From the IMG/VR virus record IMGVR_UViG_3300011116_000925, positions 24,486 through 88,485 of that record: a stretch of 64,000 nt of DNA, one strand, 5' to 3'. The position numbers and the translations under genes are program-made. This DNA is from a virus. This document shows, one piece after another, positions 1 through 64,000 of the stretch. Below the pieces are notes generated by a model. It made no database searches. It was not told the origin of the DNA and saw only the letters and a program-made list of their open reading frames with translations. Every line of letters starts with the position of its first letter. Position 1 is the stretch's first letter.

Positions 1-244
1 GCTCCAACCTAATTAAAAATTCTTTTAACTTTCCATCATGAAGATTATTAATGACATAATCTCTCATATTAAGATTGTATCCATGTAAGAATTGTTCCAT
101 CAACCATAATGGTCCAAAAAATGACAACAATGGTAGATTCATAAAATCTAAAATACCATACAACTGGTATTTCATCATTTGCATAATTGATCCAATCATG
201 CCTAAAATATACCAGCAAATACAAAACAATAAAAATAAATTCAT
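1..244 (-). CDS. Partial small membrane protein (3' end outside window)
   Basis: Reading frame on the minus strand starts at an ATG at 244 and stays open to the window edge, giving at least 81 residues; the C-terminus is missing. AGGA lies seven bases before the ATG. The first ~25 residues (MNLFLLFCICWYILGMIGS) form a hydrophobic, probably membrane-spanning segment, and a second hydrophobic stretch (LPLLSFFGPLWLM) follows near residue 40. The tail turns polar (RDYVINNLHDGKLKEF). I do not recognise the family. It is the next gene downstream of the nucleotidyltransferase ending at 279, so it could be on the same transcript. A membrane location is inferred only from hydrophobicity. Confidence 0.5.
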   Translation of the reverse strand, partial: MNLFLLFCICWYILGMIGSIMQMMKYQLYGILDFMNLPLLSFFGPLWLMEQFLHGYNLNMRDYVINNLHDGKLKEFLIRLE

Positions 245-278
245 CAATGTATCCTAGGTAGTTGAAAGTTATAAAATA

Positions 279-1163
279 TCATTTATAACTTTCAACTAAT
301 TCACTAAGTTCTCGAATTAATTGATCCAATTGTGGAACTCTAACAATTGCCGTTGATAGATTACCATAATGAGATTCTAAACATTCCATCAACAGATTTT
401 TAATATCTGATTCTACTGGACCATGTTGTAATGTGCTCTTTGCATACAATTCTTCAAGAATTTTTTCTTTAGATTGGAAATAATTATCCAACATTTCAAA
501 TGTCCATTCACCACGGCGAATGCTTTTCAATTGTTCTCTATTGCGTTGAATATCCAGATCATGTTCTGTAAGAATTTGTTCAACTTCGTTCAGTAAACGA
601 ACGATATGATATGCAAATTTTAGATCATAACCAAATTGTTTGATACTAGCATCTCTTTTTGGATTAGTTGCATTACTCTTATTTTTAATCTTATGAAGTT
701 GAGCATAAGCATAACCCTTAAATTTATGCCAACATCCCTTATGTAGGAAAATTTTTCGCTGTTCTCTAATTCGTTCTGCAATTTGAGTGCTGTGAATCAC
801 ACAATTTCTAGGCACAAATAAACTATCCAACATATTTGGATTGTTATCCATGCAAAGTTGGAAATATTTTACAATTCCGTAAATAGAAAAATCATATTCT
901 ACATTTGAACTCGTATCAATAATATGATGTTCAGACCATACGTCAAATTTTTGAATCTGACGACCAAATCCTGCAATTTCACCAGCTAGGTGTGGGAATA
1001 CCAATTCCTTAGGAGGAATACAAATACCATATACGTCTCTGTCACTATCATCGTTATTCACACCATAGGCTTGGCTGCCCATAATTACCATCATAACGGT
1101 ATTATTAGGCAGCCACTGTGGCGGATGAATTACATTCTGTTTGGATAGATGATCTAAAATCAT
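279..1163 (-). CDS. RlaP/YcgL-like nucleotidyltransferase
   Basis: A 294-residue protein of the DNA polymerase beta-type nucleotidyltransferase superfamily, closest in style to COG3541 (RlaP/YcgL). The catalytic signature is visible near the N-terminus: a GS pair at residues 29-30 in IMGSQAYGV and the metal-binding D-x-D at 41-43 in DSDRDVYG, followed by the large alpha-helical C-terminal half usual for this family. RlaP proteins are associated with RNA ligases and are predicted to act in RNA repair; that role here is inference. The frame can be extended upstream to a TTG, but I choose the ATG at 1163 because a near-perfect promoter (TTGACC-16-TATACT) ends six bases before it and no Shine-Dalgarno sequence is present, suggesting a leaderless message. 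Confidence 0.8.
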   Translation of the reverse strand: MILDHLSKQNVIHPPQWLPNNTVMMVIMGSQAYGVNNDDSDRDVYGICIPPKELVFPHLAGEIAGFGRQIQKFDVWSEHHIIDTSSNVEYDFSIYGIVKYFQLCMDNNPNMLDSLFVPRNCVIHSTQIAERIREQRKIFLHKGCWHKFKGYAYAQLHKIKNKSNATNPKRDASIKQFGYDLKFAYHIVRLLNEVEQILTEHDLDIQRNREQLKSIRRGEWTFEMLDNYFQSKEKILEELYAKSTLQHGPVESDIKNLLMECLESHYGNLSTAIVRVPQLDQLIRELSELVESYK

Positions 1164-1169
1164 AGTATT

Positions 1170-1197
1170 AGTATAACAGTTCTGCAATCTTGGTCAA
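1170..1197 (-). promoter_or_regulatory. Sigma70-like promoter giving a leaderless mRNA
   Basis: TTGACC (1192-1197) and TATACT (1170-1175) are separated by 16 bases on the minus strand. The -10 box ends six bases before the ATG at 1163, so +1 is predicted at the A of the start codon. The same geometry recurs at 5103, 5184 and 20148. Confidence 0.6.
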
Positions 1198-1219
1198 GTT
1201 ACAGATTGAAGAAAAGTTA

Positions 1220-1777
1220 TTATTCAGAAACACTATTCAAGTCTGGTGGTAATCCCAAATCATTGTTTAATTTATTATACAAAGGAGCTGGAAGAGCACC
1301 CATTTTACCATTCATTACCTGATCTACCAAAGACGCGAGTTCTGGCCATGATTCCTTAACCTTTGTCGGACTTCTGTTGACAATTCGACTGATAATCTGA
1401 TGTTGAATAACTCGAATTTCTTCATTCTTGGCACGTAATTCTTCACCATATTTCATCATTGATTCAAATTCTTCATTTGTTACTGGAACTCGTTCTCCAC
1501 CATACGATCGACTTTGAGCAATTGGAATCATTCTGAATCCAAGATCAATTGTTCCCGTTCTTCCATCTTCCGCAACAACATAAACCATAGATTGTTGACT
1601 CAGATAATTCCCAGAAGGAGTATCAAGCATAGCACGAATATCCTCAGGAACTCTCATTAGAAGCAAATCAGCAAATTTATTCGTGTGTGTTTCCTTGTAA
1701 GATTTTGCAGCTGGAACCAATTTGACTTGTAGAGCCAAATTAGCGATATCTCCGGCATCTTGTCGATTAATTTTCAT
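1220..1777 (-). CDS. Conserved phage protein of unknown function (185 aa)
   Basis: The start is placed at the ATG at 1777 (MKINRQDAGD) because TAGGA precedes it; a longer frame reaches upstream without a ribosome binding site. The protein is soluble, with a mixed alpha/beta central part and a charged helical stretch around residues 110-135 (EELRAKNEEIRVIQHQ), then a basic segment (RIVNRSPTKVKESWPE). There is no membrane segment and no motif I can assign. It ends a run of small minus-strand genes from 3429 down to 1220, most of them overlapping or nearly abutting, which look like one transcription unit. No function is claimed. Confidence 0.6.
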   Translation of the reverse strand: MKINRQDAGDIANLALQVKLVPAAKSYKETHTNKFADLLLMRVPEDIRAMLDTPSGNYLSQQSMVYVVAEDGRTGTIDLGFRMIPIAQSRSYGGERVPVTNEEFESMMKYGEELRAKNEEIRVIQHQIISRIVNRSPTKVKESWPELASLVDQVMNGKMGALPAPLYNKLNNDLGLPPDLNSVSE

Positions 1778-1793
1778 AATATTTTTTCCTAAG

Positions 1794-2213
1794 TTATGGT
1801 GATACAATGGCAATATGACGTGGAATAACGGTATTGTTTTTTGTTTGACCAGCTGATTCAGAAGTTGTCGTCATTGGTACCGCATTGAACAATGTTTCAA
1901 GGATCTTCTTCTCTCGCTCCATTTTATGAGTCTGTAGAAAGGTCATTAGATCCATATTTGGAGCAGACGGAAGCAATCGCATTTCATTTTCAGAATTAAG
2001 ATAATAAGCATTTATGGTAATTCCTCGAAGTGAATTCACCTTATCAATATAATATTGATCTCGCCTAAACCATCTAGATGCACCATCTACCAAATCCTTG
2101 GCTCGATATTTGGCTGTAACCAGACTAATGTAGTGCGGAGTAGCAACAAATCCCTTATTACTATAATTAAATTTTCCTGTGCCATCTGCAATCAAATAAA
2201 AATTCTTACTCAT
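1794..2213 (-). CDS. Unknown protein (139 aa)
   Basis: ATG at 2213 overlaps the stop of the preceding gene (ATGA), and GGAG lies about eight bases upstream, so translational coupling is likely. The N-terminus (KNFYLIADGTGKFNYSNKG) and the region up to residue 75 look like a small beta-rich fold with several aromatic residues; the C-terminal third is helical then Ser/Thr-rich. No recognisable catalytic motif. It belongs to the run of small genes downstream of the AAA ATPase. Confidence 0.55.
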   Translation of the reverse strand: MSKNFYLIADGTGKFNYSNKGFVATPHYISLVTAKYRAKDLVDGASRWFRRDQYYIDKVNSLRGITINAYYLNSENEMRLLPSAPNMDLMTFLQTHKMEREKKILETLFNAVPMTTTSESAGQTKNNTVIPRHIAIVSP

Positions 2214-2404
2214 TCCTTCTCTCCTTCAATTTTAAGAAACAATTCAATAGCTTGATCTGGATAATAGGCGCCATGAATCATTATGGCTTCCGTTATTTCC
2301 ATATCTGTAAGATGTAGATCTCTACCTTGGGATGCCTTAAATGAATCCCGCAAATATCCACACATCACAATATCATCGTTTGATAGATTTCTATGTGATG
2401 ACAT
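2210..2404 (-). CDS. Unknown small protein (64 aa)
   Basis: I place the start at the ATG at 2404 (MSSHRNLSND), which overlaps the end of the upstream gene by 14 bases. A longer in-frame extension exists but would run through the upstream gene. The C-terminal half (DLHLTDMEITEAIMIHGAYY, then QAIELFLKIEGEKE) looks like two or three helices. Its stop overlaps the next ATG. Function unknown. Confidence 0.45.
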   Translation of the reverse strand: MSSHRNLSNDDIVMCGYLRDSFKASQGRDLHLTDMEITEAIMIHGAYYPDQAIELFLKIEGEKE

Positions 2405-2636
2405 AATCAATTGCTTCCTTTTTAGTTTTAAATGGACCATATACTCTAACGAATTCATCCGCAATACTATTGAATATCATTAGATCACCACCTTTAAGGA
2501 ATCTAAAAGGAATTGGTTCACGATCTATTGCAAAACCAAGGTAATATCTAAAAGATACATATGATGGTTTATTCTGATATTTTTCATATTCAGTTTGAAT
2601 AAACCTATGTAGTTCTAGTCCAGATTTAATTTTCAT
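2391..2636 (-). CDS. Unknown small protein (81 aa)
   Basis: A short frame with ATG at 2636, three bases after the stop of the upstream gene. The C-terminus reads VYGPFKTKKEAIDYV, a pattern common in small alpha/beta phage proteins in which an aromatic strand leads into an amphipathic helix. I cannot name the family. Its position in the tightly packed run between 3429 and 1220 supports it as a real gene. Confidence 0.5.
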   Translation of the reverse strand: MKIKSGLELHRFIQTEYEKYQNKPSYVSFRYYLGFAIDREPIPFRFLKGGDLMIFNSIADEFVRVYGPFKTKKEAIDYVIT

Positions 2637-2639
2637 TAA

Positions 2640-2948
2640 TTAAATCATATCTGCATTTGTATATACAAATGCCCAAAAAAACCAACCAATATTCCCACGT
2701 GGATCTTTCAGTTGGAATTGTTTTCCACATTCACGACGAATCTTTACCTTTGATACCACTTCCATAATATCACCAGGATTAGCAACTGAAGAAGTTTGCC
2801 AACCAATTAACTTACCACTAGTATTGGTAATCATTTCTCCTGCACTATTGGTGCCACCAGTGATATATGGTTCCTGTCGCTTATCCAAGAACAACATTTG
2901 TCGCATCTTGATCTTAGCACCAGGAACCATTAGAGTTCTCTTCAACAT
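2640..2948 (-). CDS. Unknown protein (102 aa)
   Basis: ATG at 2948 overlaps the last codons of the upstream gene (2942). The sequence is beta-rich with many Gly and Thr residues (YITGGTNSAGEMITNTSG) and ends in an aromatic patch (IGWFFWAFVY) that could be a buried strand or a membrane-contacting segment. No catalytic motif is visible and I do not recognise the family. Confidence 0.5.
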   Translation of the reverse strand: MLKRTLMVPGAKIKMRQMLFLDKRQEPYITGGTNSAGEMITNTSGKLIGWQTSSVANPGDIMEVVSKVKIRRECGKQFQLKDPRGNIGWFFWAFVYTNADMI

Positions 2949-3319
2949 AATTCTGAATCTTCTTCTTTCAATTCTTTCAATTGGATTTCAAGTTCTTTAA
3001 TTTTTTTCTGCCGAGTCTTTCTGATTAGGGCAGTTTGTGCAGTAATGGGAGTAATGCAAGTTTTTTCAATAAATCCACCATCACCCCAAAACCAAAAATT
3101 ATCCATTGTGACAGCAACTTCAATAATGTGTTGAAGTTTGCCTTCAAATACTCCTAAAAATTTATGATTTGCTGCAATATGATTTTCAACCGTTTGATCT
3201 TCACTCCAAACAATCCACAAGCCCATTTCATTGGGCTTGTGTTTCTTCATAAGGGTCTTGTATGCTTTACCCTTTTTGAAAAGCTGAAGTTTATTCTGAA
3301 GGTTGAAAGTATTATTCAT
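2942..3319 (-). CDS. Unknown protein with C-terminal coiled coil (125 aa)
   Basis: The ATG at 3319 overlaps the stop of the 36-residue gene upstream (TAATG), so the two are probably translationally coupled. Residues 95-122 (RKTRQKKIKELEIQLKELKE and following) form a highly charged helix typical of a short coiled coil. The middle is aromatic (DNFWFWGDGGF). Function unknown; the coupling to a predicted membrane peptide may matter. Confidence 0.55.
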   Translation of the reverse strand: MNNTFNLQNKLQLFKKGKAYKTLMKKHKPNEMGLWIVWSEDQTVENHIAANHKFLGVFEGKLQHIIEVAVTMDNFWFWGDGGFIEKTCITPITAQTALIRKTRQKKIKELEIQLKELKEEDSELC

Positions 3320-3429
3320 TAGAATAATCGAGTGACCCTGTCCAGTGTCACCAGGGTCATCATAACAACCCCACTAACACCAAAAGTCATAACAAGATTG
3401 GTAGCAAAGTTCATAAGAACGAAACTCAT
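3319..3429 (-). CDS. Very small single-span membrane peptide (36 aa)
   Basis: A frame of 36 codons starts at the ATG at 3429 with a strong AGGAG eight bases upstream and ends in a stop overlapping the next ATG (TAATG). The peptide is almost entirely hydrophobic (FATNLVMTFGVSGVVMMTLV) with a short charged tail (DRVTRL), so it is predicted to span the membrane once. The good ribosome binding site and the coupled stop/start argue that it is translated. It sits directly downstream of the AAA ATPase. Function unknown. Confidence 0.6.
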   Translation of the reverse strand: MSFVLMNFATNLVMTFGVSGVVMMTLVTLDRVTRLF

Positions 3430-3441
3430 TTTTATTTCTCC

Positions 3442-4488
3442 TTACTTCATCACAGTGATTTCAGCAATACGCTTCCAACGATCCGGCTCAGTCTTGTACA
3501 CATCAGCAATCTTCTGAACCGTACGCAAAGACAATTCACGGAGCCGACCAAGATTAGCGAACATGAAATCCACAATTTGATCGACCGCGGTAGGATCAGT
3601 GAATTCGTACGAATCGAGCATACCATCCTGTACAATCTGTCGAATTCGAAGCATCTTCTCTCGAGTGCTATGAATCGTCAGATCGATATAATGACTCCGC
3701 GATTCGAGAGCCTCGAGATGGCCTCGAATCTTCTTGCTGCGAACGTGATCAAAATTCACATTCGTGATGAAAATTGCAGAGCCCTTGAACTCGAAGCGGT
3801 TAGGTACGCCCTCCTGACGGAGCAGTCGACTGTCACTATTCCAGCTGATGAACCTCTTGGCGCTGGTATCGAGTGCAGCCTTCAAAATGTTCAGCGCAAT
3901 CTCGTCGAACAGGATGCTATCACAATCGTCGAAAGCCAGGACACAACCAGGTTCACTATATTCGAACAGCTTAGCATAGAGACCCAGAGCACTCATGCTG
4001 CCCTTGACAATCTCATACTTGACCTTGGTCTGTGCAATAACATCGAACATGCCCGAACGCTGGAGCACCTGTTCGACGCCAAAGCTCTTGCCGATGCCCG
4101 GAGGACCCGAGACGATCATCGATCGAACCGAACCATTCACGGCACCCTGGGTCATTACATCCAGAATCTCGAAGCGCTCACGGACTCGTTCGATGATCTG
4201 TTCATCGGTTTCCTCGACCTTCGGTTTCACATCAGGGACTTCAGTAGTTGATACCACGGTCGTATGCAGCGAATCGAGCATGTTGACAGTAGCAGGAATA
4301 ATGTATTCCTTCTTCGCGACCTTCACTCGAATGTTCTTGTTTTCGTATTCACCAGGAAGATCATCATTGGACTTAACGGTCACAAAACCGCCCTTCGTAC
4401 CAACTTGAAAATCCTTGACCAATTCAAAGGTCATTCCCGACACATCAATGCCTCGGAACGTCCCTTTAGTGATTGTAACGTAGCTCAT
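3442..4488 (-). CDS. AAA family ATPase (348 aa), unusually GC-rich
   Basis: A P-loop ATPase of the AAA class. Residues 128-135 (GPPGIGKS) are Walker A, 182-190 (CVLAFDDCD) give Walker B, and a later ESR segment could supply an arginine finger. Residues 1-75 form a separate, beta-rich N-terminal domain, followed by an acidic linker (EVPDVKPKVEETDEQ). Its substrate is unknown; AAA proteins of this kind usually remodel protein or nucleoprotein complexes. GAGG lies four bases before the ATG. Base composition stands out: bases 4081-4140 contain 34 G+C of 60, well above the flanking genes, and codons are correspondingly shifted. This could mean high expression, as also seen in gp23, or recent acquisition. 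Confidence 0.8.
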   Translation of the reverse strand: MSYVTITKGTFRGIDVSGMTFELVKDFQVGTKGGFVTVKSNDDLPGEYENKNIRVKVAKKEYIIPATVNMLDSLHTTVVSTTEVPDVKPKVEETDEQIIERVRERFEILDVMTQGAVNGSVRSMIVSGPPGIGKSFGVEQVLQRSGMFDVIAQTKVKYEIVKGSMSALGLYAKLFEYSEPGCVLAFDDCDSILFDEIALNILKAALDTSAKRFISWNSDSRLLRQEGVPNRFEFKGSAIFITNVNFDHVRSKKIRGHLEALESRSHYIDLTIHSTREKMLRIRQIVQDGMLDSYEFTDPTAVDQIVDFMFANLGRLRELSLRTVQKIADVYKTEPDRWKRIAEITVMK

Positions 4489-4523
4489 TTAACCTCAACA
4501 ATTAGTTGTTAACTGCTTACTTA

Positions 4524-4529
4524 ATTATA
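4524..4529 (-). promoter_or_regulatory. Possible -10 box (TATAAT) of the AAA ATPase gene
   Basis: A TATAAT sits about 35 bases upstream of the ATG at 4488, leaving room for an untranslated leader that contains the GAGG ribosome binding site. No convincing -35 box is at the optimal distance (TTG-rich sequence lies 17-19 bases further up), so this is a tentative call. Confidence 0.3.
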
Positions 4530-4606
4530 ATAACAAATCTTAGGAAAAACACAAGCAAATAATAGAGTAATATTAATGCGTTATCAACCTATTTTGAGTA
4601 ATTTTA

Positions 4607-4846
4607 TTACTTAGATTTGTCAATGATTTCAAACATGGTCGGAAGCACTCCAGTCATTTCTGATGCACTCCCACTGGTAATACGTATCTCCTTGAATTCA
4701 CTACATAATACCGATGTCATATTCATGTAACTATCATAAGTTCCATGCTTACGACTAATGGTTATATAGATTCTACCATTACGATTAGCTTGCCTAAAAC
4801 GTATACCTGGATGATTTTTACGTGCCTGTCCCAAATCTAGGGTCAT
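4607..4846 (-). CDS. Unknown small protein (79 aa), possible paralogue of its neighbour
   Basis: ATG overlaps the stop of the upstream gene (ATGA). The protein is basic in its first half (QARKNHPGIRFRQANRNGRI) and its last 14 residues (GVLPTMFEIIDKSK) resemble the end of the upstream protein (GPLPDMLTIIKDTE), hinting at an old duplication. No known domain is recognised. Confidence 0.5.
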   Translation of the reverse strand: MTLDLGQARKNHPGIRFRQANRNGRIYITISRKHGTYDSYMNMTSVLCSEFKEIRITSGSASEMTGVLPTMFEIIDKSK

Positions 4847-5103
4847 TCAGTGTCCTTAATAATAGTAAGCATATCAGGGAGTGGTCCATATGGATACCCT
4901 ATACGGCTCTCTAAATCAGATTTCCGTTCTATGCGTTGAATACCCAAAAAATATCGACCAATTTGAATACCCCATAATCGAGTGATTTCTCTTGACACAT
5001 TCTCAGGTAGAGCCCGCCTTCGGATGATTGTACCAGGGGTGTACAACCAATTTTCGATTGTAATACCTACCCGATTTCTCAACTTACCCGAGTAAATTCT
5101 CAT
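4843..5103 (-). CDS. Unknown small basic protein (86 aa)
   Basis: The start is set at the ATG at 5103 (MRIYSGKLRN). An in-frame TTG lies two codons earlier, but a consensus TTGACA promoter with a -10 box ending six bases before this ATG, and no ribosome binding site, point to a leaderless message starting here. The protein is Arg-rich (IIRRRALPENVSREITRLWG) and may bind nucleic acid, which is only a guess. It is divergently oriented from the cREC gene at 5184. Confidence 0.5.
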   Translation of the reverse strand: MRIYSGKLRNRVGITIENWLYTPGTIIRRRALPENVSREITRLWGIQIGRYFLGIQRIERKSDLESRIGYPYGPLPDMLTIIKDTE

Positions 5104-5109
5104 ATTCAA

Positions 5110-5137
5110 ATGCTAACAGAATTCATTCAATTGTCAA
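5110..5137 (-). promoter_or_regulatory. Consensus TTGACA promoter, leaderless geometry
   Basis: TTGACA (5132-5137), 16 bases, TAGCAT (5110-5115), six bases, ATG at 5103. The spacing is identical to that at 1163. It forms the left half of a divergent promoter pair. Confidence 0.55.
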
Positions 5138-5149
5138 CCATTAAAAGTA

Positions 5150-5177
5150 TTGTTTTTATAATAAAATATGTTACTAT
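5150..5177 (+). promoter_or_regulatory. Divergent promoter for the cREC gene, leaderless geometry
   Basis: TTGTTT (5150-5155), 16 bases, TACTAT (5172-5177), six bases, ATG at 5184. The boxes are weaker than those of the opposite promoter, but the spacing is exactly the same and no ribosome binding site is present. Confidence 0.4.
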
Positions 5178-5183
5178 AACACA

Positions 5184-5492
5184 ATGTATAAGATGTACCT
5201 CGATGATCTTAGGAATCCAAAAAATAATGGATTTATAATTGTCAGAAGCTTCAATGAAGCAGTGCAATATGTACAGACCCATGGATTTCCATCATATGTA
5301 AGCTTTGATCATGATTTAGGTGATCACGCAGAAAAAACAGGATATGATTTTGCCAAATATTTGGTGGATCTTGACCTAAATGGTATTATGAAAATGCCAG
5401 ATAATTTTGATTTCAATGTACACAGTGCTAATCCGGTTGGAGCTACCAATATCAAAAACTACATGGAGAATTATCTTCGTTACCGAGATTAA
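5184..5492 (+). CDS. Cyclic-phosphate processing receiver domain (cREC) protein
   Basis: A compact 102-residue protein with the full pattern of the cREC family: acidic pair in YLDDLR (residues 5-10), the FDHDLG motif (41-46), GYDFAK (53-58) and the terminal HSANPVG motif (80-86). cREC proteins have a receiver-like fold but carry extra His and Asp residues and are predicted, from comparative genomics of RNA-repair loci, to process cyclic phosphate ends. The first ATG is used because the conserved YLDD motif begins four residues later. It is followed after eight bases by an alpha/beta hydrolase on the same strand, in a two-gene plus-strand island inside a minus-strand region. Substrate in this phage is unknown. 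Confidence 0.8.
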   Translation: MYKMYLDDLRNPKNNGFIIVRSFNEAVQYVQTHGFPSYVSFDHDLGDHAEKTGYDFAKYLVDLDLNGIMKMPDNFDFNVHSANPVGATNIKNYMENYLRYRD

Positions 5493-5500
5493 ATATCTAT

Positions 5501-6091
5501 ATGGTAACATTGGTTTATATTCATGGAGCTAATGCAACTGGAAACAGTTGGAATTATTTAAGAAGTAAAATAAAAGCAACCAATGAATATATCTTAGAAT
5601 ATTCAAGTTCAGTAAGATTTGAACAAAATTTTCAGAATATGATTAAATCTACTGAAAATTTAAATAGAGTATATCTAATTGGTCATAGTCTTGGTGGCAT
5701 ATATGCATATTATCTAGCCAATAAAATGCAAGGCAGATGTTTAGGTGGAATGAGTATTTCAACACCATTTGGTGGTATAAAATCTGCTTATCTACTTGGC
5801 TTCATTTTCCCATTTTATGCATTATTCCAAGATATAAAACCAACAAGTAAAGTTATTTCTCACATTTCCAATATCAAAAATATCAAAAATTGGACACAAG
5901 TAATAACTCACAAAGATTTTAGTCCATTACTTAGAAATAATAATGACGGTGTGGTGACCGTTGCTAGTCAACATAAAATCAACTGTGAAAAAATTACAAT
6001 GAATTTTAGCCACAATGAAATCCTGCAAAGTTCATCACTTGCAGGATTGATCATTAATAAAAGTGGTTTAAATTTAAATTCACAAATTTAA
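5501..6091 (+). CDS. Alpha/beta hydrolase (lipase/esterase-like)
   Basis: A 196-residue serine hydrolase of the alpha/beta fold. The N-terminal strand ends in the oxyanion motif IHGANATG (7-14); the nucleophile elbow is GHSLGG (61-66, Ser63). The likely acid is Asp149 in NNNDGVVT and the likely base His171 in NFSHNEI, giving a complete triad in the expected order. The pattern resembles PGAP1-like and lipase-type esterases that act on lipid or thioester substrates. No signal peptide is visible, so it probably acts in the cytoplasm; two hydrophobic stretches around 98-110 may be a lid. It lies directly after the cREC gene. Its end overlaps the oppositely oriented SpeD-like gene by four bases. 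Confidence 0.8.
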   Translation: MVTLVYIHGANATGNSWNYLRSKIKATNEYILEYSSSVRFEQNFQNMIKSTENLNRVYLIGHSLGGIYAYYLANKMQGRCLGGMSISTPFGGIKSAYLLGFIFPFYALFQDIKPTSKVISHISNIKNIKNWTQVITHKDFSPLLRNNNDGVVTVASQHKINCEKITMNFSHNEILQSSSLAGLIINKSGLNLNSQI

Positions 6092-6483
6092 TCAGCCTGT
6101 CGAACAAAATAGTGAATTCGTTCTGCAGCATTTCCAAAATATTCTCTGCAACAATTTACTACTTCATTGACATCATATGGTTTGCAACTAAAACAATCAA
6201 AATAATAAGAACCTAATCCAGTATTCTTGGGATCATATTCAACAAAATGAACACATATATTTGACGTTTCTATCAATTGCATAGCAGTAATGCCTAGTTT
6301 ATTACCACTTCCAAATCGAACGATTTGAGGTTCTCCATATGGTACCATATCGATACGAGTTACCAAATCTTTGATAAAGGCATAAATTAAATCAGGATCA
6401 CTAATCTTTTTAATATCTGCGCCGCCTGCATCAATTGATAGATGATATCCCCAATATGGGGAATTGTCGTCAGTTGTGTTCAT
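6088..6483 (-). CDS. SpeD-family pyruvoyl decarboxylase (AdoMetDC-like; possibly arginine/ornithine decarboxylase)
   Basis: The 131-residue product aligns with the single-domain prokaryotic AdoMet decarboxylase fold. WGYHLSIDAGG matches the N-terminal strand, ETSNICVH (72-79) matches the self-cleavage region ESHxxIH, and FDCFSC (95-100) matches the DVFTC strand. Ser74 would become the pyruvoyl group; His79 and Cys100 are kept; the usual Glu before the serine is Thr73 and the following His is Asn75. Known SpeD homologues, including viral ones, have switched substrate to arginine or ornithine, and the agmatinase gene at 7622 makes arginine decarboxylation attractive here (inference). The start at 6483 follows a TATAAATA late promoter and AAAGGG; a longer TTG frame would swallow that promoter. 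Confidence 0.7.
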   Translation of the reverse strand: MNTTDDNSPYWGYHLSIDAGGADIKKISDPDLIYAFIKDLVTRIDMVPYGEPQIVRFGSGNKLGITAMQLIETSNICVHFVEYDPKNTGLGSYYFDCFSCKPYDVNEVVNCCREYFGNAAERIHYFVRQAD

Positions 6484-6515
6484 TACATAAAATCCCTTTC
6501 TAGGCTTCTTAGATC

Positions 6516-6523
6516 TATTTATA
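6516..6523 (-). promoter_or_regulatory. T4-type late promoter (TATAAATA)
   Basis: An exact TATAAATA lies on the minus strand 32 bases before the SpeD-like ATG at 6483, in the space after the upstream gene ends (6554). T4-like late sigma factors recognise this box. It supports moving the SpeD-like start downstream to 6483. Confidence 0.6.
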
Positions 6524-6553
6524 AGTTCTTTTGATGAAAGAATCAATTTCTTT

Positions 6554-7072
6554 CTAATCGTATATTTTAGGAAATCCTACTATCATTTTTCGTTTTTTTG
6601 TTCCCATTATTTCACGATAATAATGATATCCATCATCATCCAATTCAATTTTTTTCCCAGGCAATAATAACTTAACATAAGTATTGGATACTGGTTTAGC
6701 ACCTAATTTAATAAAATGATCTTCCATTTTATCACTAACTTCAGACCATGTTGTTTTCATAGATAAGTCTTGTTTTGATAATAAGTGGAAATCCCTAGTT
6801 CCCTGTTTTGTCTGATTTGTACCACTTGCTATTCCTTTTCTACCAAATGAATCTTTATAAATGCGGAATGCAGTAATATGATCACCACGCTTAATTATTT
6901 TCCAAATTCCAGAATCATAGATTAATTCTTTTTTATCTTTCGCACCCTTATATCCACCAACATATGAATATGATTTAGATAGCATATCCCATATTTGATC
7001 TACATATTCTTGTTTTGCATCTGGATCAATGAGATTTAATACTCTTTCCAGAAGCATAATATCAGCTTTCAT
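6554..7072 (-). CDS. Conserved phage hypothetical protein (172 aa)
   Basis: GAGGAAATGAAA precedes the ATG at 7072, so this start is firm. The sequence has a recurrent phage pattern: GGYKGAKDKKEL, a strand reading IWKIIKRGDHITAFRIYK, GRKGIASG, a WSEVS helix and HYYREIMGTKKRK near the end. I have no functional name for it. It could be a small alpha/beta transferase-like fold, but no catalytic motif can be defended. It is four bases from the ADP-ribosyltransferase-like gene and is probably cotranscribed with it. Confidence 0.55.
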   Translation of the reverse strand: MKADIMLLERVLNLIDPDAKQEYVDQIWDMLSKSYSYVGGYKGAKDKKELIYDSGIWKIIKRGDHITAFRIYKDSFGRKGIASGTNQTKQGTRDFHLLSKQDLSMKTTWSEVSDKMEDHFIKLGAKPVSNTYVKLLLPGKKIELDDDGYHYYREIMGTKKRKMIVGFPKIYD

Positions 7073-7075
7073 TTT

Positions 7076-7618
7076 TCATTTCCTCACATATCCATAGCCA
7101 ACAATGAAATTAGGTGGAATTATTTTTGGATACCGAATTTCTGTTCTAGCATAATATTCAACATCTGACATTCCACCATCTATCACTAATTTTTGATATT
7201 CTTCTTTATCACTAAGCCTTTTTGCAATTTCAGTCATTGCTCCTCTCATTGGAGCCATTTTATGTAAAAAATCACTCTGTGGAATTTTAATTACAAAAGT
7301 AACACGTTCATGATTGGGTACATGTAATACTTTTGCACCAACACTTCTAAAAGTTTTTAATCGAAATTGTGTTTCTCCACCTGCTCCACTCATACTTGCA
7401 TATCCATGTGCTGTATTTGGTTCTAATGCCAATGAAACCCAACCAGCAGTATAGCCTTCTAAAGGAGCAGATAATCCATTTTTTAAAACACTATCAATAT
7501 TTCGCTCATGTGTTCCATGATAAAATATCACAGGATCAGAATCTAACCACCAACCTATTTTTGTAAATCTAGCAATTTGTAATGGCTCAGTTGATTCAAA
7601 TATCTCATAAAATCGCAT
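7076..7618 (-). CDS. ADP-ribosyltransferase-like protein
   Basis: The 180-residue protein has the ART-fold signature: FYHGT (32-36) with the NAD-binding His34, then IDSVLKNGL (41-49), the strand WVSLALEP (60-67), an Ala-rich helix, and a C-terminal acidic position (Glu160 in YARTEIRYPKIIPPNFIVGY). This H-Y-E-like layout is shared by diphtheria-toxin-type ADP-ribosyltransferases and Tpt1/KptA 2'-phosphotransferases, both of which use NAD. It begins MRFYEIFES, an N-terminus often seen in accessory proteins of T4-like phages. The target (host protein, RNA end or nucleotide) cannot be told. NAD-making genes are present elsewhere in the window (51.6-54.1 kb). Confidence 0.65.
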   Translation of the reverse strand: MRFYEIFESTEPLQIARFTKIGWWLDSDPVIFYHGTHERNIDSVLKNGLSAPLEGYTAGWVSLALEPNTAHGYASMSGAGGETQFRLKTFRSVGAKVLHVPNHERVTFVIKIPQSDFLHKMAPMRGAMTEIAKRLSDKEEYQKLVIDGGMSDVEYYARTEIRYPKIIPPNFIVGYGYVRK

Positions 7619-7621
7619 TCA

Positions 7622-8584
7622 TTATTTATTTTTATTCTTAATCAATTTAAATGAACTCTGCATCTGACAGACCCATGACCATGCTAATGTTGCTGCTGCC
7701 AATGATGTAATATTATTGACATCATATGATGGAGCTACTTCAACAAAATCTGCCCCTATCCAATCTAAGAATAAATTTTCAATTAAATACTTTGCCTGCA
7801 ATGTTGTCAATCCACCTATTTCTGGTGTGCCAGTGCCTGGAGCATATGCTGGATCTAGGCAATCAATATCAAAGGTTAGATAACATTTTTTATTCCCGAC
7901 CACATTTCTAATTTGATCAACAATAGAATCAATATTTCTTTTTATAAAATCAATAGGTGTGATCACGGTTCCACCTTCGTTTGAAAAATAATCACCTGAT
8001 TTTAAATCTGCTGGACTGCGTATTCCAATTTGTACACTCTTAGATGCATCAACGAAACCTTCTTGTATCGCATTGTACATCCAAGTTCCATGTCCATAAT
8101 ATCCTGAACCATGCTTAAACCAAGTATCACAATGCGCATCAAAATGAACTACACTGATAGGAAATTCATATTCATTCCACAATGAATATCCAATTCCTCT
8201 AAGAATTCCTCGAGTAATGCTATGATCACCACCAAAAATTAATGGAATATTTTTATTAGGCACTAAAATTGTTTGAATATATGATTGAATTTTATCATGA
8301 CATTCTGATACCTCGAATGCGTTATTAATAGCGAGGTCACCCGAATCCCAAATATGATTATAATCAACCATATTATGGAATGTCGGGTGACATCCATCAG
8401 TAAGCATAAGGCTTGCTTCACGAATGGCTGCCGGACCTTGCCTTGCTCCTGATCTAAATGTTGTCGCTGCATCATATGGAATTCCCAATACCTGGATAGA
8501 ATTCCTTTGTTCAATATTTCCTGATTTTAGAAAAGTTCGTATACCATGCATTGGCATGATATCTAGATCTTTATGAATCAACAT
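7622..8584 (-). CDS. speB: Agmatinase (ureohydrolase family)
   Basis: A full-length 320-residue ureohydrolase. All metal ligands of the di-manganese centre are visible: His121 in GGDHSITRG, Asp149/His151/Asp153 in HFDAHCD, and Asp239/Asp241 in FDIDCLDP. The run YAPGTGTPEIGGLT is the agmatinase-type signature rather than the arginase type. The reaction would be agmatine to putrescine plus urea. The start overlaps the upstream zinc-ribbon gene by seven bases without a clear ribosome binding site. With the SpeD-like decarboxylase 1.1 kb downstream, this could complete an arginine-agmatine-putrescine route; putrescine neutralises packaged DNA charge in T4-like phages. Confidence 0.9.
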   Translation of the reverse strand: MLIHKDLDIMPMHGIRTFLKSGNIEQRNSIQVLGIPYDAATTFRSGARQGPAAIREASLMLTDGCHPTFHNMVDYNHIWDSGDLAINNAFEVSECHDKIQSYIQTILVPNKNIPLIFGGDHSITRGILRGIGYSLWNEYEFPISVVHFDAHCDTWFKHGSGYYGHGTWMYNAIQEGFVDASKSVQIGIRSPADLKSGDYFSNEGGTVITPIDFIKRNIDSIVDQIRNVVGNKKCYLTFDIDCLDPAYAPGTGTPEIGGLTTLQAKYLIENLFLDWIGADFVEVAPSYDVNNITSLAAATLAWSWVCQMQSSFKLIKNKNK

Positions 8585-8826
8585 ACTACGGTCTTTACCA
8601 TAGTAATATATTTTCCTAATATTAATTTTAAATTATTATTATGTTGAATAAATTCAACATAATATTTGGTACTACAATTAGCACTGCAAAATGGATATAA
8701 TATTTCATCTTTAACAAAATAATAAGTTGGTTCATTTGCCACATGAGCTGTTAACATTCCATCATCATTAGATGACCAATTTCGATGTAATAAACAATTT
8801 AATCCACAGGTAGTACAATTATACAC
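8578..8826 (-). CDS. Small zinc-ribbon-like protein (82 aa)
   Basis: Five cysteines are placed as in a treble-clef or zinc-ribbon fold: Cys4, Cys7 and Cys11 at the N-terminus and Cys47/Cys51 in FCSANCSTKYY, which suggests a bound zinc ion. Residues between are polar. It overlaps both neighbours, so it is part of the agmatinase transcription unit. Function unknown; nucleic-acid or protein binding are both possible. Confidence 0.55.
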   Translation of the reverse strand: MYNCTTCGLNCLLHRNWSSNDDGMLTAHVANEPTYYFVKDEILYPFCSANCSTKYYVEFIQHNNNLKLILGKYITMVKTVVC

Positions 8827-9088
8827 GACAGCTCATCAAAGTTTGTACATATCCACGTAGAGCATGAATAGTAAGATAATCAATATTGGTCATTTCTTTT
8901 TCTTGCCCTTTATATTTTTCTAAAAGTTGTGATAACATCATTCCAAAATATAAGGCATCATCACCTCGGAAAAATATTCCTGGCCAATCATTATTGATTA
9001 TTAAGGCTCCACTCTCAATCCTATCACCATGTTCCTTGATATGAAATGGATCTGGTATTTTACTTAAATCTGCTGTAATTTCTTGCAT
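8819..9088 (-). CDS. Unknown small protein (89 aa)
   Basis: The ATG at 9088 overlaps the upstream stop (TGATG), which fixes the start better than the TTG one codon earlier. The sequence is mixed alpha/beta (GALIINNDWPGIFFRGDDA) with a helical second half (ALYFGMMLSQLLEKYKGQEK). No known motif. It lies in the coupled chain from the gene at 11181 down to the agmatinase. Confidence 0.5.
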   Translation of the reverse strand: MQEITADLSKIPDPFHIKEHGDRIESGALIINNDWPGIFFRGDDALYFGMMLSQLLEKYKGQEKEMTNIDYLTIHALRGYVQTLMSCRV

Positions 9089-9393
9089 CAATGACTCAAC
9101 ACATTTACCAATAAATTAATAATTTCAGAATCTGATTTTGATGATACAAAACCTAATGATTTCTTTTTATTTAAGAATGATTTCAATTTGCGTGAAACTC
9201 CTTCTTCATTATATTTAGCTTCAACCATGTCTCGACGTATGATATATCGGCCTTCGCTATGTAACCAACAATATATCCCAAGATTAAAATCAACTAATTC
9301 ACCAAGATAATAAACATATGTGCTATTTTCAACAGGAATTGGATAATCAACCATCAAACTCATTGATCGCTCTTTACAATCAATATTGTTCAT
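9088..9393 (-). CDS. Unknown protein (101 aa)
   Basis: Separated from the upstream nucleotidyltransferase by only two bases. The first half is aromatic and beta-rich (STYVYYLGELVDFNLGIYCW) and the second is basic and helical (VSRKLKSFLNKKKSLGFVSS). No domain recognised. The context suggests co-expression with the nucleotidyltransferase. Confidence 0.5.
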   Translation of the reverse strand: MNNIDCKERSMSLMVDYPIPVENSTYVYYLGELVDFNLGIYCWLHSEGRYIIRRDMVEAKYNEEGVSRKLKSFLNKKKSLGFVSSKSDSEIINLLVNVLSH

Positions 9394-9395
9394 AT

Positions 9396-10016
9396 TTAAT
9401 ATCCTTCGTCTTCAGTATGATCTAAGTTTATTGATGGTTCTTTTTTAATGATTTCGGCAACCACCATATTGTCCATTTTATAACCCTTAAGAGAATATTT
9501 AAACCATCTCTTAACGAAATCTGAATTTGTCTTGCCTTCTAGTACCAATTTCTTTTCAATGATCTGTTGATGAGTATTTGGTCCAAAATAAAATGTAGAT
9601 CCATCATATCCAACCTTACATACACCGAAATCAAATGTATTAAAAATTTCATCATAGGATTTTAAAAATTCTCGAATAATTATCTGTATTTTACCTGATC
9701 CAGATTGAAATGTCAATGCATTGTCAGTTTGAATTATCATATGCATGCCATATTTGTTTTCTAATCTAAATTTAAAATATTTTAAGGCTTCTTCGGATTC
9801 AACCCAAAAATCAAAATCATTGATAGAATCATAACTTTTATCTAAATACAAAGATAAAGCTCCACCACCACAAAAGAATATTCCATGTTTTCTTAGATTT
9901 GGTAAATCAGATATTAAATCTCCTGGAAATCTATTAGAAGGTTTTATTGATGACCCAAATGATACTTCTTCAATGGATAAAGTATTTGTAGCTCTAGGTA
10001 TACCAAACCAACTCAT
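9396..10016 (-). CDS. Nucleotidyltransferase-fold protein
   Basis: The central motif FFCGGGALSLYLDK followed by DFDFWVESEEALKYF matches the polymerase beta-type nucleotidyltransferase core: a Gly-rich loop and then two acidic residues in a D-x-D strand. The protein is 206 residues from the ATG at 10016, which overlaps the upstream stop (TAATG); a GTG three codons earlier is possible. The usual third Asp may be in FGVCKVGYDG. The pattern is closest to tRNA nucleotidyltransferase or antitoxin-like NTases; the substrate is unknown. This is the second NTase-fold gene in the window. Confidence 0.6.
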   Translation of the reverse strand: MSWFGIPRATNTLSIEEVSFGSSIKPSNRFPGDLISDLPNLRKHGIFFCGGGALSLYLDKSYDSINDFDFWVESEEALKYFKFRLENKYGMHMIIQTDNALTFQSGSGKIQIIIREFLKSYDEIFNTFDFGVCKVGYDGSTFYFGPNTHQQIIEKKLVLEGKTNSDFVKRWFKYSLKGYKMDNMVVAEIIKKEPSINLDHTEDEGY

Positions 10017-10828
10017 TATGTCCACAATCCTTCTCTAATTTTGACTAATCTAATCAACATTTCTTCATCTTCCTTCATATGTTGATTATCAAGATCATTC
10101 ACCTTTTGTAGAATATTTTTTTGTTCTTGTTGTTCTTCATCTGTAAGTTGCATACTGTTTATCCAGAAACCATCCTTCTTTAAATGTTTCATTTTTTCAC
10201 AATATGCAGACCACCCTGATTCATCCATTGAATCTTGACGCAATGGTCGTATCTGTGTCCACCATAGATATAATTCTTCGATTTCTTTTGCTCTAATTGC
10301 TTGATCAGTTAGGGTTCCATATATAGAATCAGATGGTTTATAGCCCATGCTTTCATCATTCGTGAGTCCCTTTTCCCATCGAAGATGATCTAATCCAGCA
10401 TCTCGATTTCTATAATTTTTAATTCTAAATAATCCATTGCTAAAGAATGGGAGGGAATATTTCTTCTTAGCTGATTCATCAAATACCATTGTCTTCCATG
10501 ACAATTCAATTTCAACATAATCTTTCAACAAGCTAAAACATGAATGTAGTATCCTATCACTAGTATCATAATATCCAGGTTTTAAACCAGTATCTACCAT
10601 ATGATATCTGTCAAATAAACGATGTCTAATATAGTTTTTGCAATCCATATAACCATTACGAATTGGATATGTGATATCATTAATTTTATCCCAAATTTCT
10701 TCTGTGACAAAATATGCCCATGGCCTAGATGTTTTCAATTTATTTTCCCAATTATCCCATTCTTCTAATGACAGATATTCTGGTTTTTCAACCTTCATTC
10801 TAGCACGTAAATAATCTTGAATATTCAT
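10016..10828 (-). CDS. Conserved phage protein of unknown function (270 aa)
   Basis: The start is placed at the ATG at 10828 (MNIQDYLRARMK), which overlaps the upstream stop by ATGA; a GTG five codons earlier is also in frame. The protein is soluble, Trp- and charge-rich (LEEWDNWENKLK, LYLWWTQIRP, WSAYCEKMKHLKKDGFW), with a long charged C-terminal helix. It immediately precedes the nucleotidyltransferase and is translationally coupled to it, so the two may act together. I do not recognise a family. Confidence 0.55.
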   Translation of the reverse strand: MNIQDYLRARMKVEKPEYLSLEEWDNWENKLKTSRPWAYFVTEEIWDKINDITYPIRNGYMDCKNYIRHRLFDRYHMVDTGLKPGYYDTSDRILHSCFSLLKDYVEIELSWKTMVFDESAKKKYSLPFFSNGLFRIKNYRNRDAGLDHLRWEKGLTNDESMGYKPSDSIYGTLTDQAIRAKEIEELYLWWTQIRPLRQDSMDESGWSAYCEKMKHLKKDGFWINSMQLTDEEQQEQKNILQKVNDLDNQHMKEDEEMLIRLVKIREGLWT

Positions 10829-11181
10829 TCTATATAAACCCACATGTTCTTTTTGTATTTTCTTAGATAACCTAGAAATAAATGATTTCCATTATCAATC
10901 TTAACTCGCTTAATATAATCCTTAGGAGGCATTTGATCTGCATAAGGATCAACAATTATATGATTAGATTGCTTTACAATAATCATTCCCATAGAACAAC
11001 TATTTAAAATTGCCACTCGATCACCAACCTTTGGTCGAGTCGTTTGATGTATCCATCCAGTTGATATAAAATCAAATCCAATATTAGAATTAGTCCACTC
11101 GGGAAAATCTTCTAATTTCTTTTCTAAATATATTCTTCCATAGATAATATTCTTTAATATCGTTAAAATGGAATTAAACAT
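10825..11181 (-). CDS. Unknown protein (118 aa)
   Basis: ATG at 11181 is preferred over the TTG just before it. After a helical N-terminus, the region PKVGDRVAILNSCSMGMIIV resembles a small SH3-like beta-barrel strand pair, and the end (NHLFLGYLRKYKKNMWVYIE) is also strand-like. No enzyme motif. It heads the coupled series 11181-7622. Confidence 0.5.
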   Translation of the reverse strand: MFNSILTILKNIIYGRIYLEKKLEDFPEWTNSNIGFDFISTGWIHQTTRPKVGDRVAILNSCSMGMIIVKQSNHIIVDPYADQMPPKDYIKRVKIDNGNHLFLGYLRKYKKNMWVYIE

Positions 11182-11195
11182 CAATTACAACACTA

Positions 11196-11432
11196 TTAGG
11201 TAGCCTTCTTACGTCTAACAAGAAATTCTGGCATTCTTGGCCACCCATCTGCATAGAAAAATTTAGGATCAAATTTTGGAATATTATCCTTTTTCTTTTT
11301 AGAAGGTTCATTTTTGGTTTTTATTTTTTTGATTTCAGATACTTCAGCGGCGCCCAATTCTTTTGCCACTATTGCTGGATCAACTTTTTTAGTAGTTGAT
11401 TCCTTAATTTTAACCTTAGATTTATTGCCCAT
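11196..11432 (-). CDS. Lysine-rich small protein (78 aa)
   Basis: The first 50 residues are dominated by Lys, Glu, Ser and Thr (KSKVKIKESTTKKVDP, IKKIKTKNEPSKKKKDN) and are probably disordered; the last 25 (FDPKFFYADGWPRMPEFLVR) look ordered. Such basic proteins in phages often bind DNA or RNA, but that is only a possibility. It lies two bases from the next small basic gene. Confidence 0.5.
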   Translation of the reverse strand: MGNKSKVKIKESTTKKVDPAIVAKELGAAEVSEIKKIKTKNEPSKKKKDNIPKFDPKFFYADGWPRMPEFLVRRKKAT

Positions 11433-11434
11433 AA

Positions 11435-11632
11435 TTAATTCCGAATTGATATATGTTTTAGATTTCGAGCTTTAGATCTTAGATTAAGGTGTGGTTGCCC
11501 AGTTCTTCGATTAATATTTGCTGCAATTCCATTAAATTGAGTACCTAATCGAGATAATTGCCTCACTGCTCTTTTGGCCAATTCTAATGCTCGTTCCTTA
11601 GTATTTCGTTTGGTTGTTTGTTTCTTATACAT
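11435..11632 (-). CDS. Small basic protein (65 aa)
   Basis: A strongly basic protein (KKQTTKRNTKERALELAKRA, then RRTGQPHLNLRSKARNLKH) with one clear amphipathic helix. It has its own TTGACC promoter and no ribosome binding site, so a leaderless message is likely. Nucleic-acid binding is plausible from charge alone. Function unknown. Confidence 0.5.
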   Translation of the reverse strand: MYKKQTTKRNTKERALELAKRAVRQLSRLGTQFNGIAANINRRTGQPHLNLRSKARNLKHISIRN

Positions 11633-11638
11633 TATTAG

Positions 11639-11667
11639 AGTTTATATGATTGATCAATCTAGGTCAA
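11639..11667 (-). promoter_or_regulatory. TTGACC promoter, leaderless geometry
   Basis: TTGACC (11662-11667), 17 bases, TAAACT (11639-11644), six bases, ATG at 11632. It matches the group at 1163, 5103 and 20148 except for one extra base in the spacer. A TTGATCAA palindrome lies within the spacer. Confidence 0.45.
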
Positions 11668-11679
11668 TCAATAAATTGG

Positions 11680-12138
11680 TCATAACCTAAAATCTTCCTG
11701 TCCGGCAATCTTTAGTTTTATAACATTGTTAATTTGGAAACCCTTAATATCAAGGGTTTTAATAATACCCTGCCATTTATTTCTCATTAATGCTACTTCA
11801 TTAATCAATTCTTGGTATATGACAACTTCATCGTCACCATCTGCATATTTCTCAGCATCTCTACTAGTCAATAACCGATTATATCCCTCTAAATATTTTC
11901 TAAATATTCCAATTTTCTTTTTATTCATTATAATGTTTAAATGTTCAAGAATGGCTTCAATTTCCTGAAGCTGTGAAAATCTTTGTTCTACGATACCAGG
12001 AAGATCACGGCTCAATTTTTCAACTGAGCCGGATATCCTAACCTCTAGTTTGGCTTGTAAATATTCTGATTCATACCAATCTAATGCATTTGGAATTTCA
12101 GATAAATTAGATTTGACTTTATTAAACCAAATTGCCAT
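11680..12138 (-). CDS. uvsY: UvsY-like recombination mediator
   Basis: At 152 residues the size fits T4 UvsY, the mediator that loads UvsX onto gp32-coated single-stranded DNA. The segment YNRLLTSRDAEKYADGDDEV and the helical end (NKWQGIIKTLDIKGFQINNV) match the T4 arrangement (a YSGRGDGDE-like acidic turn, then a helix ending in SRGFAIKHI). Position strengthens the call: it lies one small gene downstream of uvsX, with gp32 just beyond. The protein is mostly alpha-helical, as in the hexameric T4 protein. Confidence 0.7.
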   Translation of the reverse strand: MAIWFNKVKSNLSEIPNALDWYESEYLQAKLEVRISGSVEKLSRDLPGIVEQRFSQLQEIEAILEHLNIIMNKKKIGIFRKYLEGYNRLLTSRDAEKYADGDDEVVIYQELINEVALMRNKWQGIIKTLDIKGFQINNVIKLKIAGQEDFRL

Positions 12139-12368
12139 TATTCCTCAATTTCTTCCTCTTCATCATCAACTTCTAACGCTCTAGCTATTGATACGCTTAA
12201 GACTGAATCATTTCTAGCCAATTCCATTAGATCTTCATCACTCATATTATTACCCAGCAACCATTCTATATAGGCATCAGCGACTAGATTCTTTTCTTTA
12301 GGTTGAATACTAATAGCAAAAATATCCCATAATTCTAATGCAATATCTGCATCTAATATCACATGCAT
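12138..12368 (-). CDS. Unknown acidic protein between uvsX and uvsY (76 aa)
   Basis: Starts in the last codon of uvsX and ends at the first of uvsY, so all three are coupled. The product is acidic, with an Asp/Glu-only tail (VDDEEEEIEE), a feature often used to compete for DNA-binding surfaces. The N-terminus (MHVILDADIALELWDIFA) is hydrophobic-acidic. Position suggests a part in recombination, but nothing in the sequence proves it. Confidence 0.55.
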   Translation of the reverse strand: MHVILDADIALELWDIFAISIQPKEKNLVADAYIEWLLGNNMSDEDLMELARNDSVLSVSIARALEVDDEEEEIEE

Positions 12369-13423
12369 TATTCTTCCTCACTAACTTCTGATATAATTTC
12401 TAAAATTTGGCCCGATATAAATTCCCAATCTAACATGATCTTCATTAATATATCATCGGAATATGCCTTTTTGAATCCAATAAATTCTTCACCATTACTA
12501 AATTTAATCTTATAGCGATTTCCTTCACGAATGAAAACATTTTTAGATTCCAACATTTCCCACATTCCACTAAATGGATTCATCCCTTCATCCCAAGGAA
12601 TCTTAATCTGAACACTTTCAAATGGTTTATTATATCTAGTTTTCATAACCTTACATGCTGCTCTGATACCTCGAACATCAGTAACTTTATTTCCATCAGA
12701 ATCTTCCTTAAGCTTCAATTTTCTCATTGCTACTACAATTGAACTAGCATAAATGAACCCCTGGCCGCCACTGATCTTGTCATCAGGATCAAACATGTCT
12801 TGGCTCGCATATGTATGATTTGTGGCAACTAATCCTACGTTGAAATTGCCAAACATGTTAACACAATTTCGTATTAATGCTGTCAGTGCCTTAGGTTTTC
12901 GACCCATATCACCTTTAAGTTCACCACGGTCGAATTGATCAATATCTGTTTGTGTCAATAACATACCTAAACTATCAACAATGAATAATACCTTTGGTCT
13001 CTTGTCTTCGGGAGTTGCTCTATATTCCTTCATAAAATCTGAAATCAACTTTGCAACCTCATCAATCATACTTACACTAGCTTTGATGAGTTTATCTTCA
13101 TTGGTATCAACACCTAAGGCCTGTAGCCAATTTTCATCCAATGCATTTTCTGAATCAATGATTATAGGAAGCCATCCCTTAAGTTGAGCTTCTCTAGCTA
13201 AATTTCCAGAACAAATGAAACTCTTTCCACTACCACTTTCTCCCGCAAACATGGTAACTTTTCCCATTGGAACGCCCTTAAAAAAATCACCACTTATTCT
13301 ATAATTTAATACATAATTTCCTGTACTGATCCAATCGGTTGGATCATTAAATCCTAATGCCATATTAGGCACTGCTTTAGTCAAACTTTTTCTAAATTTT
13401 GAAATGTCGAACGCTTTGGTCAT
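12368..13423 (-). CDS. uvsX: UvsX RecA-like recombinase
   Basis: A RecA-family strand-exchange protein. Walker A is GESGSGKS near residue 63, Walker B is VLFIVDSLGMLL, and the sensor strand VGLVATNHTY is followed by the DNA-binding loop region (DDKISGGQGFIYASS). The C-terminal domain contains EGNRYKIKFSNGEEFIGFKKAY. It catalyses homologous pairing with gp32 and UvsY and drives recombination-dependent replication. Two ATGs lie two codons apart; AGGAAG is at the better distance from the second (13423), which I use. Coupled to the small acidic gene and uvsY downstream. Confidence 0.9.
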   Translation of the reverse strand: MTKAFDISKFRKSLTKAVPNMALGFNDPTDWISTGNYVLNYRISGDFFKGVPMGKVTMFAGESGSGKSFICSGNLAREAQLKGWLPIIIDSENALDENWLQALGVDTNEDKLIKASVSMIDEVAKLISDFMKEYRATPEDKRPKVLFIVDSLGMLLTQTDIDQFDRGELKGDMGRKPKALTALIRNCVNMFGNFNVGLVATNHTYASQDMFDPDDKISGGQGFIYASSIVVAMRKLKLKEDSDGNKVTDVRGIRAACKVMKTRYNKPFESVQIKIPWDEGMNPFSGMWEMLESKNVFIREGNRYKIKFSNGEEFIGFKKAYSDDILMKIMLDWEFISGQILEIISEVSEEE

Positions 13424-13455
13424 GATCATTCTTCCTTATTAATATAAATTAGTAG

Positions 13456-13488
13456 TAATAGTGAATTGATGACATCAATTCACTATTA
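13456..13488 (-). terminator. 16-bp inverted repeat between gp32 and uvsX
   Basis: Two perfect 16-base arms flank one central base (A at 13472), making a very stable stem-loop eight bases after the gp32 stop. There is no T-run on the minus strand, so it may act as a weak terminator, an RNA-stability element or a protein-binding dyad rather than a classical terminator. Confidence 0.55.
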
Positions 13489-13495
13489 TTCATTT

Positions 13496-14494
13496 TTAAG
13501 ATTTTGGTTGACGATCTCGAATCATCTTTAATATATCTTCAGCTCGTGCGCCGCCAGGTTTCTTTGTTTCGATAACCTGAGATATGGGAGTCGTCTGTTC
13601 TGCAGAATTTTTATTTTCCACAATACGAACTTCTGGTTTAACAACATTTGAAGTTACGTTTGTTGTAATTAAATCTGCATCATCAGTTTCTGCAGTAGAA
13701 TTAGTCTTTCGATCATATGATTTATAAAACATCCCAAATTTATCTGAATCAAAATTATCACCATTTACACTTGATTCAAACATTTCTTTAATAAGCTTTA
13801 ATTCATCAGTTGTTGGTTTCTTTGGAAGAAAATCCTTAAGATTAAAGAGTCCAAATTTTTCAATAGCTTCTAATTCTTGATCATTAAGAGGACGTTCTCG
13901 ACGTGCCCAGGTGCTTGTACCATAATCAGCATATTGTCCTTTAGAACCTTTGATAATTCTAAAATCCAATCCACGTTTAATATCAGTTGGAAGTTCTTCC
14001 ATCTCAGGATCCATCAATGCTCCCTTAATAACATTGAAAATCTGAGGATTAATAACCAACCTACGAATTGGATTTTCGGGAATAACTTCTTCTTTCATAG
14101 GACTATCTACTATAAAGCCTTGAAAAATATAACTACGCTTTTTCCAATACTTTCTTCCCATATCTTCAAGACTCTTATCCTTGAACCAATTTCGTACTTC
14201 AGCTAAGATAGGACAAGTTTCTCTCCACATCTCCATACAAGGAACTTGAACAGTAATAGACTTACTGTCGTCTTGACCCTTAATACCACGAAAAGGTAAT
14301 TTAATCATATTTCTTTCAACCCAGAAAAATGAATTTGTGGTATCTTTGTCTGCCAAAAATCTAACGGTTGCGGTGCTGTTATCTGGAATATTCCAATGTG
14401 CATATACACTGGTATCTGTGGAAGCACCTGTTCCACTTTTTCCTTTTTCAGATTCTGCCTTAAGCTTTGCTCTAATTTCTAATAATGTTGCCAT
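13496..14494 (-). CDS. 32: gp32 single-stranded DNA-binding protein
   Basis: The 332-residue protein has the gp32 plan: a basic N-terminal B domain (LLEIRAKLKAESEKGKSG), an OB-fold core, a metal-binding region (VPCMEMWRETCPI with two Cys; another Cys/His is less obvious), the YWKKRSYIFQGFI strand, and a Ser/Thr/acid-rich C-terminal arm ending PGGARAEDILKMIRDRQ. It coats single-stranded DNA in replication, recombination and repair and partners UvsX/UvsY encoded downstream. A good AGGAG precedes the ATG. The leader holds duplicated start-site sequences and a hairpin, described separately, which may regulate translation. Confidence 0.85.
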   Translation of the reverse strand: MATLLEIRAKLKAESEKGKSGTGASTDTSVYAHWNIPDNSTATVRFLADKDTTNSFFWVERNMIKLPFRGIKGQDDSKSITVQVPCMEMWRETCPILAEVRNWFKDKSLEDMGRKYWKKRSYIFQGFIVDSPMKEEVIPENPIRRLVINPQIFNVIKGALMDPEMEELPTDIKRGLDFRIIKGSKGQYADYGTSTWARRERPLNDQELEAIEKFGLFNLKDFLPKKPTTDELKLIKEMFESSVNGDNFDSDKFGMFYKSYDRKTNSTAETDDADLITTNVTSNVVKPEVRIVENKNSAEQTTPISQVIETKKPGGARAEDILKMIRDRQPKS

Positions 14495-14536
14495 AATGTT
14501 TCTCCTATAAATTTTGCCATAATGCTTGCCATAATG
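14488..14536 (-). repeat. Three direct copies of the gp32 start-site sequence
   Basis: The 11-mer TTGCCATAATG (minus strand CATTATGGCAA) occurs at 14488-14498, where it contains the gp32 ATG, at 14514-14524 and at 14526-14536. The two upstream copies carry ATG-GCA in a shared frame that encodes a 17-residue peptide (MASIMAKFIGETLWQHY) ending at a TAG inside codon 5 of gp32. Confidence 0.7.
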
Positions 14537-14547
14537 TATCTAATAAA

Positions 14548-14586
14548 AAATGCATTACAAGTTACTATAATGCATTTCTATTTATG
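14548..14586 (-). promoter_or_regulatory. Late-type promoter (CATAAATA) with hairpin in the gp32 leader
   Basis: CATAAATA on the minus strand (14579-14586) resembles the T4 late box. Immediately after it lies a perfect 9-bp inverted repeat (14548-14556 and 14569-14577, AAATGCATT/AATGCATTT) with a 12-base loop. T4 gp32 mRNA is autoregulated through its leader, so this structure is a candidate regulatory element. Confidence 0.45.
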
Positions 14587-14622
14587 TCGTCTATATTATA
14601 ATATTAAAATCTGTAAGATTGA

Positions 14623-17600
14623 TTATGGTTTTACTCCAGTCTGTAAAGCTTTGGCAGCAGCCATCAATCTTGTTTTGTCTACGAAGTTTTTAGTTGCATC
14701 CATCTTATTGGTCAATACCTTAGACAAATCCTCAAGACTCATATTATTAATGTCTGATAAACTTGGTCCACCCATTGAGGAAGTACCCATTGAAGACATT
14801 GATGGCATCGAATCTGATGATGAATATCCTGTTGCATTGTTTCCACCATATCCATCTCGACCCATCAATACGGCCATTTTGTAAATCAATTGATTTACAG
14901 TTTTCTTATCTTCTTTCATTGCACTAGGTGCAACTCGACGAACAACTGGTCTCAATGGTTTCTGATTCATAGTCATTGGTCTAATTGCAGGACCTGTTGT
15001 TCTTGGAACATTAGATGTCTGTTGTGTGGTCGCAGTAGGTGGTTGTGGTTGACCACGTTGAGGAGGCATTGTAGGTGCAAGTTGTGGTTGAGCTGACGCC
15101 TGTTGTTGACTAGGCATAGATGTGTCTCCAACACCAGGTGACATAGAATTCATCATATTCAACGCTGAATTAAAATCATTTGTCATTTTATCAACTGGAT
15201 ATCCCATTCTAGATCCCCAATTTCTTAGAGCAGTGATTGCTTCTGGACTATCAATTTTTATATTGGCCTTTCCCAGAGCTTTCATAAAATCAACATAAAT
15301 TTTATTTGCGTGTTGATTTGTTTCTTTTTCTCCAGCAATCTGTGCCTGTTTTCCACGAGCCATTGGACCAAGAGCATTCCATGCTTTTCCCCTAGCCCAA
15401 GTACCTAAGTTTTTACCTACACCAACAGGTGCTTCACTTAGATTTTTTTTTTGCTTTTTTCGAGATTCAGACATTCCTTTACTTGAAGCGGACATCGCTA
15501 ATTGTACCTGTTTCAATGCATTAGTTAGATGTATTGATAAATTCTTAGGCAAACTTGGAATTGTTTCCCTAATTTTATTATAAACATCTGTTAATATATC
15601 CGAATCAGACATTCCTTCATGAATTGCATTTGGTTCAATTTGTTGATTAGAAGTTGTTGAACCTGCTAGTTCTAATGCTTTGTGAATTTCCTGTAGTGCC
15701 TTCATTAAATATTGAGATATATGTCTTGGTAAACTTGGAATTGTTTCCCTAATCTTGTTATACACATCATTCAATATTTCAGAATCAGACATGCCCTCAG
15801 ACATTGTTGCTTTTTCCGTTGGACCCGAAGATGCTTTAACCACATTAATTGCCTGTAACATTGCTTGCATTGCCTGATTCATGTGTTCAGATGCAACCTT
15901 TGGCATACTAGGAATAGCTTCTCTAATTACATTATAAATTTCACCTAAGATAGTAAGATCTGGTCTTCCTTCATTAATTTGTTTAGATTCAGTAACTTTA
16001 GATAAAGACTTCAATTCTTTTTTAAGTTTGGCTAGATCTTGTTTCCAATAACGATCATACATATCAGTACCACTGGCTCCGCCATACCAACCTTGATCAG
16101 ATTCAAGCTTCTTAATCTTTCGTTCCAGTGATGCTTTCTTATCAGTATTTTCTAAGGCCTTTTCTTTGCTAGGTTTATTCACGATACGACCATGAGCTGT
16201 CATTTCCTTACCACGAGGAATACCTTTAAATTTAGTAGAATTTTTCTTGATAGCTTCATCTACTGTTTGAACTTCTTTTTCTTTTCGTTTGTCAATCTTC
16301 TTTCCTGTTTTATCATTTTTCTTTTCTTTTGATAATCTTCTCTTTGTTTCCTCAGTTTCTTTTTTTGTTGACGCTGCTGATTTTCTTGCCTCGTTAACAT
16401 GTTCTTTATTTTCCCTATAATCTTTATCGCCCTTATGACCTACAAGCTTGTAAGTTTCATCATGTCCTGCTTTATATGCTTCTATTTCAGATTTATCAGT
16501 TAAACTAACTCGTCTTCCATCTATGATTTTATGTGGGTTTTCTCTACGACCATACCATGCATCTGCACCACCTCTATCAAATGGTCCACCATGTGTTCTA
16601 TCATATTTAGAATTTTGTCCATCATCTTCATTTTCTTCTTGAGTCTGTTCTTTTCCAGGCATTATTTTTTCAAGTTCATTTTGAGCCATGCTTCCAATTT
16701 TTGCTCCAGTCATTGCACCAGCTGGAGTTTTTGTTAATGCTCCGCCTGCAACTGCTCCTAATGCTGCTCCTGTAAATCCTTCTGTAATTCTAATTCCGTC
16801 TTTTCTTAATGCTTTGCGAGTAGTATTTTCAAGTATTCTAATTAAATTGTGAGTTTTCAACCATTCAATAATTACCGGCCTTGCATCGTCTTCTGCATTT
16901 CGCTCCGCTAGATCACTCAACATGAATGATAGTTTTTCATCTTCTATTAAACCAATTAAACTACCAATAGCATTAATGCCATCTTCACCAAGATTAATCT
17001 TCGTTTGCATCAATTCATTGAATTTCTTTTTTTGATCCATACTAGTTGGACTAACATTAACTCCCTCGGTAATTAATCGAGCCCAATCCTTAAAGCTTTC
17101 CATATATTTTGTAGGTGAATTATTTTCTTCTATATCTCCCTTGAATGCGCCTAAGGTATCAGCATTTACAAATGCCTGAACCAATGCTAATGCTCTTTTA
17201 TATTCAGGACTTGCCTTTTCTTTTGCAAATGCCATTCTATTATGATGATCATCTAACATATCACTCATACGACTCATAAAATTAGATATTTCTTCATTTT
17301 TACCGGAAAATTCAGATGCCACATCACTTGCTTTACGAGCAAGTTTACTTGCTCCTTCTGGAGTTCCAATGTCAGTTGACATAGATACTACCAATTTAGG
17401 ATCAAGTTTTTTAGAAACCATAACTTGTTTTAGGTAATTCATAACGGCAACCATATTACCAAATACACCTCCTTCTTGATCACGTTCTTTTTCCTGCAGT
17501 AAGGCACCAATCAATGGCAATGTATCTGACAAACTTTCGTCAAACGACTTAACCGTAAATGTATTCTTTAACATTTGTATCCTATCATCATTAAGTTGTA

Positions 17601-18468
17601 ATTCTGGAGTTGATTGCATACTAGCAGACATCTGTCCATATGTCTTTGAGTTGCTCAATTGTTGCAAAATATTCTTAGCATCAATGATATTTTTAGAAAC
17701 CACATCTAAAATTGTTGCCGTGCTTTCATTTACCAATCCATTATTCTTAGCATATCTTTGGAATTTCTGTAATTTAGATATCCTACCAGCCCATTCTAAA
17801 ATTCTTTGGCCAACAACATCGTGCATCGTACCACTATTAACCATATGCCGCGCCATTGCACGGCCAGCCCATAGATTATTAACTGGTAATCTAAATCTTT
17901 CACCTTGACCATTTTCAAGATAAATTGATTTTATTGCTCTAGTTCTACTTCCCTTGATATTTTCATCAATTGGTTTCATATGTTTTACAATAAGTTTAAT
18001 ATTATCCAACTTTTGGTAGCTACTTCGAGATGAACCAAACATAGGGTTCAATGCCTCACTAATTCCATTCATCGCAAGTTCCTTTTCTTTTGATAATTCC
18101 AAATTATCTTGTTTGCTGTCATCAATCGCCTTAGTGAAATCATCTCCAGTAACCCTATTAATCGTAAATCTCACATCTGGTCTCATATCAGCAACACGTT
18201 TCAATCGCATTATAAATTTTTTATAGATCCCTCGAGATCTATCATCCATATTATCTTCCATATTCGGAGTTACCAATACAAGTAGATTATTAGGATTCAG
18301 GATACTTATTGACATTTTACCATATGAAAAATATGGAAAACTAATTACTTTTGCAGTTTCTCGGTCTGTTGTTGGCTGCCCATTTTCATCAGTCATAGTC
18401 ACACTAGTAGGATCTATGGAATTAACTACTTCATAGATATCTTTTATGATTCCAGTATCAGCTTGCAT
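14623..18468 (-). CDS. Very large virion-type protein with internal repeats (1281 aa)
   Basis: A multi-domain protein found next to terminase. Residues 1-250 are an ordered domain (KLDNIKLIVKHMKPIDEN, VNNLWAGRAMARHMVNSG). A Gly/Ala zipper-like segment (GFTGAALGAVAGGALT) lies near residue 565; a highly charged Lys/Glu region follows; then three tandem ~55-residue repeats (VYNKIRETIPSLP core), and a Pro/Gln-rich end. I recall similar unnamed structural proteins beside terminase in marine T4-like phages. A Gly-zipper plus long disordered parts would suit an internal capsid or ejected protein, but that is inference. No ribosome binding site is seen; ACTAAATA lies four bases before the ATG. Confidence 0.6.
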   Translation of the reverse strand: MQADTGIIKDIYEVVNSIDPTSVTMTDENGQPTTDRETAKVISFPYFSYGKMSISILNPNNLLVLVTPNMEDNMDDRSRGIYKKFIMRLKRVADMRPDVRFTINRVTGDDFTKAIDDSKQDNLELSKEKELAMNGISEALNPMFGSSRSSYQKLDNIKLIVKHMKPIDENIKGSRTRAIKSIYLENGQGERFRLPVNNLWAGRAMARHMVNSGTMHDVVGQRILEWAGRISKLQKFQRYAKNNGLVNESTATILDVVSKNIIDAKNILQQLSNSKTYGQMSASMQSTPELQLNDDRIQMLKNTFTVKSFDESLSDTLPLIGALLQEKERDQEGGVFGNMVAVMNYLKQVMVSKKLDPKLVVSMSTDIGTPEGASKLARKASDVASEFSGKNEEISNFMSRMSDMLDDHHNRMAFAKEKASPEYKRALALVQAFVNADTLGAFKGDIEENNSPTKYMESFKDWARLITEGVNVSPTSMDQKKKFNELMQTKINLGEDGINAIGSLIGLIEDEKLSFMLSDLAERNAEDDARPVIIEWLKTHNLIRILENTTRKALRKDGIRITEGFTGAALGAVAGGALTKTPAGAMTGAKIGSMAQNELEKIMPGKEQTQEENEDDGQNSKYDRTHGGPFDRGGADAWYGRRENPHKIIDGRRVSLTDKSEIEAYKAGHDETYKLVGHKGDKDYRENKEHVNEARKSAASTKKETEETKRRLSKEKKNDKTGKKIDKRKEKEVQTVDEAIKKNSTKFKGIPRGKEMTAHGRIVNKPSKEKALENTDKKASLERKIKKLESDQGWYGGASGTDMYDRYWKQDLAKLKKELKSLSKVTESKQINEGRPDLTILGEIYNVIREAIPSMPKVASEHMNQAMQAMLQAINVVKASSGPTEKATMSEGMSDSEILNDVYNKIRETIPSLPRHISQYLMKALQEIHKALELAGSTTSNQQIEPNAIHEGMSDSDILTDVYNKIRETIPSLPKNLSIHLTNALKQVQLAMSASSKGMSESRKKQKKNLSEAPVGVGKNLGTWARGKAWNALGPMARGKQAQIAGEKETNQHANKIYVDFMKALGKANIKIDSPEAITALRNWGSRMGYPVDKMTNDFNSALNMMNSMSPGVGDTSMPSQQQASAQPQLAPTMPPQRGQPQPPTATTQQTSNVPRTTGPAIRPMTMNQKPLRPVVRRVAPSAMKEDKKTVNQLIYKMAVLMGRDGYGGNNATGYSSSDSMPSMSSMGTSSMGGPSLSDINNMSLEDLSKVLTNKMDATKNFVDKTRLMAAAKALQTGVKP
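15490..15970 (-). repeat. Three tandem coding repeats in the 1281-residue protein
   Basis: Three copies of a ~55-codon unit encode IYNVIREAIPSMPK, VYNKIRETIPSLPR and VYNKIRETIPSLPK, each followed by a helix rich in Gln, Ala and Met. The second and third copies share EGMSDS before the core; the first is more diverged, suggesting successive duplications. Confidence 0.75.
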
Positions 18469-18493
18469 CTTATATTTAGTCTATTTAAATATT

Positions 18494-20065
18494 CTATCTG
18501 AGTACATAGAAAGGTAATGGAACCTGTTTTTCTATTTCAAATTTCTCTGAAAATTGATTATAAATGCGTTCATCATAACTACTGATATATTGTCCCATTC
18601 TAATATTCAACAAGGTGGCAAGAACCAAATCATCATGTTCACCAATCTTTGCTTTATATGATCCACCTATTGCAATAAATGTTTTAAATTCACTTATCAG
18701 AGCTTTGCTATTAATTTTAATTCTATCAGATTCAATTAATGTTTTAATTTTACTACAGGCTGAAATTTTAGATTTTTGCGTGGTCGTAAATCCTTTTCTA
18801 TGTCTTCGAGTATTTCCCATTTTGGCTGGTTCAGTTAAAAATGTGCCTGGTATATTCTCTTCACCCATTTCTTCAATAACGATTAATGCTGCTTCACCTA
18901 TTGTATTATTTTCAATACTCCAATATATTGGTGCATCATCACCCGCACAATCACGAATAAACAAATTTATTTCTTTGAGTATCTTGATTTGATTTGTAAT
19001 AACCGTTCTATTATGTTGCCATTCTGCCACTTGTTCTAATGATGGCAATTCAAATACTTGAATCGCAGCGGAATCTCCACCTGTGCCTAAACTAGGATCC
19101 AAACTAGTTAGGTATGTATTTCCAGAAGAAGGTAATTTAAACCATCGAACCTGTCCTTGTTTTTGTATAGGTTCTTTTCCTTGCATGTTTGCTAATTTTA
19201 TTGGATTAATCAAGAGTTCATCATCTTGAATAAATTCTAAAGCATGTTCTCGTCTAAATTTTTCATCACCAATTCTACTTCTTTCTTCATTAGCCCATGC
19301 TTCATCTCTGTCAGGATGTGATTTCCAATCACATTTAAATGCTCTAAATCCATTAACTCCCAATTCTTTTTTATTTCCATATTCATCATATGTTCTATTT
19401 GCTTCTTTCCAAATTACAGCAAATGTATCTTCATCACTATTAGGAGTTGATGTAATAATAGCTTTTCCACCTGTACTAAGAGTTGGACTGATACTGGTCC
19501 AAAATTCAGCAGCGATACTTGGTCTGACATAGGAAAATTCATCACAATAGAGTAAACTAATAGCAAGACCTCGTCCAGTTGTTTCTGTTGTGGTCGTACT
19601 TATTATTCTACTTCCATTTATGAATGTAATACTTCCTTTATTATAATCTAATGCTGCATCTCGAATATGATTTGGCACGTTTTCATATGCAAATCGCACT
19701 CGATTCATAATTTCTTGAGAACCACTATATTTGTGGGCAGCGATCAAGATCGTACTATCCGGAATGAACATAGCATACCATAACAAATATGCGGCAGCAC
19801 AGGTCGTTTTTCCTAATTGCCTTCCAAGTAGGTTTATGCTAAATCTGTAATTATGATAGGTATGAACCAAATCCAATTGATATTGGTATGGTTCCAATAA
19901 TAATCTACCCTTTACAGGATGTTGAATATATACGAAATTCTTCATAAAATATACTGGTCCATCTACTGGATCAGCACATTTCATTAATTCCTCTTCTTCT
20001 TGTTCTGTATATCGTACTTGTGTTGATATGGTTTTAATAAACGTATTTTTGTTATAAGTTGACAT
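18494..20065 (-). CDS. 17: Terminase large subunit (gp17)
   Basis: The packaging motor ATPase/nuclease. Walker A is the phage-type GRQLGKTT (81-88), Walker B LLYCDE (171-176) ends in the catalytic Glu, and the coupling motif lies in ITSTPNS. The RNase H-like nuclease domain shows its acidic residues in TSLDPSLGTGGD, in the IYWSIENN strand and in GEHDDLVLATLLN. The length of 523 is normal. It docks on the portal (gp20, at 59.9 kb) and cuts concatemers. TATATT lies six bases before the ATG, compatible with a leaderless transcript. An HNH gene diverges upstream. Confidence 0.95.
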   Translation of the reverse strand: MSTYNKNTFIKTISTQVRYTEQEEEELMKCADPVDGPVYFMKNFVYIQHPVKGRLLLEPYQYQLDLVHTYHNYRFSINLLGRQLGKTTCAAAYLLWYAMFIPDSTILIAAHKYSGSQEIMNRVRFAYENVPNHIRDAALDYNKGSITFINGSRIISTTTTETTGRGLAISLLYCDEFSYVRPSIAAEFWTSISPTLSTGGKAIITSTPNSDEDTFAVIWKEANRTYDEYGNKKELGVNGFRAFKCDWKSHPDRDEAWANEERSRIGDEKFRREHALEFIQDDELLINPIKLANMQGKEPIQKQGQVRWFKLPSSGNTYLTSLDPSLGTGGDSAAIQVFELPSLEQVAEWQHNRTVITNQIKILKEINLFIRDCAGDDAPIYWSIENNTIGEAALIVIEEMGEENIPGTFLTEPAKMGNTRRHRKGFTTTQKSKISACSKIKTLIESDRIKINSKALISEFKTFIAIGGSYKAKIGEHDDLVLATLLNIRMGQYISSYDERIYNQFSEKFEIEKQVPLPFYVLR

Positions 20066-20113
20066 GTATGTAATATACTTATATTATTAAATTAATAAGA
20101 TTAGTATAAATTC

Positions 20114-20141
20114 TTGACTTTACAGATAGATATGTTAAATA
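20114..20141 (+). promoter_or_regulatory. Promoter of the HNH gene, leaderless geometry
   Basis: TTGACT (20114-20119), 16 bases, TAAATA (20136-20141), six bases, ATG at 20148. Spacing is identical to the promoters at 1163 and 5103, and no ribosome binding site is present. Confidence 0.5.
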
Positions 20142-20147
20142 TAATAT

Positions 20148-20678
20148 ATGAGTGACACACTTCTCCTGAACAAGGACTTTCGTCCTTTAAGCGTATTCCC
20201 TCTGAGTGTACTCAATTGGAAGACCGCAATCAAATTGATGTTTTTGGATCGAATCAATGTAATCCATTCACATGAAAATTGGAATGTTCATAGTCCTAGT
20301 ATGACCTTGCCAGTTCCAAGTGTGGCTGTCACAAAAGAATTCTTCACCATTAAACATGGAATCAAACTTACTAGGAAGAACATTTACATCAGAGATAACT
20401 GGCAATGCCAATATTGTTCTGATGTGTTTGATGACAAGGATCTAAGTATTGATCATGTGCTACCACGTAGCAAGGGTGGCAAAAACGAATGGACTAATCT
20501 TGTGACCAGTTGCAATACCTGTAATTGGGACAAGGGAAGTAAAATCATTAAACCAATTCGAATGCCATATAAACCTGATTATTTTAGTATGGTCAGTAAT
20601 TTGGATCTAAATAATGTTACAATTAAAGATCCCAGATGGCTAGATTATCTTAAGGCAGGAATGGGAAAGGCAGCTTAA
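20148..20678 (+). CDS. HNH endonuclease
   Basis: A 176-residue HNH protein. The zinc-binding and catalytic core is clear: CQYC (two Cys), then LSIDHVLPRSKGGKNEWTNL with the His-Asn-type active site, and CNTCNW (two Cys) closing the beta-beta-alpha-metal motif. The N-terminal LLNKDFRPLSVFPLSVLNW is shared by a widespread family of stand-alone HNH proteins. It sits on the plus strand just behind the terminase gene, either as a freestanding homing-type nuclease or as a packaging-associated HNH protein. It has its own promoter and terminator, so it is an independent unit. Confidence 0.85.
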   Translation: MSDTLLLNKDFRPLSVFPLSVLNWKTAIKLMFLDRINVIHSHENWNVHSPSMTLPVPSVAVTKEFFTIKHGIKLTRKNIYIRDNWQCQYCSDVFDDKDLSIDHVLPRSKGGKNEWTNLVTSCNTCNWDKGSKIIKPIRMPYKPDYFSMVSNLDLNNVTIKDPRWLDYLKAGMGKAA

Positions 20679-20690
20679 AGCTGCCTTTTT
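20666..20690 (+). terminator. Intrinsic terminator of the HNH gene
   Basis: A perfect 9-bp stem (20666-20674 with 20680-20688, AAAGGCAGC/GCTGCCTTT), a 5-base loop containing the HNH stop codon, and a run of five T. The stop codon lies inside the loop. On the opposite strand only three T follow, so it could act weakly for the convergent gene ending at 20697. Confidence 0.85.
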
Positions 20691-20696
20691 CATGTC

Positions 20697-21656
20697 TTAG
20701 TCGCCTCGCATATTTGCAAGTTCGTGATCTTCTTGACCTCGTACCGCATGAAATGGTCTAAAATATTCCTTTAGGTCTGCTGGATCTAAGAAATATTCGT
20801 GGTCATCAAACATATCACCATAAATGCCACTATCGGCGTAATCCCTAATTCCTTGAGCAAAACTCTTAATTTTAATTATACCACTATCTGAAGCCATCAT
20901 TATATTTGGCTTTCTAACGTCCATCAAATAGCTATATGAACCACCTTTAAACCAAGCCTTACCTTTGAAATACATTTTCAAAGTTTTAATGATATCATTA
21001 TTAAATTCTGCTATATCTTCATCTGTATGAACTGGCTTTCGCATCACTTCATTGAATTGATCCATTTCGAATATTTCAATATAATCATTTTTATAATTAT
21101 TATATTTTGTTTCTAATTTGTTTGTATCAATACTTTCCTTGATGTTTGATTTTTTACGTTTTGACAATTCTTTTCTAACATTTCGAAGATAAGAAGCAAA
21201 AGCTTCTCCTAAATCTGTATCGTCTTTATATTTGTTCCAAACCTTTTGCAATTTTTCTGTAGTCATCAATGCAATTTTAGATTTCTCTGCACTTTCACCT
21301 AAGCGATTATCACCACCATCTTTTCCTCTAGAATTTAATCTCTGTAAATTTCTTTTAAGAGCAAATTCTGAATTTGTTTGTTGTGAGGCTGTCATTTCAT
21401 CTGGTTCATTTGCATAATCTTCACCAAATTCTACTTCATGTTTTATTTCTGGTTCAGCAACTGCGACCACTTCTGTTCCAGTATCCAATTTATTTGATGC
21501 CATAGAATCAATTTCTGGTCCTTGATTAGGGACACCACTTAAACGCAATAATGCCATGACTTCATCTGAATATGGAGTATTGAGATTGATATTACTGGTA
21601 GATCCATCAGAATTAGTTTTACTAATTGACAATGAATATGTTTTTTTGTCTTCCAT
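20697..21656 (-). CDS. Putative virion-associated protein (319 aa)
   Basis: AAGGA precedes the ATG. The first 130 residues are polar and low in complexity (SISKTNSDGSTSNINLNTPY, EYANEPDE-like acid stretches); the middle is basic and helical (LRNVRKELSKRKKSNIKE); the last 110 form an ordered domain (KMYFKGKAWFKGGSYSYLMD). It resembles unnamed structural proteins encoded near terminase in marine T4-like phages, but no experimental function is known to me. Head or packaging association is inferred from position. Confidence 0.5.
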   Translation of the reverse strand: MEDKKTYSLSISKTNSDGSTSNINLNTPYSDEVMALLRLSGVPNQGPEIDSMASNKLDTGTEVVAVAEPEIKHEVEFGEDYANEPDEMTASQQTNSEFALKRNLQRLNSRGKDGGDNRLGESAEKSKIALMTTEKLQKVWNKYKDDTDLGEAFASYLRNVRKELSKRKKSNIKESIDTNKLETKYNNYKNDYIEIFEMDQFNEVMRKPVHTDEDIAEFNNDIIKTLKMYFKGKAWFKGGSYSYLMDVRKPNIMMASDSGIIKIKSFAQGIRDYADSGIYGDMFDDHEYFLDPADLKEYFRPFHAVRGQEDHELANMRGD

Positions 21657-21665
21657 AATTATTCC

Positions 21666-22334
21666 TTATCTAACCTTCAATCCTTTAGGATTTCTTGGAT
21701 CTGGTAATTTATTTTGTATGCTGCCAATTGGACTTGCTGTTCCACCTTTATCTAATTCTTTAATTGGCATTTCTGGTTTAATGTCACCAGCAGCATACTT
21801 ATTCATATTTCGATTCTTAATTCCTTCTTTAACCTTAGCAACTAATTTTTTATTATATTCATCTCCATAATAATCAATTGTGGTTATTTTTGGTGCATCT
21901 TTATATTCACTATCCATCAATCGGCTCTTGGCCATTTTTTCTTCAGGAGTTAATTTTTTTGAAGATTCTAAATCTTCACGATTTCTAACTAAATTATCTT
22001 GATCTAATTCACCTGGATGATCTGGACCAATTACTCTTACTTCATTCATTGGAATTCGTAACGAATCACTTACAAATTGTTCTAATATTTGATGTGTTAC
22101 TGGATAACTGCAAACTCCATCCATAATCCATAATTCAGTATTTGTTAAATTAGTAAAATCCATAGGCTTTGCTTGAATAATAGTTTTCTTTGGTTCGGTG
22201 AGTGATTTCAATCCAAATTTTACCATACTTTTTTCAAGCAATGATATCATGTCTGATGTAGGTTCTATGGCTAATTTGAGTCTGAATTTATATTCTTTCT
22301 CGCTTTCCATCAAGTATTTTGTGAAATTTTTCAT
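21666..22334 (-). CDS. Conserved protein of the terminase region (222 aa)
   Basis: Starts MKNFTKYLMESEKEY, an N-terminus similar to those of other proteins in this cluster and in related phages. Residues 15-105 form an alpha/beta domain (LWIMDGVCSYPVTHQILEQF) and the rest is polar and Pro/Lys-rich (GGTASPIGSIQNKLPDPRNP). AGGA is upstream. It lies between gp16 and the 319-residue protein, so it is likely a virion or packaging protein, but I cannot assign a T4 counterpart. Confidence 0.5.
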   Translation of the reverse strand: MKNFTKYLMESEKEYKFRLKLAIEPTSDMISLLEKSMVKFGLKSLTEPKKTIIQAKPMDFTNLTNTELWIMDGVCSYPVTHQILEQFVSDSLRIPMNEVRVIGPDHPGELDQDNLVRNREDLESSKKLTPEEKMAKSRLMDSEYKDAPKITTIDYYGDEYNKKLVAKVKEGIKNRNMNKYAAGDIKPEMPIKELDKGGTASPIGSIQNKLPDPRNPKGLKVR

Positions 22335-22353
22335 ATATTTTCAATCCTATATC

Positions 22354-22839
22354 TTATTTAGTAAATCTTGATTCCTTATTAGCCTTTAATAAAGCATTAC
22401 GATCTAATATCCGTGCCTGTCCAGGAATAGAAGTATCAACTGTATTAATTAATTGTTCTTGAATATCAATTCTCTTCTTTTTAATCTGTAGATCAATGAT
22501 TCTTAATTTTTTATCATTCTTATGGATTTGTAGATCAATAGCATTTCTCAACATTTGTGTCGCCACTTCAAATATTTTACCACTAAATCTAGCTTCTAGA
22601 TTATTTCCTAGTTCCATTAAATCATGATAACTTTGTTTCGCAGTTTCAATTAATTCATTAATATCGCTATCATCAGTTAATCCGTTGATTTGTCTTAATG
22701 CAGCATCTATTTTATCTCGAACTTCGTCTGGCATATCTGTCATAGACATTATATCTAACATAGTTTTTTCAGTCGATTTTGATATTGAATTAGATTCCAT
22801 TGGATCTAGATCAAATACTTCTTCTAAATGTCGAGTCAT
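22354..22839 (-). CDS. 16: Small terminase subunit (gp16-like)
   Basis: The 161-residue, almost entirely helical protein fits T4 gp16. The N-terminal part carries an acid-rich segment, and the central region (IFEVATQMLRNAIDLQIHKN) corresponds to the oligomerising coiled coil. A basic helix (KKLRIIDLQIKKKRIDIQEQ) follows. gp16 forms rings that recognise DNA and stimulate the gp17 ATPase. It lies next to gp4 and close to gp17, supporting the assignment; identity is too low to see a diagnostic motif. Confidence 0.6.
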   Translation of the reverse strand: MTRHLEEVFDLDPMESNSISKSTEKTMLDIMSMTDMPDEVRDKIDAALRQINGLTDDSDINELIETAKQSYHDLMELGNNLEARFSGKIFEVATQMLRNAIDLQIHKNDKKLRIIDLQIKKKRIDIQEQLINTVDTSIPGQARILDRNALLKANKESRFTK

Positions 22840-22846
22840 AATTTAC

Positions 22847-23278
22847 TTATTTCTTAGTATTTTTAAAAAGATCATGTTCAGTCAATATTCTAAATGTGAT
22901 ATTATTTTGTTTGCACCAACTTTGAGCAGCTTTCCATTTTGCTTCATTTATTATGGCATGCATTTTATTAATATTACTTCTGCCTGCATTCTCTAGAGTA
23001 GTTTGTGAACTTGGTTTTATTTCAATCAATTCACAGATCTGTTCCTGATTTTTATTTTTATATATAATTAAAAAATCAGGAACATAAGTTGTCTTTTTAT
23101 TTGTAGTCGGATTTATATATGGAATTCGTAGTGGTTCACTTGCCCATTTAATCACACTATTATTTTCATCAAGAAATTTCATAAAATGACCTTCCCAACT
23201 ACTTCTAAACCTAGGTTTGTTATTTCCAATATATTTGTGTTGGTTTTTAATTTTATAAAAACCCTGAGCCCATTTCAT
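22847..23278 (-). CDS. 4: Head completion protein gp4 (nuclease-like fold)
   Basis: The 143-residue protein matches T4 gp4 along its length: GFYKIKNQHKYIG, then RFRSSWEGHFMKFLDEN, IKWASEPLRIPYINPTT, TTYVPDFLIIYKN and ELIEIKPSSQ. The PDF...EIKP pattern is that of a PD-(D/E)xK nuclease core (Asp in VPDF, Glu and Lys in IEIKP). In T4, gp4 is needed to finish the head after packaging. The ATG overlaps the upstream stop (TAATG). Confidence 0.85.
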   Translation of the reverse strand: MKWAQGFYKIKNQHKYIGNNKPRFRSSWEGHFMKFLDENNSVIKWASEPLRIPYINPTTNKKTTYVPDFLIIYKNKNQEQICELIEIKPSSQTTLENAGRSNINKMHAIINEAKWKAAQSWCKQNNITFRILTEHDLFKNTKK

Positions 23279-23658
23279 TATTCAACCAACATATGTTCTA
23301 CCAATGTATTTGTGGTCGTAGAAATTCTAAAACCAATATAACTATTTTTTGTTCTAGATCTGTTTAATAACTGTGCTGTTTGATAATTCAATTGCAGTCC
23401 ATTGGGAGTATATAAACTTTTTGCCAATTGAAAACTGTTTATTCCAGCGACCTTAGCTTCTGCCAATATACTGAATGTTAGAGTATATGTACTCACATCA
23501 TCTAAACGTAATGATTTAAATAACCCATAGACCATACCAAATTCATTTGTATCAAAACTAAATGTTTGATTATAAAATCCATTATAAAAACTCAGAGTTA
23601 TGTTTGGATTAGTAGGTGGTAAATTTGTTACTGGATAATTTACGGTTGTCGAAGACAT
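23278..23658 (-). CDS. Putative virion protein (126 aa)
   Basis: Beta-rich, Asn/Thr/Ser-rich sequence without Cys or charged clusters (VTNLPPTNPNITLSFYNGFY, LLNRSRTKNSYIGFRIST), typical of phage structural proteins. It sits between the tail-tube-like gene and gp4 and overlaps gp4. AATAAATA lies two bases before the ATG and no ribosome binding site is present. No T4 counterpart recognised. Confidence 0.5.
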   Translation of the reverse strand: MSSTTVNYPVTNLPPTNPNITLSFYNGFYNQTFSFDTNEFGMVYGLFKSLRLDDVSTYTLTFSILAEAKVAGINSFQLAKSLYTPNGLQLNYQTAQLLNRSRTKNSYIGFRISTTTNTLVEHMLVE

Positions 23659-23672
23659 ATAATATTTATTTG

Positions 23673-24773
23673 TTATTCACTTGCTGGTGAAGAAGGTGGA
23701 CTAGACGGTGAATTTCCACCACCAGATCCAGAACCAGATCCACCACTGAAAAATGCGCTTCCAATACCTACTGCTGCAATTCCTGCTCCTATTATAGGCA
23801 ACGAAGATGCGGCGCCACCTAATGGATTGGTAATTTGTTGATTAAATTGTGGACCTGTAAACAATCCACCTGTATTAGCATTGAAAATATTATTATTGTT
23901 GGGTACTTTATTAGTCAATGGGCTTGGCGTTTTATCATAAATTAAATCAGCAAATCCAGGTGGAGTTCCCTTTTGAATATAACCAGTAGCATAGAGAACT
24001 CCACTGTAGCCAAATGTAATACTAATATCTCTAGGATCAGCACTGGCTGCTTCCATTTCACCACTTTGCATAGACATAATCCAAGGATTCATAATACTAT
24101 GCATGGTAAACATACCCTTACTAAAATTGTAAAAATCAATTGCTAAAAAGAAATCTTTAAGAGTTCGTGTTTGAAATCCCCAATTATTATAATTTCGCAC
24201 ATCTTTAATTACATCTGGTGCGTATCCAGTTTTTCTCGGCACATTCGGATCACCATAAAAATACTTATAGTAGTTATTCCATAAATTAATTACGGTATTA
24301 TTACTATCATCATGAAATACTATTGTTACAGGATCATATTTAATTCCAGTGAACACTGGAACCTTTTTATTGTATTGATTTTTTTCATCAGAAATCAAAG
24401 TAAATTTCGGAAGATCAACATGCTTTGCTAATGTACCAAGCTGTCTAACTCGTATACCTTCAGAAGGGTCCCCAAATAAATTATTCAATAATCTATTTGG
24501 TGTATTCATAACATCAGTGATGGTGTTCAATACGCCCTGTATTTGACCTAATATATTATTTCCAAATCCATTGTTAGAACTATTTTGTTTTAATTCATTT
24601 ATATTCTTCATTACACTTGGATTAGGTCGAACCAAGACTGAATATAAATGCTTATGCTTTGGGACTAGTTGATAATAATTGTCAACGAATACTCTAGCAG
24701 CATGTTGATAATCCCGGAGACCGACATTCGGATCTATTGTGCCGGCCCCCCAAAAAGTATCTCCAAAAGCCAT
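23673..24773 (-). CDS. Tail-tube-related baseplate protein (gp54-like)
   Basis: The 366-residue protein starts AFGDTFWGAGTIDPNVGLRD and has features shared with T4 tube proteins gp19/gp54: YDPVTIVFHDDSNNTVINLW in the middle and MEAASADPRDISITFGYSGV before the C-terminal strand. The end is a flexible Gly/Ser/Pro tail (FSGGSGSGSGGG). Length and position directly after gp19 favour the tube initiator gp54, which caps the baseplate and seeds gp19 polymerisation; another tube-like structural protein is the alternative. Confidence 0.55.
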   Translation of the reverse strand: MAFGDTFWGAGTIDPNVGLRDYQHAARVFVDNYYQLVPKHKHLYSVLVRPNPSVMKNINELKQNSSNNGFGNNILGQIQGVLNTITDVMNTPNRLLNNLFGDPSEGIRVRQLGTLAKHVDLPKFTLISDEKNQYNKKVPVFTGIKYDPVTIVFHDDSNNTVINLWNNYYKYFYGDPNVPRKTGYAPDVIKDVRNYNNWGFQTRTLKDFFLAIDFYNFSKGMFTMHSIMNPWIMSMQSGEMEAASADPRDISITFGYSGVLYATGYIQKGTPPGFADLIYDKTPSPLTNKVPNNNNIFNANTGGLFTGPQFNQQITNPLGGAASSLPIIGAGIAAVGIGSAFFSGGSGSGSGGGNSPSSPPSSPASE

Positions 24774-24779
24774 AAATTA

Positions 24780-25397
24780 TTAACCTGTTGATCCAGTTCC
24801 TACCGTACGAGTTACCGCAGTACCAATTCCAGTTCCTACTGGAGTCTGTAGAGCATTATCAAATTGCACTGTTAATGAAATTGTTGCTGGTTCATTGCTT
24901 CCATAATTTAATTCATTATAATTAGCTTCAGTAACATAACATCCATACAATTCCCATGTTTCTAAGGTATTTACGGTATCTGCACCGTTACCACCATCAA
25001 GAATTTCAATATGAGACTGAAATTTATAATCAATACCACTTGCGGCACTAGCCTGTTCTGCAAAATCAAATTGTTTCTGTAATTGTTCACCAACTAAACG
25101 AGCAACATTATTTGTTACTTCATCCTTAACCTGAATGGTTATTGGATTCCAGGTATGTTTTCCAGCAATATTAATTTTACTGTTATAAACATCTAAAACA
25201 ATGTTTTCAAACGTAACCTGTGGACGGGTAACATCCATAATCTGTTTTGTTAATTCAGTACTTGGTTGTGTTACACCAAAACCAATAAAAGTTACTCTGA
25301 ATCGATATTTTAACTTCGGCATCAAGAGACCTTGAGCACTAGCACTCTGATCACTGCTCAATGGGACTGACATTTTTGTCAAACTTGCAACTGCCAT
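24780..25397 (-). CDS. 19: Tail tube protein gp19
   Basis: A 205-residue tube subunit. MPKLKYRFRVTFIGFG matches the first strand of the T4-type tube fold, and HTWNPITIQVKDEVTN, then the strand ETWELYGCYVTEANYNELNY and ATISLTVQFDNA match the later ones. It stacks as hexameric rings inside the gp18 sheath. GAGGAG lies six bases before the ATG. A late promoter (AATAAATA) is 30 bases upstream, and a terminator separates the gene from gp18. Confidence 0.9.
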   Translation of the reverse strand: MAVASLTKMSVPLSSDQSASAQGLLMPKLKYRFRVTFIGFGVTQPSTELTKQIMDVTRPQVTFENIVLDVYNSKINIAGKHTWNPITIQVKDEVTNNVARLVGEQLQKQFDFAEQASAASGIDYKFQSHIEILDGGNGADTVNTLETWELYGCYVTEANYNELNYGSNEPATISLTVQFDNALQTPVGTGIGTAVTRTVGTGSTG

Positions 25398-25426
25398 TTA
25401 TTTCTCCTCAATAAAGTTCATATAAT

Positions 25427-25434
25427 TATTTATT
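25427..25434 (-). promoter_or_regulatory. Late promoter of the tail tube gene (AATAAATA)
   Basis: AATAAATA on the minus strand, 29 bases before the gp19 ATG, with the ribosome binding site GAGGAG between. Being downstream of the gp18 terminator, it would let gp19 be expressed separately and abundantly. Confidence 0.55.
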
Positions 25435-25488
25435 GAAATAGATATTAAATCATTAAGTATATTGTTAATTCAATACCATAAGACATGG

Positions 25489-25512
25489 AAAAAGGTCCTG
25501 TAGGACCTTTTT
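25489..25512 (-). terminator. Intrinsic terminator after gp18
   Basis: A perfect 10-bp stem (25489-25498 with 25503-25512) with a 4-base loop and T-runs on both strands (AAAAAGGTCC/GGACCTTTTT). It ends the gp18 transcript, 12 bases after its stop, and could function in either direction. Confidence 0.9.
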
Positions 25513-25523
25513 CATTTATCAAA

Positions 25524-28500
25524 TTATACCGCTTGAGCGCCATGTATTGTTCCAGTTGCCTTTAAGCGTATTGGAATGTAGATAAATTCGACTGCTCTAA
25601 CTGGTTCAATGGCTATATCTACCCAAAGTTCATTTCTATCAATTCTTGTTGGTGTATTATTACTCTCATCACAGACAACCAAGAAATCATATAATCCTCG
25701 TCGTGTTGTTAGATCATTCATCATTCGATCAATGACACCTTTGATTTCACTTCTAGTGATTTTATCATTAGGTTCAAATATAAACGGACGACTTATAATA
25801 TCTAGCTGCCTACGAAGATAAACAACCAACCTAGCTACGTTTACTCGATCTTCAGAAGTTTGTATTGCACTTAGTGTCTTCTGACCCATTGCAACTAAAC
25901 CACTTCCTGGAATAAACAACAATGGATTAATTTTAGAAGTATATAATGAATCTTCCTGTCCAGCAGTTAATCCAACTGGCTTAAATTCTCCATCTGTACT
26001 ACTAACATATCCAACATTAACTAAGTTAGACAATATTCCTCGACGTAATCCTGCTGGCGCAAACCACTGTTCACCAACAGCATCATTATATGCAAATGTT
26101 CTCAACATTGCATGGCTTGCTGGTACCGCTACATTTGCTCCACTCAAACTAGTTGCATATCCATTAGGATAATATATAGAACTATATGTATAGGATATCG
26201 TCAATCCATCTTCACCAGTTTCTGCAGCATTATTAGAATTATTGACCCAATTTAGAATATTAGTGGTGCTATTATCCAATCTCATTGGAGTTTCACCAAT
26301 GATAAATGCTGTTTCTTTACGATCTATATTTAGATTTACTAGGTCCGGCATCAATTCAGGATATCCAGGAGCAGCAATTAAATTAAAGAACTTACTAGGA
26401 TCTCTAATTTCATAACTTGCATTTACTGCCGCTGCCAAAGCCTGTACAACACTGGCTCTCTGTGCCTTTCTAGCTCCATATAATGATCCATTGGCTTTCG
26501 TTCCACTATGTAATACCCAACGATCCTGCCATTCTGGAAGATCATCACTCATTCTGGTATTTCCATCAGGATAATCATTTGGATTCAACAATGATGGTTT
26601 ATATTGTCTAACTACCATTCCACTAATACGAGTATTAAACAATAACATACCTCGTGGATACAATGTTGGATCTGGAGCATCCGGATCTAAATAATCAGAT
26701 ACCAATAAATCTGCTGGCAACACACTACCAGTTGTTTCACCAGTAGAATTTACTCTGGCATCATGAAATAGTATTCCTTGCATGGATGTTTGATCAGTAT
26801 CATCTAATAAATTCCAATTTAGGCCATCATAACGATAAATTCTAGGATAATTATCCAAATCTGATGTATCCAACCATAAATCATTTGATACTAAACTTGT
26901 GTTATCGCTCTGTGTGGATGGTTTACTTGCTGCAACAATCACACCACCTGGATCTGTTGTAGCATTTGCAGATATATTCTTATATCCTACCCATGTCGTT
27001 CCATTATGTTGCATTATATCAATTGAACTGATATTTGTATCATACCATAATGTATTTGCATCTGGATTGCTCGTAGGAGTTGCTGCACTTGCTTCATATG
27101 AAAGCAATGACCAATTACTATAAGTTCCCGCATCAATTCCTGCTGCTGCCAATGGATTTCCAGTTCCTTCTGCCAACACAATTTCATCACCAATTGAATT
27201 TCTTATTTCAATTGCACCTGATGTCAATACAATTGCTGTGACATGTGAAACATTGGCAGCACTGACTGCTGTCACGAAATCTGCTGCTGTGTTTCCTCCA
27301 ATAGTCACTGTTGATCCATTTAATGTAAATGTATGTCCAGATGTTACTGAAGGACTAGTATCAGTTCCAGTAACTGCATTAGGAACATTTCCTTCCCAAT
27401 ATTTTATTTTGAAACTTCCCGTTGAATCATTTGAAACGTCATAATCAACATAAATTACACCAGTAACTATATTACTAGCGTCTCCAGATCCTTCATATGC
27501 GGTAATTGCCGCTGCATTATTTGCATACAACGGAGCCTGCATTGTCACCCACGAACCAGCCACGCTATCATATTTCTTAACCACAAATTTTCCACCTAGA
27601 TTTGGTGATGTAGTTTTAATCCACAAGCTACCATCTGGTCTTGGACTTGAATCTGTAGAAAAATATTGTGGAATCTGTGTATGAGTTGCATAAGTTAAAA
27701 TTGGCTTACGATAAGTTTTAGCAGTAATATGAAGTTGAGTTAACAAACCTCCGTTACTTCCACCACCTATTACAACATCAAGGCTTTCACTATAAATTTC
27801 TAATTTATTGTTTACAACTGCCGCAGTAATACCTGCTGTACTTAAAGTAGAATTAAGATTAATTACTGAAACTAATCCTGAGCTCAATGACGTTCCTGTC
27901 GTTGTAATTGTTGTTCCATTGATAACCAGATCAACTGCACTCGTTATGGTTGATACCGTAGCAGTGCTTTTGACTGTAGCCCATTTTGATCTCCAGTCAT
28001 TGCTTCCAACTTGATACCAAGCGTTATCAGATGCTTTGTAAAATACTTTATTATCAGTTGAAGTTGTATTAATTGCATAACTTCCAATAGTTCCATAACT
28101 TCCAATAGGAGTTCCAGTGTCAATATAACTGGAATCTGTAATTAATAACGGTACCTTATTTTTAAATACTTGATTTGCGGCATCCCATTCAAAAATTCCA
28201 AACAAACTGTTTGATAAATCAAACCAATAAGTCCCATTTACTGGAATTCCCACTGGAGCAGATGCTGATCCAGCTAATTGTGCTAAATCTATATCTGCTC
28301 GCTGAATATATGCACTGTTACTCAATCCTAAGTAACTATATGCTGCAAATAATCCATATTCACTAACTTCACTGCCTTGAACCACGGTATTAAAACCATC
28401 TACTTGAAAAGTTGGAATTCCAAATGTTTCAGTAAGTTCTCTCTGGCTACCAATTTTATAAAGCTTAGTTGCATTCGCTGGTAATGTACCTTGTGCAAGG

Positions 28501-28631
28501 CTACTACCACTTGCCGCAGTTTTATTTGCAGATGTTGCAACTAGAATATAAGGTATCGTGCCTGGTTCTCCAGGTACGTAGACAGAATCGTCTATAACTG
28601 TAATTTGTGTTCCTGGACTCAATAATGCCAT
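25524..28631 (-). CDS. 18: Tail sheath protein gp18, enlarged (1035 aa)
   Basis: The start MALLSPGTQITVIDDSVY is typical of sheath N-terminal linkers and follows AGGAG; a longer frame upstream has no such signal. The C-terminal core (MGQKTLSAIQTSEDRVNVAR, then IEPVRAVEFIYIPIRL) is the conserved contractile sheath fold. T4 gp18 has 659 residues, so about 375 extra are inserted. The insertion region contains several short modules ending in Trp (LWYDTNISSIDIMQ...NGTTW, LWLDTSDLDNYPRIYRYDG, and others) and forms the outer decoration of the tail. It wraps around gp19 and contracts on infection. Confidence 0.9.
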   Translation of the reverse strand: MALLSPGTQITVIDDSVYVPGEPGTIPYILVATSANKTAASGSSLAQGTLPANATKLYKIGSQRELTETFGIPTFQVDGFNTVVQGSEVSEYGLFAAYSYLGLSNSAYIQRADIDLAQLAGSASAPVGIPVNGTYWFDLSNSLFGIFEWDAANQVFKNKVPLLITDSSYIDTGTPIGSYGTIGSYAINTTSTDNKVFYKASDNAWYQVGSNDWRSKWATVKSTATVSTITSAVDLVINGTTITTTGTSLSSGLVSVINLNSTLSTAGITAAVVNNKLEIYSESLDVVIGGGSNGGLLTQLHITAKTYRKPILTYATHTQIPQYFSTDSSPRPDGSLWIKTTSPNLGGKFVVKKYDSVAGSWVTMQAPLYANNAAAITAYEGSGDASNIVTGVIYVDYDVSNDSTGSFKIKYWEGNVPNAVTGTDTSPSVTSGHTFTLNGSTVTIGGNTAADFVTAVSAANVSHVTAIVLTSGAIEIRNSIGDEIVLAEGTGNPLAAAGIDAGTYSNWSLLSYEASAATPTSNPDANTLWYDTNISSIDIMQHNGTTWVGYKNISANATTDPGGVIVAASKPSTQSDNTSLVSNDLWLDTSDLDNYPRIYRYDGLNWNLLDDTDQTSMQGILFHDARVNSTGETTGSVLPADLLVSDYLDPDAPDPTLYPRGMLLFNTRISGMVVRQYKPSLLNPNDYPDGNTRMSDDLPEWQDRWVLHSGTKANGSLYGARKAQRASVVQALAAAVNASYEIRDPSKFFNLIAAPGYPELMPDLVNLNIDRKETAFIIGETPMRLDNSTTNILNWVNNSNNAAETGEDGLTISYTYSSIYYPNGYATSLSGANVAVPASHAMLRTFAYNDAVGEQWFAPAGLRRGILSNLVNVGYVSSTDGEFKPVGLTAGQEDSLYTSKINPLLFIPGSGLVAMGQKTLSAIQTSEDRVNVARLVVYLRRQLDIISRPFIFEPNDKITRSEIKGVIDRMMNDLTTRRGLYDFLVVCDESNNTPTRIDRNELWVDIAIEPVRAVEFIYIPIRLKATGTIHGAQAV

Positions 28632-28735
28632 CGTATTAAAACTCCTAATAGTATATTGATATTTAGCTAAACCCATCAATTTAACTCTTCTTAAGTTATT
28701 TTCTATGACCTTTAAAAAAGATATTAAATAAGAGT

Positions 28736-29071
28736 ATGAGACCTAAATGTTTAATCTGTAATAATCCCAAGGCAATAAATTATAGAAAAAACAATAAAAC
28801 CTATTACAGAAAAACATGTAATAGATGTATGGTCAATTCAGACAAAAAGAAACCTCTTCATTGGGAACGAAGCGGTTATAAGAAAAAATTAATATGTGAT
28901 AGATGTGGATATAGAGCTAAAAATTTAATTCAACTTGATGTCTTTCATATTGATGGCGATTTACGCAATTGTAAGATAGGAAATCTTAAAACAATTTGTG
29001 CAAATTGTCAACGAGTATTTGGAACCATAGAACATTCATGGAAAACTGGTGATTTAATTCCTGATATGTGA
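28736..29071 (+). CDS. HNH-type zinc protein (homing-nuclease-like)
   Basis: A 111-residue protein with an N-terminal CLIC...CNRC zinc finger and a second module with CDRCGY, then LDVFHIDGDLRNCKIGNLKT and CANCQRV. The FHIDGD...N..NL..CANC pattern is the HNH core common in phages. It may be a freestanding homing endonuclease inserted behind gp18, or only a DNA-binding derivative. It is on the plus strand and its end overlaps the dNMP kinase gene by 18 bases. ATTAAATA lies five bases before the ATG, with AAGAG as a weak ribosome binding site. Confidence 0.7.
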   Translation: MRPKCLICNNPKAINYRKNNKTYYRKTCNRCMVNSDKKKPLHWERSGYKKKLICDRCGYRAKNLIQLDVFHIDGDLRNCKIGNLKTICANCQRVFGTIEHSWKTGDLIPDM

Positions 29072-29689
29072 TAACATGATTTGATCGATAGATGAATGCA
29101 AATCTGATATGGTTTTGTTATTTTCAATGTGATATTTGTGTGGATGAATTATCCATTCATATTCACTAGCATGTACTTCTGGATAATATAATGTCATATG
29201 CCGTCGTAAATCCTTTATATCATCATATTCCAAAGTTGCCCATTCTGGATCTGGACCGCGACGAACACGTATTGTGGCTCCTCCTAATTTTTCGATCATA
29301 TTGATCTCATTTTGAAATCTACAATCACTCATGACAAATTTACCATGAATCTCACCTAATAGATCATATTCTAAACTCGCAATCCAGATATCATCATGAA
29401 ATCCTCGACGAGCTACTTCTGTCCCCCATTTTTGTAACGCGATTCGTGGTGAAAATCCTGGCATATTCAATCTTTTTGCCCACCAGGTATCTTCTTGTTC
29501 TCTCCAATCTCGGCTTTCTTTAGAATCACCTTCTAATAATTTTCTAGGCCAATGAAAAATATGAGATACTGCATCTTTTAATGGATCTGCAAAACTCACT
29601 TGTTTATAATTATAATTATCAACTAGATATTTGGCCACGGTGTCTTTACCACTGCCAATATATCCAACAATACCAAATATTTGAAGCAT
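29054..29689 (-). CDS. 1: Deoxynucleoside monophosphate kinase (T4 gp1-like)
   Basis: A 211-residue P-loop kinase. FGIVGYIGSGKDTVAKYLV is the Walker A of the gp1/dephospho-CoA-kinase-like group; VSFADPLKDAVSHIF is the substrate-binding helix, and the DCRFQNEINMI segment after FVMSD carries Walker B-type and lid residues. It phosphorylates dNMPs to feed phage DNA synthesis. TATAAT lies exactly six bases before the ATG, with a TAGACA -35 box 18 bases further up and no ribosome binding site. Confidence 0.85.
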   Translation of the reverse strand: MLQIFGIVGYIGSGKDTVAKYLVDNYNYKQVSFADPLKDAVSHIFHWPRKLLEGDSKESRDWREQEDTWWAKRLNMPGFSPRIALQKWGTEVARRGFHDDIWIASLEYDLLGEIHGKFVMSDCRFQNEINMIEKLGGATIRVRRGPDPEWATLEYDDIKDLRRHMTLYYPEVHASEYEWIIHPHKYHIENNKTISDLHSSIDQIMLSHIRN

Positions 29690-29695
29690 ACTGGT

Positions 29696-29725
29696 ATTAT
29701 ACTGATTAGACTTCAGTCTTGTCTA
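29696..29725 (-). promoter_or_regulatory. Promoter of the dNMP kinase gene, leaderless geometry
   Basis: TAGACA (29720-29725), 18 bases, TATAAT (29696-29701), six bases, ATG at 29689. The -10 box is perfect and +1 is predicted at the start codon. Confidence 0.5.
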
Positions 29726-29730
29726 TATTT

Positions 29731-30210
29731 TTATGGATGTAATAGTAATTTTGAAAACAAATTTTTGAATTGAGGATTGTTTGCATCACCTAAATACCAT
29801 GCAACCGTAAGCTCTGGTCTCACACATGCTACCTGTTTTGCATTGATATACTTTCCATCAAATCCAGGAATCTTACAGAATTTAAAGAATTCAAATTCAT
29901 CAGCATTCATAATAAACGGATAAGATGGATCAATAATTTCATCATACAGAAAATCTAAATCTTTGGCTAAATTTGCAAAAATTTTGATCTGTTTAATATC
30001 TGCATGTTCAGCAGCAAGTGTAATTGTGGTGTTAAAATTAGATGCGCCTTGGGAATTTCCTAGACTAAGATATTTCTTAACCAATGGATGTTTGGCATAT
30101 TTGGTACCCATTTGGAATCCAGCATGATGCGCTTGGGCCATTCCTTTTCCTGAATTCATACTTTGTAAATCAGTTCTAACCAAAATATAGGCCACAATAT
30201 TTTCAACCAA
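29731..30210 (-). CDS. Peptidyl-tRNA hydrolase 2-like protein
   Basis: The N-terminus AYILVRTDLQSMNSGKGMAQ followed by AHHAGFQM matches the Pth2 fold, whose hallmark is a first strand ending in RTDL and then GK-x-x-AQ-x-x-HA. The 159-residue length fits. Pth2 enzymes release peptides from stalled peptidyl-tRNA; phage versions are little studied, and a changed substrate is possible. The start is a TTG with GGAG seven bases upstream, which I accept; the only other early candidate is a GTG six codons later. Confidence 0.65.
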   Translation of the reverse strand: MVENIVAYILVRTDLQSMNSGKGMAQAHHAGFQMGTKYAKHPLVKKYLSLGNSQGASNFNTTITLAAEHADIKQIKIFANLAKDLDFLYDEIIDPSYPFIMNADEFEFFKFCKIPGFDGKYINAKQVACVRPELTVAWYLGDANNPQFKNLFSKLLLHP

Positions 30211-30262
30211 ATTGTATCTCCTCTATATGGATAGTAACATAATTTAGAATTAATACAACAAA

Positions 30263-30703
30263 TTATTTAGGCAATGGAGTCATAATTCGTCTACGGACAT
30301 CATCCAATTTTCGTTCAGCTTCTTTGACATCTCTTTCATATAGATTTAATTGATCTAACATTGAATCTGGAATCGTAGTATTTTGATTTCTTAAAATTTC
30401 AATTTGATGTTGAATTTTGTTCCATTTATCAGCTTGTTCATTTCTAACATGTTGATAAAAAGACAATTCTATATAATTAATATGATTCATAGTCTTTAGA
30501 ACTTCACTATAGAATGCTAATCTGGGAAGATTCAAATTATCCCATTGTGATATCACGGTAAAAATACTGGCTACCGCTGCCGCAATACTTCCTATCATAA
30601 TTATTTTGCTTTTAAAATACTCAAAAGCTCTAACTAATGGAGTCTTAATTATTTCATCTGTAGGATTTTCTGATTTCTTTCTATGTCTAGTTGTTGGCAT
30701 CAA
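30263..30703 (-). CDS. Membrane-anchored coiled-coil protein (146 aa)
   Basis: A basic N-terminus (TTRHRKKSENPTDE) leads to one predicted transmembrane segment around residues 34-52 (KIIMIGSIAAAVASIFTVIS). The rest is helical and ends in a charged coiled coil (LYERDVKEAERKLDDVRRRI). The layout suggests an inner-membrane protein with a large soluble part. It lies between Pth2-like and neck genes. Function unknown; a spanin or superinfection factor cannot be argued from sequence. Confidence 0.55.
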   Translation of the reverse strand: MMPTTRHRKKSENPTDEIIKTPLVRAFEYFKSKIIMIGSIAAAVASIFTVISQWDNLNLPRLAFYSEVLKTMNHINYIELSFYQHVRNEQADKWNKIQHQIEILRNQNTTIPDSMLDQLNLYERDVKEAERKLDDVRRRIMTPLPK

Positions 30704-30704
30704 A

Positions 30705-31454
30705 TTAACCTATCACGAAGGTTAGTGGTTTTGAACCTTCCGCATATTTGTGTAGTTCATCTTCCATACGTTCAATCAATGCCTGGCCTTCAGCCTTTAA
30801 AGCCGTTCCATTTAATGTGGTACCACCTTGTGGTCCAGGAGTGCTTCCAAATTTTTCTCTAGCTTCTCCTATCATTATCTTTGCAATTCCTAATGAATAA
30901 TCCTTGATCCAAGGAGATGCATATATATCCTGTAATATGGTTTCATCTGGGCGATAATTATCTAACCATAATAATACATTTTCAAGTGCATGTATATTTC
31001 TATTGATTACTAGTTTTTTAGTCTGTGAATCATATGTGAATACAATATTTCCACCAAACATTCTGCCAACCAACTTTGTATATTGAACAAACATATCATA
31101 TGTAGCTAATCCACCTATTCTACCACCCTGTAACAAATACAAATTACTATAAGCAGATGAAAATGGATCAAAATTAGTTGACCCTTGACCAGAGGCCATT
31201 CCTCCCCATGATCGTCTATAAATCGCTCTAACATTCATAATGAGTGGATCAAGAACATATAGGTTTTGATTTGGTTGTAAATCTAAAAACCCATAACTTT
31301 CTTCCATACTATTTGAACTGAGCTGACGATATTTACTTATAGCTTTACCTAAGGCAACTTCATAATGAATTGGATCTAATTCCACCTCCACCATTCCACC
31401 ACCTAGCATTGCTTTTACATAATCATAGACATCTTTTTTTAAATCTATAGCCAT
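30705..31454 (-). CDS. 13: Neck protein gp13
   Basis: The protein follows T4 gp13 at both ends: LGGGMVEVELDPIHYEVALG matches the N-terminal LGAPIINVEL region, and WIKDYSLGIAKIMIGEAREK followed by PGPQGGTTLNGTALKAEGQA, ending LTFVIG, matches the C-terminal half that ends in GILVG. gp13 seals packaged heads and joins head to tail. The start is uncertain: I use the ATG at 31454 (MAIDLKKD), with ACTAAATA four bases before it, but a GTG at 31490 is in frame and overlaps the upstream gene. No ribosome binding site is seen at either. Confidence 0.8.
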   Translation of the reverse strand: MAIDLKKDVYDYVKAMLGGGMVEVELDPIHYEVALGKAISKYRQLSSNSMEESYGFLDLQPNQNLYVLDPLIMNVRAIYRRSWGGMASGQGSTNFDPFSSAYSNLYLLQGGRIGGLATYDMFVQYTKLVGRMFGGNIVFTYDSQTKKLVINRNIHALENVLLWLDNYRPDETILQDIYASPWIKDYSLGIAKIMIGEAREKFGSTPGPQGGTTLNGTALKAEGQALIERMEDELHKYAEGSKPLTFVIG

Positions 31455-31461
31455 ATCATAT

Positions 31462-31782
31462 TTAGTATGGTCGTAAATTTTCTCTATCACTATATTTGAT
31501 GTCTATGAATAACGAATCAATTTCATATATCATACCATTGACTCGTTTCTTAAACGAGATATAATTATATTCATCATTCAACTGAAATCCACCAATAGGT
31601 GGTATCCATACTCTAGATTTAGTTGATTCATTATTTGATTCCATGGGAATTTCATTTTCAAACCAACCAGTTCTCCAAACACCTTGATAATTTATCAAGT
31701 AAGTTTTGGTATTAAAATCTATAAGTTTCGCAAATTCTTCATAATGATCTGGTAATTTAATTTCTTTTAAATTTACCTCCAT
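31462..31782 (-). CDS. Small unknown protein, possible diverged member of a tandem family (106 aa)
   Basis: It overlaps the upstream gene by 10 bases. The segment TYLINYQGVWRTGWFENEIP resembles the shared core of the two upstream proteins (Y-L-L-R-T...V-x-K-F-K-M-D-F) in spacing and hydrophobicity, so it may be a third, more diverged copy. No enzyme motif. Function unknown. Confidence 0.5.
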   Translation of the reverse strand: MEVNLKEIKLPDHYEEFAKLIDFNTKTYLINYQGVWRTGWFENEIPMESNNESTKSRVWIPPIGGFQLNDEYNYISFKKRVNGMIYEIDSLFIDIKYSDRENLRPY

Positions 31783-32123
31783 CTACGTGAACCCATACCA
31801 CTATCATAATCAGAATATCCAGATTTGATAGCAGAAAATAGATCATCTAGCTCGTAAATGTCTAAAATTTTGGATAAATCTGAATCAGATCTGAGTTTCG
31901 TAGATACATAGGTGATTGGAGTGATCATTTGAAAAAATCCCTCATAGAAATCCATCTTAAATTGAACCACTGCAGGTCCATCCTTAGTTCTAAGGAAATA
32001 GACTTTTTTCATATCAACCATTTTAAGCAATTCTAATAGAGTATCAGGCTTTTTAAGTTTATGGAGTGTTAGGAAATCTCCAGAATTTGACGGTTCGTTA
32101 TCATCTTCATCAATATGTGACAT
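31773..32123 (-). CDS. Small unknown protein, tandem paralogue (116 aa)
   Basis: Contains VYFLRTKDGPAVVQFKMDFY, nearly the same pattern as YLLRTGDRWRVGKFKMDFSS in the next gene upstream, showing that the two derive from one ancestor. The first 20 residues are acidic and the end is Arg-rich (SGMGSRRWR). The genes touch at 32123. The fold is likely a small beta-barrel. Function unknown. Confidence 0.6.
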   Translation of the reverse strand: MSHIDEDDNEPSNSGDFLTLHKLKKPDTLLELLKMVDMKKVYFLRTKDGPAVVQFKMDFYEGFFQMITPITYVSTKLRSDSDLSKILDIYELDDLFSAIKSGYSDYDSGMGSRRWR

Positions 32124-32404
32124 TACAAATCCTCCGATTTCTTAATTGAATACAACGTGTCATCAATAATAAAGGCACAAGAAATAGATTTCAAATCAGA
32201 TTCATATCTAATTCTCCAAAGGTCTCCATTGCTTTCCATAAAACCAAATAGACCACTAGAAAAATCCATCTTAAATTTTCCAACTCTCCATCGGTCACCT
32301 GTTCGAAGAAGATATGTTGTTCCTACTTCAAATCCTCGAAAACAGTCAAGCAAAGTTTCTCCGAGTACCACTGGTTTAAATCTAAAAAGATCACTATTAT
32401 TCAT
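32123..32404 (-). CDS. Small unknown protein, tandem paralogue (93 aa)
   Basis: The core YLLRTGDRWRVGKFKMDFSS followed by GLFGFM is shared with the downstream gene. The alternating hydrophobic pattern suggests strands of a small beta-barrel. ATG overlaps the upstream stop. No known function; the tandem arrangement suggests local duplication followed by divergence. Confidence 0.6.
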   Translation of the reverse strand: MNNSDLFRFKPVVLGETLLDCFRGFEVGTTYLLRTGDRWRVGKFKMDFSSGLFGFMESNGDLWRIRYESDLKSISCAFIIDDTLYSIKKSEDL

Positions 32405-33507
32405 TATTTAAATGCCTTCAGAATTAGGGTTTCTAGTGTCAGACGACCTCGACATTTTTGTTCAGTTGCCTTGATTGCCTTAATTTCTTTTTCTGCCTGT
32501 GTAAACTTATTATGAGTTCTAATAACTTTAAGTTGCTGATCAGGCTTTCGAAGTGTTTTCCTAAAACTAACATTAGGATCAAAATCCTGAATTTTAGTTC
32601 CCTTAATTGTCAATACTCCACCGACCTTAGCCATATAGACTTCGATCTTTCGATATTTGACATTATATACGAGAACAGATGTTGAACCCACAATTTCAAC
32701 TGGATTAATACCAACCACATTGAGTTTATCATCTCGGCTCAGATATTTTACCTTTCGAACCAATTCAGATGCAGTCTTAACCTTCTTCTTTCGTGCAGGA
32801 CGACCAGCCTTAGTATTGGCCTTAAGATTATCGAGCTCACTTAACAAAGAAACATACCATTCCTTTGCCAATCTAATTCTCTTTCTATTCCAGTTTGAAT
32901 AAGATTCTGTGACTTGATCATCCTTTCCAATCAATTCCAATTCATCTAGATGTCTCTTGTAATAATTCTTAACTACGTTAGTATGAATAGCCGATTGACG
33001 AAGAAGCTGTCCAGGATTATCCCATTTCTCTACATCAATCATATCATCCAAAGTTGCAATAAGATTATCGGTGGCTGTTTTCATTCTTTCACCAGGACTG
33101 ATCTTCTTTTCTGATTTCAAAATTTCTACAGAAGTTGGATCATTCAAATAACTGGTCGTAATATCATCCCAACGAACCTTATATCTTTCAATTGTGTCCT
33201 TGCTTAGATTTGCGCCCCCCATCCAAATCCAGGCAATTTTTCCAACATTCAAAAATGCCGTATCCTTGATGCCAGAATATCCTTCATGTGGCAAATTAAA
33301 CATTTTTGCGGCATCCAAAGCAAATCTCTTTAGATCCTTAGTATCAAATACTGCATTTGCCCAATTCAAAGCCTCACCAAATTTTGATTCGTAATCTGTT
33401 CGAGTACAATCAATTTCTGCCAATAGTGGTTCATTCCCATATGCTTTGATAATATCAGCAGCATATCGAATCTTTCGACCAGTATTTGATTTCTTTCCGC
33501 GAGCCAT
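32404..33507 (-). CDS. Conserved phage protein of unknown function (367 aa)
   Basis: AAGGA precedes the ATG. The N-terminus is basic (ARGKKSNTGRKIRYAADII). Residues 20-230 are helical with many charged residues, a basic linker follows (KAGRPARKKKVKTASELVRK), then a beta-rich part (STSVLVYNVKYRKIEVYMAK) and a final basic helix. The layout suggests nucleic-acid contact. I believe similar proteins occur in other T4-like marine phages but know no function. Slightly richer in G+C than its neighbours. Confidence 0.55.
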   Translation of the reverse strand: MARGKKSNTGRKIRYAADIIKAYGNEPLLAEIDCTRTDYESKFGEALNWANAVFDTKDLKRFALDAAKMFNLPHEGYSGIKDTAFLNVGKIAWIWMGGANLSKDTIERYKVRWDDITTSYLNDPTSVEILKSEKKISPGERMKTATDNLIATLDDMIDVEKWDNPGQLLRQSAIHTNVVKNYYKRHLDELELIGKDDQVTESYSNWNRKRIRLAKEWYVSLLSELDNLKANTKAGRPARKKKVKTASELVRKVKYLSRDDKLNVVGINPVEIVGSTSVLVYNVKYRKIEVYMAKVGGVLTIKGTKIQDFDPNVSFRKTLRKPDQQLKVIRTHNKFTQAEKEIKAIKATEQKCRGRLTLETLILKAFK

Positions 33508-33816
33508 TTAATATTCCTTTATAATTCCATGACCATGATATTGCGTGGTTCGTTGCACGCCACATGACGTATAATAATTAGCTACCACATCATTCCATCT
33601 GAGTACAAAAAAAGTATATGCTGTTTCATTTAAAAAATCAACACGAAATTTATCAGTAGGTTTTGGATGTCTCCATTTCACACTATATTCAGATAAATCA
33701 TAGGTATCAATTAACCATTTATTCATTCTACGCATTATTTGATTGGCTCCATTTTTATCTTGCCAACATGCATAGAAATAATATGAATAGGTATATTTTG
33801 GAATATTAAATTTCAT
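33508..33816 (-). CDS. Small paralogue 1 of a three-gene family (102 aa)
   Basis: Aromatic-rich protein (YTYSYYFYACWQDKNGANQI) whose later part AYTFFVLRWNDVV aligns with MFLLAWHDKF and MFILAWNEKL in the two genes upstream. The three genes overlap by four bases each and run in the same direction. The pattern is a helix with an N-x-W/W-C-type turn followed by a strand and a W-containing helix. Function unknown. Confidence 0.55.
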   Translation of the reverse strand: MKFNIPKYTYSYYFYACWQDKNGANQIMRRMNKWLIDTYDLSEYSVKWRHPKPTDKFRVDFLNETAYTFFVLRWNDVVANYYTSCGVQRTTQYHGHGIIKEY

Positions 33817-34082
33817 TTTATGCTTGTGAATTTATCATGCCATGCCAATAGAAACATAGATAGGTATTCTTGTGATTTGAACCTAAAGCAATCTACAATA
33901 TACCACTCAGAATTTATTTTTGTTTCAGTTGCAATAGAATGAATTCGAGTCTTAAATCCATAATTGCCAAATTGTTTCAAACACCAATTTTCTGCAGCAA
34001 TTAATGTATATGTGAAATTTGTATTACCATATGAAAAATATCCAAATGGGACCTTAAGGTTATATCCAAATCGATATTTCAT
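33813..34082 (-). CDS. Small paralogue 2 of a three-gene family (89 aa)
   Basis: Shares AENWCLKQFGNYGFKTR and YLSMFLLAWHDKF with the gene upstream (ANKWCGRNFGIKNFS and DMGMFILAWNEKL). ATGA overlaps on both sides imply one coupled transcript. No known domain. The conserved W-C-x4-F-G motif and the terminal L-A-W helix define this family. Confidence 0.6.
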   Translation of the reverse strand: MKYRFGYNLKVPFGYFSYGNTNFTYTLIAAENWCLKQFGNYGFKTRIHSIATETKINSEWYIVDCFRFKSQEYLSMFLLAWHDKFTSIK

Positions 34083-34321
34083 TCTGAAAATGCTCGCAGT
34101 TTTTCATTCCAAGCCAAAATGAACATTCCCATATCTCGTTCATGCCTAAATGTAAAAATTGCATTTAAGAAAAAATCTGGATGTCCGTATGAAAAATTCT
34201 TAATGCCAAAATTTCTGCCACACCATTTGTTTGCATCAATACACATCTTTCTAAATTCTGATTGTAAAGAATGTTTGGCATAACTCAATGAAAATTGAAT
34301 CATATTTTGGTACAGCTTCAT
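34079..34321 (-). CDS. Small paralogue 3 of a three-gene family (80 aa)
   Basis: The start is the ATG at 34321 (MKLYQNMIQF). A longer TTG frame would run back through the promoter and inverted repeat at 34326-34357. The product shares the W-C-x4-F-G and M-F-I-L-A-W motifs with the two downstream genes. It is the first gene of the cluster and carries the promoter. Function unknown. Confidence 0.55.
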   Translation of the reverse strand: MKLYQNMIQFSLSYAKHSLQSEFRKMCIDANKWCGRNFGIKNFSYGHPDFFLNAIFTFRHERDMGMFILAWNEKLRAFSE

Positions 34322-34325
34322 ATAT

Positions 34326-34357
34326 ACCAATAATAACACAATATTATTATTGGTCAA
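34326..34357 (-). promoter_or_regulatory. Promoter overlapping an 11-bp inverted repeat
   Basis: TTGACC (34352-34357), 16 bases, TATTAT (34330-34335), eight bases, ATG at 34321, so +1 falls about two bases before the ATG. A perfect 11-bp inverted repeat (34326-34336 with 34344-34354, ACCAATAATAA/TTATTATTGGT) overlaps both promoter boxes and could be an operator. Confidence 0.5.
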
Positions 34358-34377
34358 TCACTACTTTGGATAAATTA

Positions 34378-35064
34378 CTATAATTTGGGCAATTTATCAG
34401 ATGTTGGCCAATCATAGTTCTTTTGGAACCTACGTATTGTTGACTTGAAATCATTTCTAAGAGTGTATCCAGATTGATTCATTTGGGTTTCATAATAATG
34501 ATACAATTTTTCAACCATACTTATATCAGACACCGTAACTAATCTTGGCCTAACTATTGATGGAGACTTCTTTCTAGTAACCACATATCCCAAATTCCAA
34601 GCAATTTGAATCTTTTCTTTTTGAGTTTTGATTTTTGATTTATTATAATACCATCCATCAGAAGTTGACATTAACGGCGTCCCAGTTGCATTATACATAT
34701 GAACATTAACATAATGATTGCGCTTCACTGGATTATATTCATCAATTGAATAAACTGAATCACCTGAACCAAATGATTCTTGTAACGATTTAAATAATTT
34801 TAAAGTTTTAATTTTATCATCAGTGATCATAATCCATGATGAACCATGGTTTGATATTATCAATAATTCAGCAAATAAATTCATTTGTGATATGATTTGG
34901 GATACTAAATTTTTATGTATTCGCCTAGCAACTTTACCTAAAGAAAAATTTGTTAAGATATGTGCATCTCGTTCATCTTGTGATAAATTGCTTCGATGAA
35001 GACCAATCTTAGCCTTTTTATATGCCAATAATTGTTCTAAATCTTCCTTATTAATATTAATCAT
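34378..35064 (-). CDS. Unknown protein (228 aa)
   Basis: Starts MININKEDLEQLLAYKKAKI; mixed alpha/beta with a basic central part. YYNKSKIKTQKEKIQIAWNL and the end (YTLRNDFKSTIRRFQKNYDW) look like nucleic-acid-binding helices, but no known domain is recognised. It is divergent from the virion gene at 35110, and its putative promoter overlaps the late box of that gene, so the two may be expressed at different times. Confidence 0.5.
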   Translation of the reverse strand: MININKEDLEQLLAYKKAKIGLHRSNLSQDERDAHILTNFSLGKVARRIHKNLVSQIISQMNLFAELLIISNHGSSWIMITDDKIKTLKLFKSLQESFGSGDSVYSIDEYNPVKRNHYVNVHMYNATGTPLMSTSDGWYYNKSKIKTQKEKIQIAWNLGYVVTRKKSPSIVRPRLVTVSDISMVEKLYHYYETQMNQSGYTLRNDFKSTIRRFQKNYDWPTSDKLPKL

Positions 35065-35071
35065 TGTTATT

Positions 35072-35099
35072 AATATACAACATTGAGTAATGATAGCAA
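35072..35099 (-). promoter_or_regulatory. Putative promoter of the 228-residue gene
   Basis: TTGCTA (35094-35099), 16 bases, TATATT (35072-35077), seven bases, ATG at 35064. It is weaker than the TTGACC group. The -35 box overlaps the divergent late box at 35098-35105. Confidence 0.35.
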
Positions 35100-35105
35100 T
35101 AAATA
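35098..35105 (+). promoter_or_regulatory. Late box (AATAAATA) four bases before a start codon
   Basis: AATAAATA on the plus strand, then AAGT and the ATG at 35110. With T4 late spacing the transcript would begin at the start codon. No ribosome binding site is visible. Confidence 0.45.
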
Positions 35106-35109
35106 AAGT

Positions 35110-36453
35110 ATGCCCAAAATAAGTCTATGGCAAAAAAATAAAAACTTAGATTACCAATTTTTTGATAGAAATATTCGTGAAATGTTTCATATTGGTGGGA
35201 CAGATTTCTATATCCATAAATATCTGGGTCCTGGTACGAACTCCACATCAAATGATCCGAGCCAACCCAACTATAATTCAAATGGTGCTCTAAATATTCA
35301 AGATTTATTATTTCTAGAAAACAGAGATCGTAAATATGATCCTGATATTTTTGAATTACGTGGATCATATACAATCACAGATATAGATTTCAATTTAACA
35401 CAATTTGGAATTATGTTATCCAATGATGCAATTGTAATAACATTTCATATCAATGAAACCATTGAACGTCTTGGTAGAAAAATACTTAGTGGAGATGTTT
35501 TAGAAGTGCCACATCTTAAAGATGATTGGAGTCTTGATCTAACACAATCTGAAAGCCTTCGTAAATTTTATGTTGTGGATGACGTCGCTCCTGCATCTGA
35601 AGGATATAGCCCAACATGGTGGCCTCATTTGTATAGAGTAAAAGCAAAACCTATAACTGATAGTCAGGAATATAAAGATATTCTACAACAACCAACTGGA
35701 GGATTAAATCCTAATGGTACTGATACAACATTAGCAGATTTAATTGGGACACATAATACAAATACTAATATCAATAATGCCATAATAGCTAAAGCTGAAG
35801 CAGATGCTCCATTGAGTGGTTATCAAACACAACAATTTTTTGTGATCCCAACAACAACAGATGGCGTGGTTAGTACAAATGCTTCCTTTTTATTATCAGG
35901 AAGTATTGGAAATATTATTAAGGTAGATTCTACTGAGAATATTACTAGAGGTATGTTAGTAAAATCTGCTGGTATGCTTCCTATGACTTTGGAAGTTGAT
36001 GAAATTATTGATGGCCAAACTATAAAGCTGAATGATGTTGTTACAAATTATCCTTTGAATAATAGTTTCATACGATTTGTAACAAGTACCTTGGGATGGT
36101 CAAGTGATGTATTAACTGCAAAAACAAATGGATGGACTGCTGGATATTTGACTGGAGATGGTATTCCTCCAAATGGCTACGTGGCAACCCATGGTACATC
36201 ATTTTCGGATTCACCTACAGAAGGAGAATTTTTCCTTAGAACTGATTACTATCCTAATCGACTATTTCGATTCGATGGTGCCACTTGGAGAGCAATTGAA
36301 AGCAATGTTAAAATGACCATGACCAATAATAACATTAGAAATACACAGAAATCTGGATTTATAAACAATCAGAAAACAAACACATTTGATGGTCAAGTTG
36401 TGAATGAACGACAGAGTTTGAGCCAGGTTCTTAAACCTAAAGCTGATTTTTAA
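35110..36453 (+). CDS. Virion structural protein (447 aa), baseplate-type
   Basis: The N-terminal third has strongly patterned motifs: FFDRNIREMFHIGGTDFYIH, then NIQDLLFLENRDRKYDPDIF and LGRKILSGDVLEVPHLKDDW, followed by WWPHLYRVKAKPITDSQEYK. I recall this protein as conserved in T4-like phages of marine bacteria, where it is annotated only as structural. The C-terminal part contains a module LRTDYYPNRLFRFDGATW also found in the tail sheath. It is probably a tail or baseplate component; the exact T4 counterpart is unclear. It begins a plus-strand block of three genes. Confidence 0.6.
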   Translation: MPKISLWQKNKNLDYQFFDRNIREMFHIGGTDFYIHKYLGPGTNSTSNDPSQPNYNSNGALNIQDLLFLENRDRKYDPDIFELRGSYTITDIDFNLTQFGIMLSNDAIVITFHINETIERLGRKILSGDVLEVPHLKDDWSLDLTQSESLRKFYVVDDVAPASEGYSPTWWPHLYRVKAKPITDSQEYKDILQQPTGGLNPNGTDTTLADLIGTHNTNTNINNAIIAKAEADAPLSGYQTQQFFVIPTTTDGVVSTNASFLLSGSIGNIIKVDSTENITRGMLVKSAGMLPMTLEVDEIIDGQTIKLNDVVTNYPLNNSFIRFVTSTLGWSSDVLTAKTNGWTAGYLTGDGIPPNGYVATHGTSFSDSPTEGEFFLRTDYYPNRLFRFDGATWRAIESNVKMTMTNNNIRNTQKSGFINNQKTNTFDGQVVNERQSLSQVLKPKADF

Positions 36454-36479
36454 TTTTTAAGATTATTTGGAGAAATTTA

Positions 36480-37841
36480 ATTCAATATTTTTATGACGGC
36501 CAAGTTCGCAGATACATAGCTCAATTTATTAGATTGTTAAGCAATGTAGGATATAAATCTGGAATCGATATCAATGGAAATGATGTCATAGTAGGTGTTC
36601 CTATAAAATATGCAGAAACTAGTAAACAAGCAAGTCTAATTCTAGTTAACAACAGTCAGAATGCTGTTCTTACTGCTCCTGCCATTGCCTGTTACATCAC
36701 AGAAATGACATACAATCGAGAACGTATGCAAGAACCAAATCATATTGATAAAATTCATGTTAGGGAACGGCAATTCGATAATGAAACAAATTCATATACG
36801 ACGAATCAAGGACAGGGATACACGGTTGAGAGACATATGCCTGTTCCGTTTGATTTAATTGTCAATGCAGATTTATGGACAACCAGTACTGATCAAAAAT
36901 TGCAAATCTTAGAACAATTATTAGTGTGGTTTAATCCAAGTTTTGAGATACAAACTAATAATAATTTTATAGATTGGACTAGTTTAAGCTTAGTTGAACT
37001 AACAAATTTAACCTTTAGTAATAGAAGTATTCCAATTAATGATGATACATATGATGTAGCCACAATGACATTTACTATACCAATCTGGTTGAGTCCACCT
37101 GTGAAACTAAAGAAACTAGGGGTGATACAAACAATTTTTGCTAACATTTATGATGACTCTGGAATGATGAATGATGATATCATTAGTGGTGTATTAATGA
37201 GCAGACAATATATTACACCAACAAATTTTGGATTATTAATTTTAGATGGAAAAGCTAAACTTACTGCTCCTAGTGATGTTGTTACAAATTCAAATGACTC
37301 ATTAACAATTCCCACTAAATTGGGTACCGTATTAGATTGGCATAGACTCGTAAATCTATATGGTGAAATCAAAGATGGTATTAGTCTTCTACGACTAACT
37401 ACTGATGAAGGAAATGATATCATTGGCACTGTTTCGATAGATCCAGATAATGTTGATATACTAAATTTTGTAATTGATCCAGACACCATTCCAACTAATA
37501 CACTAACAGCAATTAATGCAATAATAAATCCATTAACCAAAGGACCTAATTCTGGTTTACCAACCGCAACAATTGGCCAACGATATCTTCTTGTTGATGA
37601 TATTGGTAATGATAATAATCAATATCCAGCATCTTCTTGGGGAAATATTATTGCAAAAACAAATGATATTATAGAATATGATGGATCTAATTGGATTGTA
37701 AGCTTTAATGCAGAAACTACCAATTCAATCGCATATGTTACTAATGCATTTACTAACATACAATATAAATGGTCCGGAACACAATGGGTGAAATCATATG
37801 AGGGATCATGGGCTCCTGGTCTGTGGACATTGGTTCTATAA
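36480..37841 (+). CDS. Virion structural protein with probable ATT start codon (453 aa)
   Basis: The coding frame clearly includes YFYDGQVRRYIAQFIRLL upstream of any ATG or of the TTG at 36534; I recall this segment as the conserved N-terminus of related structural proteins in T4-like phages. The only sensible initiation site is ATT at 36480, seven bases after GGAG. Later motifs are TVERHMPVPFDLIVNADLWT, IDWTSLSLVELTNLTF and LSPPVKLKKLGVIQTIFANI. The C-terminal part carries the DG-x-x-W module (IEYDGSNWIVSF). A tail or baseplate role is likely. A sequencing or assembly error near 36490 is the alternative to ATT initiation. Confidence 0.65.
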   Translation: MQYFYDGQVRRYIAQFIRLLSNVGYKSGIDINGNDVIVGVPIKYAETSKQASLILVNNSQNAVLTAPAIACYITEMTYNRERMQEPNHIDKIHVRERQFDNETNSYTTNQGQGYTVERHMPVPFDLIVNADLWTTSTDQKLQILEQLLVWFNPSFEIQTNNNFIDWTSLSLVELTNLTFSNRSIPINDDTYDVATMTFTIPIWLSPPVKLKKLGVIQTIFANIYDDSGMMNDDIISGVLMSRQYITPTNFGLLILDGKAKLTAPSDVVTNSNDSLTIPTKLGTVLDWHRLVNLYGEIKDGISLLRLTTDEGNDIIGTVSIDPDNVDILNFVIDPDTIPTNTLTAINAIINPLTKGPNSGLPTATIGQRYLLVDDIGNDNNQYPASSWGNIIAKTNDIIEYDGSNWIVSFNAETTNSIAYVTNAFTNIQYKWSGTQWVKSYEGSWAPGLWTLVL

Positions 37842-37876
37842 CTTAATTTAGATGAATTATTATCATAATTATATGT

Positions 37877-38338
37877 ATGACAAGTTATGCAAGTGGTGGA
37901 ATTTTCTATAATATCAATACTAATAAATTTTTATTTTTACTTAGAGGAGATAGTAGTTTCAAGAATAAATGGGGTATAGTTGGTGGTAAACGAGATAATT
38001 ATGAATCAGATATAGATACCATATTGCGTGAAACTAGAGAAGAAATTGGATTTCTACCTTATATCAGAAGTATAGAAGAAATTGATCAATTTATTAGTGA
38101 TGACAAAAAATTTCAATATTCTACATATTTTATTGTCGTTAATGATGAATTTAAACCAATATTAAACAGAGAACATTATGGATACGCTTGGGTTCGACTA
38201 AATTGTTGGCCCAAACCATTACATCCTGGATTACACAAAACTTTGTCAAAAGAAATTGTACAAATGATAATTTCTAAAAAAATTACAGAATATTTTATAT
38301 TCAATTCTACATCAACAAATGCCAAGGATCAGGACTAA
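37877..38338 (+). CDS. Nudix hydrolase
   Basis: A 153-residue Nudix protein. The box is complete: GGKRDNYESDIDTILRETRE followed by EIGF, matching G-x5-E-x7-R-E-U-x-E-E-x-G-U, with the metal-binding glutamates in RETREE. Residues before it (FLFLLRGDSSFKNKWGIVGG) are typical of small Nudix enzymes. It cleaves a nucleoside diphosphate linked to another moiety; the substrate is unknown (NDP-sugar, NAD-type, mRNA cap or oxidised dNTP). Its end overlaps the opposite oxygenase-like gene by 32 bases. Confidence 0.85.
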   Translation: MTSYASGGIFYNINTNKFLFLLRGDSSFKNKWGIVGGKRDNYESDIDTILRETREEIGFLPYIRSIEEIDQFISDDKKFQYSTYFIVVNDEFKPILNREHYGYAWVRLNCWPKPLHPGLHKTLSKEIVQMIISKKITEYFIFNSTSTNAKDQD

Positions 38339-38888
38339 ATCTTAAACTAAGTGCCCATCTATCTTCTGAAGAATAATTCTCAACCTTATGTGGTACTTTG
38401 ACATTCAAAATCGTAGGTTTGTCTAATACGAAACTATCTAGGTATGTAAGATATCGTTGATCATATCCTGTATAAGATCCTCCACCATTAAATAATTCAT
38501 CTTCTTTTCCAGATACCTTAGATTCAAAAAAGAATGTTTTACTTTGTTCGCAATTTTTCATTGGCCAATTTAACGCCAAATCCTCTAATGTATGATCAGT
38601 ATGAGCCATATTTCTTTTATGAATTGGAACTTTATCAAATGGTAGCGCACATATTACGGCGGCATATGTTAAATCTAGATTAAATTTTTTAAATACGTCA
38701 GTTAAAATATTAGAATGCAATACATGTTCGTGATTTATTCTAGAAAAAAATCTATAAATCTTTCCATTTCTATCTCTAACAACAGGCGAATATGATTTCA
38801 CATAATCAAATAATTTAATTGCAATTGCTCCGTCGGGATCTAAATCAAATTTCTTAAATAATGGAATTTTATTTTGTTGGAGTGACAC
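38307..38888 (-). CDS. 2OG-Fe(II) oxygenase-like protein
   Basis: A 193-residue protein with the jelly-roll oxygenase pattern: the H-x-D metal site in AHTDHTLEDLALNWPM and a distal HKV...R pair in VPHKVENYSSEDRWALSLRF, where the second His would bind iron and the Arg 2-oxoglutarate. T4-like phages often carry such enzymes with unknown targets. It starts at GTG and overlaps the upstream GNAT-like gene by 20 bases, so it is the last gene of the fibre/desaturase operon. A role in modifying a fibre or glycan is possible but unproven. Confidence 0.6.
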   Translation of the reverse strand: MSLQQNKIPLFKKFDLDPDGAIAIKLFDYVKSYSPVVRDRNGKIYRFFSRINHEHVLHSNILTDVFKKFNLDLTYAAVICALPFDKVPIHKRNMAHTDHTLEDLALNWPMKNCEQSKTFFFESKVSGKEDELFNGGGSYTGYDQRYLTYLDSFVLDKPTILNVKVPHKVENYSSEDRWALSLRFSPDPWHLLM

Positions 38889-39471
38889 GAGTTACTTTCA
38901 TTTCATATGGATATATCGTTTTTAAAACATATTTGGTATACAGTGGATTTTTAGAATTTTCATTTTTAGGAACAATTTCCATTGTTTCTATTGTTGCTGT
39001 CTTTCCAAGTATTTCTAGGGTTGGTTTTAACCAAGGAGTCCAAGTCATTGACGTTGGTGCAGAACTAAAAATATAATCAACATAAAAAAATTCATTAAAT
39101 CCCATCATTGATACATCAATTACTGCTTGGCTTATAGGTAAATTTTTTGCTCTTGGCTTTTTGATATTTTTATTTGAAAATGTTGCCAACCATGAAATTG
39201 CATTCAATTCCTTATCCCACCATTTTTGAAAATGTGTGAATGCCAATAATTCATTTGCTTCATTGTATGATCCATAAAAAAAATTAATATCATTATCTGC
39301 AAGTCTTAATTTAGTATAATAATCCCATTGACCAGTATCGACTGTTTCTGTTGGAGGAATTGGATATCCATTGGGAATTGATACCAATGGATATCCATGA
39401 TAAGTTGTTGTGCTATCACGAACCAATTTCATACTGTCGAAATCATCAGATGTCAGTCTACATATTGTCAT
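38869..39471 (-). CDS. GNAT-like acetyltransferase (tentative)
   Basis: Begins MTICRLTSDDFDSMKLVRDS, a GNAT-like N-terminal helix, and continues NFFYGSYNEANELLAFTHFQ as paired strands, with a later strand-helix (FNEFFYVDYIFSSA). The acetyl-CoA-binding Q/R-x-x-G-x-G/A motif is not evident, so enzyme activity is uncertain. ATGA overlap with the upstream desaturase implies coupling. Confidence 0.45.
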   Translation of the reverse strand: MTICRLTSDDFDSMKLVRDSTTTYHGYPLVSIPNGYPIPPTETVDTGQWDYYTKLRLADNDINFFYGSYNEANELLAFTHFQKWWDKELNAISWLATFSNKNIKKPRAKNLPISQAVIDVSMMGFNEFFYVDYIFSSAPTSMTWTPWLKPTLEILGKTATIETMEIVPKNENSKNPLYTKYVLKTIYPYEMKVTRVTPTK

Positions 39472-40220
39472 TTTCGTATTAACGTAATAAACGCTCCCTT
39501 CAAATCATTTATCCACCACGGAAATATCTTATAACCAGTTCCTAATTTCCATTTATATGGAAATTTGTGATGTTCTGCATGTCGCCATTCTCCAATAAAC
39601 CCCATTAACATATAATTATACAAGTCAACTGGAAGATTATTTTCGTGTGATTTGAAATTAAAAATCTTTCCTGCCAATACTACTAATCCTACTGGAATCA
39701 AAAATCCATACAATGCAATGGTTGGAAATAATATTATCATTAATGTTATTATTGATAAATTAAACAACCAATAATACTTATGTAATATTTGTTGAATTGT
39801 TGATAATGGTATTTTTACTAATAATTTTCGTTCAGATATTGAATATGGTATTATATTTTGATAATTTCCAAAAAACACATCTGACCAACTATGAACCTGA
39901 TGTGGATCCATATAAGAATCCGAAAATTTATGGTGTCGATTATGTACTATTTTCCATTGTAACGAACTTCCATACAACGACATTGTTCCTTCGATTAATA
40001 GCCAAATAATCCAAAAATTTGATATTTGATAAGAATTATGAGCAAAATAAAAATGAAATCCTGCAGAATTAATCATTAGTCTACGAAAATATTCAACCAT
40101 AGATAGAATTAACCAGGACGGATGAATTATTCCTAATGCAATTAAACTGATTCCTATAAATGTAAATAATATTCCAGACCATAAAACAAATAAATGATCT
40201 TGATCTTTATATTGCCACAT
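39468..40220 (-). CDS. Membrane fatty acid desaturase-family protein 2
   Basis: A 250-residue integral membrane protein of the desaturase/hydroxylase superfamily. The three histidine boxes of stearoyl-CoA desaturase-type enzymes are present: HFYFAH (first, H-x4-H), HNRHHKFSDSYMDPH (second, H-x2-HH) and WRHAEHHKFP (third, H-x2-HH). They would hold a di-iron centre at the cytoplasmic face. Four or so hydrophobic segments flank them. The paralogue at 40799 is more canonical. The substrate could be a fatty acyl lipid or a fibre/glycan-linked chain. ATGA and 14-base overlaps tie it to the genes on both sides. Confidence 0.8.
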   Translation of the reverse strand: MWQYKDQDHLFVLWSGILFTFIGISLIALGIIHPSWLILSMVEYFRRLMINSAGFHFYFAHNSYQISNFWIIWLLIEGTMSLYGSSLQWKIVHNRHHKFSDSYMDPHQVHSWSDVFFGNYQNIIPYSISERKLLVKIPLSTIQQILHKYYWLFNLSIITLMIILFPTIALYGFLIPVGLVVLAGKIFNFKSHENNLPVDLYNYMLMGFIGEWRHAEHHKFPYKWKLGTGYKIFPWWINDLKGAFITLIRK

Positions 40221-40809
40221 TTATTGGTTCCTTAATATGTACAGCATGAATTCTTGTTTTTGTTGTTATCGAAATTTCCTTTCCTGGTGGAATAACGAAC
40301 AATTTATAATTTTTATTATATAATCCTAATGTTGAAATTTCAACATCACCACATCCAATAAAAAAATATTGGTTCATAGTATGAGCTTCTAAATTAATTG
40401 TCTTTCCTGCATCTTCATAATAATTGGTTCGTTCCCAATATAATGCTTTTTTGGTCCATGGCAATAAACATAGATATTCAGTATCTTCTAAATATACGAA
40501 TGTATAAAATCCTTCTTGAAGTTTTCTAACAGTGGGATATTTTTCTGTCGTAACCAATATATTATCATTATCAGGTGTTATTAAATTATAAGAACCGTTG
40601 ACCAGCAATCCTATAGAATTTCTAGTCTGATTGACATTATTTCTGTTATTTCTATGACCTGGTAAAAGTCCATCATCATTTTTACCAACGGTATCAACAC
40701 CTCTACGAATTATTTGATTACTATGACTATCTCTAATGGTTCCCGCTTTACAATTCCAAATATAAATCATAAATGGCCCAAGTCGAATTCGCGTGTGTTC
40801 ACTGCTCAT
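40207..40809 (-). CDS. Cupin-like protein 2
   Basis: The 200-residue protein aligns with the one at 41664: YLCLLPWTKKALYWERTN against YHCILPRDRRPRFWPRKL, and MNQYFFIGCGDVEIS against LNQYIYLAHGEVQING. The repeated strand-turn-strand pattern with a G-(D/E)-V turn is cupin-like. The metal His ligands are not all kept, so it may bind a ligand rather than catalyse. It overlaps both desaturase genes, forming a repeated cupin-desaturase unit. Confidence 0.5.
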   Translation of the reverse strand: MSSEHTRIRLGPFMIYIWNCKAGTIRDSHSNQIIRRGVDTVGKNDDGLLPGHRNNRNNVNQTRNSIGLLVNGSYNLITPDNDNILVTTEKYPTVRKLQEGFYTFVYLEDTEYLCLLPWTKKALYWERTNYYEDAGKTINLEAHTMNQYFFIGCGDVEISTLGLYNKNYKLFVIPPGKEISITTKTRIHAVHIKEPINVAI

Positions 40810-41677
40810 TTTTTGCTAATCCTAATAAAAACATTAATTTTAAAAAATATGTTCCTGGATCATATCCTTTACCATTAAATTTATATGACCATTTTTTTGG
40901 AAATTTATGATGATTATTATGTGGGCCTTCCCAGAGAAATATTCCGATAATGGTACTGTTGCATGATTTATCAAAAGTTTTATGTGGTCTAATTTTAAAA
41001 GAACTATTCTCTCGATGTGAATACCATAATGAAAATGGTCCTATCCATAACCTAACGGCTGATGGAATTAACCAACAGAATAAAAATATTTCAGTACTGA
41101 TACTTAAACATAAAATAGGAGGAATAACCACTAATAACCAAAAATACTTATGTAATGTATTATGCCAAAAATATTTCATCATATGTCGAATACGAAATAA
41201 TATTCGAGGATTGTTTTTTAATGTGTCAACATATCCCGAAACATCTGCGTATCCATGACCTGCAGAAAATGTACGCCAGCCAGATAATGAAGGAGCATGT
41301 GGATCTCCCTTCTGATCAGAATATTTATGGTGAATTAAATGTACAAATGAAAATCCACTTGGACTTCCTGCCATGGTCCATATTCCACATATTCCATAAA
41401 ATATTTTTAATGGCAATGTTGCTACATAACTTCTGTGTGTCCATAATCTATGGTATCCACAACTTATTCCCATACCTACAGTTATCTGTGATACCATAAA
41501 AGCTATTATCCACCAATACCATGAATATCCAAATAAAATTGCAAATATTATTGCACCTAGTGATATAAATTGCATCATAGAATATGGTACTGGATTAGAT
41601 GCACTAAATATTCTATCTATACGACCAATATTAATGGTTGAACCATATATATTTCCAAAAATATCATTGAGTTGCAT
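40799..41677 (-). CDS. Stearoyl-CoA-type fatty acid desaturase 1
   Basis: A canonical 292-residue acyl desaturase. Histidine boxes: GYHRLWTHRSY (H-x4-H), FVHLIHHKYSDQKGDPHAPS (H-x2-HH) and EGPHNNHHKFPKKW (H-x2-HH), in the right order and spacing among four hydrophobic segments. The enzyme inserts a double bond (usually delta-9) using oxygen and a reductant, acting in the inner membrane. Phage-encoded acyl desaturases are rarely discussed; here one lies beside receptor-binding fibre genes. It overlaps cupin 1 upstream and cupin 2 downstream, so expression is coupled. Confidence 0.9.
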   Translation of the reverse strand: MQLNDIFGNIYGSTINIGRIDRIFSASNPVPYSMMQFISLGAIIFAILFGYSWYWWIIAFMVSQITVGMGISCGYHRLWTHRSYVATLPLKIFYGICGIWTMAGSPSGFSFVHLIHHKYSDQKGDPHAPSLSGWRTFSAGHGYADVSGYVDTLKNNPRILFRIRHMMKYFWHNTLHKYFWLLVVIPPILCLSISTEIFLFCWLIPSAVRLWIGPFSLWYSHRENSSFKIRPHKTFDKSCNSTIIGIFLWEGPHNNHHKFPKKWSYKFNGKGYDPGTYFLKLMFLLGLAKNEQ

Positions 41678-42275
41678 TAAAATCTTCTTGATTTAACCAT
41701 ATTCGTAATACCAAACTATCAGTTATTGCTTTAATATGTCTAGCTCCCGTACCAAATGGTATGGTCATAAACTTATGTCCTATATGTCTCTTTCCATTAA
41801 TTTGTACTTCTCCATGAGCTAGATATATGTATTGATTCAATTTTTCTGTTCCAGGTATCTCAACATAATCCAATGTTCCTGGAATCAAATGAGTCAATTT
41901 CCTTGGCCAAAATCTTGGTCTTCTGTCTCGTGGCAAAATACAATGATATTCAGAATTATCTTCCATAGAATGTAATGAAAAATGATTTACTTCTGTACCT
42001 AATGCGACACTATCTCCACCATCCCCTCTCATTTTTAATGTTGGTTCGTGTCCATCTTTATGAAAATAAAATTGTCCATGGACAAATACAGCAATAGAAT
42101 TTAATGTAACTAATTTATCAACTGGATATGGAAGATTTTCAGCAGTTGCTCTGATAGAAGCCGGCGCCTCCAAATTTCTGTCCATTTCTTTCTTATTAAA
42201 TTCTTTAGTTTCTCCCTTATCTAATACGAATCTCCAAACAAGAAAATGATCAAATGCTGTTTTAAAAATTTTCAT
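41664..42275 (-). CDS. Cupin-like protein 1
   Basis: A 203-residue double-stranded beta-helix protein. Strands and turns typical of cupins are seen: FVHGQFYFHKDGHEP, NHFSLHSMEDNSEYHC, YIYLAHGEVQING and a final FMTIPFGTGARHIKAI. Several His and Glu residues could bind a metal. Clear paralogue of cupin-like protein 2. Position immediately before desaturase 1, with overlapping reading frames, suggests that each cupin works with a desaturase. Function unknown. Confidence 0.55.
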   Translation of the reverse strand: MKIFKTAFDHFLVWRFVLDKGETKEFNKKEMDRNLEAPASIRATAENLPYPVDKLVTLNSIAVFVHGQFYFHKDGHEPTLKMRGDGGDSVALGTEVNHFSLHSMEDNSEYHCILPRDRRPRFWPRKLTHLIPGTLDYVEIPGTEKLNQYIYLAHGEVQINGKRHIGHKFMTIPFGTGARHIKAITDSLVLRIWLNQEDFNATQ

Positions 42276-42637
42276 ATTATTTCACTTTCCTGAGATTTAA
42301 CCGGATCAGCAAAACCTCTAGTAATCGAAGATGCTATTGGATCTAATATTTCTGTGGTCATAGGAATATATCCAGTTAATCCTATACATTTCTTAACGGC
42401 AAGTTTTACATCTGGATGTTTAGATTGAACTTGCGTAACGAATGATGCGACGGGACAATGTCTTTCAATCTCTTCTCTTATCGTAAATTCATCTTCTCTA
42501 ACTGGAAGATAAAAATGAAGGACAAGATCTAAACATCCAACACAACTAAACCTAATTGTTGCCATGCCATCATCTTTTATATCTTCTACACTATATGTAA
42601 TAATATTGGGTATTTTATTAATTAATTCTTGGTCCAT
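42272..42637 (-). CDS. Unknown protein between fibre and cupin genes (121 aa)
   Basis: A soluble alpha/beta protein with CVGC (Cys32/Cys35) and two further Cys (HCPVAS, KKCIGL), which might form a metal site. The start overlaps the adhesin gene by 20 bases and the end overlaps cupin 1 by four, so it is part of the operon. It could be a fibre-assembly chaperone by position, but nothing in the sequence shows this. Confidence 0.5.
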   Translation of the reverse strand: MDQELINKIPNIITYSVEDIKDDGMATIRFSCVGCLDLVLHFYLPVREDEFTIREEIERHCPVASFVTQVQSKHPDVKLAVKKCIGLTGYIPMTTEILDPIASSITRGFADPVKSQESEII

Positions 42638-43307
42638 TTCTCGTTCCTGCTGTTGACCATGTTATATAACTATCTCCATCTGAACAATTACCTGCCGCCC
42701 CACCTGCGCCTCCTGATGTAAAACCAGTCTGTCCATTACATAATCCATAATTATTCACAGGGCCGGCTGATCCCGCCGTTCCTGTACCATCTGTTCCGGC
42801 TGATCCCGCCGTTCCTGTGGCTTGATAATAACCTTCAGTACAACCTATAACTTGACCTTTTCCATTTAAGATATTTAAGGGAGCATAATAACCACCTTGA
42901 CCACCATTTCCTCCCTTACCACCACCAATAGTTCCATTATTAATTATCGTCACAGCATATCTTGCATAAAAAGTGGTCCCAACCGCTCCACCCGGACTTC
43001 CACCTCCCAATCCAGTTCCACCTGCACCACCAGTTCCTCCTTTTCCATATATTGTCTTAGAAGCATTTACCGTTACTAATAATGTTGATCCATTTGGAAA
43101 TGTTCCACCTGCTTGGAATGCTGGTGTTCCAGAACTAGTCGAAGTTATTGCAGCATCAACCGTAATATTAGCTATTAATGGAGTTATGGTATTCCATCCA
43201 GCGGTAACTGCTGCTGAATATATATTATAATTTGATGTTGGTGATGAAATTGTGATTGTAAAATTAAATGTTGGCCGTATTAATCGTAATATATGTCTAG
43301 GGATCAC
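42618..43307 (-). CDS. Glycine-rich tail fibre tip adhesin
   Basis: The 229-residue protein begins at GTG overlapping the end of the collagen-like fibre gene. The last 150 residues hold a series of glycine-rich runs (YGKGGTGGAGGTGLGGGSPG, GGGKGGNGGQGGYY, SGGAGGAAGNC) separated by variable segments, the pattern of polyglycine-II sandwich adhesins such as the gp38-type tips of T2-like phages. Such variable segments bind the host receptor. VTIINNGTIGGG is a common lead-in of phage fibre ends. Receptor type unknown. Confidence 0.7.
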   Translation of the reverse strand: MIPRHILRLIRPTFNFTITISSPTSNYNIYSAAVTAGWNTITPLIANITVDAAITSTSSGTPAFQAGGTFPNGSTLLVTVNASKTIYGKGGTGGAGGTGLGGGSPGGAVGTTFYARYAVTIINNGTIGGGKGGNGGQGGYYAPLNILNGKGQVIGCTEGYYQATGTAGSAGTDGTGTAGSAGPVNNYGLCNGQTGFTSGGAGGAAGNCSDGDSYITWSTAGTRNGPRIN

Positions 43308-45031
43308 GTTGTTAGATCTCCACCAACGGAATATGTATTAGATGACAAATAAAGTATTCCGGCCTGTGCATATTGTCCAGATAATTTTAATCCATTTCTA
43401 TTTCTTAATGTTGTACTAGAAGCAGTAATCGTTACTTGTCCTGCTCCTAATTGAATTATTGCACATGAAAATCCAGTTGTTAATCCAGTAGGAACAGTTA
43501 AAGTACTCGCACTGGCATTGTTCATGGTTACGATTTTACCATTGTCTGAAGATAATAAGGTATAACTGGTTCCAGTTTGATTATTTAATGAACTAGAACT
43601 ACTCAAGTATGCATTTGCTGAAATACTCGTTGCAGTCGCATCACCTAATGCTGGAGCCGTTCCAAAACTTGTCAATGATGATGCTGTTATTCCAGATGCT
43701 AAAGTTGCACCAGTTAAAGTTCCTGCGGGAGCCACTACTGCCGCAGTCGTTATACCAGTAACCAATCCTTTGTTGGTAAATGTAATAACTGGTATTGCAG
43801 TAGATGATCCTGTGGTTGCCCCAGTTGCCACTGTTGCCAGAGTCGTTGCCACAGAACCAACAGAAGTTGTTATATCTCCAGTTAGAGCTGGCATTCTACC
43901 TGCAGGTATGGTACCCGTTGTTAATCCAGACGCATCAGTAATGATTGATCCAGTGTAACCAGTAACACCAATACTTCCTGTATATCCAGTTGTTCCAAGT
44001 GAACCAGTGTATCCGGTTATTCCTTGACTACCTGTGTAACCAATGATTCCTTGACTACCAGTATAACCAATACTTCCTAATGACCCAGTATATCCTGTCG
44101 AACCTATGCTTCCTGTATATCCAAGTGATCCAGTATATCCAATCGTTCCAAGTGACCCAGTATATCCAACCGCTCCATCGGCTCCAGGAGCTCCCGAAGA
44201 TCCTTGACTACCAGTATATCCTATGCCAATACTTCCTGTATATCCAGTTGTTCCAAGTGAACCAGTGTATCCGGTTATTCCTTGACTACCAGTATATCCT
44301 ATGCCTATTGATCCAGTATAACCCAATGAACCTATTGATCCATCATAACCAGTATCACCTCTACTACCAGTATATCCTATTGAACCAGTATATCCAGTTG
44401 TTCCAAGTGAACCAGTGTATCCGGTTATTCCTTGACTACCAGTATATCCTATTGAACCAGTGTATCCAATACTTCCAGTATAACCAAGATCTCCAACATC
44501 ACCTTGACTTCCAGTGTAGCCAATGACACCAATACTTCCTGTATATCCAGTTGTTCCAAGTGAACCAGTGTATCCGGTTATTCCTTGACTACCTGTGTAA
44601 CCAATACTACCAGTATATCCAAGACCACCGATACTTCCTGTATATCCAGCAACTACGGCAGCCCAATATAAATTACCACTTCCATCATTTGTTAGAACTG
44701 TTCCTGGTGATCCGGCTGCATCTGGAAGAACGAATGTCAAATTTGAGGCCATCGTTGATGGACCTTCTAATGATACATAATATGAATTGTCACCAGCAAA
44801 ATATTTTGTTGGTGCTCCAGATTTTAAATTTATTTCACCATCAATCTCTAATAACTGACTAACCTTTACATCACCATCTATGTCTAATTCAACAGATGGA
44901 GTAGAAGTTTGAATACCAATTCTACCATTGGTAACATCTACATATAAAAGTTGAGTCTCAATGCTTAAATCAACACCTAATCTAGCTAGATTAGCTGAAA
45001 GCATAGGACCCGTAATACGACCTAAAGCCAT
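43304..45031 (-). CDS. Collagen-like tail fibre protein
   Basis: A 575-residue fibre. Residues 1-125 form a conserved attachment domain (MALGRITGPMLSANLARLGV, then YVDVTNGRIGIQTSTPSVEL). About 240 residues of Gly-x-y triplets follow, dominated by GYTGSIG, GYTGSQG and GYTGSLG, predicted to form a collagen-like triple helix. The C-terminal ~200 residues are Thr/Ala/Gly-rich beta structure. The ATG at 45031 is chosen over the one five codons earlier because AAGGA is correctly spaced. The many Thr and Ser in the helix are potential glycosylation sites, and glycosyltransferase genes are next door. Confidence 0.85.
   Translation of the reverse strand: MALGRITGPMLSANLARLGVDLSIETQLLYVDVTNGRIGIQTSTPSVELDIDGDVKVSQLLEIDGEINLKSGAPTKYFAGDNSYYVSLEGPSTMASNLTFVLPDAAGSPGTVLTNDGSGNLYWAAVVAGYTGSIGGLGYTGSIGYTGSQGITGYTGSLGTTGYTGSIGVIGYTGSQGDVGDLGYTGSIGYTGSIGYTGSQGITGYTGSLGTTGYTGSIGYTGSRGDTGYDGSIGSLGYTGSIGIGYTGSQGITGYTGSLGTTGYTGSIGIGYTGSQGSSGAPGADGAVGYTGSLGTIGYTGSLGYTGSIGSTGYTGSLGSIGYTGSQGIIGYTGSQGITGYTGSLGTTGYTGSIGVTGYTGSIITDASGLTTGTIPAGRMPALTGDITTSVGSVATTLATVATGATTGSSTAIPVITFTNKGLVTGITTAAVVAPAGTLTGATLASGITASSLTSFGTAPALGDATATSISANAYLSSSSSLNNQTGTSYTLLSSDNGKIVTMNNASASTLTVPTGLTTGFSCAIIQLGAGQVTITASSTTLRNRNGLKLSGQYAQAGILYLSSNTYSVGGDLTT
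43948..44652 (-). repeat. Collagen-like coding repeat tract
   Basis: Tandem and interspersed copies of an 18-27 base unit encoding GYTGS plus variable triplets. Longer identical blocks recur, for example the stretch for GITGYTGSLGTTGYTGSIG appears at least four times, so recombination between copies can change fibre length. Confidence 0.8.
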
Positions 45032-45102
45032 TACGATCCTTATCATTCACCCGATACTATGGTGGGTGAGCCTCCGTCTGGTCACATCAATTAATGTGAT
45101 AA

Positions 45103-45110
45103 CGTATTTA
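45103..45110 (-). promoter_or_regulatory. Late promoter (TATAAATA) of the fibre gene, followed by hairpins
   Basis: An exact TATAAATA, 72 bases before the fibre ATG. Five bases downstream begins an inverted repeat (TCACAT...ATGTGA), and a second (TCACCC...GGGTGA) follows before the AAGGA ribosome binding site. Confidence 0.65.
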
Positions 45111-45113
45111 TAA

Positions 45114-45848
45114 TCATTTACATGATAATAAACTGATAAGATCTGGTCGATTATTATGACATGCTATTACATCTGGTCCGTCAAAATTTTCATCAAATAA
45201 ATTATATTCTTTGAATTCAACACCTCCTGGCCTTAATTTGCCAATAATAAATCCCAATGGCCGCAACATTTCATAATAATCTATAAGTAAAAAACGTTCT
45301 AATATACATGTACGATCATATTCAAATTGAATCACAGAAATTTTATTTTCTAATAATGTATTCTTGAACCCTTTGATAACCTTATGTCCTATGCCCTCGA
45401 CATCAATTTTTAAATAATCAATATGTTCTATTTTATTTTCTAAAACATATATATCACCCGTTCGAGCAAAACCTAAGATAGATTCATGATTATCTATTCG
45501 TAAATTAGATAATCCAGTAGATATTCTATCATTATAATTTGCATATTTTATAGAAATTATTTCTTCCTTATCACTGAGTCCATATCCATTAGGATATACC
45601 ATAGTATCATATTTTACATTATGATAATATTTTTGGAATGTTGATCCTATAATTTCAAATGCATGAATTTCTGCGCCTGGGCAATTACGACGAATCATTT
45701 TCGTCCATTCACCAACATTACAACCTACATCAAACACAACTGTTGGTGAATTACATTTCAACTGATTCCATAACCATGTTTCTCCATGAATATTGAATTC
45801 ATTATTTTGACCACCATTAAGATAATCAGAATCCCAATTTAATTTCAT
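45114..45848 (-). CDS. FkbM-family methyltransferase
   Basis: A 244-residue SAM-dependent methyltransferase. The SAM site is VVFDVGCNVGEWTKMI (motif I), with EIHAFEI as motif II; the FkbM signature IDYLKIDVEGIGHKVIKGF and VIQFEYDR follow. FkbM enzymes O-methylate sugars or similar hydroxyls, often in glycan or glycoprotein clusters. The start overlaps the glycosyltransferase stop (TAATG), so the two are coupled and may act on the same glycan. Confidence 0.85.
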   Translation of the reverse strand: MKLNWDSDYLNGGQNNEFNIHGETWLWNQLKCNSPTVVFDVGCNVGEWTKMIRRNCPGAEIHAFEIIGSTFQKYYHNVKYDTMVYPNGYGLSDKEEIISIKYANYNDRISTGLSNLRIDNHESILGFARTGDIYVLENKIEHIDYLKIDVEGIGHKVIKGFKNTLLENKISVIQFEYDRTCILERFLLIDYYEMLRPLGFIIGKLRPGGVEFKEYNLFDENFDGPDVIACHNNRPDLISLLSCK

Positions 45849-48562
45849 TATATTTTATATTTTGTGGTACCTATATGCGAACATTGAATAGATGTATCTG
45901 CAAAAATTTTAATACCTTTATTTTTTGCCTTTCTACAGAAATCAACATCTTCACTTATCGTATATTGAAAATCCAATGTATTATGATATTCAAATTGTGG
46001 ATATCCAATTAATTGTAATACTGAGCTTTTAATTAATACACAACCAAATCCACATCCATCAATTTCTATAATTCTTGGATCTCGAATTTCAGATATATCT
46101 AAATTGCTTTGACCACCCCGATTATTGTTTTTATATAATTCTGGAATTTTAACATGTTCCTTACGTTGCAAATAAACACCAGATATAATATCAAAATCTT
46201 CATTTAACATTTTTACTAAAGTATTTGATGGAAGAACTATATCTGAATCAACACTAAACAAATAATCAAAATTATTTTCTTGAGTATAATGTGCTATTAA
46301 ATTTCTAATTTGATCAATTCTATAACCATAAAAATATTGGAATTCTAATTTATAACCATCTGGAATAATTAGATCAAAAATACTTTTAAATGTTTCAACT
46401 TCTACATTTTTTGCTGTTGGTATCGCTAATAATATCTTCTTGTTTTTTGTAATATGTGTTTCTTTAGCTAAATCATATGACGGTTTATATATATCTTCTG
46501 TAGTGATTAGATTCAATCTATTTGAAATTTCATTGGCCGTTTTGGTTTGTTCCTGTTGATTTATTTTAAAATCATTATTTGGATTTATATCATTATAACA
46601 ATAATGGATTTCTTGAATAGCTCTTATCTTTGATGGATCTGCCTTTTCAATAATATTATAAAATACTGCATTATCACCTCCAGCTTTATACCAATTTCCT
46701 GTTGAATCTTGAAAATCTTCATCTTTTATATCATCTAATAAATTAGATTTAAAGGTACGAAGATGTGTATATGGTATCCCCCAATTGAATCTATATTTTC
46801 TATATGTTTTATTTTCTCTAACATTCCTAGGATAAATCTGTGCTATCAATGGAATGTTATCAACCATACTCCAACAGCTACCATAAGTAAATTCAACTGT
46901 TCCGTCATACAATTCATTGTACCATTTAAATATATCATTTTTTGCAACTAATTTATCATCACCATCAATTACAAATATTATAGATGATGTTTCTTTTTTA
47001 AATTGACGTATTGTATTAATAGTATTAAATACAGCACCTTTATTACCATCATTATTAATGATATGAAATTTATTTCTTAAATTTCCATCCAGTGAATTAA
47101 GAAATTCTATTAATAATACTAAACTATTATCCGTACTTGCATCATTAATCAAATAATGATCAAAATTCATATATGATTGTGAAGCTACGCTTTTAACGCA
47201 ATCTACAATATAAGATTCAGCATTATAAAATGGACTTATAATCATAATATGTTGTTCCTCAGACATAGGCATTAATTGCATCTCTTCGGGATTTATATTT
47301 TTTCGTTTGAAAATTCTATGAATTTTAGAATTAATCATAGATACTTCTTTAAATTCAGAAGAATTTAAATTTAAATTTAACAAAGAATAAAAATGTTGTT
47401 TCCATTGCAAAGCTATGGTATTCCAACCAGAAATATCTTTAAAAATATTACAATAATTTTGTTTTTGTTGTAAAAGATATTTGTCTGAATGCGCTCTAAA
47501 TACTAAATCTACAAATTTATCAATTTGATTTGAAGTATCAATATTTGGATATAAACTATTTGGTTCTATTGGATAATCCATAAGATAAGAGCTTAATTCT
47601 GTGGCTATTTCTTCTAATGCACCAAACCTCGAAGTAATCAATGGAGTATTATAATTCAATGCCTCTAAACTACTAATTCCAAATGTTTCTGGAAATACAG
47701 GTGGATATATCATGAAACTTGCCCTTGCACAGATTCCCGCAATATCTTTTTGACTTATTATACCAGTAAATTCCACATCTAGTTTATTATTATATAAATT
47801 GACAAGATCGTTCCAGATTTTTTCTTGATCATCAGGCGGCATATCTTTTCTAAATCTATAATAACCTCCAATTATTTTTAATTTAGCGTTTGGAATTTTG
47901 TTTTTTATCTTTGGCCAAATTCCCTTAATTAATGGTAACATTCCTTTTGTCACACTAGCATTATAGATGAATAAATCTGGATCCTTACTTCCAATATTAA
48001 CCTCATCAATCCATCGATGTACACCATTCCTTGTTTGCCATATTTTTCGCTTTAATACCTCGAACATTCGTCGAGAACCACCATGATTACAATTTAAGAT
48101 ATAACTCGTATGAAAATCACTCAATGTAAATATTTCATCAATATCTCCATTGACAACAAGGTCTTCTAACAAATGATCTCCGACACAAAAAGTATCGTGC
48201 ATCCATACTATTTTATATTTGGCATTTTTTTTAATTTTTTCAAAATTGTATAATAAATTTGAAAATCCAGAGTAATGTTCTGCCCTAATAAATGGTACAA
48301 CAGTTCTGCTTGAAATAACGATATCAAAATTACAGTCATGATTTTTTATTCTATTCAAACCAAGATATTTGACACCATCATATATCCCTTCTTTTGAATT
48401 ATCATATATACAATTATTAAAAACAGTTACATCAAATCCTAATTTTACGAGTTCAGAACTCATCAAAATTATAGCACTCTCACTTCCACCTAATCCAGAT
48501 TTTTCAAGCGTGCTACCATCAAATGGTAAACCTATCACGTCTATAATAGCAATACTAATCAT
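45848..48562 (-). CDS. Three-domain glycosyltransferase (GT4-GT2-GT2 type)
   Basis: A 904-residue fusion. The first ~400 residues are a GT-B, GT4-like enzyme (GLGGSESAIILMSSELVKLG near the start; FPETFGISSLEALNYNTPLI as the donor-site motif). The middle is a GT-A, GT2-like domain (IISPFYNAESYIVDCVKSVA, then INDASTDNS and VIDGDDKL with the metal-binding acid pair). The C-terminal ~220 residues form another GT-A-like domain (LFSVDSDIVLP with a D-x-D, then IDGCGFGCVLIKSS). It could build a short glycan alone. TATAAT lies six bases before the ATG. The likely target is the fibre encoded downstream or a cell-surface glycan (inference). Confidence 0.85.
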   Translation of the reverse strand: MISIAIIDVIGLPFDGSTLEKSGLGGSESAIILMSSELVKLGFDVTVFNNCIYDNSKEGIYDGVKYLGLNRIKNHDCNFDIVISSRTVVPFIRAEHYSGFSNLLYNFEKIKKNAKYKIVWMHDTFCVGDHLLEDLVVNGDIDEIFTLSDFHTSYILNCNHGGSRRMFEVLKRKIWQTRNGVHRWIDEVNIGSKDPDLFIYNASVTKGMLPLIKGIWPKIKNKIPNAKLKIIGGYYRFRKDMPPDDQEKIWNDLVNLYNNKLDVEFTGIISQKDIAGICARASFMIYPPVFPETFGISSLEALNYNTPLITSRFGALEEIATELSSYLMDYPIEPNSLYPNIDTSNQIDKFVDLVFRAHSDKYLLQQKQNYCNIFKDISGWNTIALQWKQHFYSLLNLNLNSSEFKEVSMINSKIHRIFKRKNINPEEMQLMPMSEEQHIMIISPFYNAESYIVDCVKSVASQSYMNFDHYLINDASTDNSLVLLIEFLNSLDGNLRNKFHIINNDGNKGAVFNTINTIRQFKKETSSIIFVIDGDDKLVAKNDIFKWYNELYDGTVEFTYGSCWSMVDNIPLIAQIYPRNVRENKTYRKYRFNWGIPYTHLRTFKSNLLDDIKDEDFQDSTGNWYKAGGDNAVFYNIIEKADPSKIRAIQEIHYCYNDINPNNDFKINQQEQTKTANEISNRLNLITTEDIYKPSYDLAKETHITKNKKILLAIPTAKNVEVETFKSIFDLIIPDGYKLEFQYFYGYRIDQIRNLIAHYTQENNFDYLFSVDSDIVLPSNTLVKMLNEDFDIISGVYLQRKEHVKIPELYKNNNRGGQSNLDISEIRDPRIIEIDGCGFGCVLIKSSVLQLIGYPQFEYHNTLDFQYTISEDVDFCRKAKNKGIKIFADTSIQCSHIGTTKYKI

Positions 48563-48598
48563 TATATCATTATATATTATAGATATATTGGTTGTATA

Positions 48599-49090
48599 TT
48601 AAATTTTGTCAAATCCCTGTAATATTACTACTGATAATCCAAACGGTGGAGGACTACCAAAGTTAATATGATCTAAGGTTCCACTGCCACCACCTGAACT
48701 ATTAACCAATGAATAATTTGTTGATCCTGATTGAAATACACCCTGAACAAATACCAATATATTATCATCAGATATTGGAACTGTAGATAAGGCACCAAAT
48801 TTAGTTTCTATTCCATCTCCAGTAAAGGTATCTTTCACTATGGTTTGATTTTGTTGATATGATATACTTCGCCAATCTACACCATCATAATATTCTATGA
48901 AACTAGTTGTAGTATTAAATCTGATGTCACCGATACCTGGATTGATTTGATTACCAGTGGATCCTTTAGGTAATCTCAAGCTACCAGTTATGGTATCATT
49001 ATTAATAAGAATATTTTGTGAACTATCACCCACAGTAAAAGAATATGTACCTTTAACAAAAAAAGAATTCCCGGTCTTTATTGACCTCAT
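48599..49090 (-). CDS. Virion/fibre-type structural protein (163 aa)
   Basis: Beta-rich, with a GDIRFNTTTSFIEYYDGVDW module that matches the DG-x-x-W units of gp18 and other virion proteins in this window, followed by a Gly/Ser-rich part. The end (NFGSPPPFGLSVVILQGFDK) is typical of fibre-associated proteins. It lies one base from the next gene downstream of a late promoter. Exact role unknown. Confidence 0.55.
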   Translation of the reverse strand: MRSIKTGNSFFVKGTYSFTVGDSSQNILINNDTITGSLRLPKGSTGNQINPGIGDIRFNTTTSFIEYYDGVDWRSISYQQNQTIVKDTFTGDGIETKFGALSTVPISDDNILVFVQGVFQSGSTNYSLVNSSGGGSGTLDHINFGSPPPFGLSVVILQGFDKI

Positions 49091-49091
49091 T

Positions 49092-49400
49092 TTATACTCC
49101 CATATATGTTAAGGTTGCTGTAATTGCAAGATCAGTATCACTAAGCGCTCGTACTGAATCATCATTTGATAATAATAACCTAGTTGTATCAAAGATATAT
49201 GTATCACGAGCAGGAATGGTTAACAATTTAATTATGGTAGAAGTGTCATCAACTGAACCTCCATCAGGAACAACATAAACCGTTAATGTTACAGGACTAT
49301 TGATAGTATTGCAAAATATAATACTGGTTACTATTGTATTATTAGAACTTGTATATATCGTAGTCGTTGAATTTTCGATTTGAGTTTGTGCTATTGACAT
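49092..49400 (-). CDS. Small virion-type protein (102 aa)
   Basis: Thr/Ser/Val-rich beta protein (TTIYTSSNNTIVTSIIFCNT, then SPVTLTVYVVPDGG) resembling small immunoglobulin-like or decoration proteins found in T4-like phage fibre clusters. It is placed between two other structural genes. Exact function unknown. Confidence 0.5.
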   Translation of the reverse strand: MSIAQTQIENSTTTIYTSSNNTIVTSIIFCNTINSPVTLTVYVVPDGGSVDDTSTIIKLLTIPARDTYIFDTTRLLLSNDDSVRALSDTDLAITATLTYMGV

Positions 49401-49412
49401 AATTATTTCCTA

Positions 49413-50279
49413 TTATAATATCAGACTGAATAATAATGCTCTAGTTTTTGAAACAAGTTCATCATTTGTTGTTAAATTATTTACATATAACCCAGTATGT
49501 CCAGATCCTGGATCTGATGCATAAAATTGATTAGATCCACCAACTGGTGTTGGTATTGATCCTTGATTCACCATTCTTATGGCATTTGATAAAATTATTT
49601 GACCTATACCATTACCCGAAATAGTTAAATTACCATCACTAGTTAATGATGATATATTATCAACACGAAATCCTTCACTTTGTAATTTAGCAAAAAGAAC
49701 ATCATCAAGATTAAAATCTATATAACTTCCTGATACACCAGTATCAGTAATAACTACTGAACTATCATTTTGATAAATTGCATTCGTAACAATATTATTA
49801 TCAACATATGTTTTTACAGCATGTTGAGTTGCAAGAGATTGAGAACTATCTCCTGACAAGGTCGTATCATTATCAATAGAAGTTATGGTTTCACCATCAG
49901 ATAATGATATAGAAGCAGATCTAAAATCTCCCAATGTATTATCACTATCACTGAATACTTTCCATTGATCAGTTGATTCATCCCAAAGTATAGCAGCTGG
50001 AGTTAATGATCCCCTATCAATCACTAATCCTGATATTCCTAATGTAACTCCGGCTCCAGATTCATCTTTATTTAGAGTTATGATATTATCAGTTATAGAT
50101 AAATCTGTAGATGTCACTGTGGTTGATGATCCCTGTACTACAAGATTCCCTACAACAGTTACCGTTCCATTTGATCTAGTATTCAATACTATATTACCAT
50201 CAACAGATGATAATATATCTATATTACCATTACTATCTATTTTATAATCACCGGAAAATCTTATTGTGCGTGTGGACAT
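49413..50279 (-). CDS. Fibre-type structural protein (288 aa)
   Basis: The segment VVGNLVVQGSSTTVTSTDLS, then ITDNIITLNKDESGAGVTLG, is frequent in fibres of marine T4-like phages and suggests a repeated beta-helical stalk. Additional parts (ILWDESTDQWKVFSDSDNTL) carry a W-containing turn. A late box AATAAATA lies ten bases before the ATG with AGG between. Confidence 0.6.
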   Translation of the reverse strand: MSTRTIRFSGDYKIDSNGNIDILSSVDGNIVLNTRSNGTVTVVGNLVVQGSSTTVTSTDLSITDNIITLNKDESGAGVTLGISGLVIDRGSLTPAAILWDESTDQWKVFSDSDNTLGDFRSASISLSDGETITSIDNDTTLSGDSSQSLATQHAVKTYVDNNIVTNAIYQNDSSVVITDTGVSGSYIDFNLDDVLFAKLQSEGFRVDNISSLTSDGNLTISGNGIGQIILSNAIRMVNQGSIPTPVGGSNQFYASDPGSGHTGLYVNNLTTNDELVSKTRALLFSLIL

Positions 50280-50289
50280 GTTTATACCT

Positions 50290-50297
50290 TATTTATT
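50290..50297 (-). promoter_or_regulatory. Late promoter (AATAAATA) of the fibre-type gene
   Basis: AATAAATA on the minus strand, ten bases before the ATG at 50279; AAGG directly follows the box and can serve as ribosome binding site. The strong hairpin at 50301-50327 is just upstream. Confidence 0.5.
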
Positions 50298-50300
50298 GAA

Positions 50301-50327
50301 GAAGGGAGGTTATAAAAACCTCCCTTC
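50301..50327 (-). terminator. 11-bp hairpin between structural genes
   Basis: A perfect stem GAAGGGAGGTT (50301-50311) with AACCTCCCTTC (50317-50327) and a 5-base loop, 25 bases after the end of the upstream gene on the minus strand. It lacks a T-run, so termination strength is uncertain. Confidence 0.6.
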
Positions 50328-50351
50328 AATTTAACTTATTCTAATAAATTT

Positions 50352-51476
50352 TTATCCATTCAATATTGTTACTGATGATCCTTCAACTGCTGAACCAAAT
50401 GTCCATGGAACACTTATTCCAGTTGATCCTGTAGTGAATTGTGTTCCAGTTCTACTACCTTTGACAATAACTGCTTTATGTGCAGTTAATTTAGTAACAT
50501 AATATGTTCCACCATCACTATCAGTTGCAGTTAATGTCATTTGTCCAGCAGATGGTGCTGCGGCTACTAATTTACATACTCCTGTACCATCAGATGTTAT
50601 AACTCTATATGTTTTAGAATTTTCCTGTTTGATGATATCCGCAGGATGAGCACTTCCACCAGTAATATAAGCACTCGCTTTAATAGCTGGTAAATTGCTA
50701 TTTGTTAGCGTTGCAGTTGCGGCTGCTCCTGTACTTCCTGAAAATGTTAATGCTGCATCTGATGCTTGATAATATCCTGCACCACTTGTTACTACGCTTA
50801 CACTTAACAATTTCATTGTTGCAGTTAATGTTGCACCAGTTCCACCAGATGGTGATACCGTTGTTGCTCCACCAGCACTTGGAAATGTCGTATAATCTCC
50901 GGCGACGGTAGGTGTTGATGTTAATGTATTAACTCCCCAAAGAATATTAAATGTAGGTGTACCTACTCCAGATCCTGTGGTTGAATTTGCTGTTACTGGA
51001 TTTGCGGGTTTTGCGGCAATTCTACTTCCAGCTGTGGTCACACTTACCGTGGTAATTTGATCTGATCCATTAACTGCGGTAACGGTCAATACTGTATTGG
51101 TTCCACCAGCATTTGTAAATGTAAAGGTATCATTAATTGCCCAACCAGAAGTTCCACCAGCTTGAACTGTTGCACTTACTGCCTTAATAGCAGATACTTC
51201 AAATTGTGCTGCGGTTACTGCGGTTCCAGTTGTTAATGTTAGGACATCATGATAATTATATCCTGATCCAGCAGCAACCACGGCAGCACTGGATGATTTA
51301 TAATGAGCTAATACGGTAGCTATTACTCCACCAGGAAGCGGAGAGCCTACTGTAACCGTTGGTATCGTGGTCCAGCCAGATCCAGCTGTAATTGATCCAT
51401 AGCTAGCAACACCTTCACCACCAACTTGAACCGTATTTGTATTTCCAAAATATTTCTTTTGTAGAGGACGTCCCAT
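50352..51476 (-). CDS. Virion structural protein (374 aa)
   Basis: Starts MGRPLQKKYFGNTN after AGGAG. The protein is built from beta repeats of the type GSGWTTIPTVTVG / GSGYNYHDVLTLTTG / GAGYYQASDAALTFSG, each with a G-x-G-(Y/W) turn. A fibre or decoration role is likely. The leader carries a late box and a 5' hairpin. No specific T4 counterpart is recognised. Confidence 0.65.
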   Translation of the reverse strand: MGRPLQKKYFGNTNTVQVGGEGVASYGSITAGSGWTTIPTVTVGSPLPGGVIATVLAHYKSSSAAVVAAGSGYNYHDVLTLTTGTAVTAAQFEVSAIKAVSATVQAGGTSGWAINDTFTFTNAGGTNTVLTVTAVNGSDQITTVSVTTAGSRIAAKPANPVTANSTTGSGVGTPTFNILWGVNTLTSTPTVAGDYTTFPSAGGATTVSPSGGTGATLTATMKLLSVSVVTSGAGYYQASDAALTFSGSTGAAATATLTNSNLPAIKASAYITGGSAHPADIIKQENSKTYRVITSDGTGVCKLVAAAPSAGQMTLTATDSDGGTYYVTKLTAHKAVIVKGSRTGTQFTTGSTGISVPWTFGSAVEGSSVTILNG

Positions 51477-51524
51477 TTATTTTTCTCCTTGTTATAGGCG
51501 TTCTATGCCCTACGCTGTGGGTCA

Positions 51525-51564
51525 GCATAAAAACGATTATGTATAATCGGATATTATATTTATT
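51525..51564 (-). promoter_or_regulatory. Late box with 5' hairpin upstream of a structural gene
   Basis: AATAAATA at 51557-51564 on the minus strand is followed seven bases later by CGATTATACATAATCG (a 6-bp stem with a 4-base loop) and then TTTTT. The hairpin lies at the expected 5' end of the transcript; with its T-run it could also work as an attenuator-like terminator. Confidence 0.5.
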
Positions 51565-51581
51565 GATTTTCAACCATATAT

Positions 51582-51610
51582 GATTATAGGGACCTAAGGT
51601 CCCTATAATC
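51582..51610 (-). terminator. 13-bp hairpin after nadV
   Basis: A perfect 13-bp stem (51582-51594 with 51598-51610, GATTATAGGGACC/GGTCCCTATAATC) with a 3-base loop, two bases after the nadV stop. No long T-run follows on the minus strand; it may terminate or protect the mRNA end. Confidence 0.65.
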
Positions 51611-51612
51611 AC

Positions 51613-53007
51613 TTATTCAAACTTGCCAGCTGCTCGTTTTCTAATAGATTCAAAATTATCATCAATTAATAATTCACCATTTTTAAACACAACTCGTAAT
51701 TCGTTTTGCCACGAATTCCCACTCTCTGGTTTGCATGTTGCTATTCCTTTTTCATAAACAACAGCAAAACGACCCTTCTTACTAATTTTACCATGGTCTG
51801 TAACGGGATCTTTATATACGTCATACCACTTACCATCTCTATTAATGGCAGAACATTTCATTGCCCATTTTAATGTATCTCTATTCAATCCTTGAAGTAA
51901 CATACCTCCCATACCAAATGCAACATTTTCCGAACTCCATCCATTTCTAGTAATAAATTCGAGGATTTGTTCGATACTTGATAAATTAATTCCGTCACCT
52001 TGAATAACTCGAATATATGGTGGAAGTACCTTATAACCTAATTTATTCACAGAATATCCAAATGACACTCCTAACCTATTCAAGCATTCTAATACTACTT
52101 CATGTGGTGTCCCACTATCTGGTCTAACGACCACGGTTGCACCACATTCAATAACCATTGATCTAAGTTGATCGCCCCAGATATTACTTATAGCATTATA
52201 AATGTCATAACTATCACTAACTACTGCTAATAAACCACCAGGCTTAGAAAATTTTTGAACCATATTTGCATATGCATCTACTTCACCTTCCCTACCCCAA
52301 CTGGTTATTGTGCTATGTTCGGCAGCTGGAATGCTGAAACCAACGGCAGTTTCAGTATTATAAAATTCAATTGCTGCAACCAATGCTCCCATGGTATCAG
52401 TACCTAAGAAATTAATTAAATGAGCTAGTCCACCTAATTCACCACTTTCCTTGCTGCTGACTCCTCGATATCCAAAATCATGTAATTTAAATCCAATTTG
52501 GGATTCTGGATCTTCACATGTTTTAATCAAATAATCCATTATGATTTGTTTGGCATGATAACTAATTGTTGCTACCGTTGATGGATACCAAACTGCTCGA
52601 AGCAATGATGTTTCCAAAAAACTTGTTAACCAAAAACATTTTGGATCAGTATTTTCAATTGTCAAGACAGGAATATGTGTAGGCACTACCATACCTTCTG
52701 GTAATGCTCTAATAATTACTGGTAACTTTCCATTATGTTTATTAACGATATAATCCCATCCAATTCTATTAAATGGTAGACCGTGCGCAATAGTAATCTT
52801 TTCTGCAAAATCCACATCTTCAGATGTGATTGGAATTGTTAAATATTTCTTAATAAATGCCTGTAAGCCAAACATTACTAATTTATTAAACTGTCCACCT
52901 CTACTTTCAATATAACTATATACAGTTTCTGTGTTGGGTGGATATTGTAAGAAATGGCTGTGTTTATAAGAATCGGTATTTAGAATTATTGAGTCTCTAA
53001 CTTTCAT
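51613..53007 (-). CDS. nadV: Nicotinamide phosphoribosyltransferase
   Basis: A 464-residue NAMPT, full length for the family. The N-terminal signature LNTDSYKHSHFLQYPPNTET is diagnostic; the nicotinamide/phosphate-binding region includes GFKLHDFGYRGVSSKESGEL and VVVRPDSGTPHEVV. It joins nicotinamide and PRPP to give NMN, the first salvage step. GGAG lies seven bases before the ATG. The NMN adenylyltransferase gene lies 50 bases upstream, so both steps to NAD are encoded together. Such pairs are known to rebuild NAD during NAD-depleting immune responses. Confidence 0.95.
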   Translation of the reverse strand: MKVRDSIILNTDSYKHSHFLQYPPNTETVYSYIESRGGQFNKLVMFGLQAFIKKYLTIPITSEDVDFAEKITIAHGLPFNRIGWDYIVNKHNGKLPVIIRALPEGMVVPTHIPVLTIENTDPKCFWLTSFLETSLLRAVWYPSTVATISYHAKQIIMDYLIKTCEDPESQIGFKLHDFGYRGVSSKESGELGGLAHLINFLGTDTMGALVAAIEFYNTETAVGFSIPAAEHSTITSWGREGEVDAYANMVQKFSKPGGLLAVVSDSYDIYNAISNIWGDQLRSMVIECGATVVVRPDSGTPHEVVLECLNRLGVSFGYSVNKLGYKVLPPYIRVIQGDGINLSSIEQILEFITRNGWSSENVAFGMGGMLLQGLNRDTLKWAMKCSAINRDGKWYDVYKDPVTDHGKISKKGRFAVVYEKGIATCKPESGNSWQNELRVVFKNGELLIDDNFESIRKRAAGKFE

Positions 53008-53057
53008 AGTAAATCTCCTTTACTGTTGCTATGATTCAAAACGTCTATCGTTCTGAT

Positions 53058-54068
53058 TTAGATTCTGGCTAAAAGATTGTGAATAATGTCATAATGGTCT
53101 TCAAACATCATTGCACGTTTTATTGATGCAATAGGAAACCAGACAGCCTTCTTTGCATCATCACTGCCTTTGACTTTAGGCAATTCTAAATCATCCTTAA
53201 GTTTAAATAAGAATGCATGAGTAATAGTTCGTCCTCGTGAACTACGATGTGGGTCATCAAATACATCACGTTCAACCATACTTCCACGTAATACAGGTTC
53301 TGGAACTTTGATTTTTGTTTCTTCACGAAGTTCTCGAATTACTGCATCAATAATCTTTTCTTGAGGATTTAAAAATCCTCCAGGCATAGCCCATAATCCT
53401 TTTCCTGGATATCCTCTTCTTTCAACTAAAAGAACATTACCACCTTGTACCACAACAGCATCAACTGTTGAAAAAATAGGAGTATATGGTGCATTTTTCC
53501 AGGCCAATTTATATTTGGCAACAAATTCAAATTCTTGCGCAATCTGTTGATAATGTTTAGAATTACGATGTAATTCCAAATGAGAAATCATTTGTTCCGT
53601 CAAATATTGATGATAATTAGTTTTCAATAATCCCCAATATCCTTCTCGAATATCAGTCGCATTAATAGGTGGAATATTAGGGAAACCAATATTATCCCAT
53701 TGTGGAAATAACTTTAAATAGAAACTAGAGCCATCCTTCTGATGGCCCAAAAGAGCCACCCTATCATTCATCATTATATGTTTAGATACTAATTCTTGAA
53801 CTTGTGAAATCCAAGCGGAATCATTATAAGTTCTATCTTCAAGTGGTTCAAATATAATTCGATCATCATATTCTGATGAATCATAATGCATCTTGATCAT
53901 TTTAGCACGATCAAGCCAATGCCATGGATTTCGAATATTAGGAGGCTGATTAGCACTTCCAACCAATATTAACACTTTTTTTGCTTTTGTGAGGCCATTA
54001 TCAATGATGCTTTTATGTCCTAGGTGAAATGGCTGAAATCTACCTATAAAGACCGCTAAATCGTACAT
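53058..54068 (-). CDS. nadM: Bifunctional NMN adenylyltransferase/Nudix hydrolase
   Basis: Residues 1-~180 form the nucleotidyltransferase domain: FIGRFQPFHLGHKSII with the HxGH motif at 15-18, the WLDRAKMI helix and a C-terminal ISQVQELV segment. Residues ~200-336 form a Nudix domain with the complete box GGFLNPQEKIIDAVIRELRE followed by ETKI. It adenylates NMN to NAD; the Nudix half usually cleaves ADP-ribose. The start at 54068 is chosen because AGGAG is eight bases upstream (only two from the ATG at 54074). A TATAAATA promoter and a 5' hairpin precede it. Confidence 0.9.
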   Translation of the reverse strand: MYDLAVFIGRFQPFHLGHKSIIDNGLTKAKKVLILVGSANQPPNIRNPWHWLDRAKMIKMHYDSSEYDDRIIFEPLEDRTYNDSAWISQVQELVSKHIMMNDRVALLGHQKDGSSFYLKLFPQWDNIGFPNIPPINATDIREGYWGLLKTNYHQYLTEQMISHLELHRNSKHYQQIAQEFEFVAKYKLAWKNAPYTPIFSTVDAVVVQGGNVLLVERRGYPGKGLWAMPGGFLNPQEKIIDAVIRELREETKIKVPEPVLRGSMVERDVFDDPHRSSRGRTITHAFLFKLKDDLELPKVKGSDDAKKAVWFPIASIKRAMMFEDHYDIIHNLLARI

Positions 54069-54093
54069 TGGCATAACTCCTATACCGTTAATT

Positions 54094-54127
54094 CAATGAA
54101 GTCTATCTTCATTGTCATATATTTATA
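54094..54127 (-). promoter_or_regulatory. Late promoter (TATAAATA) with 5' hairpin upstream of nadM
   Basis: TATAAATA at 54120-54127 on the minus strand. Five bases further lies a perfect 8-bp stem (54094-54101 with 54107-54114, CAATGAAG/CTTCATTG) with a 5-base loop, so the transcript would begin with the hairpin, followed by AGGAG and the ATG. Confidence 0.65.
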
Positions 54128-54159
54128 TGCTTCTAACTTTAAGAAAACAATATTAAAAT

Positions 54160-55599
54160 CTAAATTTCAAAAATTAAATTACCGCAGTCCCAATATCTCC
54201 TATATCCTGAATTAAACATATTTTTGGATTCACTCAATTTAGAATCATATGATTTTAACCATTTTGATAATTGTTTCTTTTGCGCTTTATATCGTGAAAT
54301 AACCTTGGTACCATCTGTCCAAAAATATCCAGGTTTGCTATTACCAATCAATTTAAATCCAGATGCCAAATATCCATTGCCAATACTTTTGGATCTATCA
54401 CAATAAGTAATAAATAATCCAGAATGATATTTTTTAGTATGTGATATGAGTTTGCTTAATCCACCCACGACAGTATATCCGATCTTAGTTGATATACGAA
54501 GAATTTCCAAATTATTATTTTTCTTAAATCTATTTTTACCAAATCCTATCATCATTACAAGTTCTTGATCTAAAAATAACCCATATGCGATTGTTGATCT
54601 TATATAACCCTGTATATGATTATCTATTAAAAATTTCCTAGTTTCTTTATTTGTTAAAGATCGAACCTGACATTTTCGTGCATAAATTTTATTGGTTAAT
54701 CCAAGTTTTGATTTAATAAGATCCTTAATTATTTCTGCCTTATTGATCCATTCAAAATCTGTAATATGTAATAATTGAATTCCATATTTCTCACATTCTA
54801 TGGTTTTATCCAAATGTTTGTTCTTATAATCTGATTCAAGTTCAGATGACGGAGCGGAATGCCAATATAATCCATTAATTTCTATCGCTAACTTAGATGA
54901 TGGAATATAGATATCAATTTCTTTATTTTTTAATATTTTCCAATTAGATTCTTCTATTGAAACTCCTAATGATTTAATATAAGTTCCAATGTCTTTTTCA
55001 ATAATACTATAATTAGATGTTTGTCTTATTTCAAATCCATATAATTTTAAATAATCAATAACAGTTCCATAATAAGTGTTTAATTCTTTTGCAATGTCAA
55101 CAGTTGTTCTTTTCTTAACTTCATATTCTTCAGTTAACCAAATTTTATCATTCAATTTATTAAAAACATTTAATGGAATCTTAGGTTTTGTCCATGAATG
55201 ATGAATTTCTGGACGTTGACTATTGTATCCCACACCATATTTCAAAACCATTGAATTTAATCTTTTTTCATTGATCTTAGAATTCTGATCATCTGAATAA
55301 TTTAATTTGGTTTTAGAAACATTGAACTTAATATTATTTTTTGTACATTGACACACATTTGCTGGACCACACATTGTCCATCCAGAATTAAATCTAGATA
55401 TCTTTTTAATATTACCAAATTCACAAAGATTTGATTCTTGATATATTGCACTGTAAATTTTATCCTTAAATTCTGTTGTCTCAATTAAAGAATTTTTATC
55501 AATCCATTTTACCAAAACATCATTCTTTTTAATAATTCTAATATAATGTTTAGGATTCTTTTTTATAATATCTAAAATATCAAGTCGTTGTTGTTGCAT
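54160..55599 (-). CDS. Homing-type endonuclease with Vsr-like nuclease domain
   Basis: A 479-residue protein between the capsid gene and nadM. The central region ILKNKEIDIYIPSSKLAIEI, then NGLYWHS and HLDKTIECEKYGIQLLHITD, has the PD-(D/E)xK/Vsr-like order (Asp in EIDIYIP, Glu in AIEINGLYWH). A predicted helix-turn-helix (TTVDIAKELNTYYGTVIDYL) precedes it, and a C-terminal domain (FITYCDRSKSIGNGYLASGF) follows. Similar proteins are freestanding homing endonucleases of T4-like phages. TATAAATA lies five bases before the ATG with no ribosome binding site, so a leaderless late message is likely. Confidence 0.7.
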   Translation of the reverse strand: MQQQRLDILDIIKKNPKHYIRIIKKNDVLVKWIDKNSLIETTEFKDKIYSAIYQESNLCEFGNIKKISRFNSGWTMCGPANVCQCTKNNIKFNVSKTKLNYSDDQNSKINEKRLNSMVLKYGVGYNSQRPEIHHSWTKPKIPLNVFNKLNDKIWLTEEYEVKKRTTVDIAKELNTYYGTVIDYLKLYGFEIRQTSNYSIIEKDIGTYIKSLGVSIEESNWKILKNKEIDIYIPSSKLAIEINGLYWHSAPSSELESDYKNKHLDKTIECEKYGIQLLHITDFEWINKAEIIKDLIKSKLGLTNKIYARKCQVRSLTNKETRKFLIDNHIQGYIRSTIAYGLFLDQELVMMIGFGKNRFKKNNNLEILRISTKIGYTVVGGLSKLISHTKKYHSGLFITYCDRSKSIGNGYLASGFKLIGNSKPGYFWTDGTKVISRYKAQKKQLSKWLKSYDSKLSESKNMFNSGYRRYWDCGNLIFEI

Positions 55600-55604
55600 A
55601 TTAT

Positions 55605-55612
55605 TATTTATA
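55605..55612 (-). promoter_or_regulatory. Late box (TATAAATA) five bases before the endonuclease start
   Basis: Exact TATAAATA followed by five bases and the ATG at 55599. By T4 late spacing, +1 falls on the A of the start codon. Confidence 0.55.
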
Positions 55613-55648
55613 GAACATTCTAATCATGATGTCAATTTAGTCAAAACG

Positions 55649-55669
55649 ATAGGGGCTCAAGGCCCCTAT
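55649..55669 (-). terminator. Intrinsic terminator after gp23
   Basis: An 8-bp GC-rich stem (ATAGGGGC at 55649-55656 with GCCCCTAT at 55662-55669), 5-base loop, then CGTTTT on the minus strand. It ends the major capsid transcript 30 bases after its stop. A GTTTT run on the plus side makes it possibly bidirectional. Confidence 0.8.
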
Positions 55670-55698
55670 GTTTTATCAAAATTACAACTAATTTTAGT

Positions 55699-56874
55699 TT
55701 AGCTGAATTTTAAATTCGTGGTGTTGATTCCGATTGTTGAAACGTAATCAGCGGCATTACCTAGTGATGATGCTGTATTTGTTAATTCTTTATACCCATA
55801 ACGAGTTAAGAAACCAACAGTTGGCTCAAAAGTAGTTGGATCAAGCACAACTCCACTGCTCATCAGTGGAATATATGGACAATAGAACGCTGCTGCATCT
55901 GTTTCACTTGAACCCTTATATCCTAACAATACAACTGTGTTACTTGGTGCATATGCATCAACGTAAACCTTCATACTGCTATTCAATGTTCCAACAAACT
56001 TAGTGTTAGTTGGGGCTTCGAATGTTCCTTCAGTTGTTCTTGCGAATGCAGAAGTTGTTGCACTCTGAAGAATTGTTAAGGTGTTGCTACTTACAACGGC
56101 CCAATTTGCTGCGCCACGACGTGTGCGTTGTGCAACCAAGTTAGCCTGTTGATTGATAAGAACAGCTAATGCAGCATGTTCGTCACCGACGAAAGTTGCT
56201 GTACCACTTACTGCTGCTTGATCATAAGTTGCTGCGGTGTTACCTGGCAATGCACGTAGGCTTGTCAAGATTTCCTGATCTATTTCAGCAGTAATTTCTT
56301 GAGCAAGTGCTGCCATAACTTCAGCTTCAACGTCAATACCATGAATAGCATTTGCATCTTGTGCTGCTTCAAAGGTCCAACGTGCGCTTAGTTTACGAGA
56401 CTTAGCCTCAACAACTTCACGCAATACTTGAATGCTTAGACGGTTACCAGCAACGCCTTCAAGAGCTGCTACGCTAGATGCTTTAGGAGTTGCCAATACG
56501 GCATTACCTGAATAACTAGCTGCAATTTTGAATGGGCTCAATGCTTCTTCACCTGCCATTACACCGGCACCAGTGCTCGTGTCACTGTATCGTACACGTA
56601 GAGTGTGAATCTGACCAACTGGTCCTGTCATTGGCTGCACACCAACGATTTCGTTGGCGATAACAGTTGGCATAACACGACGAATAATTGGAAGAATTAC
56701 TCTATTTAGAGTTGCAATATTACCAACGCTGGTTGCACCAGCTGTTGCTTGTTCCATAAGATGTCGACGGGTATTATCTAGGACCGTGCTCATTGCGTCC
56801 CTTCTAATTCCTGTTAACCCTTCGGTTAGAGCTGCTTTAGTATCTCTCCAGCCCTCATTAAGAATGTCTACCAT
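55699..56874 (-). CDS. 23: Major capsid protein gp23
   Basis: A 391-residue HK97-fold capsid protein of the gp23 family. The motif VILPIIRRVMPTVIANEIVG followed by VQPMTGPVGQIHTLRVRY is highly conserved in gp23. The N-terminal ~50 residues are the part normally removed by gp21. It is somewhat shorter than T4 gp23 (521 residues), as is common in marine relatives. AGGAG precedes the ATG; base composition is raised, consistent with high expression. A terminator follows. Confidence 0.95.
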   Translation of the reverse strand: MVDILNEGWRDTKAALTEGLTGIRRDAMSTVLDNTRRHLMEQATAGATSVGNIATLNRVILPIIRRVMPTVIANEIVGVQPMTGPVGQIHTLRVRYSDTSTGAGVMAGEEALSPFKIAASYSGNAVLATPKASSVAALEGVAGNRLSIQVLREVVEAKSRKLSARWTFEAAQDANAIHGIDVEAEVMAALAQEITAEIDQEILTSLRALPGNTAATYDQAAVSGTATFVGDEHAALAVLINQQANLVAQRTRRGAANWAVVSSNTLTILQSATTSAFARTTEGTFEAPTNTKFVGTLNSSMKVYVDAYAPSNTVVLLGYKGSSETDAAAFYCPYIPLMSSGVVLDPTTFEPTVGFLTRYGYKELTNTASSLGNAADYVSTIGINTTNLKFS

Positions 56875-56896
56875 TTTCTCTCCTATTTACTTTAAA

Positions 56897-58000
56897 TTAA
56901 TTTTGAATACCGGCTAGTTTTCGTAGCTCGTCCAGTCTCACTACACCACTTTCATTAGTTGATTTTACAATTCTATTTCCAGTTGCTTCGCGAGTTTCTC
57001 TCTTGCCTTCGTTAAGTACAGACTTTTTATTTTGAACTGCTTCATTCAAAACTGCTGGTAAATACTTGTCAAATGCATTTTTTAACTGTGCAGTTTGCAC
57101 ACCCTCAAGTAAATCTAACATTACTGTTTTCTTTGACTTTTCTAGGTTTGCCGTAAGTTCAGCAATAGTCTTAGAACGATCTCTTGCATCTCGAACCTTT
57201 GCAATTTCTGCATTCTTTGATTCTATTAGCTTCGTCTTAGATTCAAGTGAAGATCGAGCTTCACTTAAAGCTTTATCCTTTTGCTTCATTACAGTGATTA
57301 AGCGAGCAATTTCTCCCTTTTCATTGTGTAAGCTACTTTGATATTCATGAACGAATGCCTCGAACAAACGTCTGCCGAAGTTATTCTGTCGAGCAGCTTC
57401 GATATCTTCCTTGAACTGACCCATATGAGCCTGTAGGTTCTTACGAACTGTCTCTGCTACTAGCGCAGAACTCTTCTTAATAAAGGCTGATTTAGTTTCT
57501 TCAAACTTTTGATTAGCCTCTTTGATCAAACGAACTTTAGTTTCAACAACTGCTCGTTTATCCTGGGTAAATTCTGAAATCTCTTCACCCAAAGTTTTAA
57601 TAACAAATTTCTCCAACTTTCCAAAGTTTTGACCTACCTTGGCACGATCACCATGTAGTTCTTTAATTTCTTTCTTAAGTTGTTCAAGAATAAAGGAATT
57701 AACCTTCTTAACATTGTTTCTCATTGATCGTTTTAGGGCAACTCGATCCTCTGCTAATTTCTTCTTGTCAATGGCAAACTCTGAAATTTCCTTTGTGAGC
57801 CATTCTTTTGTCATGGTGTCAAGTGCTTCTACGATATTTGTCTTATCATGTTCGTATTTTCTAGCATACTCTTCACGTAGATCATTTGTTATGTTAACTT
57901 TTGCTGATGAGAGTTGTGAATCCCATGCCTCTTGGATAGATTTACGAGTATCTTCATTAATGATACCATTATCCACCAAATTCTTAATTGCGTCTAACAT
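56897..58000 (-). CDS. 22: Prohead scaffold protein gp22
   Basis: A 367-residue, almost entirely helical, Lys/Glu-rich protein located between gp21 and gp23, as in T4. Long coiled-coil segments (SLESKTKLIESKNAEIAKVR) alternate with basic helices. The end (VVRLDELRKLAGIQN) is a conserved scaffold tail. It forms the internal core around which gp23 assembles and is degraded by gp21. Larger than T4 gp22 (269 residues). Confidence 0.85.
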   Translation of the reverse strand: MLDAIKNLVDNGIINEDTRKSIQEAWDSQLSSAKVNITNDLREEYARKYEHDKTNIVEALDTMTKEWLTKEISEFAIDKKKLAEDRVALKRSMRNNVKKVNSFILEQLKKEIKELHGDRAKVGQNFGKLEKFVIKTLGEEISEFTQDKRAVVETKVRLIKEANQKFEETKSAFIKKSSALVAETVRKNLQAHMGQFKEDIEAARQNNFGRRLFEAFVHEYQSSLHNEKGEIARLITVMKQKDKALSEARSSLESKTKLIESKNAEIAKVRDARDRSKTIAELTANLEKSKKTVMLDLLEGVQTAQLKNAFDKYLPAVLNEAVQNKKSVLNEGKRETREATGNRIVKSTNESGVVRLDELRKLAGIQN

Positions 58001-58012
58001 AAATTCAAACTC

Positions 58013-58639
58013 CTATTGTATCTTTAATTCTTGAATCAATCTTACAATTGATTTTTCGATATATTTTTGGGCAGCCTTATTATGGCCAACCTCACTTGCT
58101 GCTTCCAAAACTCGATATCCATGATGCATATTTAGAAGTCCTTCATATACAGGAGTAGGATAAGCATTTGGAGCACTAGGTTGTGCCACAACATCAATGG
58201 TTATAATTTCAAAATCACTAACGGTTCCACTAGATTCATTAACATTGCCACTTCCGCGACTGCTAACTCCTAATTTAACTCCACTAGTTAACATTGTTTC
58301 AATTAATTTGCCCATTGGGGTAGGTAGAACTTTAAGTTTACCATACCCCTTTGCGCCTTCCATCCACATTTCTGATACCATGTGACTAACACGATCTAAA
58401 TTGATCTTTAAATCATTGGGATGATCTACTTCGCCTAGAACAGAATAGCCACCTTTAATCTGTTCATTAATATGACGAACTGCGTTAGCGATTTGTCCAA
58501 CAGGATATGTTCTTTTGTTAGCATTCTCTACTCCACCTTCAATGCAGATTCCCTTCAAGAACAAATCCTTACCGTCTTTGTTCTCCAATTGAAGACCCGC
58601 TTGATCAAATGTTAGATTTTCTCTTAGTAGAATTGCCAT
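58013..58639 (-). CDS. 21: Prohead core protease gp21
   Basis: A serine protease of the phage prohead (herpes-type fold) family. The catalytic His is in VLGEVDHPNDLKI and the Ser in LGVSSRGSGNV; the IDVVAQPSAPNAY segment near the end is also typical. It matures the prohead by cutting gp22, core proteins and gp23. The ATG at 58639 (MAILLRENLT) is used; a TTG three codons earlier is in frame. The gene order 20-67-68-21-22-23 is exactly that of T4. Confidence 0.9.
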   Translation of the reverse strand: MAILLRENLTFDQAGLQLENKDGKDLFLKGICIEGGVENANKRTYPVGQIANAVRHINEQIKGGYSVLGEVDHPNDLKINLDRVSHMVSEMWMEGAKGYGKLKVLPTPMGKLIETMLTSGVKLGVSSRGSGNVNESSGTVSDFEIITIDVVAQPSAPNAYPTPVYEGLLNMHHGYRVLEAASEVGHNKAAQKYIEKSIVRLIQELKIQ

Positions 58640-58656
58640 TTTTAACAAATCCTATC

Positions 58657-59574
58657 TTATTTGCTCAATAATGGAGACTTTGAATTTACGCCTGATTGTT
58701 CTTTAGTTTGTGCTTTAGGACCTGTTTCCATTTTCACATTCTTATTACCTACAGAATTTGCGTATTTTTCTTGACCCATTTTCTTACTTGGAGCAGCTAC
58801 TTTGCCACCCTTTTCATCACCACCCTCATCAAATTTAACGGCTTTGCCGCCAAAATCTGCAAGTTTTCCAATTACTGGGCTCTTTTTAGCAGAACTATCT
58901 GAACCATCTGTACTATTTACAGATACTTTTGACATTTCCACACCTTCAGCCATTGCCATTGGATCATGTTCATCATCGTCATGACCCATATCCATGTTCA
59001 TATCATCATGTTCAGTGTCATCACCACCAATATTCATTGAATCATCATCGTGATCCATATCCATTTCACCATGCTCTGAATCCATGCTATCTGTGTCAGT
59101 TTCATCTTGCATCAAATCATCAAATTCCTTTTTCAAGTCATCTAATGCTGCTTCTAAATCTGCAACACGATCTTCAACATCATCATCGCCAGACATACCA
59201 TCGTCAGAATCATCCATATCCATATCACCAGAATCATCTAAATCAGCATCATCTGAACCATCCATGTCATCGTCTGATCCTAGGTCTTCACCTGAATCAT
59301 CATCCATGTCTTCTTCATTTCCAGCTTCCATATCACCTTCAAGTTCATCAGTTGAATCTTCTACGGTACTGTTTTCTTCTGCTTCGACTTCATCCATGAA
59401 GCCTTCGACTTCATTTCCGTCTACATCTCTCATATCACCAATCTCTGATTCAAGAAGATCAGCATAGATTGAACGGCTCTCAGATACTATGATTTCATGA
59501 AATAGCTCGCGGGCTTTGCCAGCTTCATCATTAATAACATGTTCGAGAACTTGTTCCCATTTAGCATTAACCAT
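58657..59574 (-). CDS. Acidic prohead core protein (gp68-like position)
   Basis: The 305-residue protein has an extremely acidic middle: residues ~55-215 are dominated by Asp, Glu, Met, Ser and His (DMDMDDSDDGMSGDDD and similar), with one coiled coil (VEDRVADLEAALDDLKKEFD). N- and C-terminal ends are normal, the latter Lys-rich. Position between gp21 and the gp67-like gene matches T4 gp68, but T4 gp68 (141 residues) is not so acidic. AAGGAG precedes the ATG in a 124-base intergenic space. A core role before protease digestion is likely. Confidence 0.65.
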   Translation of the reverse strand: MVNAKWEQVLEHVINDEAGKARELFHEIIVSESRSIYADLLESEIGDMRDVDGNEVEGFMDEVEAEENSTVEDSTDELEGDMEAGNEEDMDDDSGEDLGSDDDMDGSDDADLDDSGDMDMDDSDDGMSGDDDVEDRVADLEAALDDLKKEFDDLMQDETDTDSMDSEHGEMDMDHDDDSMNIGGDDTEHDDMNMDMGHDDDEHDPMAMAEGVEMSKVSVNSTDGSDSSAKKSPVIGKLADFGGKAVKFDEGGDEKGGKVAAPSKKMGQEKYANSVGNKNVKMETGPKAQTKEQSGVNSKSPLLSK

Positions 59575-59698
59575 TTAATTCTTCTCCTTATTGTAATTGA
59601 TCAATTTCAATAAATTATGTAAAGTATTTACATATTAGTGAAGAATAAGTGCTAAATGGGTATATTTTTGAGAGTTTTGATTTAATTTAGAAGAAAAA

Positions 59699-59929
59699 TT
59701 ACCCTATAGGCTGTTCTTCTGTTGGTGCCTTATAAATTTTTTGAACATCTTCAATTTCTTGAGCCTTTTCAAATGTATGAATATCATTCATTTGACGTAA
59801 AAGATGAATTTGCCTTAAAGTTAAACGTGTTTTGCGTGTGTCTTTTTTCTTTACGACAGAATTATCATCATCTGCTTCATATCGACTGAACGGCACATCA
59901 TTTTGATCAAATAATTCCATAAGATGCAT
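59699..59929 (-). CDS. Small prohead core protein (gp67-like position)
   Basis: A 76-residue protein directly after gp20. The motif TRKTRLTLRQIHLLRQMNDI is shared with small proteins at the same site in marine T4-like phages. T4 gp67 is an 80-residue core protein in this location, and the size fits. The N-terminus has a second possible ATG (MELFDQND). It would be processed during prohead maturation if it truly corresponds to gp67. Confidence 0.6.
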   Translation of the reverse strand: MHLMELFDQNDVPFSRYEADDDNSVVKKKDTRKTRLTLRQIHLLRQMNDIHTFEKAQEIEDVQKIYKAPTEEQPIG

Positions 59930-59936
59930 AAATTAT

Positions 59937-61673
59937 TTAGCCAGTTGGCCCTCCTGGAGGAGCACCTGCTCCACCTGGGGCCCCCTGTCCTCCTGGAGGA
60001 GCATTTGGAATATTTCCTGCCATGTCAGTAGTCATACCTGGTTGTTCTCCCATATCCATCTCAGGATTCATCTGACTATTCATATCACCTTCTAATCCAC
60101 CAGCAGTTACACCAACATTTCTAAGATCAGCTCCTATTGCACCGGCATTCTCAAGTTTATCAGTATCATTTTCTTCTAACCACAATTCTTCATTGCGTCT
60201 GATTTCTTCAGGTGTTAATCCTAAGAATCGTTCCATTGCAAATCGTTTACTAATATGTGGCATTTGTGCAACTGATCCATATACACTTGCCTGTGCAGTA
60301 TCCAATTCAATTTGACGATATTTCGCAAAATTCATTGGTTCATTAAATGATATTTCAAATAAACTACTATCAATATTGATACCAATACTCTTTAAGTAAA
60401 GTTTAAATTCTCTATCAAATACTGGACTTACCAAATTTTGTAAACGTTCACAATATTTGTTAAATCGTAATTCTTGAATTAAGGCCGTACCAACTTTTCC
60501 ATCATTCTGAACATTGCCACTATCATCAGGACCAGTTGGCATATAACTACTAGGAATACGCAGAGCTCTAAATAATTTATTGGTGAAGAATTTCAAATCA
60601 TCAATTTCACCAAGATTTGATCCGCCTGGTAAAGTTTCTACTTTGCTTCCTCGTCCATCAGAAGTTTGAGGGAAAAAATAGTCCTCGTTAATTGATAATG
60701 GATTATATCCTGCATCAATAACATTTGAACCGCCTCCACTTAATGATGGTAATCGTCGTTGCCATATTTCATTTTTAACTCTTTCAACAAAACTCATTGC
60801 CAAATTAGTAGGCATATTACCAACATCAATATAAAATACGCGACGCTCAGGAGCACGTTGTACTCGATATATGATTACAGCATCTTCTAACAATTCTTTC
60901 TGTTTATAAACTTTAAAAATATATTCTAATATACTATTTCCAAATGGCCAATTTGCATCTAATCCTTCACTAAGACTTAAATGTATGACATGTTCTGCTT
61001 TAAGAGAGAATTGATTAGCCAATTGAGAAAATCTGCCACCCTGAGATGATCCAACTGCGGTACCACCACGAGATGATGCAAATGATGAACCCGCTAATGA
61101 ACCAGGACCTGAAACAGAATATCCAGAATTATTTGATGTCATTTGAGTTGCCTGTAAACTAGGCTTACTAATATTCAAATCACGTATAATATAAGTTTCT
61201 GGTTCTTTACCTTCGGCTTCATTTACAATTATTTTATCAACTTTAGTAGAATCAATCCAATACCATTCCAATGTTTCTGGATCACGTATAAAAAATTGAT
61301 CTCCATATTTTAAGATACTTCTAAAAATCCTAAAGGCTCTTTTTCTAAATTCATTGATTACACACCATTTCTGAAGACTGCTTTCAAGAATTTTTATTTC
61401 TACATCAGTTGCCTTTTCTTTATAATCAATTTGAAATGGTAAATTATTCTTACCTTGATTTTGTGTACAAAATTCACTTAAAATATCTAATGCAGCATTA
61501 ACTTCAGAATCAGAATCCATAGTTTCGTATTGAAAATATCTTTCAATACGATTTGGGTGGCCACTATAAACCTCTGGTAGATAACTACCATAATTTCTGT
61601 GAGCCATTCCGGGAGATGAACTTAATGGTGAATTAGAACCAGGACTTTGTGAGAAAAACTTTTTCCATGACAT
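59937..61673 (-). CDS. 20: Portal protein gp20
   Basis: A 578-residue portal. Conserved T4-type motifs include YFQYETMDSDSEVNAALDIL, the FRIFRSILKYGDQFFIRD stretch, SEGLDANWPFGNSILEYIFK, AVIIYRVQRAPERRVFYIDV and the LRIPSSYMPTG segment. The C-terminal 60 residues are Met/Gly/Pro-rich and flexible. Twelve copies form the unique vertex ring through which gp17 pumps DNA. The 67-like gene follows after seven bases. Confidence 0.95.
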   Translation of the reverse strand: MSWKKFFSQSPGSNSPLSSSPGMAHRNYGSYLPEVYSGHPNRIERYFQYETMDSDSEVNAALDILSEFCTQNQGKNNLPFQIDYKEKATDVEIKILESSLQKWCVINEFRKRAFRIFRSILKYGDQFFIRDPETLEWYWIDSTKVDKIIVNEAEGKEPETYIIRDLNISKPSLQATQMTSNNSGYSVSGPGSLAGSSFASSRGGTAVGSSQGGRFSQLANQFSLKAEHVIHLSLSEGLDANWPFGNSILEYIFKVYKQKELLEDAVIIYRVQRAPERRVFYIDVGNMPTNLAMSFVERVKNEIWQRRLPSLSGGGSNVIDAGYNPLSINEDYFFPQTSDGRGSKVETLPGGSNLGEIDDLKFFTNKLFRALRIPSSYMPTGPDDSGNVQNDGKVGTALIQELRFNKYCERLQNLVSPVFDREFKLYLKSIGINIDSSLFEISFNEPMNFAKYRQIELDTAQASVYGSVAQMPHISKRFAMERFLGLTPEEIRRNEELWLEENDTDKLENAGAIGADLRNVGVTAGGLEGDMNSQMNPEMDMGEQPGMTTDMAGNIPNAPPGGQGAPGGAGAPPGGPTG

Positions 61674-61723
61674 GTTATATTATTTACCTTAAAATTATTG
61701 TGATCTGATATCTAAAACCAAAA

Positions 61724-64000
61724 TTAAGTTCTCTGAGTTTCAAATATATCTAACATATCCTTCAGAGTTCTATTTCCTTCATCGCTGTAGTTTAAATTCA
61801 TTTTAAACAATGCAACTAGTTCTGCAATTGATTCCTTCAAATCTTTAGTTAAATCTCTAGTCTCAATTGTTACAGCAAATTGTTCCTTTTCTGGACGACT
61901 AAAATCTGCCAATGTTTGATTTCTTGTTGATTTTTCAACTCTATCCGTAATAGGATCCAATCTACCAGATTCCTGTTTTGCCAATTCTGCTATTATTGCT
62001 GATTTTAATGATCCTAATTCTGATCTTATGGTATCTGGTAAAGATGTCAATCTATCAATACTATCTCGATCAAATGCTGAAGTCCCAACATTTTTCGTAT
62101 TGGTAATAGAATCCATCCATTTATCAATAGTTCTTTCAAAATTCAATCCAGGATTAGAATGTTGTTGTGCCTTCATAGAAGACATTTCATCTATTGAATT
62201 CATCAAACTTGCAATCATATCATTTATATTCACTATCATTCGTTCATTTAATACGAATTCATTAGCATGTAATTGGAACAATCCTCCTCGACCAGAAGAA
62301 CCACCTTCTTTTCTTTGTGGTACATATTTGCCTGGATCAGCCATAAAATCTCTCATTTCTGTACGAAATTCAATAGACTTCTTAATTTCTTGATTAAGTA
62401 CATCCCTGAGATCGTCTGGTTTCATACCAGTTATTCCCTTAGGATCTGGTGTTTGATTTCTATAAATATCTTCTATTGCTTTTTGGTCATCAATTCTTTT
62501 TTGTATTTCTGCTTTCTTCTTATCAACATCATTAAACCATTTACTCTTATCTTGATCATTCATATTTGGTGGAGCTTGAATTCCTTCGCGTTCTAATCTA
62601 CGACGTTGTCCAACACCAGTTTCAATAGGACCAATCTTATCAGGTATTAAAGATTCCTTAATCTTTTTCAATATGTCAGATGTGATCTTATCAATCATTA
62701 TCATAAATTGTTCTTTCATAGGACCAGCATTCTGTTCTATTAATGACGTTATCTTAGGAATTATTTTGTCAATTAAATTATCCATCAAAGTTGATATTCC
62801 TGCTGATAATGGATTGATTATTTTATTCTCAACAGTTTTCATGATTCCATCTTGATCAACACCTTGGATGAATGATGTAATCCAATCCTTAATGCTCTTA
62901 AATGTATTCATGATAAACTTATCAATATTTTCTGCATTATCTGACAAATATTTTAATCCACTAATAATTCCATCAGATAGATAAGTCATTGCATGATCAA
63001 ATATTTTGAACAATCCAGTAAATACTTCAGAATTTAAAAATGCATCTTCGACTTTTTTAAATGCATTTCGCAATTTCTCACTAATTTTTGATAATGATGC
63101 AGTTTCTCCTGCTTCCTTTTGCATCTGTTCAGTAAATCTTTTTCTGACTGCTGCTTCCAATTCCAATCCAGATATAGTTAATCCCTTTTTCTTTTCTTCT
63201 TCTATAATCGTTCCTTCTAATGTTCTTAATCTTGCTGCTGATGCTAAAGTAATTTTTGCAAAATCAGCAAATGCTGGATTTGTGCTTGCCAATACTTCAA
63301 GTTGTTTCTGTCTTGATGAATCCATCTTTGCTGCATATGCCAAATCTAATGAAACTTTAGATGCATCTACTTTCTGATTCATTTTGATCTGATCTGATAG
63401 TTTCATTAATTCCATTGCAGTTTGTGGAGCCGCAATTCTTAATTGATTTAAATCTTCCCCTGTTCCTAATGTAAATGCTTGATCAAATGCTCTTTGAAAC
63501 CCAGGACCTAATGATGCAGCGGCTGCTGCTGCGGTAGTAAAACTTTCTCTTGCATTATCATTACCTTGGTCTTCAAGATTTAACAATTTCAATTGAACCT
63601 TAGCTTGTTCAACTTGTTCTCGTACTGATTGACTCAAATCTTTCCTATTTTTACCAGTTAATCTTGATAATCCATCTAATTCTTTAGCATATTTTACACT
63701 TGATGTAATCAATGATGAATCAGTTTTAGCCAATTGTGTTCCGATGGTAGAATTGGTTTTATTAATAGCCATATAATCCAATAATACATCATTAATTTCA
63801 CCAAAAGTATATCCCATTGCAGAAAGTTGAAAATTATTGAAAGACCTAACACCTTTACTTAATAATCCAAAGTTTTTAGATACAGAACCTATGTTTGGAC
63901 CAATTGTTGAAAACAATTCACTATTTTGCTTAAAAATGGCAGTAAATTCACTCATTGTCATTGCACTCGCTGCGTCTGATCTATTAATGTCAAGGAATGA
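61724..64000 (-). CDS. Tape-measure-like virion protein (5' end outside window)
   Basis: The frame is open to the window edge, with 13 further codons upstream of the first ATG seen (63961), so the true start lies outside; at least 758 residues are present. The sequence is largely helical with Ala/Gln/Ser-rich segments (TAAAAAASLGPGFQRAFDQA), a membrane-like amphipathic middle (LIDKIIPKITSLIEQNAGPM) and a conserved HANEFVLNERMIVNINDMIA motif towards the end. This composition is that of tail-length tape measure proteins; a baseplate hub or other tail role is the alternative. It lies 50 bases upstream of gp20. Confidence 0.55.
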   Translation of the reverse strand, partial: SFLDINRSDAASAMTMSEFTAIFKQNSELFSTIGPNIGSVSKNFGLLSKGVRSFNNFQLSAMGYTFGEINDVLLDYMAINKTNSTIGTQLAKTDSSLITSSVKYAKELDGLSRLTGKNRKDLSQSVREQVEQAKVQLKLLNLEDQGNDNARESFTTAAAAAASLGPGFQRAFDQAFTLGTGEDLNQLRIAAPQTAMELMKLSDQIKMNQKVDASKVSLDLAYAAKMDSSRQKQLEVLASTNPAFADFAKITLASAARLRTLEGTIIEEEKKKGLTISGLELEAAVRKRFTEQMQKEAGETASLSKISEKLRNAFKKVEDAFLNSEVFTGLFKIFDHAMTYLSDGIISGLKYLSDNAENIDKFIMNTFKSIKDWITSFIQGVDQDGIMKTVENKIINPLSAGISTLMDNLIDKIIPKITSLIEQNAGPMKEQFMIMIDKITSDILKKIKESLIPDKIGPIETGVGQRRRLEREGIQAPPNMNDQDKSKWFNDVDKKKAEIQKRIDDQKAIEDIYRNQTPDPKGITGMKPDDLRDVLNQEIKKSIEFRTEMRDFMADPGKYVPQRKEGGSSGRGGLFQLHANEFVLNERMIVNINDMIASLMNSIDEMSSMKAQQHSNPGLNFERTIDKWMDSITNTKNVGTSAFDRDSIDRLTSLPDTIRSELGSLKSAIIAELAKQESGRLDPITDRVEKSTRNQTLADFSRPEKEQFAVTIETRDLTKDLKESIAELVALFKMNLNYSDEGNRTLKDMLDIFETQRT

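Follow-up and report, generated by a model that had tools for sequence, protein, structure and literature searches.

The window, by which we mean the whole stretch of 64,000 nucleotides analysed here, corresponds to bases 24486-88485 of an 88.5-kb IMG/VR record. Its major capsid protein shares 69-70% identity with the capsids of Rak2/GAP32-like jumbo phages, which identifies the window as part of the genome of a jumbo T4-like myovirus. Here nadV and nadM, both on the minus strand, are flanked by the capsid gene (gp23) and by further structural-type genes (Table 1), and a ~50-nt structured leader RNA, overlooked in an earlier sequence-only reading of this DNA, stands before each of them, which makes two copies in the window. 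That reading had proposed an adjacent pair composed of a nicotinamide phosphoribosyltransferase (NAMPT) and an NMN adenylyltransferase/Nudix enzyme; the adjacency holds as a two-gene minus-strand operon, and both identities are borne out by intact open reading frames, Pfam and NCBIfam matches and retained catalytic residues.

NadV matches the Pfam families NAMPT_N (3e-28) and NAPRTase (2e-57), lies above the cut-off of NCBIfam NF006629 and scores 421 bits against human NAMPT. It keeps the human residues D16, Y18, R40, F193, R196, D219, H247, R311, D313, D354 and R392 as D12, Y14, R36, F178, R181, D204, H231, R295, D297, D338 and R376, respectively; by alignment, H231 (human H247), D204 (D219) and R181/F178 (R196/F193) are nicotinamide, PRPP and phosphohistidine residues, and the catalytic residues are invariant in our alignment A8 too. 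NadM matches CTP_transf_like (2e-9) and NUDIX (1e-21) in Pfam, reaches 450 bits, above the cut-off, with the NCBIfam model of bifunctional NMNAT/Nudix proteins (NF003786), and carries the motifs GRFQPFHLGH (HxGH), NATDIR (TxxR) and the Nudix box GX5EX7REUXEE, which were checked against the invariants of alignment A3. Its open reading frame opens at 54074, but the ATG at 54068 given in the earlier reading is the better start, since AGGAG lies 8 nt before it and just 2 nt before 54074. With catalytic residues conserved in both enzymes, the proposed route from nicotinamide to NAD+ is supported at the level of prediction: NadV would convert nicotinamide and PRPP to NMN, the adenylyltransferase half of NadM would join NMN and ATP into NAD+, and the Nudix half could cleave ADP-ribose or NAD+. 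Judged by sequence, the enzymes are of the known phage NAD salvage type (KVP40 NadV/NatV, NARP2). NadM followed by nadV is also the arrangement in unrelated phages (of Ruegeria, Rhodobacter, Synechococcus, Xanthomonas and Salicola) and in IMG/VR contigs, at identities of 35-61%. A second, stand-alone Nudix hydrolase gene lies at 37877-38338 (+) of the window.

Table 1. Features of the window discussed in the text (window coordinates)
Feature	Position	Strand	Basis or detail
RlaP-family RNA-repair nucleotidyltransferase	279-1187	-	Pfam 8e-20
ADP-ribosyltransferase (ART)-like protein, starts MRFYEIFES	7076-7618	-	weak sequence matches
14-bp hairpin, 1 nt past nadV stop	51581..51611	-	-25.4 kcal/mol, z -5.5; no T tract
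nadV, NAMPT, 464 aa	51613..53007	-	Pfam, NCBIfam, active-site residues
Leader copy 2, before nadV, in 50-nt gap after nadM stop	53005..53058	-	R1 50.3 bits, E 3.7e-8
P2 of copy 2, AGUAAA-GGAGA-UUUACU	53008..53024	-	Shine-Dalgarno 53015-53018 in loop
P1 of copy 2, 8 bp, loop AUAGA	53036..53056	-	TCAGAACGATAGACGTTTTGA
nadM, bifunctional NMN adenylyltransferase/Nudix hydrolase, 336 aa from ATG 54068	53058..54068	-	NF003786, 2QJO
Leader copy 1, before nadM, match reaches start codon	54066..54116	-	R1 45.7 bits, E 3.8e-7
P2 of copy 1, GGUAUA-GGAGU-UAUGCC	54070..54086	-	Shine-Dalgarno 54077-54080 in loop
P1 of copy 1, 8 bp, loop AUAGA at 54102-54106	54094..54114	-	CAATGAAGATAGACTTCATTG
T4-type late promoter, just upstream of leader hairpin	54120-54127	-	exact octamer TATAAATA
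Homing endonuclease, between gp23 and nadM	54160..55599	-	phrog_3339 5e-98
Terminator hairpin after gp23, operon's upstream boundary	55649..55669	-	resembles post-nadV hairpin
Capsid gene (gp23)	55699-56874

Setting of the operon and neighbouring genes

None of 23 gp23-relative contigs, all of them fragments, contains nadV or a full nadM, and in two gp23 relatives (L051 and L059) a homologue of the homing endonuclease directly follows gp23. Both facts indicate that nadM-nadV is probably cargo inserted downstream of gp23, and the endonuclease probably came in with it or next to it. As far as these fragments go, an ancestral place of the pair beside gp23 is ruled out. Between the gp23 terminator and the structural genes that follow, the loci L019-L098 show a site of variable cargo. 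Terminator-like hairpins follow gp23 in 58 of 70 gp23 relatives, and the hairpin past nadV is probably the 3' end of the operon transcript. The idea that the hairpins around endonuclease-nadM-nadV are transposon ends found no support, as both resemble transcript 3' ends and the relatives have terminators there. Further downstream, at 51474-51548 (-), lies a freshwater-2 RNA (Rfam RF02980, an orphan cis-regulatory motif) in the 5' UTR of the open reading frame 50352-51476; several jumbo-phage relatives have a freshwater-2-like element following gp23, in L060 and L086 with Rfam confirmation, and the orphan motif is thereby located ahead of a gene in the structural region of a phage.

The sequence-only reading had further cast the protein at 7076 as an ADP-ribosyltransferase-like second NAD user whose ADP-ribose product the Nudix half of NadM could recycle. 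The first part is plausible without being firm: there is no significant family match (best PARP, 0.012), and a predicted structure of low confidence (pLDDT 63) matches ART-fold enzymes, Tpt1/KptA being the best (Foldseek E 4e-4, TM 0.4). The second part is weak: these nearest folds are RNA 2'-phosphotransferases, whose product is not free ADP-ribose, and a link with nadM-nadV, 44 kb away, is unsupported beyond shared NAD chemistry, the gene lying beside polyamine genes. Given the RlaP-type gene near the start of the window, a role of the 7076 protein in RNA repair appears, on this modelled fold, as likely as protein ADP-ribosylation. Its homologues occur in Vibrio phages such as Kuja. The polyamine genes, for S-adenosylmethionine decarboxylase and agmatinase (6088-6546 and 7622-8584, both minus strand), lie a few kilobases apart and possibly represent a phage polyamine pathway. 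Outside the window, in bases 1-20000 of the record (L002), three tandem paralogues at 14983-17421 (-), of 272-296 aa, ~40% identical and with no Pfam match, have homologues in Agrobacterium phage Atu_ph07 and Salicola phage SCTP-2; we had the impression that their spaced R, S and E residues recall R-S-E ADP-ribosyltransferases and that their N-termini, MRxxExFxES, resemble capsid-targeting peptides, the 7076 protein starting alike.

A structured leader RNA before nadM and nadV

The leader was first seen when the regions upstream of nadM were compared between phages, where the AUAGA loop is fixed and the stem changes; 80 further nadM loci agreed. It consists of a hairpin (P1) with the pentaloop AUAGA, a ~9-nt linker and a second hairpin (P2) that holds the Shine-Dalgarno (SD) sequence in its loop. 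Within 60 nt upstream of nadM, the density of AUAGA hairpins is ~95 times that in the rest of the loci, and most of those outside this zone precede nadV. Among AUAGA copies taken without selection, a stem of at least 4 bp is found for 47% in the leader zone versus 4% elsewhere. In 110 P1 hairpins the covariation reached 0.900 versus 0.201 after shuffling and at most 0.231 when the alignment was slid, with 84% of cells pairing; the three innermost pairs had been selected for in this set, and the five unselected outer pairs are still paired in 65-93 of 109 sequences. Whole leaders (n=74) give 0.823 versus 0.175 shuffled, and their P2 has 96.5% of cells paired, each of the six pairs showing changes in both strands of the helix. 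P2 was not a selection criterion, and of 141 nad leaders 98.6% have the SD in the loop of a hairpin with at least 4 bp, versus 15.8% of 298 other open reading frames of the same loci. Besides the helices, the pentaloop (A-N-A/U-G-A) and the SD alone are strongly conserved; the linker is A/C-rich (7% G) and of tight length (interquartile range 8-11 nt), as in a compact fold. The loop type matches between the nadM and nadV leaders of one phage, AGAGA phages having mostly AGAGA in both. A DNA operator is ruled out, for the loop, which is not palindromic, stays fixed on arms that change freely and in compensation.

The combination of AUAGA hairpin, SD and open reading frame occurs 107 times before nadM or nadV and five times elsewhere in 712 kb, and not once in 708 kb of control phage DNA. 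In those same 708 kb of gp23 loci, a covariance model trained on phages alone (R1) gave no match at E<0.5, and nadV leaders have the element without a promoter, which rules out a general late-gene leader. Over 33 phage records R1 yields 57 matches at E<=0.05, mostly one each before nadM and nadV; matches in the loci L109-L188, some of which went into building R1, arise partly by construction, and the control, bacterial and nadV sets are more independent. When 80 phage nadV loci of another set were searched with a second model, R2, built from phage and bacterial sequences, they gave 93 matches at E<=0.05, all on the sense strand. Other genes behind R1 matches are pnuC (PF04973, 7e-46 and 5e-15), nadA (PF02445, 1e-83 in L129, and a homologue in L410 by sequence resemblance) and a gene for an uncharacterised protein of 213 aa. 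The presence of nadA and pnuC downstream of the leader indicates that the common thread is NAD and not one enzyme. The uncharacterised protein, of ~214 aa in L165:1774-2412 and L134:1820-2464, has the motif RPGWHSDG and no Pfam match, and lies behind the NAD leader in three contigs. Another uncharacterised protein, of 125 aa, is encoded at 2942-3319 (-) of the window, where its gene has no AUAGA-hairpin leader; such a leader does lie upstream of its homologue in L207 (35% identical) and of a similar open reading frame in L291, so that it may be a further NAD-linked gene.

The element is not confined to phages. On 80 bacterial nadM loci, which were no part of its training, R1 finds 71 matches at E<=0.01, preceding nadM, nadV or, in L387, a NadA-like gene, with Pseudoalteromonas, Marinobacter, Hahella, Kordiimonas, Xanthomonas and others as sources; single bacterial copies may be of prophage origin. 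A phage-only element is thereby ruled out. In 16 whole bacterial genomes (~83 Mb) R2 gives 24 matches, and 24 of the 24 lie in loci with nadM and/or nadV. In a broad sample the leader is rare, being found under strict filters in two of 229 gammaproteobacterial genomes, and wide occurrence in this class was set aside on that count. It was not recognised in some phages that bear the gene pair (KVP40-like ValKK3, SCTP-2, XacN1 and RAS14), which means that the operon can work without it.

The octamer TATAAATA is rarer than chance in the window (5 copies versus 14 expected); four of the five copies sit at coding-strand gene starts, and there are no antisense intergenic ones. At nadM leaders of relatives, TAAATA occurs on the sense strand in 42 of 59 and on the antisense strand in 0 of 59, and downstream of gp23 in 70 relatives the figures are 49 sense and 5 antisense. 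The exact late promoter claimed for the pair can thus be confirmed as a predicted element whose arrangement recurs in relatives. Its end lies a median of 4 nt ahead of P1 in nadM leaders, whereas a single one of 45 nadV leaders has a late promoter, which suggests that one late transcript probably starts at P1 and carries the second leader inside. The further claim, that the pair acts late, agrees with the promoter sequence, but simple late control misses the leaders that sequester the SD; their being common to NAD genes suggests that expression is tuned homeostatically to NAD status instead of being simply late.

Possible roles of the leader and of the operon

The best reading of the leader, as its conservation pattern presents it, is that of a translational switch responding to some signal related to NAD, either as a metabolite riboswitch or, with lower probability, as a protein-binding RNA operator. 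Transcription from the late promoter would yield an mRNA that begins almost exactly with the ~51-nt leader and holds the second copy between the genes, inside the same message. In each copy P2 would hide the SD, while P1 with its AUAGA loop, together with the ~9-nt A/C-rich linker, would form the sensing part. The ligand, which we infer to be a metabolite rather than a protein, would be NAD+-related (NAD+, NMN, NR or nicotinamide). Pathway logic would have both messages closed while NAD is plentiful and open once NAD drops, as it might when an NADase defence is triggered or when late synthesis runs fast. That this is a late NAD+ salvage operon whose leaders are riboswitches for an NAD+-related metabolite, opening when NAD falls, seems to us evenly balanced between right and wrong. 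We are slightly more reserved about the wider proposal of a third NAD+-sensing riboswitch class, of ~50 nt with pentaloop and SD hairpins, serving nadM, nadV, nadA and pnuC in phages and some bacteria so that NAD enzymes would be made only when NAD is low.

A conserved, covarying leader on the genes of one pathway is what is generally expected of a riboswitch, and a metabolite is favoured because the downstream genes vary (salvage, synthesis and uptake) and the linker is compact. Several observations weigh on the other side: the few conserved bases, pentaloop and SD, are little for a metabolite aptamer and suit a protein site too, the loop type shared by both leaders of a phage is what a co-evolving protein would leave, and several pair-bearing phages have no recognisable leader. 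In its simplest, autogenous form a protein operator would mean that NadM (or NadV) binds the AUAGA hairpins and blocks translation when in excess. Protein sites, phage boxB and coat-protein operators among them, typically show a conserved pentaloop above a stem whose sequence is free, the loop variant is common to both leaders of one phage, and nadM is nearly always near in genomes that bear the element; yet the element also precedes nadA and pnuC, the tight linker and the SD hairpin are conserved as one unit, and six nadV contigs, fragments all, have a hairpin-like match with no nadM seen within ~8 kb. On this evidence we consider the protein operator rather unlikely, though it deserves more credit than the idea that the hairpins merely stabilise the mRNA or tune translation without any sensing. 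Hairpins at 5' transcript starts and over SD sequences are indeed common in T4-like phages, but the latter idea does not account for the conserved loop, for compensation in the stems, for an element that keeps to NAD genes in phages and several bacterial groups alike, or for the excess of SD hairpins over other genes of the same loci, and it appears quite improbable.

The sequence-only reading had taken the pair for a dedicated late counter-defence of the NARP2 type, restoring NAD+ after NADase effectors such as those of Thoeris, DSR or Sir2-APAZ have fired, a role for which the leaders would be irrelevant. Phage NAD+ salvage by NadV with NadM or NadR has been described and proposed to act against NADase effectors (PMC9503650), PMC11984713 cites NARP2 as a means of replenishing NAD+ once NADases have been activated, and NARP2 proteins are reported in vibriophage particles (PMC12028318). 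Against a dedicated role, bacterial genomes have the same gene pair and the same leader, so that ordinary NAD homeostasis explains the existence of the pair, and the phage of the window has no known NADase target or defence context. We therefore hold exclusive counter-defence to be possible but rather doubtful; counter-defence may nevertheless be a benefit of the pair, and, to judge from the bacterial copies, the module seems to have a part in ordinary NAD supply too. It is hardly credible that NadV is in fact Namat, the ADPR-PP-using ligase of NARP1. Namat belongs to the same fold family, and its structures 9W5X/9W5W were matched, but NadV scores twice as high to true NAMPT (548 bits with the Xanthomonas protein versus 256 with phage Namat 9W5X). 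At the positions of the Namat adenine clamp, Phe392 and Tyr396 (PMC12774641), NadV has Met369 and Gly373 when mapped by eye through human numbering, no Adps-like match was found among the ORFs scanned (part of those of the record), and the NMNAT partner, which NARP1 does not need, is present. NARP1 (Adps plus Namat) is ruled out on these grounds.

Phage NAD+ repair is currently of interest as counter-defence, and the leader offers a direct handle on how phages control it; leader control of this kind would suggest that homeostasis is as much a function of the pair as counter-defence. As a mark of NAD genes across phages and bacteria, the element can also be used to find new ones, such as that of the recurrent 213-aa protein.

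Comparison with known NAD+ systems and RNAs

NadM resembles the Synechocystis slr0787-type enzyme (PDB 2QJO, 299 bits over the entire length and both domains) and its Francisella homologue 2QJT, with no difference of note. KVP40 likewise joins a NAMPT with a bifunctional NMNAT/Nudix enzyme in a T4-like phage and reportedly expresses its nadV-natV genes early or delayed early. The window genes differ in that a single late operon holds both, each behind its own structured leader, and the KVP40 relative ValKK3 has no leader match. As cited in PMC7139368, the nadV-natV salvage of Vibrio phage KVP40 suffices to make NAD+ from nicotinamide (Lee et al. 2017). NARP2 performs the same two enzymatic steps as are predicted for the window pair; RNA control of NARP2 is not described in the literature searched. 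The enzyme pair is thus already known from other viruses, and what is apparently new is the leader RNA before both genes.

Compared with Rfam 15, the leader gave no match at gathering scores and none that was meaningful at E up to 5-10; this includes NAD+-I (the nadA motif), with the reservation that the presence of both published NAD motifs in the Rfam copy is unconfirmed. A full-text literature search returned nothing on nadV/nadM leaders or a third NAD class, most subscription journals lying outside its scope, so that absence is not proof. Within Rfam 15 and the literature searched, the leader is apparently a new RNA. NAD+-I is a tandem bulged stem-loop with a ACANCCCC bulge (PMC7297122) and NAD+-II a pseudoknot with an A5 strand (PMC10085692); unlike the leader described here, neither is described with an AUAGA pentaloop hairpin, and the published NAD+-II RNA (S. 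parasanguinis-like), compared by eye, has another sequence and architecture. Were the leader a riboswitch, it would add a third class to those known for NAD+ and would be one of the few examples of a phage late operon under metabolite control. With NAD+-I and NAD+-II it shares its place before NAD genes and a ribosome-binding site held inside the structure, nadA and pnuC being found downstream here as well.
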